Shown here: piece by piece, positions 1 through 26,292 of the stretch
Position numbering within the stretch: position 1 is the first letter of the stretch
How the letters are laid out: every line of letters starts with the position of its first letter
Virus record (IMG/VR): IMGVR_UViG_3300034073_001649
Span: 1 to 26,292 of that record
From: a virus
DNA length: 26,292 bases
Reading direction: 5' to 3' (one strand)
Made by a program: the position numbers and the translations under genes
The notes under the pieces: generated by a model
The model's database searches: none
What the model saw: the letters and a program-made list of their open reading frames with translations, nothing else
Told to the model about the DNA's origin: nothing

Positions 1-573
1 CACTACGAGGTTGCGAAGTCCGAGGGGTGGGATTGGCCGACACACCATCCCAAGATGCCATTCATCTTCAGGTCAACAGATGTCGGGCGTCTGCACCAGA
101 ACATGCGTAACTCTCTTGACTGGCTTCCAACCGTTGAAAAAAGCGGGATGCTTTTGCACGGAACCACGGGCATCGGCAAGAGCCGTGCCGCTTGGGAATG
201 GGTCAACAGGCGTTGGCTCAAGTCTCTGGAGAAGGACATAATGATGAAGTTCTTATTCCTATCCATGTCAGACCTAGAGGAACTTCTCCAGCAGTCTTGG
301 TCGGAGAAGAAGCACTCGGAGGTGCTGAAGGAAATAATCAGCATGCCGCTTCTTGCACTTGACGACTTCGGCAAGGAGCGTCTTACTCCACGCATGGCCG
401 CAGACCTCTTTGCCATAATCGACAAGCGTTCAATCAGTGCCAAGGCCACAATCATCACCACGAACTTCAACGGCAACGGACTCATCGACAGGTTCCAGCC
501 GCAAGACAGGGAGACGGGTGTCGCCCTCGTGAGAAGACTCCGCGACTACTACACGGCCTACGGCATGAACTAA
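1..573 (+). CDS. DnaC/IstB-like AAA+ ATPase, probable helicase loader (5' partial)
   Basis: The reading frame is open from base 1 to the TAA at 571-573, so the N-terminus lies outside the window and 190 residues are visible. A Walker A motif, GTTGIGKS, is encoded at 160-183 and a Walker B motif, LLALDDFGKE, at about 349-378. These are followed by a sensor-1-like IITTN and a late RRLRD with a candidate arginine finger. This order is typical of DnaC/IstB-type AAA+ ATPases, which load the replicative helicase onto DNA. The first internal ATG (55) would remove little before the ATPase core, but the upstream codons also read as protein (for example EGWDWPTHHP), so a start to the left is likely. 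The following replication and recombination genes on the same strand support the role. A transposition-type IstB ATPase is less likely because no transposase is near. Confidence 0.85.
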   Translation, partial: HYEVAKSEGWDWPTHHPKMPFIFRSTDVGRLHQNMRNSLDWLPTVEKSGMLLHGTTGIGKSRAAWEWVNRRWLKSLEKDIMMKFLFLSMSDLEELLQQSWSEKKHSEVLKEIISMPLLALDDFGKERLTPRMAADLFAIIDKRSISAKATIITTNFNGNGLIDRFQPQDRETGVALVRRLRDYYTAYGMN

Positions 574-582
574 CTTCCACCC

Positions 583-759
583 ATGAAAACAAAAGACATA
601 ATGATTACATTCCGATGCGAGAGCAACCTTGCCGAGCATCTGAATCAAACCGCCCGTTACTGCAAGTCAACTAGGTCAGACCTAATCAGGGCCACCCTTA
701 AGAATGTCAAGCCAAATGAGCAAAAGAAATTCGTCAAAAAGATGAAGGAAAACCTTTGA
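583..759 (+). CDS. small ribbon-helix-helix (CopG/Arc-like) DNA-binding protein
   Basis: This is a 58-residue frame starting at ATG 583, nine bases after the loader stop, and ending at TGA 757-759. After a short lead it has a beta-strand-like MITFRCESN, then a first helix, LAEHLNQTARYC, and a second helix, STRSDLIRATLKNV. That is the usual strand-helix-helix layout of ribbon-helix-helix repressors. The tail is strongly basic (KKFVKKMKEN). Proteins of this family dimerise and bind operator DNA, so an early-gene regulator is plausible. No operator is visible. The start lacks a Shine-Dalgarno sequence and sits in the same C-rich 'cacccATG' context as the genes at 802 and 1585. The fold call rests on pattern only. 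Confidence 0.7.
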   Translation: MKTKDIMITFRCESNLAEHLNQTARYCKSTRSDLIRATLKNVKPNEQKKFVKKMKENL

Positions 760-801
760 CATATGGCATACCTACCAAGAACATTACACCACACCACCAA
801 C

Positions 802-1578
802 ATGGAAAACAAAACCACATCACTACCTAACCTCGCTCCAGCACTCGTCAAGGCACTTGCGGAAACGCAGGACATCGTTGCGGATAGCACGAATCCATAT
901 CACCACAACAAATATGCCTCCTTGAGCCAGCACCTCAAGAGCCTGAAGCCAATCTTCGCCAAGCACGGTCTTGCCATCGTGCAGTTCCCGACAAGCGGCT
1001 TCGACAGCGGCGTTGGCGTCAAGACCATCATTTTGCACACCAGCGGAGAAACGCTTGAGTCCAGCGTTGTCGTCAACGAGCCTTTCGAGAAGGGCAAGGA
1101 CAAGAACGGGAACGACTTCGAACGCAAGGGCTTCAGCGGCCAACAGGCGGGTGCTCTGATTTCCTATCTTCGCAGATACGCCCTCGCCGCCGTCGCTGGC
1201 GTCGCCACGGAGGACGATGATGCCGAGACTGACCGTGTTGCACAGGTTGGACAGGAGTTCGTTCCGAACAAGACCTTCGTCAAGAACCCTAACGCCGCAC
1301 CAGCCCAGACCCAGCAGACGGACATCGACCCAACAATCGTTGTCCCGTTCGGACGCTCCAAGGGCCAACAGGTTGGGACGCTCTCCAAGGAAGACCTCAA
1401 ATTCTGGGCCGAGCAGTGGGAGCCTCGCCCTTACGAGAAAACTGGCAGGGTCACGAAGAAGGATGCCACCCTCAAGGCAACCGCAGTCCATCTTTATGCC
1501 AACGCCGCACCAAAGAACCTTCAGGAACTGGCCGAGATGGACGATGTTCCGTTCGGAGACGAAGGAAACCCATTCTAA
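802..1578 (+). CDS. ERF-family single-strand annealing recombinase
   Basis: The protein has 258 residues from ATG 802 (an in-frame ATG at 763 would add 13). I prefer 802 because its 'ccaacATG' context matches the neighbouring starts and the extra residues look unlike the family. The core has the ERF signatures NPYHHNKYASLSQHL, KHGLAIVQFP, GALISYLRRYALAAVAGVAT and the acidic EDDDAE. ERF proteins anneal complementary single strands in phage recombination and genome circularisation or repair. A second block, VPFGRSKGQQVGTLSKEDL, resembles the PFGK-type module often attached to phage and host nucleic-acid enzymes. The last residues, MDDVPFGDEGNPF, are acidic and end in Pro-Phe like the tip of SSB proteins. 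Position next to a helicase loader fits an early recombination/replication module. Confidence 0.88.
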   Translation: MENKTTSLPNLAPALVKALAETQDIVADSTNPYHHNKYASLSQHLKSLKPIFAKHGLAIVQFPTSGFDSGVGVKTIILHTSGETLESSVVVNEPFEKGKDKNGNDFERKGFSGQQAGALISYLRRYALAAVAGVATEDDDAETDRVAQVGQEFVPNKTFVKNPNAAPAQTQQTDIDPTIVVPFGRSKGQQVGTLSKEDLKFWAEQWEPRPYEKTGRVTKKDATLKATAVHLYANAAPKNLQELAEMDDVPFGDEGNPF

Positions 1579-1584
1579 TCAACC

Positions 1585-1794
1585 ATGAGCAAATACATTC
1601 AATACAAGGACACCAACTACATCATCCTCTCTGACGGTAGGGCGGCTCGGCTTCTCAAGCCAACCAAGTCAAAGTCCGCCAAGCAACAATACATCAACTT
1701 CATCATCAACGGGAAGCAGGAGCGTATTAATGTTTCCACGCTGAAGGAGATGTTTGAGGCAAGCACAGGTGAAGAGCAGACCACTCAAGCCTGA
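1585..1794 (+). CDS. small hypothetical protein with a beta-rich core
   Basis: This 69-residue protein begins six bases after the ERF stop, with the start context 'tcaaccATG'. The core YIILSDGRAARLLKPTKS followed by QQYINFIINGKQERI resembles the strand-rich lead region (NUMOD4-like) found in front of HNH homing endonucleases and in stand-alone phage proteins. No HNH motif follows, so it is not an endonuclease as it stands. The lysine-rich centre (KPTKSKSAK) would suit nucleic-acid contact. The C-terminal tail is polar. The function is unknown and the family resemblance is weak. Confidence 0.65.
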   Translation: MSKYIQYKDTNYIILSDGRAARLLKPTKSKSAKQQYINFIINGKQERINVSTLKEMFEASTGEEQTTQA

Positions 1795-1814
1795 CTTTGA
1801 GCCAAAGTCCGTTG

Positions 1815-1861
1815 GCCTCCCTTTTCTGTCCCGAATGGCGGGTATGCAGAAAAGGCGAGGC
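1815..1861 (+). promoter_or_regulatory. strong RNA hairpin with an ATG in its loop
   Basis: Bases 1815-1828 pair with 1847-1861 over 14 base pairs, with only C1856 bulged. Inside this, CCCG (1830-1833) pairs with CGGG (1839-1842) around a five-base loop, AATGG. The ATG in that loop (1835-1837) is the in-frame start of the small gene 1835-2029. No T-run follows, so it is not a classical terminator. An RNA processing site or a translational control element is possible. The pairing is directly visible; the role is inferred. Confidence 0.6.
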
Positions 1862-2029
1862 GGCGGTAAATACACAATCCTACAAACACCAAAACTACAA
1901 GAAGCCATAGAACTATGGAGACAGGACAAGGAACTACTGACCAAACAAAGGGCATTAATAACTCAATTAGAGGGGCGGCTGTCGCAGTCGGGCTTAAGCC
2001 AGAAACAGTCAAAAAGTTCTTGCCGCTAA
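1835..2029 (+). CDS. small hypothetical helical protein
   Basis: This is a 64-residue frame from ATG 1835. The same frame is open back to an ATG at 1754, but that would overlap the previous gene and run through the hairpin. The lead MQKRRGGGKYTI is basic. The middle (LQEAIELWRQDKELL, then TKQRALITQLEGRL) looks like an amphipathic helix or short coiled coil. The last 115 bases overlap the next gene, 1915-2238, in another frame, so both are unlikely to be equally constrained. The frame is kept because the helical part has sensible composition and fills an otherwise empty stretch. It may instead be chance. Confidence 0.45.
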   Translation: MAGMQKRRGGGKYTILQTPKLQEAIELWRQDKELLTKQRALITQLEGRLSQSGLSQKQSKSSCR

Positions 2030-2238
2030 TGAGGTCGTATGAAATTGGGGATATGATTTCAATGGACTACGAGCAACTGTCAGAGGAAAATAACAGGCTA
2101 GGAAAATTCATTCGCTCGCTTCAGGATGAAAAAGAATACCTGTTGCAAAGAATAGATGAACTTTCCAATACAGTCAGAAAACAGCACGAAGAGGCTGTGA
2201 AACTCCAAAGAGATGTCCTCAAAGCCCAAGGCAAGTAA
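1915..2238 (+). CDS. coiled-coil protein with a possible HTH head
   Basis: The protein has 107 residues. The N-terminal part contains GAAVAVGLKPETVKKFLPLM, which could form a helix-turn-helix. Residues from about 50 on, including YEQLSEENNRLGKFIRSL and RIDELSNTVRKQHEEAV, form a long charged heptad pattern typical of a coiled coil. The start overlaps the previous frame by 115 bases and the end overlaps the phosphoesterase start (2213) by 26 bases. Such overlaps suggest translational coupling in a dense early operon. No Shine-Dalgarno sequence is seen at ATG 1915. The function is unknown; an oligomeric DNA-binding or packaging-adaptor-like role cannot be told apart from sequence. Confidence 0.7.
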   Translation: METGQGTTDQTKGINNSIRGAAVAVGLKPETVKKFLPLMRSYEIGDMISMDYEQLSEENNRLGKFIRSLQDEKEYLLQRIDELSNTVRKQHEEAVKLQRDVLKAQGK

Positions 2239-2995
2239 GTGGCGTAAGTTCGTCTTTGTGACGGATAGCCACGGCGACATCATCAATTGGGATGCCGCCA
2301 ACGAATGCGTCAATTTCATTGATGAGTTCAAGCCTGACGACATCATCTTTGGCGGGGACGGGCTGGACATTCGCTCGCTTCGTGGCAAGGCACACGCACA
2401 GGAGCAGGGCGAGTCGCTGAACGATGACATCAATGCGTTCAAGCGGTTTATGACAATGCTCTTCAAGGGCAGGAGAGCCAACAAATATTACCTGTGGGGC
2501 AACCACGAGGACAGGCTTCAATGTGCCGTTGAAACCAGCGGCTCGGCAATCGTGCGTGACTATGCACAGGGAATCATCGATGAAATAGAAACATTCCTTT
2601 ACAAACTAGGCATCAAGAAAATCGTTCCATTCAACGCAGACGAGGGTGTTCTCACCCTTGGGCCTCTCCGCTTTATTCACGGATATGTCCACAATGTGAA
2701 CGCAACCCGACAGCAAGCCCTTCACTTTGGCAAGGAAGGCGGAGCCGTCCTTATGGGTGACTCGCACAGGCTGGAGCAAGTCAATGTCGCCAAATACAAC
2801 GGCGTTGTCGGATATGCCTGTGGTTGCCTTCAGAACATCCCCAAGGCCCATTACGCCAAAAGGCGTTTGGGTCGCAGTGCTTGGGCAAACGGCTGGGCCT
2901 ATGGCTACTGGAACGAGCAGGGCGGCTGGAAGGTCTGGCTAGCCCATAGGGTCAACGGCGTTTGGTGCTACACCATCAAGTCATCAATCGACTGA
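2213..2995 (+). CDS. calcineurin-like metallophosphoesterase
   Basis: The protein has 260 residues and carries the metal-binding blocks of the calcineurin-like phosphoesterase fold in order: D18-S-H20 (VFVTDSHGD), GGD at 47-49, GNHED at 96-100, an IHG histidine at 156 and GDSHR at 182-186. The last block usually reads GHxH; here the first histidine is Asp183 while His185 is kept. These residues normally hold two metal ions and cleave phosphoesters. Phage members of this superfamily act on nucleic acids or nucleotides, but the substrate cannot be read from the sequence. It overlaps the coiled-coil gene upstream by 26 bases and shares a TGATG stop/start with the next gene. The C-terminal part is rich in Trp and Tyr (WANGWAYGYWNEQGGW), possibly a substrate- or partner-contact surface. 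Confidence 0.88.
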   Translation: MSSKPKASKWRKFVFVTDSHGDIINWDAANECVNFIDEFKPDDIIFGGDGLDIRSLRGKAHAQEQGESLNDDINAFKRFMTMLFKGRRANKYYLWGNHEDRLQCAVETSGSAIVRDYAQGIIDEIETFLYKLGIKKIVPFNADEGVLTLGPLRFIHGYVHNVNATRQQALHFGKEGGAVLMGDSHRLEQVNVAKYNGVVGYACGCLQNIPKAHYAKRRLGRSAWANGWAYGYWNEQGGWKVWLAHRVNGVWCYTIKSSID

Positions 2996-3243
2996 TGCCT
3001 AGGGGATATAAGAAACAGGGGCCACCCTACTACGGAGCCAAGGTCAAGTGCCTAGTCTGTGGAGACATCGTTCAGTCGGCAACCGTCCACGATTTCAAGA
3101 CCTGCAAGTGCTGGGTTGAGACTAGAAACAAGAAGAACCCAACAGGCATTGCGGTTGACGGAGGCTCGTCCTACTTCAAGTTTTCATATACAGACCCGTC
3201 CAAGTATGAGATAATGGATTCTGGCAACTACAAGAATGACTAA
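2995..3243 (+). CDS. small Cys-rich protein, likely zinc-binding (DUF7695-like)
   Basis: The protein has 82 residues. The start ATG 2995 shares its A with the TGA of the phosphoesterase (TGATG), so the pair is probably translationally coupled. Residues C19-x2-C22 and C37-x-C39 in KVKCLVCGD and FKTCKCW form a likely single zinc site, and AVDGGSSYFKF follows. This C..C / HDF..C.C / VDGG pattern is one I recognise from small phage proteins of unknown role (DUF7695 type). No catalytic residues are apparent. It overlaps the next gene by eight bases. Confidence 0.75.
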   Translation: MPRGYKKQGPPYYGAKVKCLVCGDIVQSATVHDFKTCKCWVETRNKKNPTGIAVDGGSSYFKFSYTDPSKYEIMDSGNYKND

Positions 3244-3496
3244 CTACGCAGACATCGAAAGGGCGTTCCTGCTTTACAAGAACAGGAAAACCCCAGAGGA
3301 ACCAGTTCCAAAGGGTTGGTTCACGGCAGAGCAAGCCGCAAAGCAAAAGAACATTTCTGTCAGGGACGCACAGCGTATGTTGAGAATACTTTATTCCGAC
3401 GGTTCCGTTCTTATGCAGAAGTTCAGAATCAAGTCTGGGCTTAGGGTTTACCCTATACCACACTACCGATTTCCAGCCAAGGGGGTGCAGCCGTGA
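3236..3496 (+). CDS. HTH-like DNA-binding protein ending in the KGVQP junction
   Basis: The protein has 86 residues from ATG 3236. The segment WFTAEQAAKQKNISVRDAQR, followed by a helix and a strand-like VLMQKFRIKSGLRVYPIPHY, reads as a helix-turn-helix with a wing, so a small winged-helix DNA-binding protein is plausible. Its last codons (AKGVQP then TGA) are the first copy of the 19-base junction repeat that links the following small genes. The TGA overlaps the GTG of the next gene. The HTH call is by pattern only. Confidence 0.7.
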   Translation: MTNYADIERAFLLYKNRKTPEEPVPKGWFTAEQAAKQKNISVRDAQRMLRILYSDGSVLMQKFRIKSGLRVYPIPHYRFPAKGVQP

Positions 3497-3536
3497 GCAA
3501 CGAGCAAGACCGCCGCACCATCTTCCGCTTGCAGGA
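3493..3536 (+). repeat. 44-base direct repeat, copy A
   Basis: It is identical to 4443-4486. It encodes the SNEQDRRTIFRLQD head of two different array genes. The perfect identity contrasts with the diverged sequence that follows. Confidence 0.9.
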
Positions 3537-3678
3537 CGATGTTAAGCGTCTCCAAGCCGAGAACGAGCGGCTCCGCAACTTGGCAAAGGACATCTACGAA
3601 AGGGGCAATGTATCTATCAACAAGGATGATTGGGAGTTTGTATTTCAGATGAACGCCGCCAAAGAGGTGCAGCCGTGA
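3493..3678 (+). CDS. small coiled-coil protein of the cassette array (1)
   Basis: The protein has 61 residues from GTG 3493, which overlaps the previous stop as GTGA. An AAGGGGG stretch lies seven bases upstream. Domain order: SNEQDRRTIFRLQDD head, a coiled coil with RLQAENERLRNLAKDI, then a short tail ending AAKEVQP. Its first 44 bases are identical to the first 44 bases of the gene at 4443, and its LQAENERL DNA matches other array members, so the gene is a mosaic of shared modules. Small phage proteins with this kind of coiled coil are common and have no assigned function. The junction at its end differs from the usual copy at two bases (AAAGAGG). Confidence 0.75.
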   Translation: MSNEQDRRTIFRLQDDVKRLQAENERLRNLAKDIYERGNVSINKDDWEFVFQMNAAKEVQP

Positions 3679-3818
3679 GCCTTTCGCTTGATTATGTCGA
3701 GCGACTGGTTAGAAATGAGAGGATAACTTTTTTCATCATTGGATTCTCAACCGCCACAATAATTATGACGCTATTGATTGTTATTGCAGAAAGAGCCGCC
3801 AAGGGGGTGCAGCCGTGA
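3675..3818 (+). CDS. small single-pass membrane protein in the cassette array (2)
   Basis: The protein has 47 residues from GTG 3675, overlapping the previous stop as GTGA. An ATG further upstream in the same frame (3630) lies inside the previous gene and is unlikely. A polar head, SLDYVERLVRNER, is followed by one hydrophobic segment, FFIIGFSTATIIMTLLIVIA, and then the shared tail AAKGVQP. Positive charges before the segment and a short tail after it suggest an N-in topology. It is the only array member with a membrane segment, so the junction has joined it to unrelated coiled-coil genes. A host-membrane effector or a small holin-like peptide are both possible. Confidence 0.68.
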   Translation: MSLSLDYVERLVRNERITFFIIGFSTATIIMTLLIVIAERAAKGVQP

Positions 3819-4204
3819 GGCAGCCTACCCGATACGATGTCGGAATGAAGGAGGAAAGGTGCGATAAGACAGGATTTTACGCATCCTTTCCGTGGGTCTA
3901 TCCATCCGATGATGGAAAGTATGTCTTGCACGCCGACTACGCCGCCCTCCAAGCCGAGAACGAGCGGCTGAACGAGCGTGTTAGGATAAAGTTTGAAAAG
4001 ATTGAAGACCCGATGGATGAATACCTCAACCAAGTGCTAAGGAAGAACTGTGCAAAGTTGGAAGCCGAGAACGAGCGGCTCCGCAAGGCGGGGGATGCTC
4101 TGGTTTTTGCAAATGAAGGTTTCATCTACGGGCATCCATACACCACAAAACAAGTTCTTGCGGCAATTTATGAATGGTCCGCCGCCAAGGGGGTGCAGCC
4201 GTGA
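3815..4204 (+). CDS. coiled-coil protein of the cassette array (3)
   Basis: The protein has 129 residues from GTG 3815 and is the longest array member. The head, MRQPTRYDVGMKEERCDK, is followed by DDGKYVLHADYAALQAENER, a long coiled coil, a second LEAENERLRKAGDAL, a C-terminal YTTKQVLAAIYEW and the tail SAAKGVQP. Forty bases (3930-3969) are identical to 4286-4325 in the next gene. The second coiled-coil block resembles the one in the gene at 4443, including the GCGGGGGATGC stretch. The two internal copies of AENERL suggest lengthening by recombination between repeats. The function is unknown. Confidence 0.75.
   Translation: MRQPTRYDVGMKEERCDKTGFYASFPWVYPSDDGKYVLHADYAALQAENERLNERVRIKFEKIEDPMDEYLNQVLRKNCAKLEAENERLRKAGDALVFANEGFIYGHPYTTKQVLAAIYEWSAAKGVQP
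3930..3969 (+). repeat. 40-base direct repeat, copy A
   Basis: It is identical to 4286-4325 and encodes ADYAALQAENERL in gene 3815-4204. The sequences on both sides of the two copies differ. Confidence 0.9.
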
Positions 4205-4446
4205 GCCAGCCCAAGCGATACGCATTGCGACTGCCAGACATCTCCTACGGAACCGAGGAAAGTCCGAATGGCGAGTATGTCCGCTACGCCGACTACGCCG
4301 CCCTCCAAGCCGAGAACGAGCGGCTCCATGCAGACAACAATGTTCTGCTGAACCCTGAAAAGTTTCCTCACAGGTTCGCAGAGACTTGTTTCATTGCTGG
4401 ATACAAGCAGGGCATCAATGATGCTTTAAAGAAAGAGCAGTCGTGA
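4201..4446 (+). CDS. coiled-coil protein of the cassette array (4)
   Basis: The protein has 81 residues from GTG 4201 (GTGA overlap with the previous stop, AAGGGGG upstream). The head SQPKRYALRLPDISYG is followed by NGEYVRYADYAALQAENERL and a C-terminal part, FPHRFAETCFIAGYKQGIND, which differs from its neighbours. The middle block is a near-copy of the one in gene 3815. The end, KKEQS, is encoded by a degenerate junction (4428-4446) that keeps only GCAG.CGTGA, so it does not carry the KGVQP tail. The function is unknown. Confidence 0.75.
   Translation: MSQPKRYALRLPDISYGTEESPNGEYVRYADYAALQAENERLHADNNVLLNPEKFPHRFAETCFIAGYKQGINDALKKEQS
4286..4325 (+). repeat. 40-base direct repeat, copy B
   Basis: It is identical to 3930-3969 and encodes ADYAALQAENERL in gene 4201-4446. 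Confidence 0.9.
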
Positions 4447-4486
4447 GCAACGAGCAAGACCGCCGCACCATCTTCCGCTTGCAGGA
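4443..4486 (+). repeat. 44-base direct repeat, copy B
   Basis: It is identical to 3493-3536, about 950 bases away, in the same orientation. The following bases differ at once (GATGAA here, GACGAT in copy A). Confidence 0.9.
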
Positions 4487-4760
4487 TGAACTGCGGCTGG
4501 CGAAGGAGGCCAACGCCGCCCTCCAAGTCGAGAACGAGCGGCTTGATAAATCAAACACATCGCTTCTCGGAACAATAGACATTATTGACGACAAGTATGG
4601 TGAACTCCAAGCCGAGGTCGAGCGGCTCCGCAACGCGGGGGATGCGATGGAAAATGAGTTGTTCCGTGTTATTCTTATGGAACTTCCAGGACTTGAAAAA
4701 GAGGACATCAACAACCAATACATCGCCGATTGGCGAGCCGCCAAGGGGGTGCAGCCGTGA
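4443..4760 (+). CDS. coiled-coil protein of the cassette array (5)
   Basis: The protein has 105 residues from GTG 4443 (GTGA overlap). It repeats the SNEQDRRTIFRLQDE head of gene 3493 with 44 identical bases. It then has AALQVENERLDKS, YGELQAEVERLRNAGDAM and a distinct acidic C-terminal stretch, VILMELPGLEKEDINNQY, before the tail RAAKGVQP. Three coiled-coil blocks of slightly different sequence make this the most diverged array member. The start is preceded by the degenerate junction, with AAAGAAAG instead of AAGGGGG. Confidence 0.75.
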   Translation: MSNEQDRRTIFRLQDELRLAKEANAALQVENERLDKSNTSLLGTIDIIDDKYGELQAEVERLRNAGDAMENELFRVILMELPGLEKEDINNQYIADWRAAKGVQP

Positions 4761-4885
4761 GCCGTAAAAAGAAGCCAGCAAGAAAGAAGCCAATCATAAC
4801 AAGTGCTTTGCCGACTTATTGGGAACTTGTGGCTTTCGCAGAAACGAGGAAGCCAAAAAAGAAAGCCAAGGGGGTGCAGCCGTGA
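4757..4885 (+). CDS. very basic 42-residue protein in the cassette array (6)
   Basis: The frame starts at GTG 4757 (GTGA overlap, AAGGGGG upstream) and ends at TGA 4883-4885. It has two lysine/arginine clusters, SRKKKPARKKP and RKPKKKAK, around a short hydrophobic centre, ALPTYWELVAFAE, and ends KGVQP. The charge suggests binding to nucleic acid or to an acidic partner. The perfect junctions on both sides argue that it is a real cassette rather than a chance frame. There is no recognisable family. Confidence 0.6.
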   Translation: MSRKKKPARKKPIITSALPTYWELVAFAETRKPKKKAKGVQP

Positions 4886-5079
4886 TTCACGAGTTCCGCA
4901 ACCCAATGCCTGTTGAGACTCCGCTGGGTTACGGTATGCTAATCTATGTTAGAGATGGCGGCACATTCGCAAACGATGTGTTTGCTGTTGTCCTAGAGGA
5001 TGGCGGACTCAGGCATTTCTCCTCCGAGCAAATCAAGTTCCTTCAGAACAGCACTTTTGACATTCGCAACAATGGCTAA
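4882..5079 (+). CDS. small beta-rich phage protein, last member of the array
   Basis: The protein has 65 residues from GTG 4882 (GTGA overlap, AAGGGGG upstream). The sequence MIHEFRNPMPVETPLG, then GMLIYVRDGGTFANDVF, VVLEDGGLRHFSSEQIKF, resembles a widespread small phage protein with a compact beta-barrel-like pattern and no known role. It has no coiled coil and no KGVQP tail, so the junction series ends here. It overlaps the next gene by eight bases. Confidence 0.72.
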   Translation: MIHEFRNPMPVETPLGYGMLIYVRDGGTFANDVFAVVLEDGGLRHFSSEQIKFLQNSTFDIRNNG

Positions 5080-5410
5080 AAAAAGAAAACCAAAGAAGAG
5101 CAAACTGAAACCAGATTCCTTTTTGGACGAAAAACTGAAGGAATTCATTGAAAGCGAGTTTCCAGAAATAGGAGAGGTTATGATTCCACTCGGCCTTTCG
5201 GACGCATTCGTTGGGTTCTGCACTAGCGAAAGGGACTCTACATGCTTGGTCTATGACGCCAACGCAATCATAGAAGTCCTAATGAAAAGGGATGAGATGA
5301 CCCGCGAGGAGGCTATTGAATTCTTTGAGTTCAACATCGAATCCGTCAAGACTTCGGAAGGGAATCATCCTCTTTACATTTGGGGGATTCCTCCTGTCTG
5401 GAAGGACTGA
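5072..5410 (+). CDS. conserved-looking phage protein of unknown function
   Basis: The protein has 112 residues from ATG 5072 inside the end of the previous gene. A very basic lead (AKKRKPKKSKLK) precedes an acidic helical part, SFLDEKLKEFIESEFPEIGE. The C-terminal half holds CLVYDANAIIEVLMKRDEMT and EEAIEFFEFNIESV, a pattern I recognise from phage hypothetical proteins. No catalytic motif is evident. It is the last plus-strand gene: its final 65 bases lie antisense to the lipobox gene on the other strand. Confidence 0.75.
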   Translation: MAKKRKPKKSKLKPDSFLDEKLKEFIESEFPEIGEVMIPLGLSDAFVGFCTSERDSTCLVYDANAIIEVLMKRDEMTREEAIEFFEFNIESVKTSEGNHPLYIWGIPPVWKD

Positions 5411-5780
5411 AATAGGTTTGGTAAACCTTGACCCAAGCAAAGGCGAGGGCGTTCAGGATGATGAACCCAACGGTTCCGCCAGCAACCCAAGGGAACCATT
5501 CGGACTCGAAAACCCAGACGGTAGCCATACCTATGAAACCGCCAAGCATGAACACAATCCCAGCAAAACGCTTGGACGGGAGGAATGCGGCTATTGCCAG
5601 ACCAATGCAGAGAAGGGCAAAACTTCCTGTGGAGTACATCCAGAGTGTGTCGTTCTTGATATCGGCTACACGCTGAATTTCTATGACTTCAGACGGAGGG
5701 AGTAGTTCCTGAGGCATTGGCGGCGGTGTGCTTTTGCAAGCGGCAAGGGCCAAGGCCACCAATATAAGTACAGCATTCAT
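5346..5780 (-). CDS. lipobox membrane protein, probable lysis (spanin-like) protein
   Basis: The protein has 144 residues. It starts MNAVLILVALALAAC, a very short hydrophobic lead ending in a lipobox-like LAAC (Cys15), followed by a Pro-rich stretch (KSTPPPMPQELLPP). Three further hydrophobic segments follow at about 47-68, 72-93 and 97-120, with a charged tail of about 25 residues. A lipid-anchored N-terminus plus membrane segments next to a holin-like gene suggests a role in outer-membrane disruption, as for unimolecular spanins. However, three segments are more than usual, and the lead lacks the positive charge normal for a lipoprotein signal. The start overlaps the holin stop by four bases (ATGA). 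The end overlaps the plus-strand gene 5072-5410 by 65 bases. Confidence 0.65.
   Translation of the reverse strand: MNAVLILVALALAACKSTPPPMPQELLPPSEVIEIQRVADIKNDTLWMYSTGSFALLCIGLAIAAFLPSKRFAGIVFMLGGFIGMATVWVFESEWFPWVAGGTVGFIILNALAFAWVKVYQTYFSPSRQEESPKCKEDDSLPKS
5414..5428. other. short palindrome just after the convergent stop
   Basis: AGGTTT and AAACCT flank a three-base loop, four bases after the TGA of gene 5072-5410 and inside the opposing lipobox gene. The stem is only six pairs and no T-run follows on either strand. It could be a weak terminator, or chance. Confidence 0.25.
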
Positions 5781-6091
5781 TTTTGTTCTCTGATGTATTT
5801 GCGAATCTTTAAGTCAAGCAGTTCGAAGAACCTAGGTGCCAAGGCACCAGATGACGAAAGGATGACAGATTTGTAAAGCGGGTCTATGCTAGAGCCGTGA
5901 AGACTGAAGTAAACAAGCACTCCCACAAGACCTCCAGCGAGGCCGTGCTTCACCCAACAAACCCACTTGTGGCGTTCCTCCGAAAGCAGAAGCCTGACGG
6001 CGGCACCAGCGACACCAAGCAGGGACACGAGCCACCCGCCACGCTTGAAGTCAGCGGCGGCTTGCACGAAGTCTGGGTCGGGAGAGGCCAT
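5777..6091 (-). CDS. holin-like small membrane protein (LydA-type candidate)
   Basis: The protein has 104 residues from ATG 6091, one base after the stop of the giant gene. A longer frame begins at 6226 but lies inside the giant gene and is Arg-rich nonsense in composition. Hydrophobic segments lie at about 19-36 (GWLVSLLGVAGAAVRLLL), 48-66 and 72-88, with a basic tail, KIRKYIREQK. The AVRLLLSEE turn between the first two resembles the LydA-type phage holin family. Holins form the membrane lesion that lets lysis proceed on time. Placement at the end of the late operon beside a lipobox protein supports this. No endolysin is seen in the window. Confidence 0.7.
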   Translation of the reverse strand: MASPDPDFVQAAADFKRGGWLVSLLGVAGAAVRLLLSEERHKWVCWVKHGLAGGLVGVLVYFSLHGSSIDPLYKSVILSSSGALAPRFFELLDLKIRKYIREQK

Positions 6092-6092
6092 G

Positions 6093-9000
6093 TCATTTCT
6101 TCTTCTTGGCGTCTGCATCCGCCTTCTTCTTTGCGGTTTCCTCGTCGTCGTAGATTCCGATGATAACCCTGTAAGGATTATACAGCCTGAACTTGTTCTT
6201 TGAGTATGCGATGATGTATCCGTCAAGCCTAGTCAGAACGGAACTGTTTCCAACCGAGACCTTCTTCCAAGGTGCTGATGAGGTTGTTGGCTTTTGGTTC
6301 ACACTGAACATCGGCACATTGTTCGAGCCAACGCCTTCTTGTTCTGGCTCTGGTTCAAATCTTGGCTTCCGAAGTTGGCTTATGTCTATTGGCGAACCAA
6401 AGGATTTCTGGTTGTCATTGTATGATGCAATGGACGGGTTCATTTCCATCCTCATTTGCATTTCACGCCTTGCCACAGACGCCAGAGGCGAGTCGGCGTT
6501 TTGGATAATCACACCCTGTGCCTCCCCAGCCTCATCAACATAAACCTTCATTATGACTGGCCTTCCGTCTTCAGTCAGGCTTTCGTGGCCCGACTTCGGG
6601 TAAACCTTCATTGTGTAAAGGCCAGCCTCAAGTCCGCTGTGCTCGCTGTCGAAGGAAAGCCAAGCCTTGCCAGAGAAGGCGGATTTGTTTCCTGCATGCA
6701 TGAACTCTGAGTTCCAAGCCTTGCCCCCGTATTCAACCGACTCGTACTGAACGCCGTTGTTCAACTTAAAGAACTGCATGCTCTTGCCAACGGCAGTGTC
6801 CTTTAGTTTGCTTAGGCTATCTCCCTCTGGAAGAACAAACCTAGTGCCACGAATTCTGATGAATTCATTAGAATCAAAGGCATCCTGTTGAGTCCCGCTT
6901 GCCAGTTCGACATATTCTTTTGCTGCCTCTAGTGCGTCAAATCCAGAGACTAGGTATTCGGCAAAGCCCACAACATCAGGATAAGATGAGGAATAAACCT
7001 CTTTTGTTACCTTGCTGTTAAGCCACTTGATAAGCGTTGGTTTAGCCTGAATCCTAGATGTTGTGTGAGTTTGGTATTCGGCCCCAGAAAGGAAAAGTGC
7101 AAATCTTTTTGCGGCCCTAGTCCAACGCTCCTCGATTCCACCAAGCAAGCGTTTTGCGGCTTCTGGCGTGATGGCGTTGGCAAACATACGCATACCGACA
7201 ATTTGCTCGGCACTTTTCCTTATGTTTTCACCAAGCAATCCAAGGTCTATGTCCTTCACATAATATTGCCTGTCGTGCCAAGGTGCCAATGTCTTGAGGT
7301 CAACATTTGAACCAGCCTTGTTCATGAAGTTTATCAGGTCAAAGCCAGTATCAGCGTCCGAGACGATTTTGATAGGAGAATTATCCGAATCCACGCTAAC
7401 GCCGAGGCTTTCTTTTGTGTACTTCATTAGCAAATCGTAAAACCCAGTGCTAAGAATTGGGCCTCCGTCTGGAGATTTCATCATGATTTTCTTCCAGATA
7501 CTGCCGTACACTTTCTCGGCCTCCTTCATTCTTTCGACAGCCAAAGCCTGTTCTTGCGTAAACACTGGCGTGTCTCCTTTGTAAACCTGTGTGACCCCAA
7601 GTGGCTTGTAGGCGGAAGCAAATGTCTTCGGCAATATTTCGTTGTAAATAATGGCGGCTTTCCTTGCACTCAACCCGCTTCCAGTACCGCTATCAAGGCC
7701 ATTGGGGATAACGATTTCCTTGGCACCTTTGATTAGTGCGTCCCTTAGAAGAACTCTTGCAAGAAGAAGACCCCACTCGTTCGTGTTGGCAAAAGGAAGG
7801 TTTGCCATTCTATGCAAGTCCTCGATTTCGTTTGGGTCCAAAGACATTTCCCTCATCTTGCTCTCAGTGTCGCTAGAAATCTTGAACGCATCCTTGACGA
7901 TGGTCATGGCGATACTTCTTGCTGCTGTCTCTTGTTTAACTGACCCCTGAACAGCACCATCAATGTACCCCTCTGTTTTTCTTCTGAAATGGCCCCTTTC
8001 ATCATTTTGAAGTCTTTGGTAAGCCTTGTAAACATCAGAGTCGTTTCCATCAGGACGCCTAGTGGCCTCAGATAGTTTCATTTCAAAAGCAGCATTTGAT
8101 GCGGAAGGAGACCTCTTTGAAACCAACAGAAGGGAGGTGGCATATTCACTGTCAAACGCTGTCAGTTCCCTGAACAAATTAACAACTGCGTTGTCAAGAA
8201 CATCTCCTCTGTAAACAATGTTATTTCCGCCAACCCTGTCGCTAAACGCCTGTGCGTAGTTTGGATAAACGCCCTTCTTGTACAGTGCTGATGGCGATGT
8301 GTGTGCCTGAGTCGAGAAACCCTCAATCGCCGCCTTCATGCTGCTGTAAAGCCTTGCCAGCGGGAATTGGCTTTTACCGTAGTCTGGGCCTCTGCTGTGT
8401 CCCTGAAACCTTTGCAACAATGCACCTGATATGCTTCCGCCGTTTTGGTAATGCTCTATCATACTTAGGGACGATTGCAGTGAGCCGTAGTCTTGCCTCA
8501 GGAACATATTCATCTCAGACCACTCACCAATTACGAACGGCTTGCCAATGCTTTCGGCTGTCCTTGCAACACCGACTTGAGCAGCCAAATCCTGCGGACT
8601 ATGTGTAAGGTTTCTTTGGTTCTTGTCTAGGGTGTGACGCAGTTGAGATGGAAGCCCGTTCCTCCAGTACATTTTCTTTTCAGAGGAAGAAAGACCGTTG
8701 TAAAATTCATACCTGACATTTCTTCTGTCAACGTGGACATCGGTAATTGTTTTGAACAGGCTTTTCTTTTTTGCTGGGTCGATTGAAGCAGCCTTGCTCA
8801 GTTGGTTTTCCCAGAAGGGTGAAATCTTGCCGCTTTTGAGTGCATCAAGTGCAGACAAGCCGTGCTTTGTTGTCATTCTTTTCCAGACCAAATCAACCAC
8901 ATCCCCTATTATTCCATCAACGATATGGTCTCCAAACTGCATCCGCCCGAAACTGACGCCCTCAGCGTTTCTGTTAACAAGAGGTGACGACCTAATCATC

Positions 9001-12000
9001 ATCTTTGGATACGTGAGCCTGACGATGTATTCCACGTCTGATTTGCTAATCTTATCGTTGCCGAGGGAAAGGGATTCAATAGACCTAGCCAAAGGCGAGT
9101 AATCATACGCCTTGTTGCCAACAGAAAACGAGGATGCGTTATCTAGGTATTTTATCACCTCGGCAACCTCAACCTCGCGACACTCATCCTTAAGCCACTG
9201 TTCGAAAATTTCAACTGGCTTATCTCCGAGACCCTCGCAAAAGTCGCCTATATCAAAGGAGTTCTCAGGATTAACATTTTCAATTATTTGTTGTGTAACC
9301 AGTTGCTCGTATCTTTTTACAAGCCTGTCGAAAGAACGTGCACCGTCCTTAATCCCGAAGGCAGAAATGGCCTTCATCAAACCTAGATGCTCTTTTCTGC
9401 CTGACTGAAAAATTGTGTCAACGGCATCAGACAGAACGTTGGAGTCAGTAGTTGAGACGTCCATCAAGTTAGAAACATTCGGGTCAAACCTCTTAAGCAC
9501 CGAAGTCAAAAGCAAAGACCTAGTGCTGTCGCTAAGTTTATGTTTTTTAAGAGGCCCAGTTCCACCCTTCAGTGCGTAGCCAAGTGCAATTTGTGCATCA
9601 TTGGCAAGATTGTCGTAATCGGTTTCGGAGACATTGAAATCGTCAACTAGCCAATAAAGAGCCTCCCCGTAGTTTGAGGCTGCGTACTCCGTTTCGGCAA
9701 GAAGCCTTTCATAACCAACACGAAGCGGCCTTGTCACACCCTCTGCGGCCTTGATTAATGGCATTGCATTGAGCCTGTTTGTCACCGCGTACTCGTAAAG
9801 ACCTCCAAGCATTCTTGGGGTGTCCTCCCTTTTGAATGAGGCTAACGCTGACATCTCTGGGTCAAAACCGCTGTCCCTGTGATAAGACCATTCTCTAAGC
9901 ATCCATTCATTAAGTCTGGTGAGTGACGATTCAATGGAAGGTTCTAAGGTTGAGGTTGTTTTTTCAGAAATAAGTTTTGATACAAAAGGAAGAATCTCCT
10001 TGCTTAATTTATCTATTTTTTCCTCAGACCTAGATTCAATGACCTGCTCTGCGTTTTGGGCGTTTACCTTGTTGTTGTTTGATTGCAACTCCTCTGCGTA
10101 AACAAACGAAATTCCCTTCATGGTGTCCCTGTATGTGAACCTTGCGTGTGCGTAAGTGGAGACATCGATTTTTTTATTTGAATCCAAGACGTGATTTGAA
10201 CGGTCAACGGAGGGATGATATCTTGGATTCGTAGAATGCACCGTAAGGTTTCCGTAGGATTTGTATTTCTTGTCTAGAGTGAATTTCTTTCCACCCTCTG
10301 AAACATCGAATATGCTATCCCTTCTTGCCGTGACCCCCATTGCGTAAGTCTTGACGAACTCCATAAGTTCAACCGCGTTTAACTTCGGGTCTTTGCCGTT
10401 CACCTTTGGCTTCTTGGCCTGTTCCTGAAGGTATCTGTTGAGTCCAGTGATTTTCGCTTCCTCCAAGACCTTGACGCCCCTGTTGTGTGTGTTCTGAAGT
10501 TCCTTGAGGAAGTTCTTCGCGGATATGCCATTTGGGAACCTTGAAATGATTTCAGCCGTAACGTCTGCAAGGTTCGCCTTGAAGGTGTCAACATAGGCTA
10601 GGCTCTTAAAGGCGGTCTGTGCTGACTTTTCCGCGTCGTTCACGAGCGTCTTGAAATTGTCGTCAAAATACGGGCCTCTGCTGTCAATCGGACCCCAAGG
10701 ATAAACCGATTCGTCTAATGCGTTGATTATAGGCACATCGGCATAATAATCCTTGTACAGTCTCAATAACGCATCTCCAGCCTCTTCCAGTCTGTTTGAG
10801 CGATAAAGTTCATAGGCTTCCTCAACTTTTGAAAGTGTTGCCAAAGACCTGAGTCTAAACTCGTAAGCCTCGCGGACATGGGCGGCTGGATAAGCATCGG
10901 TGTCAGTGGAAAGTCCAGCGTCAATGATATCCCTCTTATAAACAGCCTCCTCTGCTTTTATAATCAAACTTGCAACGTCATTTTGCCAATTCGAGGAATA
11001 TGACTCATATGTTTTTGAATCAGTAAGCGAATCAACAGCATTTCTGGCATTCCTGCTAATGGCTGTGAGTTCATTGCTTCTGTCCCTAGACAACGAAAGC
11101 ATGCTTTCCGCCTTTTCGTTGAAGTCCTTGAATTTTTGCAAGAACTCAGGGTCGCTTGAAGCCCTCTGCTGCAGTTCGGCGTTGTGCTGGTCTCCGTCCC
11201 ATCCGAACTTAATCTTCCAATTTTGACCAGTTATGCCTCTTATGAATTCCCTGAACTCTATTGCTTCCTTGGTCCAAGCCAGCGTAACAAATGGCTTGGC
11301 GTCGCCGTAGTCACGGTCAAACGAAGGACTTCTTTCGACAACGACAGCCGTAAGCATGCCTCCGCTGAGTTTCTCCCAGTTTTCCGCCACCTTGGTTATG
11401 TTGTTTATGTCGTAATATTTTTCCCAAGTAATCTGCTTTCCAAGCAATGAGGAATACCTTCTTACCGCTTCCGCATCCCATTTCGCATTAGGCTTATCGC
11501 CTCTCAGAAGGGTCACGTGTTCCTCTGAAATCATTTCCATTTCACGCTTGTAACCATTATAATTAAAAACGTCGTCGAGTTTTCTTGTTAAATAAAGGTC
11601 GTATGGGTCCAGAGAGTCTGGTCTTGAAATTATTTGCTCACCGTTGATTGTCGATGTTTGGCTAAGAACCCAGTGCATTATTCCATCGGTGCTAGTTAGG
11701 GATGTGTCTGACTGTGCGTGTCTATAATTGCCGTAATTTCTCGTGATATAATATCGTCCTTCTTTCTTCAGGTCTTCCATGAAGTTGAGAACATGGTCAG
11801 CAATCTTCGACTCGATAACCCCGACTGAAAGATTCACAAAAGCATCGATGTTCGACTTAATCAACTCGCTTTGTTCCTGTGAAAACTTGGCGTTCCACTC
11901 CTCCTCTGATAGTTTAGGATTTTCATCCACAACCTTCTGCGAAGCCTCCTTCTGCTTCAGGAAAAGAAGAACCATGTCCTGAAGGCTGACCTTATGTGGG

Positions 12001-15000
12001 TCTATGCTTGCTCCGACTGGCCTGAACAGCGGCCCTTGCAGGAAGAAATCCGTTGGGTTCGGGGCTAGCGATATGACGGTTTGTGCCACTCTCCGCTTAA
12101 CGAAATCATCCTCGCTTACATTGGATATGCTGTACCTACGAAGTTCCGAAAGCCTTGCCAAGCCTTCCTCGCCCTGAGTTTCCCTTAGGTCTCTTGGCTT
12201 TGAGTACCTGCTGGCTTCGGTGGAAATGTCTCCAACCTTTCTTGGGATTCTTGTTGAGGCGTAATCGGCGGCTTTCTGCATGGTTATGTCCACGCCGTCG
12301 GAATTGCCACCCCTGTTCAGCAGAAGCGGACGGACATCCAAGTATTCGCCGTTCTTGATTTCAAAGTTTGAGTCCAGTGCAAGAAGCGATGAATCGGCAA
12401 AAGCCTTGCCGTCTTGAATCGAGTCAAAGAACGCTGGGTCAAGCGGAACAAGTTCGACGCCCTTGACGCCATCCATGTCAACCATGTCCTTCAGGAACCA
12501 TTTCGCACCAGACTTTATAGCCATCTCCATGTGGGCCATCTGTGACTTCCTGAAAAAGTTCTCGTCACCAAACATTCTAGATGCCTCATCTGGAGTTGGT
12601 GCTCTGTAATAATAAACTGGAGCGTCGCCGCCAAGCCCAGCAATCCACCTGCTCATGGCTGGCATTCCAGACGGAAGCCTGATGTCAGAGCGTCTTGCCA
12701 CTCTGCCTGAGTTGACTTGAAATGAAAGGGAGTCCGCTATCTCGCAATATGGGCCAAGCGACGACGGTCTTTTCAGCCCCTCCTTGTTTCTGGATGGCGT
12801 GAACCTTTGGTTTTTTCTGTAAAATTCCCTGTGTGTTGTCAAAGACCCAAGCGAAAATCTTGTGTCAACGGCTGGCGTGGTGGCAAGATATGCAAGCAAT
12901 CCAACTTTCTTTCCGACAAGGATACCGTTTTGGCTTGGCAGTTCGCCGCCGCCAAGTGCCGAGATAACTGAACGAAGGAACTGCTTGCTTGCGGAGGCGT
13001 CCTTTGCCGCAACTTTTTCCTCCATGTTAAGCGAGAACTTCGGCCTTCCGCTTTGGTCAACAGGAGCAACATCGCTGCTATAAGCGAGCAAATCCCTATG
13101 AAGGATTTCATCGTAAGCCCACACGGGGATTTCGGCGTCTGCTCCGATGGCCTCCCTGATTGCAGAGGTCTGGTTCCAAGGAACCCCAGAGTCCATCTCC
13201 TGAATTATTCTTCTCCTAAGTTCAGATGCATCAACGTTTGTGAGCGAGAAGTTCGCCATCTTTGTGACGGCGTTGAATCCCTCCTTTTGAATGTCTGGGT
13301 AAACGGAAGCCCTTTTCGTGAAGTTGTCGTCAAGTGCGGCCTCGACCTCCGCAACGGTCTTGTACGAGCCAATCTTTTCGCCGTTTTCATCGAACACGAT
13401 GTTTACCCCTTTTCTTGAGACAACCTTGTGGCCCATCTTCCCCTTGTAAACATCTCCAGCCTCTGATGAGGTCTTCTCAAAGTTGCTTAGGCTGAAGTTT
13501 CTTGCGATGTCCCAGAAGGCGTTTTCGTGATTGTATTTGTAATTTGTGCCGTCGGTCTGAATGTTCAGCATCCTTCCGATGCTAAAGTCGGTGATTGACG
13601 AAAGCATGCCTCTTGGAATTTCGTCCATCGGCCTGTTTGCGTAGGGAAGGTCTTGGCTCTTTGCGAAACCAGCAATCTGATGCATGACGTCCCTCTTGAA
13701 CGAGCCGTGCTCCTGCCATATCGACTGGGAGCCAAGTTGACGCTCAGGAACGCTGTGGTCGAGCGACATGTACGGCAGGTAGTTCTCGAAGAAATCCCTA
13801 GCAAGTGCCTCAGTGCTGTGCCAGATGGCACGAACCTCTGGACGCAGGAACATCTCGGCCACACGCCTTTCGACAACCTTGAGGTCGATTGAGCGAACAT
13901 TGAACTTGTGCGTCCCGTCCTCGCCAACGGCGAAGTCAAGCCCAGCGAGAAGGAACCTTCTGTTCTTAATGGCAACTTTGTTGCCCCTGACACGCGGAGG
14001 ATTCGGACCGATGTCTGTTTCCATCGAGGCACCGAAGTAAGTTGTCTCAAATACGTTCGGCATCCCGTTCTGCCAGTTGTCTCTGGCCCTTTGAAGAAGT
14101 TTTATCTTCTCGGCCATGCCGCCAGACATCAACCCAGCCTGAACCAGCGTATCCAGTTCGAAGTCGCTGAACCTGCCTCTGTGAACTCCATCTGGACCCT
14201 TGACGGACGTTTTTCTAGAAGGGTCGATTGCGTCCAGAACCTTCGCCATCTCCCTGCCGCGTCCAGCCATCTCGACGGCGATTTCCTTGGCCTTCTTGAT
14301 TCTGACCTTCTTTGTCTTTGGGTCGAAGCCGATTAGTTCATCCGAACCGTTCCTAGTCAGGTCGTCAATGAAGGACTTGGATGCGTTGGATATGTCGATA
14401 AACCCGTTGTTCTTGAGGCTGTGCGAGGCACGAACAAGGTCTTCCAAAAGGTAGTCGAGTGCACCGACACGCACCCTCTTGCCGTCCTTCATGAACACGG
14501 ATTCAATCTCAATACCCTTCCTGAGTTTGTGGAAGTCGAACATCGTGCCATGCCTTGTGACTCTGGATTCCCAGTGGTCGGCCCAAGCGGAACCAGCGAT
14601 ATCCATCGCCGCCTTTAGACCCTCAAGTTTGCCGCCGAGGAGCCAATACTCCATTGGCTTGTCGTTCGCCCAAAGGCTGTAATAGTAAGAACCGAACTCC
14701 TCCGATATGTAGGAGATAAGGTCGTCCTGAGTCTTCGTCAGTTTGGTTGGCTTCCCAACGTCTAGGTCGTCGCCGTAAGAACGCACCGCCTCGATAAGTT
14801 CAGCCTTTGTTCTGTTGATTGTCGCCCTGTCGTTCGCATTGTCTGGGTCAACAAGCGAAAGATAGTTCCTGATTACGAGGTCGTTCTGGAGCGATGAATA
14901 GTTCTTGGCCCAGTCAACCAGTTCATTGGTGGGAACAAGTCCCCTCTGGACAAGGATACCGTTTTGGTCCCTGACACCGAAGGTCGTCTCCCTGAAAAGG

Positions 15001-16832
15001 CGTCCGTAGTGCTGGCCGAGAACCGTGTCCCTCATGAGGACGTGATGGAACTCGTGTGCCATGGTCAACCCCTTGAACTTCTTGCTTGGGTTGAAAAGGT
15101 TGTCCAGATTCAGGCCGATTTCCACGGTTCCGTCTGTAAGCCTTTTGATTGTGTAGGCATCCGTTGCCTCAAATGAGGCTACGTCTGGTCGTGCTGGGTC
15201 GCGTTTTGAGAAGTTTGCGTAACCTGAGTCGGCACCGTAGAAAGCCTTCATGTCGTACGCTGGAATGACCGACTCCGCCATGACAAATGTCCTGCCCATC
15301 TGGAGCCTAGACATTGTATCGCCATTAGGATGCGAAAAAACCATCGACCAGTTGTGTGCTAGGTTCGGCTTGGATTTCCTCAGGTTCTCAAGCCCGAATT
15401 GCATCTGAATCTGTTCTCTCCATCTCCTTGAGGCACCGCTGGCGTCCAATATGGTTCTGGCAGTCAGCGAACCAGCGGCACCCAAGATTCCGCCAACGCC
15501 GATGCCAGCACCAAGCCCGTCCATCTTTGCGTTAGCGTAACCCATGCCTCCAGATATGATGGCACCGCCAATCGCACCAGTCACCACGTCGTACGAGTAG
15601 GAAAGCACTGGCTCAACGGTATCAAGTGCACGAAGGAAGATTTTTGTCTTGTCGGAAAGACGCCCGTTTGTCTTCTTCAGGGCTTCCTCGGTTTCCATCA
15701 AAGCCTGTCTAGCGTAGCCAAAGACACCCTTGTAACCCTTCTTGTTGACAATCTGCTCACCAGTCAGCCTGAGTGCGGTTCCGACAGACTCAAGTATTGA
15801 GCCTCCGACGGAAGCAGCCGCAATCGGGCCAGCATACGGGATGCTAATGCCAGCGACGTGTGCAGAGGCGGTTCCGATTCCAGCGACACGGGCGAACTTG
15901 GTCGCATCCTCTGCGGCGATACCAGTTCCTATTTCAACAAGACCAGCGGCTTTTCGTACGCCCATGTCGATTGTGTTGCTGACCGCCCCGCCGATTGCCT
16001 CAAGCGGAACGCCAGCACCCCACTTCAAGGTTCCCCCAAGCACACCAGAGTAAATGGTCTGTGCCTTCATCTGTGCCCTTGAAAGCATGTCGCCAGTGTT
16101 CAGAATCTTTCCAGTTCCACGCATGAGCGTGGCGGCGGCTGGGCCTAGGAACGGAGGGTCCGCGACCCAAGTCACGACCTGAGTGACCTCTGGGGAGATG
16201 AAGTCCTTGCTCATGACAAGCGTTTCCTCGCCCCTGTAAAGCCTGTTGGATTTTGCGTTCGTTTTCCTAGCCTCCACATAGCCGTTATAACGCTCGGCTG
16301 GAGTGCCCCTGTTTCGAATCACATTGTTGAGTTTAAATACGATTGAATCTGGAGTCTCGGAGTCAACCGCCATAAGGACGAACTCTCTCGTCGCTTGCCA
16401 AAAGCCCTCTGTGATTGACGCAGGAAGTTTGGCAAGAGAGCCAAGCGGGTCTTTCGCAAGTGCCGTACCGCCCTGTGCAACCGATTCCTTAAAGGCATCT
16501 ATGCCTTCGCCCAACGACTTCCAAAATTCGCCCTCCTGCTCGTTCTTCCAAGGCTCCCAGACAAGGTACTGGTCATATGACATTATGAAGTTCTCGTCCT
16601 CCCTCGCCCTAGCGTCCAGTTCCTGAGGGGTTGGCGGGGCGGTTAGTTTAGCGAGAACCTCTTCTCTTTGTTCTGGAGGAGTTTTAGCCAGAATAGCGTC
16701 GAATTCTGGGTTCCCAGTAGAACCTACTACTGGTTTGTTATCCTCACCAATGATTACGCCTTTTGGAGTTTTTGGCGAAAACTCCTGAGGAAGCGTTACT
16801 GAGTACAGGTCATTGTCGTCTGGCACTTCCAT
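6093..16832 (-). CDS. giant (3579-residue) virion protein, probable DNA-ejection/internal protein with zincin motif
   Basis: One unbroken 10.7-kb frame. The start ATG 16832 is two bases after the previous stop. Residues ~215-360 and ~412-460 hold Gly/Ala-rich hydrophobic segments with GxxxG spacing, as expected for proteins that enter a membrane during DNA ejection. HEFHH at 593-597 (TMAHEFHHVLM) is a zinc-metallopeptidase motif, and EE at 711-712 (YISEEFGSYY) could supply the third ligand. The middle is long, polar and helical without a motif I recognise. Residues ~3000-3090 (NLPFANTNEW, LLRDALIKGAKEIVIP, IYNEILPK) resemble a module of phage polyvalent proteins. The C-terminus is a small strand-rich unit followed by a lysine tail. 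Size and place after two internal-protein candidates match the T7 gp16 position, but no lytic transglycosylase motif and no N4-type RNA polymerase motif was found. Confidence 0.75.
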   Translation of the reverse strand: MEVPDDNDLYSVTLPQEFSPKTPKGVIIGEDNKPVVGSTGNPEFDAILAKTPPEQREEVLAKLTAPPTPQELDARAREDENFIMSYDQYLVWEPWKNEQEGEFWKSLGEGIDAFKESVAQGGTALAKDPLGSLAKLPASITEGFWQATREFVLMAVDSETPDSIVFKLNNVIRNRGTPAERYNGYVEARKTNAKSNRLYRGEETLVMSKDFISPEVTQVVTWVADPPFLGPAAATLMRGTGKILNTGDMLSRAQMKAQTIYSGVLGGTLKWGAGVPLEAIGGAVSNTIDMGVRKAAGLVEIGTGIAAEDATKFARVAGIGTASAHVAGISIPYAGPIAAASVGGSILESVGTALRLTGEQIVNKKGYKGVFGYARQALMETEEALKKTNGRLSDKTKIFLRALDTVEPVLSYSYDVVTGAIGGAIISGGMGYANAKMDGLGAGIGVGGILGAAGSLTARTILDASGASRRWREQIQMQFGLENLRKSKPNLAHNWSMVFSHPNGDTMSRLQMGRTFVMAESVIPAYDMKAFYGADSGYANFSKRDPARPDVASFEATDAYTIKRLTDGTVEIGLNLDNLFNPSKKFKGLTMAHEFHHVLMRDTVLGQHYGRLFRETTFGVRDQNGILVQRGLVPTNELVDWAKNYSSLQNDLVIRNYLSLVDPDNANDRATINRTKAELIEAVRSYGDDLDVGKPTKLTKTQDDLISYISEEFGSYYYSLWANDKPMEYWLLGGKLEGLKAAMDIAGSAWADHWESRVTRHGTMFDFHKLRKGIEIESVFMKDGKRVRVGALDYLLEDLVRASHSLKNNGFIDISNASKSFIDDLTRNGSDELIGFDPKTKKVRIKKAKEIAVEMAGRGREMAKVLDAIDPSRKTSVKGPDGVHRGRFSDFELDTLVQAGLMSGGMAEKIKLLQRARDNWQNGMPNVFETTYFGASMETDIGPNPPRVRGNKVAIKNRRFLLAGLDFAVGEDGTHKFNVRSIDLKVVERRVAEMFLRPEVRAIWHSTEALARDFFENYLPYMSLDHSVPERQLGSQSIWQEHGSFKRDVMHQIAGFAKSQDLPYANRPMDEIPRGMLSSITDFSIGRMLNIQTDGTNYKYNHENAFWDIARNFSLSNFEKTSSEAGDVYKGKMGHKVVSRKGVNIVFDENGEKIGSYKTVAEVEAALDDNFTKRASVYPDIQKEGFNAVTKMANFSLTNVDASELRRRIIQEMDSGVPWNQTSAIREAIGADAEIPVWAYDEILHRDLLAYSSDVAPVDQSGRPKFSLNMEEKVAAKDASASKQFLRSVISALGGGELPSQNGILVGKKVGLLAYLATTPAVDTRFSLGSLTTHREFYRKNQRFTPSRNKEGLKRPSSLGPYCEIADSLSFQVNSGRVARRSDIRLPSGMPAMSRWIAGLGGDAPVYYYRAPTPDEASRMFGDENFFRKSQMAHMEMAIKSGAKWFLKDMVDMDGVKGVELVPLDPAFFDSIQDGKAFADSSLLALDSNFEIKNGEYLDVRPLLLNRGGNSDGVDITMQKAADYASTRIPRKVGDISTEASRYSKPRDLRETQGEEGLARLSELRRYSISNVSEDDFVKRRVAQTVISLAPNPTDFFLQGPLFRPVGASIDPHKVSLQDMVLLFLKQKEASQKVVDENPKLSEEEWNAKFSQEQSELIKSNIDAFVNLSVGVIESKIADHVLNFMEDLKKEGRYYITRNYGNYRHAQSDTSLTSTDGIMHWVLSQTSTINGEQIISRPDSLDPYDLYLTRKLDDVFNYNGYKREMEMISEEHVTLLRGDKPNAKWDAEAVRRYSSLLGKQITWEKYYDINNITKVAENWEKLSGGMLTAVVVERSPSFDRDYGDAKPFVTLAWTKEAIEFREFIRGITGQNWKIKFGWDGDQHNAELQQRASSDPEFLQKFKDFNEKAESMLSLSRDRSNELTAISRNARNAVDSLTDSKTYESYSSNWQNDVASLIIKAEEAVYKRDIIDAGLSTDTDAYPAAHVREAYEFRLRSLATLSKVEEAYELYRSNRLEEAGDALLRLYKDYYADVPIINALDESVYPWGPIDSRGPYFDDNFKTLVNDAEKSAQTAFKSLAYVDTFKANLADVTAEIISRFPNGISAKNFLKELQNTHNRGVKVLEEAKITGLNRYLQEQAKKPKVNGKDPKLNAVELMEFVKTYAMGVTARRDSIFDVSEGGKKFTLDKKYKSYGNLTVHSTNPRYHPSVDRSNHVLDSNKKIDVSTYAHARFTYRDTMKGISFVYAEELQSNNNKVNAQNAEQVIESRSEEKIDKLSKEILPFVSKLISEKTTSTLEPSIESSLTRLNEWMLREWSYHRDSGFDPEMSALASFKREDTPRMLGGLYEYAVTNRLNAMPLIKAAEGVTRPLRVGYERLLAETEYAASNYGEALYWLVDDFNVSETDYDNLANDAQIALGYALKGGTGPLKKHKLSDSTRSLLLTSVLKRFDPNVSNLMDVSTTDSNVLSDAVDTIFQSGRKEHLGLMKAISAFGIKDGARSFDRLVKRYEQLVTQQIIENVNPENSFDIGDFCEGLGDKPVEIFEQWLKDECREVEVAEVIKYLDNASSFSVGNKAYDYSPLARSIESLSLGNDKISKSDVEYIVRLTYPKMMIRSSPLVNRNAEGVSFGRMQFGDHIVDGIIGDVVDLVWKRMTTKHGLSALDALKSGKISPFWENQLSKAASIDPAKKKSLFKTITDVHVDRRNVRYEFYNGLSSSEKKMYWRNGLPSQLRHTLDKNQRNLTHSPQDLAAQVGVARTAESIGKPFVIGEWSEMNMFLRQDYGSLQSSLSMIEHYQNGGSISGALLQRFQGHSRGPDYGKSQFPLARLYSSMKAAIEGFSTQAHTSPSALYKKGVYPNYAQAFSDRVGGNNIVYRGDVLDNAVVNLFRELTAFDSEYATSLLLVSKRSPSASNAAFEMKLSEATRRPDGNDSDVYKAYQRLQNDERGHFRRKTEGYIDGAVQGSVKQETAARSIAMTIVKDAFKISSDTESKMREMSLDPNEIEDLHRMANLPFANTNEWGLLLARVLLRDALIKGAKEIVIPNGLDSGTGSGLSARKAAIIYNEILPKTFASAYKPLGVTQVYKGDTPVFTQEQALAVERMKEAEKVYGSIWKKIMMKSPDGGPILSTGFYDLLMKYTKESLGVSVDSDNSPIKIVSDADTGFDLINFMNKAGSNVDLKTLAPWHDRQYYVKDIDLGLLGENIRKSAEQIVGMRMFANAITPEAAKRLLGGIEERWTRAAKRFALFLSGAEYQTHTTSRIQAKPTLIKWLNSKVTKEVYSSSYPDVVGFAEYLVSGFDALEAAKEYVELASGTQQDAFDSNEFIRIRGTRFVLPEGDSLSKLKDTAVGKSMQFFKLNNGVQYESVEYGGKAWNSEFMHAGNKSAFSGKAWLSFDSEHSGLEAGLYTMKVYPKSGHESLTEDGRPVIMKVYVDEAGEAQGVIIQNADSPLASVARREMQMRMEMNPSIASYNDNQKSFGSPIDISQLRKPRFEPEPEQEGVGSNNVPMFSVNQKPTTSSAPWKKVSVGNSSVLTRLDGYIIAYSKNKFRLYNPYRVIIGIYDDEETAKKKADADAKKKK

Positions 16833-16834
16833 TG

Positions 16835-19800
16835 TTACTTGTTTTTCTGTGCCTTTGCACGTGCCGTGTCAATATCCCTTTGCAGATTATCGGCAGGATT
16901 GCCAAATGTAATTGTAACGCCAGAGAGTTTGCCAGTGTTAACAATGCTTTGTTCGGACCTGTGAATAAGCATTTCAAGTTTCTTTAATTCCGCTGGAGGC
17001 CAAGAGAATATGTCAGTTGGGTTCGATATGAATCTTTTGAGAATTTCGATTTGCTCATAGTTCGAAGGGGCACCTCCGCCAGCCATCTGAGTTCTAAGTC
17101 TGCCTCTGACGTCAATCGCAAGAGCCTCGGCCTCGGCCTTGTCGGTTGGCGAGAACCTTGAGCCTACGCTGCCAGCAAGGTCAACAAGTCGCCTCAGGCC
17201 AGCGTTCGCCATTGTCGTGTCAACAACCTCCTTGTTGAATTCTTCCCTAGCCTTATCCGAACCCCTGAAGAAACCACGCATGTTTATTCTGTATGCGTTA
17301 GGGTTGTTGTCGTCCGACGTCACAAAGGTGTCATAAACATTGCCAGAAGCCTTCTGTTTTGCCAGCCAAGCCTCCTCTGTCTCGCTTCTTTGGAGTTGAG
17401 GAAGAACCTTCCAAGAGACCATGCCGTTCGTGATTTCCTTCTGGAACGTGTAGCCACCCTGCTGAATCAGCACAGGCTTTGAGCCTTCGGCATGCTTTGC
17501 GTACATCTCGTCTATGTTCGGCGGCGTGTAGCCAAGCCTGTCCGTCACGAGCCGAACAAAATCGTCTTTGACCTGCTCTTCGGTTTTCTTGGCAACGACA
17601 TCCTTTGTGCCAATACCAATCTTACCTATGGCAATCCCTCCGTATGGCTTTCTTGGGGAAATGCCGTACTGCCTTTCAAATGCGGACATCTTTTCCTCGG
17701 CAACATCGACGTTTGCCTGTGCCTGAAGCCGAAGTTCGGTGCCCTTTATTTTTCTTGCGTCAACGACCCTTTGCCTAGCCTCGGCTTCTCCCGCTGGACC
17801 TCTGTATGCGTCCCAGAAGTTCGACATAATAGAGAACCTTCCGATTTTCTCGTGCCAACTTCCCAGCATACCCCTGTCAAAGTACTCCTGTGCCGAAACG
17901 CCGTCTGGAGAATAAAGGGGAGCCGCAATGTAGCGTGTTGTAAGAACCGTTGACGCAGCAGCCGTTTCAGTAACCGCCATAACCTGAGGTATTCTTGTGG
18001 CAAGCGTTGCCGCCGACCCAGAACCCAACATGCTGCCGATTGTGGCTCCAGCACCTACTAGGAAGCCGCCGACCCCGCCAATGCTTGCGGCTGTTTCCTG
18101 AGTTTCCCTGTCCGCACCAACAAGCATCGCACCAGTTCCTCCTGCGTACTGACCAACGGAACTGCCGCTTATCCCAGTGCCAGCAATCCTCAATCCTCCA
18201 CCGATAAATCGCTTTGTTCCAGCCCAGAGGCCAGTCTTCGCTGGAGGAGTTTGTGCTGGCGTCCCAGATGCGGGTGCAGTCCCAGTCGCACCTGCGGCCT
18301 GTGGTGCCGCTGTGGTGGGTGCCCTGCCGACGCCAAGCGGTCTGCCAGCGTCGTCAACCAACTCAAGTTGACCGACCAACTTGGGCGGCGGATAGAAATT
18401 CAGGTGAAGTTGCCTTGGCGTTCCCTTTGGAATCGGAGGTGGCGTGGACGACGCTGGCACAATTTGTGCCTTTGCGATTCCCCCCATGAGCGATTTTCTG
18501 GCGGCTTGATATCCCTTGACCCCAGCATACGAAAACAATGCAGACGCAGCCGCAGGTCCGCCCCAAGCCTCGGCAACCTTGAATAGCAAATCCTTGTCTG
18601 CATCCAAAGCCTTGTCGAGTCTCTCAAGGGCTTTTTCCATCTCAAGCGGGTTCCCCTTGCGTTTGGCGTTAACCAAGTCCTCCGTGGCCCGACCAGCGTA
18701 AACAGCACCAATTCTGCCCATGACCTGTTTCTTGATTTCCTCGTTGGCCTCGGCTGGTGTTTTGCCAAGTGCCACAAGATTCTCAAAAGTCTCAGACCAT
18801 TCCCTGAAGTCCATGACGCTTGTGACCTCCATCTGGCTCTCAAGTGGAGCCTCCTGTCTTCTTGCTTCCCTTTTTGCCGATGCAGACGAAAGCCTTTCCT
18901 GTGCAGTTTCTAGCACTTTTTTTGCCGCATCCATCTTTCTGTCCATTTCCTTTGGGTTCGTGAACCTGAGGTTCCTCTTGTCGGACTCAAGTGCCGCAAG
19001 TGCGTCAGTCGCAGAGGCAACCTCTGCTTGCAATGCGTCGATTTCCGCCTTCTTAGGCACGTTCTGGCCCTCAAGCCATGCATCTACCGTGTACGGCCTT
19101 GAACCTTCAAGTCCGCTTACGCCGCCGACAGTCGCACCAGCGGCCAATGCTCTCCACTCGTTAACCTTCTCCGCGTACCTAGTGTATTCCTCTTTCTGCT
19201 CTGGCGTGGCTTTCGCAAAAGCATCCGCAGCCCTTCTTTCGTATATGGAGTCGATTGTGCCAGAAATAGACCGTGTGGAAGTCCTCATTCCCAACGCACC
19301 GCTTTCGCTGCTGTATCCACCAGTGATTGCGTTCACAATTCCTAGGGATGCCGCCGCCGACATCCTTGAGGTGACTCTGCTCATCAGCGAACGCTCGGTT
19401 GAGTCCGCCAACTTCTGTGTTGCGGCACGTGCGATGCCGTAGAGTTCATGGTGCTTTTCCAAGAACATGTTTCTTCTGGCATGCGTAATCTGCCTTGCAA
19501 GACTTTCGGCCACCTCAGGCGGTGCGTCCTTGGCGGCTTCCATTGTTTTTGTGGCCACTTCCTCGAAAATCTCGTACCTGCTTCTCGTTTCCTTGATTGC
19601 ACCAGCGGCCTTGGCTTTTTCTGTCGAAGCCCAGATGTCGTCAAAGTTCTGTCTGAAGTCTTTGCCGAAATCCAAGGCAACGTTCATGCCAGCGGCGATT
19701 TCGACTGTCGCAGTTGGCTTCAGGCCGCTTTTAGCCGCCAGAGCCGCCTGTTGTTCGACTCCGCTTTGCGTTTCCTTGAAAAGACCGAACTTGGAACCAA

Positions 19801-20398
19801 ATGTCTGTGCCTCTCCAGAAAGCCTTGCGGCCAATGTTCTAGCCTGAGTCCTGCTCAACTTTGTCTCCCCAGACACGTAACCTTGGAATTCCTGAAGAAG
19901 TGGTGCCATGTTTTCTATCATTCTGGCATTCCTAGGGTCTGCGGAAATCATCCTACCCATTTCCATCAGGGAGCCACCAGCCGTGCGAATGAGCGTGTCA
20001 GTCTCCCTTTCTTGCTGTTGTAGTTGATAGGGAGTTGGAAGTTGACCAAGAGTTATTTCAAGCCCTTTGATTGCGGCCAGTTTTTGCTGTGTATTTCCGC
20101 TTCTTGCTTTTTGAGCCGCCGCCGCCGCTGGCATAACAGCCTTCTGAAGTTCGGTGTCTGCGTCCGCAAGATAAGGCAAAGCCCTAGCAATCGTATTGTC
20201 CAGTCCAGCACTAGCCTCTTCGTCAACTGTCTTGAGCCTGTGGTATTCTGCTATTCCGTTTCTAAGTCCTTCTCCAATTGCTTTGCCAGCCTGAAGTACG
20301 CCTTCCATCATCATGGCGTCGCCACGGGCGGCACCAGCAATCAAGTCAGATGTTGCTGGCTGAATTTCCCCTCCTTGGTATTGTTTGAAAATAGACAT
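16835..20398 (-). CDS. large internal virion/ejection protein candidate (1187 residues)
   Basis: I chose ATG 20398; the frame can be extended three codons to a TTG at 20407. The N-terminal ~440 residues are Ala-rich and helical (for example MPAAAAAQKARSG). A coiled coil with EIDALQAEVASATDALAALE lies at ~455-520, a Pro/Ala/Thr linker (TTAAPQAAGATGTAPASG) at ~695-735, and a Gly-rich hydrophobic region (IGGVGGFLVGAGATIGSMLG) at ~730-840. The last 300 residues are mixed. This mix of long helices and a membrane-like Gly-rich segment resembles the second ejection protein (gp15-like) of short-tailed phages. The genes on either side are the 282-residue and 3579-residue candidates, giving the three-gene set expected of an ejectosome. 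No enzyme motif is evident. Assignment is by architecture, not by sequence match. Confidence 0.65.
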   Translation of the reverse strand: MSIFKQYQGGEIQPATSDLIAGAARGDAMMMEGVLQAGKAIGEGLRNGIAEYHRLKTVDEEASAGLDNTIARALPYLADADTELQKAVMPAAAAAQKARSGNTQQKLAAIKGLEITLGQLPTPYQLQQQERETDTLIRTAGGSLMEMGRMISADPRNARMIENMAPLLQEFQGYVSGETKLSRTQARTLAARLSGEAQTFGSKFGLFKETQSGVEQQAALAAKSGLKPTATVEIAAGMNVALDFGKDFRQNFDDIWASTEKAKAAGAIKETRSRYEIFEEVATKTMEAAKDAPPEVAESLARQITHARRNMFLEKHHELYGIARAATQKLADSTERSLMSRVTSRMSAAASLGIVNAITGGYSSESGALGMRTSTRSISGTIDSIYERRAADAFAKATPEQKEEYTRYAEKVNEWRALAAGATVGGVSGLEGSRPYTVDAWLEGQNVPKKAEIDALQAEVASATDALAALESDKRNLRFTNPKEMDRKMDAAKKVLETAQERLSSASAKREARRQEAPLESQMEVTSVMDFREWSETFENLVALGKTPAEANEEIKKQVMGRIGAVYAGRATEDLVNAKRKGNPLEMEKALERLDKALDADKDLLFKVAEAWGGPAAASALFSYAGVKGYQAARKSLMGGIAKAQIVPASSTPPPIPKGTPRQLHLNFYPPPKLVGQLELVDDAGRPLGVGRAPTTAAPQAAGATGTAPASGTPAQTPPAKTGLWAGTKRFIGGGLRIAGTGISGSSVGQYAGGTGAMLVGADRETQETAASIGGVGGFLVGAGATIGSMLGSGSAATLATRIPQVMAVTETAAASTVLTTRYIAAPLYSPDGVSAQEYFDRGMLGSWHEKIGRFSIMSNFWDAYRGPAGEAEARQRVVDARKIKGTELRLQAQANVDVAEEKMSAFERQYGISPRKPYGGIAIGKIGIGTKDVVAKKTEEQVKDDFVRLVTDRLGYTPPNIDEMYAKHAEGSKPVLIQQGGYTFQKEITNGMVSWKVLPQLQRSETEEAWLAKQKASGNVYDTFVTSDDNNPNAYRINMRGFFRGSDKAREEFNKEVVDTTMANAGLRRLVDLAGSVGSRFSPTDKAEAEALAIDVRGRLRTQMAGGGAPSNYEQIEILKRFISNPTDIFSWPPAELKKLEMLIHRSEQSIVNTGKLSGVTITFGNPADNLQRDIDTARAKAQKNK

Positions 20399-20416
20399 GT
20401 TATCCAATTGTGATGT

Positions 20417-21265
20417 TCAACCTTTGGCCATTTTAGCACCAAAACCTTGAGAGAAGCCTCCCAAAACCGACCCAGCAAGGCCCATAACGGCACCAAATCT
20501 AGCGTTGGATGAGTTCGCGTTAGCGATTGCGGCATCCATCTGTTCCTTGCGGTTTGATGTGATAAGTGCGGCGTTATAACCAGACTCTCCAGTGAACAGT
20601 TGAGGTCCAAGCCCCTGAAGCATGTTGCCAGCGGAGTTCATAAATGCCGCTGGGCTTGCGGTAGAAGCAACGCTAAGCATTGGTGCACCGAACATGTTCA
20701 TGGCGTTGCCAAATGAAGCCTCAGAAAGCCCGTATACATTGCTGGCGAAATTACGTCTTTCGGCTTCTCTTGCGTTAGCAAGGCTATTGCTTGAAAGAAC
20801 CTCAAGTGCGATTGCCTGATTGCCTCCTTGCATTCCCCTAGCCTGAGATGCGTACCTTGCCGCTTGCTCGGCTTGTCTTCTTTCTTCTGGCGTAAGAGAC
20901 CTTCCAGCCTGTAAATCAGACATCGCTTGCTCCTGTAACTTCGAGAGCAAACCAGTCGCCCCTCCCCCAAGAGACCTTTTGTAGATATCAGACGCAGATG
21001 TTCCTATGTCTTGCATCAGTGGTTTCAATGCCTGTTGCTGTTCCATGGCGATTCTTGATGCCGTTGGAATAGCCTTGCCGTACATATCCAGCATCGAGTC
21101 CATCTGGCCTTTCATCTTTTCGGCCTGTACTTGTTGCCAGATTGGTAGATATTGACGCTCAGCATCAATCAACTGAGGCATCATCTTCAATTGTGCCTTG
21201 ATTGCCCCCTCCATCTCGGTGGCGTAATCCCTTGGAGGAGGTGCGGATATTTTTTTACTTCCCAT
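20417..21265 (-). CDS. small internal virion/ejection protein candidate (282 residues)
   Basis: The start MGSKKISAPPPRDYATEMEG is of a type I associate with short-tailed phage internal proteins. Then comes a long helical, Gln/Met-rich central part (YLPIWQQVQAEKMKGQMDSM, LTPEERRQAEQAARYASQAR). The C-terminus is Gly- and Ala-rich and hydrophobic (FGAVMGLAGSVLGGFSQGFG). This layout (short polar head, helical body, Gly-rich end) fits a gp14-like first ejection protein, which forms the outer-membrane part of the channel. It overlaps the end of the 152-residue gene by 11 bases and is followed, 18 bases on, by the 1187-residue protein. No enzymatic motif is present. Confidence 0.7.
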   Translation of the reverse strand: MGSKKISAPPPRDYATEMEGAIKAQLKMMPQLIDAERQYLPIWQQVQAEKMKGQMDSMLDMYGKAIPTASRIAMEQQQALKPLMQDIGTSASDIYKRSLGGGATGLLSKLQEQAMSDLQAGRSLTPEERRQAEQAARYASQARGMQGGNQAIALEVLSSNSLANAREAERRNFASNVYGLSEASFGNAMNMFGAPMLSVASTASPAAFMNSAGNMLQGLGPQLFTGESGYNAALITSNRKEQMDAAIANANSSNARFGAVMGLAGSVLGGFSQGFGAKMAKG

Positions 21266-21713
21266 TGTTATAAAGTAGTTCGATGTATTTTTTTGTTATC
21301 TTGCGATGTACGCCATTTCTTAGTGCGTATTTTTCCTGATTGTCCCAATTTGGGTATCTTTTTTTGAATTTGTCTATAATTCTGTTCGTAGATTCCTTGT
21401 TGACAGAAAGAAAGTCCATTATGCAAATATCGCAATTTTCTTCATTTTCTTTGTTTGGAGGTAAAAACGAGAAAAACCAATCATCAGTTCCATCGTACTT
21501 TTTTTCAACAGGATACGCTATTCCAACACCACTGATGCCAAATTCATCCGAATCAACAAATAGGTACTCGAAAAAGTCTGCCCACTTAACATAAATTTCC
21601 AGTTCTCTGCCATGAAACCCAAAGACAGAACTATTTTTGCAAAATTCCTTTTTGGACTTAATAAAACCAGTTATTGAGTCTGTTGCAAAAGGCTTTTTGT
21701 GCAAACATTGCAT
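21255..21713 (-). CDS. AT-rich small protein of unknown function (possible gp13-like assembly protein)
   Basis: The protein has 152 residues from ATG 21713. It is rich in Lys, Asn, Phe and Tyr (KKRYPNWDNQEKYALRNG), and its DNA is plainly richer in A and T than the ejection genes that follow. The order GISGVGIAYPVEKKY, CDICIMDFLSV, then a basic helical end (RKITKKYIELLYNN) could be a degenerate acyltransferase-like fold, as in the small gp13-type gene that sits beside ejection proteins in some podophages. I cannot see catalytic or cofactor residues. Its place just upstream of the 282-residue gene, with an 11-base overlap, favours a virion-assembly role over an unrelated accessory gene. Confidence 0.6.
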   Translation of the reverse strand: MQCLHKKPFATDSITGFIKSKKEFCKNSSVFGFHGRELEIYVKWADFFEYLFVDSDEFGISGVGIAYPVEKKYDGTDDWFFSFLPPNKENEENCDICIMDFLSVNKESTNRIIDKFKKRYPNWDNQEKYALRNGVHRKITKKYIELLYNNGK

Positions 21714-21734
21714 CTTAAATTTTCAAAGATTAAA

Positions 21735-22856
21735 TTATCCTGAAAGTTTTAAACTCCTGTCTGAGTCTCCAATAAAGTAGCCAACAAGTCCCATTTTTTG
21801 ACCAAGCCTTGCGTTTGCCCAGTCTCCAGAAAAATCATTTGAGCCATTTGATGTTTGTGCAAATGCCTGATATGGGGTTGTAACAACGCCTGATGCAGAT
21901 GTTGCAATAGTTTGAATCTCGCAAAATCCAGCAAAAACACGCATTCTTGTAAGGTCAGTATTAAAACCAGATTGTCCAGTAAATCTAAACTTCAGTTTAT
22001 AATCTGTTAAATCAACATTGCTTGGTGTTATTATGTTTTCCCAAGGTGCTCTTACTACGTACTCATGGTTTCTTAATAGAGTGCTCCTCCAGCCAGCAAT
22101 GACATATTCAACAAAGTCGCCCTCCTTGTATGCAATCAAATCTATTTTATGATTCATCCAGCCACTGTTATCTGCGTTGTAAATCCTAAAACCAACTTCA
22201 GGTGATTTAATTTTTACCTGTCTAGAGCCGACTGTTTGATTGCCAACAAGAACTTCTCTTGGTGTAGAAGAGCCGCCGTTAACAATGACATCATCAGAGT
22301 TGTTAGCGACCCAAATATATTTGTCCTTCCTGAATCCGCTTGAAGATATTTCTCCAGTAACAACAAGATTCCCTGTAACAGATGAGTTTCCAGAAACAGA
22401 TGAGTTTCCAGAAACAGAAAGATTTCCAGATAAAGAGGCATTAGTTGATTCTATGTCTCCAGTAACGTTTAAATCATTTGTGATTTCTACAAAATTTCCG
22501 TCTATACGGGTGTTTCCATGTATGAAAACATCAGGCTCATCTCCAAGCCCTATAAGCGGATTTCCAACACTGAGTTGACCAGTAACTTGCCTTAACGTTA
22601 AGGCATCTCCTTCCACAAGTTGTGTTTCTATCGACAAATTGCTTTGCAACAAAGTTCTTAACTCTGTCTGGCGAAGGCTGTCAGTGAACTCGTCCCAAAT
22701 AAGAATTTTATCTGTTTCAACAGCATCGCCATCAAGAGGAAGTTGTTCTGTTATCAGCCCCTTTAACGCCTTGGCGTTAACCACGTGGTTGTTGAGGCGT
22801 TCACCTGTGACCAGTTGACCGTCTGCAAATGTTTCCCCTTTGTCGAATTGTGGCAT
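21735..22856 (-). CDS. tail-fibre/appendage-like protein with hexapeptide repeats
   Basis: The protein has 373 residues. Residues ~120-175 carry a six-residue repeat (NLSVSG, NSSVSG, NSSVTG, NLVVTG), which usually builds a narrow beta-helix or triple-stranded shaft in phage fibres. The first ~110 residues (MPQFDKGETFADGQLVTGER...) look like an attachment head. The C-terminal ~200 residues are mixed beta with aromatic patches (YKLKFRFTGQSGFNTDL, GWRSTLLRNHEYVVRAPW), possibly the host-binding tip. It lies directly after the nozzle-like gene, with one base between. A role in receptor binding is inferred from architecture and position. Confidence 0.7.
   Translation of the reverse strand: MPQFDKGETFADGQLVTGERLNNHVVNAKALKGLITEQLPLDGDAVETDKILIWDEFTDSLRQTELRTLLQSNLSIETQLVEGDALTLRQVTGQLSVGNPLIGLGDEPDVFIHGNTRIDGNFVEITNDLNVTGDIESTNASLSGNLSVSGNSSVSGNSSVTGNLVVTGEISSSGFRKDKYIWVANNSDDVIVNGGSSTPREVLVGNQTVGSRQVKIKSPEVGFRIYNADNSGWMNHKIDLIAYKEGDFVEYVIAGWRSTLLRNHEYVVRAPWENIITPSNVDLTDYKLKFRFTGQSGFNTDLTRMRVFAGFCEIQTIATSASGVVTTPYQAFAQTSNGSNDFSGDWANARLGQKMGLVGYFIGDSDRSLKLSG
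22380..22433 (-). repeat. 18-base tandem repeat in the fibre-like gene
   Basis: Two identical 18-base units (22380-22397 and 22398-22415) are followed by a diverged third (22416-22433). On the plus strand the unit reads AGATGAGTTTCCAGAAAC. It encodes SVSGNS-type hexapeptides on the minus strand, so unit gain or loss keeps the frame. Confidence 0.85.
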
Positions 22857-22857
22857 G

Positions 22858-24498
22858 TTAATTTATGTTTTGATTGTTTTTACCATGTGGTCTGGCTGTT
22901 ACAAATGTTGCTCTAATTGATGGTCTTCTGCTAGTTGCTTTGAGCCTAACTTGCAAGCCATATCCGATTTTTCGGACTGGATTTCTGCGTGTTGAGTCCT
23001 GTTCAGCGTCAGAAGGAGAGCCAAAGTCGTCAATAAGTGTACTTACGTCTGGGTTGTTTAATTCAGAATACGTTTCTATTGCAGAACCTGCTGGGCAAAG
23101 AAAATCGGTTTCAATTGAAGAAAAACGCTTATCGTTCATTGTATCAAATGTAAATCTTCTTGTAACAAGTTCGCCTTCTATAACTCTTTGCCTATAAATA
23201 GAACTTGCTCCAAGCGTAAACGGAAGTCTTACTGGAAGATATGGATGGCCTAAGTCTTCTCCGTGTTCATCCCAGTCATTTTCTTCCATTAAAAATACAC
23301 CGTCTGATGAATCAACAGCAAACAGGCGTGTTCTTGTCCCTCTTTTGGCTACTATAAATGAGAATGCATCAAACTCAGATGGATATACGTCAACAGACTC
23401 CCAAGACTTTAGAACGAAGTTATAAACAAGAACTGCGTTGTTCTTAGTGCTGTTATCAAGAGGAACAGCCAAATAATAACGACTATTCCAGTAAATTCCG
23501 ACCGATTTTTGTGCATGTTCTCTGTTTATTCTTTCAATTACATCGTTTATTGGTGCTGAAAGAGGTTCTGAAAGCGTGGTCAAACGCATCCCTTCTGCGG
23601 CACCAACTTGCTGTGGCTGAAGGAAATATATCCCAGTGTCTGAAAGGAACACGACGCCTCCAGCGACCTGAACGGCACTTTTCTTGGCAACACAGCCAAC
23701 ATCAACAGACATTGTTTGAAGAAATGCGTCGCTTGAAAGAGGGTCTCCTGTTGCGTATCTAGATGAACCTACATTGAGATAAAAAATCGAATTTCTCATC
23801 ATAACAAGAAACTCGTTCATCGTCCAAGGAACCACTGATACAAGTTCATCATTGCCGCCTTGATTTATTGTAAAGCAATCAAGAAGGTTGAACTTATCAA
23901 AGTCAAGGAAATTGCTTACACAAACAGTGTCCCTTTCTCTTGGAGATAACATTAGCGGAGGGTGCAACTTTCCGAGTGCAACCATTCTGTTTTGATAGTA
24001 CATCAGGCCAGAGCACCTTGGGAACTCATGACCACCAGAAGCAAGAAGAATGTTGAATACACCAGTTCCATATGTCCAAACAACTGTTTCTTTTGAATGC
24101 CCTCTGCTTATGTAAATCTTGTCCATTGCCTGAACAACGTCGCATCCAACGTTTGTATCTACCGTTTCTCCAACTGGAAAATCCCAAGGACCAGCCCACG
24201 CCCCTGTGTTTGGGTTAAATGTTTGAATGTTGGTTTTGTTTAAGGTTGGATTATGAACGACTAAAACAATGATTTCCTGACCATTTGAGTCAAGATAAAC
24301 ACCGCAACCGTTGATTGATTTTCCCTCAACGTCTGTGTCTGAAAACTTTTTCAAACCCTTTCTTACCGACGCAATTCCTCTGTCCAGCCTGAAGTTTTGA
24401 GATTTGCTCACATAGCCTTTGGGCAAAGCACTTGGATTGTCTCGGCTGTTAAGCCCGACAAAGAACAAATCTCCATCCCTCAGGTATTCAAGCGGCAT
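22858..24498 (-). CDS. tail nozzle / stabilisation-like beta-propeller protein
   Basis: The protein has 546 residues. The head, GLNSRDNPSALPKGYVSKSQ, and repeated strand blocks with turn motifs (VVPWTMNEFLVMMRNSIFYL, AVQVAGGVVFLSDTGIYFLQ, VGIYWNSRYYLAVPLDN) look like the propeller blades of podovirus nozzle/stabilisation proteins (P22 gp10 or T7 tail tubular B class). In these the block '..v..G.v.fls.dGiy.l' is characteristic. Such proteins close the distal end of the short tail. It starts at ATG 24498, overlapping the small membrane gene before it as ATGA, and is followed at once by a fibre-like gene. This arrangement fits a short-tail module. The C-terminal 100 residues are more variable. 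Confidence 0.72.
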   Translation of the reverse strand: MPLEYLRDGDLFFVGLNSRDNPSALPKGYVSKSQNFRLDRGIASVRKGLKKFSDTDVEGKSINGCGVYLDSNGQEIIVLVVHNPTLNKTNIQTFNPNTGAWAGPWDFPVGETVDTNVGCDVVQAMDKIYISRGHSKETVVWTYGTGVFNILLASGGHEFPRCSGLMYYQNRMVALGKLHPPLMLSPRERDTVCVSNFLDFDKFNLLDCFTINQGGNDELVSVVPWTMNEFLVMMRNSIFYLNVGSSRYATGDPLSSDAFLQTMSVDVGCVAKKSAVQVAGGVVFLSDTGIYFLQPQQVGAAEGMRLTTLSEPLSAPINDVIERINREHAQKSVGIYWNSRYYLAVPLDNSTKNNAVLVYNFVLKSWESVDVYPSEFDAFSFIVAKRGTRTRLFAVDSSDGVFLMEENDWDEHGEDLGHPYLPVRLPFTLGASSIYRQRVIEGELVTRRFTFDTMNDKRFSSIETDFLCPAGSAIETYSELNNPDVSTLIDDFGSPSDAEQDSTRRNPVRKIGYGLQVRLKATSRRPSIRATFVTARPHGKNNQNIN

Positions 24499-24617
24499 CA
24501 GAACTTCTTGGCGAAGTCCTTGAGCGTGCGAGCCTTCTCAGCGTGCTTAACGCCAGCCCAGAAGCCAGCCACGCCAGCGGCAAGGACGAGTGAAACAATG
24601 ATGATTGTGGTGAGCAT
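24498..24617 (-). CDS. 39-residue single-pass membrane protein
   Basis: ATG 24617 lies four bases after the stop of the gene at 24622-24801, and its TGA overlaps the ATG of the nozzle-like gene. A longer in-frame start at 24740 would cover most of that gene and gives Arg/Pro-rich sequence, so I reject it. LTTIIIVSLVLAAGVAGFWA is one clear membrane segment, followed by a basic amphipathic tail (KHAEKARTLKDFAKKF). The role is unknown; a small lysis or membrane accessory peptide is possible. Confidence 0.6.
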   Translation of the reverse strand: MLTTIIIVSLVLAAGVAGFWAGVKHAEKARTLKDFAKKF

Positions 24618-24621
24618 AAGG

Positions 24622-24801
24622 TTACTTTTTGGGGGTGAGTTCATCCACCTTGGCCTTCCAATCCTCCTCGGTGGCGAACCACTCAACGGTGTCAGGCGTG
24701 ACGACATAGCCGCCGACACGCACCTTGGCCTTGTGGACAATCTTGCCGTTCTTGGTCACGATGACCCAAGGCTTATCTTCTTTGGAGATGTAATTTTTCA
24801 T
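24622..24801 (-). CDS. 59-residue hypothetical protein
   Basis: The frame runs from ATG 24801, one base after the stop of the 329-residue gene, to TAA 24622-24624. It begins MKNYISKEDKPWVIVTKNGK, continues with strand-like VRVGGYVVTPDTVEWF, and ends in a helix, TEEDWKAKVDELTPKK. The composition and tight spacing suggest a real gene. There is no family I recognise. Confidence 0.65.
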   Translation of the reverse strand: MKNYISKEDKPWVIVTKNGKIVHKAKVRVGGYVVTPDTVEWFATEEDWKAKVDELTPKK

Positions 24802-24802
24802 G

Positions 24803-25792
24803 TTAGAAGACCCTAAAGACCTTGTAATTGGTGTAAATAAAACTCATCGCTGAACCAGCGGGAACTGGAATCCCGCCTGTGCCACTAGTCACCTGAGCAC
24901 CGCCGTCCCAAAGTTCAAGACCTGAATTTACATCAAGCGAAACCGTTGAACTTGTTGTTCCGTTTACAATTGTAATCATTCTGCCATTATCCCAAGGGTA
25001 ATCCACAAGAATCGTGTTTGGAACATTATCTGAAGCGTAGTAAACCTGAACAGGCTCGTTAGTTGTGTAAGTAGTGCCTCCGTAAACCTCATAAACCGCT
25101 GGTTCCGCACCGCTTCCCCCGCCTCCCCCGATAGCGGCAGTTGACTGAAAAGTTCCGTCTCCAAAAGTCACACCATCGTAATTTATTCCATAGGACATCC
25201 CAAAGTAATTACCTGAAAATCCATAGGTACTCATTCCGATGGAGTTTCCATCAGGGTCGATACAGGACAAACCGCTGTAACCCTGATTTGTGTCGTTTAC
25301 AAATTCTGTGTAGGCTGTGTTTTCGCCGCTAACGCCGAACACAATTTGCGAGGCTGTCGGGTCGAACGAACTACCGCCGCCTGTATAGGCCGTTGATTGA
25401 TAAGAACCATCGCTAAACTGAATCCCAAAATTAGTGGTCAAAATAGAAGCATCAATCTCTCCATTAACCTTCAACTTAGCCCCTGTTGGTGATGTGCCAA
25501 TGCCTACATTGCCGTTGGCATTGATAACAAAGGAAGTTGAGTCTGGACTTGAAGAGTCTTCAACCCTGAACGCTTCCCCAGTTCCAGTCTGCGTGATGCG
25601 GACAGCCGTATTAGTCGTGTTGAAGGTGTTAGCCCTCGTCAGGTAAACAGCGTTAGCGGCGGATTGCGTAAGAAGCGGGTTGGCGGCACTAGGGTTGCTG
25701 GAGGACGTGAGAGCCTCCAGTTGGTTCTGCGTGATTTCCTCGCCGACGTTGACTACATCGACCTCAGGCTTTGTGGAGATGTTGATGCTCAT
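24803..25792 (-). CDS. tail-fibre-like structural protein
   Basis: The protein has 329 residues. Its blocks are typical of phage fibres: FVINANGNVGIGTSPTGAKL and two copies of the '.F.DG[ST].QSTA..GGG' unit (FSDGSYQSTAYTGGG and FGDGTFQSTAAIGGGGGSG). The head MSINISTKPEVDVVNVGEE is polar. The C-terminal half is rich in Tyr, Thr, Asn and Gly. Fibres of this type trimerise and bind the host surface. Its stop is close to two very small genes and the nozzle-like gene, while its start codon shares bases with the previous stop (25792). Chaperone or autocleavage motifs are not apparent. Confidence 0.75.
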   Translation of the reverse strand: MSINISTKPEVDVVNVGEEITQNQLEALTSSSNPSAANPLLTQSAANAVYLTRANTFNTTNTAVRITQTGTGEAFRVEDSSSPDSTSFVINANGNVGIGTSPTGAKLKVNGEIDASILTTNFGIQFSDGSYQSTAYTGGGSSFDPTASQIVFGVSGENTAYTEFVNDTNQGYSGLSCIDPDGNSIGMSTYGFSGNYFGMSYGINYDGVTFGDGTFQSTAAIGGGGGSGAEPAVYEVYGGTTYTTNEPVQVYYASDNVPNTILVDYPWDNGRMITIVNGTTSSTVSLDVNSGLELWDGGAQVTSGTGGIPVPAGSAMSFIYTNYKVFRVF

Positions 25793-26130
25793 CAGGCGAA
25801 AGCCTCCATGATGTGCACGTTGTTAAGCGTGCTGGCGAGAATAGGGCCGTTGTAGTTGTCGAACGAAACGCTTTGGAACGGATACAGAATCATCGATGAT
25901 TCGGTTGCTGGCGTTCCTTCGGATGCAACGCCCTCTGGGGTAAGCGAAATAGTGACCTCAGCATTGCCTTGGTTCTGGATGAAAAGGTAAACGCGACGAA
26001 GTGGGGCTGGGACGAACTCGGCGTAATCAACAGCCGCCGCTGGGTTGTCAGCCGAACGCTCGTTTGTTGATAGTTCCTTGCAGTAGAACTGCTTGATGAA
26101 CGGGCCTGAAAAGTGGATGTGTTTGCTCAT
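25792..26130 (-). CDS. small virion-associated protein candidate
   Basis: The protein has 112 residues from ATG 26130, one base after the stop of the gene at the window edge. It has a beta-rich pattern (RRVYLFIQNQGNAEVTISLT, then SSMILYPFQSVSFDNYNGPI), as in small jelly-roll or decoration proteins of phage particles. Its stop overlaps the ATG of the fibre-like gene. No enzyme motif is seen. The assignment is based on strand pattern and location among tail genes. Confidence 0.6.
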   Translation of the reverse strand: MSKHIHFSGPFIKQFYCKELSTNERSADNPAAAVDYAEFVPAPLRRVYLFIQNQGNAEVTISLTPEGVASEGTPATESSMILYPFQSVSFDNYNGPILASTLNNVHIMEAFA

Positions 26131-26131
26131 T

Positions 26132-26292
26132 TTAGTAAGTTCGAATCATGTTCATGCGTGTGACCTGCCCCTGCTGTCTTGTGGCTTTGTCGTACTCTTG
26201 CTCACGTGCGGCTTCATACTTTTGCTCGATAGCGGCGGCTTCCTGAATCATACCTTCTGACAGGAACCAGTTTGCTGTCGAACCCCAAGCGA
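26132..26292 (-). CDS. C-terminal end of a coiled-coil protein (partial)
   Basis: The frame is open from the right edge to TAA 26132-26134. The visible ~52 residues include NWFLSEGMIQEAAAIEQKYE and a charged helix, REQEYDKATRQQGQ, and end VTRMNMIRTY. The helical end could belong to a tail or portal-connected protein, but too little is visible to name it. It is the first late gene in the window and spaces one base from the next. Confidence 0.6.
   Translation of the reverse strand, partial: AWGSTANWFLSEGMIQEAAAIEQKYEAAREQEYDKATRQQGQVTRMNMIRTY

What the first reader, a model, noticed from the sequence alone, without database searches (positions are those of the whole stretch)
7600..7840. Polyvalent-protein-like module near the C-terminus of the giant protein
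Residues ~3000-3090 (NLPFANTNEW, LLRDALIKGAKEIVIP, AIIYNEILPK, then a short strand) match the order of a module I know from phage polyvalent proteins, which join many activities in one chain and travel with the DNA. This would place the giant protein between the ejection and polyvalent protein classes.
Basis: inference. Interest (0 to 1): 0.5.

Follow-up and report, generated by a model that had tools for sequence, protein, structure and literature searches.

The report
Split acetyltransferase-like domain in phage giant
A stretch near the end of a giant phage protein is one half of a domain, built like acetyl-transferring enzymes, that also sits in the multi-function giant proteins that phages are thought to inject into bacteria, and here the domain is cut in two by about 750 extra residues.

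Summary
Residues 3005-3100 of the 3579-aa protein are the C-terminal half of a domain family without a curated profile in Pfam or NCBIfam, yet encoded in 299 IMG/VR stretches. Five of five scanned family giants carry Pfam domains of polyvalent proteins. The N-terminal half lies at 2193-2257, after the family's helical unit (2069-2160). A 747-residue insert separates the halves; 129 relatives have linkers of at most 137. Profiles built without the window hit both halves in order; 0 of 3000 shuffles score as high. A second contig, L137, has the same split: halves 72% and 78% identical, insert 47%. The family's predicted structure (pLDDT 88) resembles GNAT acyltransferases, at middling Z. Against: the window's own low-confidence model docks the halves but retrieves no GNAT, and two arginines invariant in 61 phage relatives are lost. 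Packaging, ejection and acyl transfer are inferred. The protein is polyvalent-like; full membership is not shown, since no second enzymatic domain was proven. New variant of a known kind.

The parts
6093..16832 (-). Giant protein, 3579 aa (P0001)
   Evidence: Open frame; no family in Pfam, PHROGs or NCBIfam.
10353..10628 (-). Helical unit that precedes the domain in the family (W-S-G-L type), residues 2069-2160
   Evidence: Profile of 118 upstream segments: best domain 16.3 bits, E 5.4e-7 for one protein; 0 of 3000 shuffles; 3 of 432 decoys higher, which look like real members.
10062..10256 (-). N-terminal half of the GNAT-like domain, residues 2193-2257 (YAHARF..YAEELQS = family LAHVRF..fvEEiQSD)
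   Evidence: N-half profile 7.6 bits, 0 of 3000 shuffles, 0 of 432 decoys; hhalign E 3.5e-6, probability 87.6; 72% identical in L137. A 38-column version is weaker: 7.1 bits, 2 of 3000 and 1 of 432.
7821..10061 (-). 747-residue insert between the halves, residues 2258-3004, mostly helical in a low-confidence model
   Evidence: Linker 11-137 residues in 129 relatives; 47% identical in L137; model.
7533..7820 (-). C-terminal half of the domain, residues 3005-3100: the reported segment
   Evidence: residues 3005-3080 are 78% identical in L137.
15042..15056 (-). HEFHH zincin-like motif, residues 593-597
   Evidence: Motif only; 0.05 expected by chance; DUF5700 below its cut-off.

Best explanation
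The segment is the C-terminal half of a GNAT-fold (acyl-CoA N-acyltransferase-like) domain that recurs in phage polyvalent giants; in this phage lineage a 747-residue module sits in the chain between the fourth strand and the third helix of that fold. Shown by computation: homology of both halves to the family, their order, the helical unit in front, and the same split in a second contig. Predicted: the GNAT fold of the family. Inferred: the halves pack into one domain; the protein, encoded after a run of tail and virion-type genes, is carried in the virion and enters the host with the DNA; there the domain transfers, or once transferred, an acyl group to a host macromolecule as one tool among several in the chain. 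My odds: homology and split anatomy 0.93; GNAT fold of the family 0.8; acyltransferase activity in this protein 0.35.
For: Both halves in order by independent profiles, with 0 of 3000 shuffles and 0 of 432 decoys as good. MAFFT aligned both halves around a gap of about 750 residues without being told to. The helical unit lies in its family position. Spacing of 18 residues from the strand-5 glycine to the helix-4 tyrosine in the window and in L137, as I counted it also in L032 and L124. Same split in L137, with the halves better kept than the insert. Family model pLDDT 88.1, pTM 0.81; the 50 VIA-align rows (Z 6.9-8.6) are GNAT-fold proteins by title or, for the toxin and ICL2 rows, by my recall. 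17 of 25 tabulated conserved columns keep the commonest residue, among them E2247, E2248, Q2250, S2251, P3013, F3014, W3020 and Y3063. Polyvalent company in 5 of 5 giants scanned. Neighbouring genes on the same strand match head-closure, tail and virion proteins.
Against: The plain family profile is not significant (E 1.6). Core profiles of the AWTTG type or the IPKG type alone are near chance (44 and 43 of 1000 shuffles; 16 and 29 of 433 decoys) and the mixed core gives 5 of 1000 and 3 of 433. Pairwise, L032 beats 2000 of 2000 shuffles, but L028 loses to 33 and L056 to 5 of 2000. The window lacks R125 and R149, both invariant in 61 of 61 aligned phage relatives (R125 is also absent from the solo relatives). 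The strict pattern [RQ]xxGx[GA] of GNAT CoA loops is absent from residues 2193-3115 and found between strand 4 and helix 3 in only 14 of 61 relatives. Foldseek finds no PDB match at E <= 0.001 for the family model, and the tool notes that a best Z of 7 to 8 is common. The window model is poor (pLDDT 49, pTM 0.33); its best structural matches are threonyl-tRNA synthetase editing domains (Z 8.5) and none of the 50 rows is a GNAT. No packaging, ejection or activity data exist here.
Confidence: 0.6

Rival explanations
1. Same split domain, but a catalytically dead GNAT-fold scaffold: it frames the 747-residue insert, or helps packaging, and transfers nothing.
For: R149 and Y150 are replaced by G and S, R125 by V; no strict CoA-loop pattern in the window; the insert lies in the chain where GNATs normally bind CoA (topology; the role of that loop is recalled).
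Against: The two strand-4 glutamates and the helix-4 tyrosine are kept, and in L137 the halves are 72% and 78% identical against 47% for the insert, which suggests a constrained surface; most family members also lack the strict CoA-loop pattern (47 of 61).
Confidence: 0.33
2. The two matches are remnants of two different copies of the domain, not one split copy.
For: Some relatives carry two full copies in one protein (L002, L024, L075).
Against: Neither half has a partner beside it: the next N-half and C-half candidates anywhere in the protein score 0.0 and -1.1 bits; the halves complement each other exactly and L137 shows the same pair; the low-confidence model puts them in one unit (matches span model residues 79-946).
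Confidence: 0.06
3. The resemblance is chance, or the insert is an assembly artefact.
For: The plain profile gave E 1.6; third-position GC is lower in the insert (0.48) than in residues 1-2068 (0.58).
Against: 0 of 3000 shuffles for independent profiles; one open frame of 3579 codons; codon usage of the insert is ordinary for this gene (divergence 0.025; median of equal windows 0.026) and GC3 stays low after it (0.51-0.53); L137, another IMG/VR record, has the same arrangement at 55% identity.
Confidence: 0.03

Closest known systems
Phage polyvalent proteins (Iyer et al. 2017, PMC5512222: abstract, outline and sections 6, 8, 11, 29 read)
   Same: Giant chain in a phage; carries a domain that in its relatives sits beside LPD22, LPD38, InPase, MuF_C and RadC; a zincin-like HEXXH motif, zincin-like peptidases being the commonest domain in that class according to the paper.
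   Different: No Pfam polyvalent domain in the window protein; joining of disparate activities not shown. The paper reports two RimI-like GNAT families and 40 LPDs; whether this family is one of them could not be checked.
GNAT acyltransferases (ICL2 C-terminal domain, KacT, AtaT, human GCN5)
   Same: Fold of the family model: VIA-align Z 8.6, 8.1, 8.1 and 7.8 with rmsd 2.9-3.5 over 109-122 residues.
   Different: The family has long inserts after strand 4 and after strand 5, and 47 of 61 members lack the strict CoA-loop pattern; the window has a 747-residue insert and its own model does not retrieve GNATs.
Solo 549-aa type proteins in Gammaproteobacteria MAGs (8 loci: L123-L129, L131)
   Same: Short-loop form; the alignment that shows both halves of the window was made mainly with these.
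   Different: Small proteins in bacterial contigs; both halves adjacent; they keep the R-Y that the window lost.
Pelagibacter phage HTVC028P gp34 (L004) and relatives L085-L099
   Same: Variant with an IPKG strand instead of AWTTG, nearest in wording to the window's IVIPNG; encoded between internal-protein genes in HTVC028P.
   Different: Long loop kept; halves 100 residues apart or less in most; a core profile of this type alone scores the window at chance level (43 of 1000 shuffles).

Membership tests
EEiQSD/AWTTG domain family (unnamed, defined here) | Both halves present in order | tested here: met
   one place each.
EEiQSD/AWTTG domain family (unnamed, defined here) | Residues invariant in 61 of 61 aligned phage members (E83, Q85, S86, P113, F114, R125, R149, Y238) | tested here: inconclusive
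   Window keeps 6 of 8 (not R125, R149); R125 is also absent from the solo relatives.
EEiQSD/AWTTG domain family (unnamed, defined here) | Helical W-S-G-L unit in front | tested here: met
   Residues 2069-2160, E 5.4e-7.
GNAT superfamily | GNAT fold, in the family | tested here: met
   Model pLDDT 88.1; 50 of 50 listed VIA rows GNAT-type by title or recall, Z 6.9-8.6, a range the tool calls middling; Foldseek alone not significant.
GNAT superfamily | GNAT fold, in the window protein itself | tested here: inconclusive
   Low-confidence model; halves matched as one alpha/beta unit, best rows threonyl-tRNA synthetase editing domains, no GNAT listed.
GNAT superfamily | CoA-binding R/Q-x-x-G-x-G/A loop (recalled) | tested here: not met
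   Absent from residues 2193-3115; present between strand 4 and helix 3 in 14 of 61 family members. So the window protein is not filed as a GNAT enzyme; only GNAT-like.
Polyvalent proteins (Iyer et al. 2017) | Two or more domains with disparate activities in one chain | tested here: inconclusive
   One GNAT-like unit by profile; a HEFHH motif only for a second; no Pfam domain.
Polyvalent proteins (Iyer et al. 2017) | Phage-encoded, in a virion-gene context | tested here: met
   Same strand as genes matching head-closure, tail and virion proteins.
Polyvalent proteins (Iyer et al. 2017) | Delivered into the host with the DNA | not testable with these tools
   Needs virion proteomics or delivery assays.

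The most novel reading that the evidence does not exclude
A split, switchable acyltransferase: the 747-residue module sits at the place in the chain where GNATs bind CoA, so the enzyme is open and inactive while the giant is threaded through the tail, and forms only when the two halves meet after refolding in the host, tying activity to delivery of the whole chain.
Probability: 0.12. Interest if true: 0.75.

Novelty: new variant of a known kind. Interest (0 to 1): 0.5.

Why it matters
The window adds an extreme form: one domain interrupted by more than five times the longest linker in 129 relatives. It ties an otherwise unannotated 3579-aa phage protein to the polyvalent class, and the small solo relatives give a handle for testing what these domains do.

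Tried and rejected
Curated libraries with the protein, the segment and its neighbours gave no family (neighbours of the giant did match). Megablast and tblastn of the giant (in two pieces) and of the segment in phage records: no match. IMG/VR scans with the whole protein, the segment, P0002 and the N-half region confirmed no relative; the head-closure gene found L100 and L101 and the insert found L137.

Alternative pairing of the helix-4 motif with GFYD at residue 3130 (suggested by the alignment): rejected, since the tyrosine is not kept in L137 and the helix is shorter. Alignment of the stretch around HFRRKTEG..VQGSVKQE to the N-half: rejected, since the N-half profile has its only place at 2226-2252.

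Results that weaken the C-half taken alone: given in full under evidence against. In one search the decoy list still held one real member (L037), which was dropped before the counts (432 left of 433); of 1000 shuffles only 347 produced a reported score. The loop columns left out were chosen after seeing the window, so one search is the cleaner test. The ORFs of L100-L104, which include the giant of phage C75C1 in two pieces, gave no module match. Tiles of the window protein against all held ORFs gave two matches at E 0.015 and none for shuffled tiles. A search for membrane segments found none in the giant and one borderline stretch in P0002, so I dropped a membrane-channel idea. N4-type virion polymerase was not tested beyond the family scans and a PDB sequence search (best E 0.17, unrelated).

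Papers: a search for six motif strings returned 16 papers, 15 listed, with hits to AWTTG only and on unrelated subjects by title (listing). A search joining polyvalent protein, GNAT, phage and virion terms returned 7 (listing). So I saw no description of this family in those two searches; Iyer et al. may hold it among LPDs that are not in Pfam, which I could not check.

Full report
What is there. The window is one whole virus record of 26,292 bases. The giant gene lies on the minus strand, 6093-16832, 3579 codons. Upstream on the same strand come a 1190-aa gene, smaller genes, a gene with weak tail-fibre matches and one matching virion, tail and head-closure families. Downstream, overlapping in another frame, an ORF has a LydA-type holin match below Pfam's cut-off (E 2.6e-4). 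The finding's 7600-7840 is residues 2998-3078 and the quoted strings are present.

Is the resemblance real? No curated library names the protein, so I built the family. A consensus written from memory matched 3 phage records and 299 of 308 candidate stretches in IMG/VR, of which 80 loci were kept. A second type, with IPKG in place of AWTTG, came from a pelagiphage protein (15 of 20 stretches). Bacterial genome contigs gave 32 of 54 stretches. A plain profile ranked the window protein first among the window's ORFs, at this segment, but without significance (E 1.6). A longer profile showed why: the protein matches in two places, in the right order, YAHARFTYRDTMKGISFVYAEELQSNN at 2227-2253 and a stretch ending at 3045 that includes the reported segment. 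With loops left out, the two-half profile scores 20.3 bits, E 2e-8 for one protein, 0 of 3000 shuffles and 0 of 432 decoy ORFs as good; the N-half alone 0 of 3000 and 0 of 432 (a 38-column version 2 of 3000 and 1 of 432); the C-half alone 3 of 3000 and 0 of 432. A profile of ten short-loop relatives made without the window agrees (E 1.2e-5, 0 of 3000, 0 of 432). MAFFT aligned both halves unprompted around a gap of about 750 residues. The helical unit that precedes the domain in relatives lies just before the N-half in the window too, residues 2069-2160 (best domain E 5.4e-7; 0 of 3000 shuffles; the 3 of 432 decoys that score higher look like real members).

A second witness. Searching with the insert found contig L137, whose protein is 55% identical to residues 2193-3566. 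The N-half is 72% identical, the insert 47%, residues 3005-3080 78%, the next 35 residues 51%, the rest of the C-terminus 66%; the best-kept 70 residues of all lie near residue 3510, and the C-half ranks 56th of 1327 such stretches. So the split is inherited, and the halves are kept better than what lies between them. Profile-profile comparison of the window/L137 pair with the family gives E 3.5e-6 (N-half, probability 87.6) and 5e-5 (C-half, 67.5), and 4.2e-5 over 83 columns against the short-loop relatives. In 129 relatives the linker between the halves runs from 11 to 137 residues, median 65; here it is about 750.

What the domain is. AlphaFold2 on a family member with 61 sequences gives pLDDT 88.1 and pTM 0.81. 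VIA-align lists 50 structures at Z 6.9-8.6; by title, or by my recall for the toxin and ICL2 rows, they are GNAT-fold proteins. The tool notes that a best Z of 7 to 8 is common, but also that rank 50 then usually falls to 4 to 5; here it is 6.9. Foldseek alone has no PDB match at E <= 0.001, and its first row is unrelated, though many of the next are acetyltransferases or ICL2. Of 22 BFVD matches at E <= 0.001, three are named for polyvalent domains and most are unnamed. Five family giants of 98 module ORFs were scanned with Pfam and all five carry polyvalent-type domains. The 61 aligned members share no Pfam family: at E <= 1 the most widely matched one reached 3 of 61, and a few single members matched other families at best 5e-4.

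What does not fit. Two residues invariant in 61 of 61 aligned phage relatives, R125 and R149, are V and G in the window, and Y150 is S; in all, 17 of 25 tabulated columns keep the commonest residue. The strict CoA-loop pattern is absent from residues 2193-3115 and present in 14 of 61 relatives. The window model (981 residues, 11 sequences) has mean pLDDT 49; its blocks above 75 lie at the two halves, which are also almost the only parts with aligned relatives, with lesser islands elsewhere. Its structure matches span both halves as one alpha/beta unit, but the best are threonyl-tRNA synthetase editing domains (Z 8.5) and no GNAT is listed; Foldseek finds nothing significant for it. So the packing of the halves is hinted at, and a GNAT fold for the window copy rests on homology.

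How it probably works. By gene position and by the company its relatives keep, the protein is most likely carried in the virion and ejected, and the domain most likely acts, or once acted, as an acyltransferase on a host molecule. Homology and anatomy are shown; the fold is predicted; packaging, ejection and chemistry are inferred. A dead scaffold that frames the insert is the main rival.

Relation to what is known. Iyer et al. (PMC5512222; abstract, outline and sections 6, 8, 11 and 29 read) describe polyvalent proteins as chains that join domains of disparate activity and report two GNAT families among them; whether this family is one of those, or one of the LPDs not in Pfam, could not be checked. 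The window protein shares a domain with that class, and a zincin-like HEFHH motif (0.05 expected) points the same way, but full membership is not shown.

Noticed in passing
window 3479-4890, + strand: The same 18-base string AAGGGGGTGCAGCCGTGA occurs five times; at four of them it ends a small ORF with ..KGVQP* and overlaps a possible GTG start of the next, so ribosome-site and stop-start overlap seem to be copied as a cassette. L137 has an ORF with the same ..AAKGVQP end.
   Followed up: partly
L123-L129, L131: Eight bacterial contigs (MAGs named as Gammaproteobacteria or Chromatiales) encode 549-aa type proteins with the short-loop form of the domain, outside any giant; in L124 the neighbours look chromosomal.
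   Followed up: partly
L002, L024, L075: Two full copies of the domain in one giant protein.
   Followed up: no
window 10353-10628 and family loci: The helical W-S-G-L unit in front of the domain is itself a recurrent unit (118 segments) and gave only a chance-level Pfam match in the window.
   Followed up: partly
window 5777-6226, - strand: LydA-type holin match below Pfam's cut-off (E 2.6e-4) in an ORF overlapping the 3' end of the giant gene in another frame.
   Followed up: no
window 55-573, 763-1578, 2213-2995, 2962-3243, + strand: DnaC-like helicase loader, Erf-type annealing protein, metallophosphoesterase and a DUF7695 protein.
   Followed up: no
L024 residues 672-754 of the giant: A second, ordinary Pfam GNAT match (Acetyltransf_1, E 6.7e-4, just under its cut-off) in a giant that also carries two copies of the new domain.
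   Followed up: no

Follow-up and report, generated by a model that had tools for sequence, protein, structure and literature searches.

A predicted zincin metallopeptidase domain in a giant polyvalent-type, probable ejection protein of a podovirus-like virus, and its possible part in self-processing

What is a single zinc-peptidase motif doing in a giant protein that a bacterial virus most likely sends into its host together with its DNA? The window, by which I mean the whole stretch of 26,292 nucleotides that was analysed (a 26.3-kb viral record), reads CACGAGTTCCATCAC on its minus strand at 15042-15056, and this translates to H593-E-F-H-H597 of a 3579-residue open reading frame. An earlier note on this DNA had picked out the motif and placed a metallopeptidase domain around it in the N-terminal third of the protein, with the glutamates at 711-712 as a possible third ligand; it favoured a wall-degrading domain, with peptidoglycan stems, host proteins or the virion protein itself as possible targets of a peptidase. 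The motif lies exactly where it was reported and is the only HExxH in the giant, compared with 0.05 expected from composition, and the longer string TMAHEFHHVLM is also present, spanning residues 590-600 and not 588-600 as given earlier. The giant has no match in Pfam, PHROGs or NCBIfam, apart from weak zinc-peptidase matches in Pfam, which for the window means DUF5700 (0.066). I will argue that the motif is probably the active site of a predicted zincin (HExxH...E) metallopeptidase domain, inside a giant polyvalent protein of a podovirus-like virion, that would cut its own chain, a reading to which I give a probability of roughly 0.55. The features discussed are collected in Table 1.

Table 1. 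Features of the window, with their positions and the basis on which each was assigned.
Feature	Position	Strand	Basis
3579-aa giant, polyvalent-type ejection protein with the motif	6093..16832	-	ORF
N-terminal region (residues 51-444), conserved, with a hydrophobic Gly/Ala-rich stretch	15501..16682	-	common to zincin-bearing relatives
Predicted zincin domain, ~residues 545-775	14508..15200	-	alignments, AF2, profile comparison, dN/dS
N575-x-D577, invariant pair, predicted edge strand ahead of the HExxH helix	15102..15110	-	alignments and AF2 model of L065
HEFHH, predicted zinc-binding motif, residues 593-597	15042..15056	-	H, E and H invariant in 11-sequence alignments
E711-E712, E712 the predicted third zinc ligand	14697..14702	-	E712 unchanged in all 11 sequences
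Candidate junction KFSLN, residues 1265-1269 (PFSVN in closest relative L004)	13026..13040	-	inside a poorly alignable linker
Faster-evolving cargo region, ~residues 1270-3507, no recognisable domain	6312..13025	-	comparison with L004; domain searches
Second candidate junction MFSVN, residues 3508-3512, ahead of the C-terminal module	6297..6311	-	analogy to the relatives alone
~48-aa C-terminal module, residues 3526-3573	6114..6257	-	common to zincin-bearing relatives; profile, blastp
1190-aa protein, probable partner ejection protein directly upstream of the giant	16835..20407	-	like T7 gp15 in position alone
282-aa protein, probable small internal/ejection protein	20417..21265	-	gp14-like by position; conserved across relatives
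Head-closure/tail-connector protein, anchor for finding relatives	22858..24498	-	phrog_3287, E 1.5e-7

Scans for close relatives with the whole giant or with the domain only returned nothing or just one near-twin contig (3300042691_009614, in the domain-only search); bacterial and archaeal genomes yielded none, PDB sequence searches gave no match, and neither did tblastn against named phages with the N-terminal 800 residues, the cargo or the 1190-residue protein as queries. An alignment of head-closure proteins, by comparison, reached 48 contigs. Among these is G006, whose giant-like protein aligns at its N-terminus with window residues 50-470, in two segments (best E 2e-10), and has HEALH where the window has HEFHH. 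With this N-terminus included, an alignment led to nine further contigs with N-terminal matches, eight of which extend through the domain and possess HExxH (HELDH or HELFH) without exception, the ninth (L067) stopping before the domain. The near-twin, G006 and these eight contigs form the comparison set over the domain, ten relatives or, together with the window, 11 sequences.

HExxH, which the earlier note had allowed might be missing from relatives, was looked for and stands in the same place in all ten (as HEFHH, HEALH, HELDH or HELFH), and the residues that are invariant in the 11-sequence alignments include N575, D577, H593, E594, H597 and E712 in window numbering, at a domain identity to the window of only about 17-25%, the near-twin excepted. 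The spacing from the motif to the glutamate ranges from 69 to 119 residues among the members, the window having 119, and because E712 is invariant while this spacing varies, the glutamate appears to have been kept despite changes in the loop. An independent profile comparison of the window pair with the other nine gave E 5.9e-5 and 65% probability over 67 columns around HExxH, stopping short of E712, whose placement comes from the multiple alignment; similarly, blastp of window residues 580-642 against L065 gave 38% identity (E 1e-5). The domain dN/dS against the near-twin (L004) is 0.026 and, judged by this ratio, the domain is under strong purifying selection. As for the fold, AlphaFold2 (AF2) gave a pLDDT of 32 for the window domain from two near-identical sequences, and for the L065 domain with all 11 sequences a pTM of 0.60, with pLDDT ~79-93 over residues 81-150. 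The L065 model runs from an N-terminal helix through strands and the HExxH helix to a later glutamate helix: a strand at 44-47 is equivalent to N575-x-D577, HELDH (59-63) lies on a helix at 57-83, and the alignment-based equivalent of E712 is residue 150 in a helix at 137-159. The two histidines, which the earlier note had conceded might turn out to lie apart in the fold, are thus carried on one helix in this relative's predicted fold, and this zincin-like layout, together with the invariant HExxH and E712, supports both the metallopeptidase domain and the third ligand that had been suggested. The named predicted viral structures nearest to the model are 'large polyvalent' or 'ART-PolyVal' phage proteins (E 1e-11 to 6e-4); no solved structure in the PDB matched it at E <= 0.001.

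The domain is one part of a larger design, since comparison with the relatives has shown, at the level of sequence, a conserved N-terminal core with the zincin, then faster-evolving cargo and then a conserved C-terminal module. Residues 51-444 are ~25-31% identical to the zincin-bearing relatives (E 1e-9 to 1e-30), identity to the near-twin falls from ~93% to ~40% at residue ~1250-1266, and a C-terminal module profile built without the window matches the window at 19.9 bits, compared with a best of 0.6 in 200 shuffles. An extra copy of this module near residues 1140-1180 was considered and dropped, the module profile giving no match there.

The gene neighbourhood suggests how such a protein would travel. 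On the minus strand the order is a small protein, fibre-like proteins, a head-closure-like protein, the 282-residue protein, the 1190-residue protein and the giant, with a weak spanin match downstream; the head-closure protein also matches an annotated head-closure Hc3 protein, the 282-residue protein matches relatives at the same gene position (blastp E down to ~1e-20), the 1190-residue protein has a weak local match to its equivalents in relatives, and in one relative (L002) a terminase and a major head protein lie upstream of the same gene block. This is the order of a podovirus-like ejection cassette, closed by the giant gene, and because of it the giant is read, from gene order only, as most likely a virion protein that is ejected with the DNA of a bacterial virus. 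Within the L002 head-closure protein (L002 10001-11656) there is also an HEFPH, which was set aside as a chance, non-conserved HExxH, the window counterpart reading HEFPR. Two other observations concern the neighbours: a 152-residue ORF without a Pfam match (21255-21713, minus strand) lies between a fibre-like gene and the 282-residue protein, and small neighbouring ORFs at 3493-4760 on the plus strand have LQAENERL-type coiled-coil stretches and AAKGVQP ends in common and look like duplicated small genes. The closest phages by head-closure protein (L007, L008, L014/L060 and L059, at 38-44% identity) carry in the same position giants of 1.9-2.7 thousand residues that lack HExxH and show no match by profile to the window giant, and because these zincin-less giants occupy the same place, the ejection giant appears to be replaceable wholesale within the phage group. 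Phage C75C1 and contigs G002-G005 also have giants that were rejected as homologues, since HExxH is missing from them and none of the profiles (N-terminal, zincin, C-terminal module) matched them significantly.

Seven relatives (L066 and L068-L073) share 76-96% identity over about the first 1060 residues and then carry different cargo, and in many comparisons similarity stops at the tetrapeptide R-[FWY]-M-P or picks up again a few residues from it; in these giants the tetrapeptide is found at about residues 957, 1062, 1520-1715 and 1850. Six of these seven giants contain [FWY]MP four times, against ~0.1 expected, and L066, truncated where its contig stops, contains it once. Of the 39 blastp breakpoints, 18 lie no more than 10 residues from an [FWY]MP, compared with a null mean of 2.2 and a maximum of 9 in 2000 trials; both counts are non-independent in that the compared sequences share ancestry. 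The arginine, the aromatic residue and the proline are written by differing codons and, because the codons vary, selection would seem to act on the peptide and not on a DNA recombination site; with the aromatic residue varying as well, R[FWY]MP as a mere recombination site was set aside. Cargo beside [FWY]MP recurs in the giants of other phages, and the relatives' cargo modules are 48-68% identical to parts of such giants, including a Planktothrix phage 'large polyvalent protein'. One module (L068 residues 1639-1905) shares ~48-68% identity with portions of proteins from Microcystis, Nostoc and Planktothrix phages and from ctQRb9, and more distantly it resembles proteins encoded by many Mycobacterium phages. 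In the literature searched, no paper joined RFMP with phage. The R[FWY]MP junction pattern is seen in the relatives only, and the FS[LV] junction of the window looks like a weaker counterpart: in the variable linker, window and near-twin both retain FS[LV]N, and [FY]S[LV] sites number 8 in the window giant compared with 3.7 expected (P 0.035). I would offer it only as a tentative proposal that the built-in zincin cuts at a short peptide code marking the junctions (R-[FWY]-M-P for one clade, an FS[LV]-type sequence for the window), releasing in the host the exchangeable cargo cassettes set between the ejection core and the C-terminal module.

In the mechanism that I have in mind, zinc would be held by H593, H597 and E712 with E594 as the general base, and the peptidase would cut its own giant chain in the linkers between modules, either as the virion is assembled or once the chain has been injected, so that the cargo modules come free of the N-terminal part. 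Self-processing is favoured because the zincin is in the conserved core, because of the junction statistics in the relatives and because of the common C-terminal module; of the peptidase targets that the earlier note had listed, the virion protein itself fits best, and peptidoglycan stems and host proteins are rated lower. Ejection proteins often do have muralytic domains, T7 gp16 being an example, and no lysozyme or transglycosylase is recognised in the cassette with Pfam, PHROGs or NCBIfam, so a domain that cuts peptidoglycan stem peptides during DNA ejection would have its attractions. However, the known peptidoglycan metallopeptidases (M15, M23 and M74) use other metal motifs. Moreover, no muralytic family is recognised here in these same libraries, the relatives by fold and by sequence are polyvalent proteins with exchangeable cargo and not muralytic enzymes, and Iyer et al. 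(2017; PMC5512222) give wall-breaching to lysozyme, SpoIID-like and DD-peptidase domains, all of which makes the wall-degrading role first suggested improbable.

A better contender, and a plausible one, though less likely than self-processing, is that the injected zincin acts as an effector on a host protein, for instance a defence or transcription protein, cleaving it early in infection: this is listed as an alternative for polyvalent metallopeptidases (Iyer et al., 2017), Peptidase_M91, which Pfam presents as an effector protein family, gives weak matches, and the domain is dispensable in the group, as the zincin-less giants attest, but effectors would be expected in the fast, exchangeable cargo and this domain belongs to the slow N-terminal core. 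The N4 virion RNA polymerase, the most thoroughly studied case for comparison, counts against self-processing, given that it has such a domain and yet is packaged uncut, and with its metallopeptidase-holding region needed for encapsidation (PMC5512222) it lends something to the thought that the zincin fold is a structural relic or assembly element on which packaging or ejection depends, its catalysis slight or absent; a purely structural role, however, would not need four catalytic and ligand residues to stay invariant at such low identity, and I consider it as improbable as wall opening. Self-cleavage by zincins of injected phage proteins was proposed in 2017 (PMC5512222), and a named cut site for it was not found in the literature searched. 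With its candidate cut sites, its naturally mosaic set of proteins and residues suited to mutation, this family opens the idea to direct testing, and it brings a zincin subfamily not recognised by current family libraries to a kind of viral protein, the polyvalent zincin proteins, that is predicted but little tested.

How, then, does this giant compare with what is known? Peptidase_M91 (PF14891) has weak profile similarity to seven of the 11 family members (best E 0.0077), the window protein itself having no match at E <= 1. The small, large and giant proteins following the head-tail connector genes recall T7 gp14-gp15-gp16, but no sequence match to the window proteins was found, and the giant far exceeds gp16 in size, carrying a zincin in place of a recognised lytic transglycosylase. 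N4 gp50 is likewise a giant injected podovirus protein with an HExxH domain, although its metallopeptidase lies towards the C-terminus (aa 2130-2448; PMC5512222) where the window zincin is N-terminal, and an RNA polymerase domain was not detected in the window giant. The closest likeness is to the polyvalent proteins, very large virion-associated proteins of mixed domains among which a zincin-like metallopeptidase is the commonest (Iyer et al., 2017). The window version differs from these in having no curated-score match in Pfam, PHROGs or NCBIfam, a long spacing between motif and glutamate and cargo with no recognised domain; where polyvalent proteins hold several disparate domains, the zincin alone is recognised in the window giant, further modules being seen in relatives, such as an ART-PolyVal-like stretch in L073 (3e-5, below the curated cut-off). 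What they have in common is the HExxH helix, here predicted, with a later glutamate helix after a small beta sheet, set as one domain in a very large, probably virion-borne protein whose gene lies close to late genes, here adjoining head-closure, fibre and internal-protein genes, with cargo that is modular in the relatives. By these sequence features, the zincin of the window giant is best seen as a new member of an already known kind, the metallopeptidase domains carried by injected polyvalent proteins (Iyer et al., 2017; PMC5512222).
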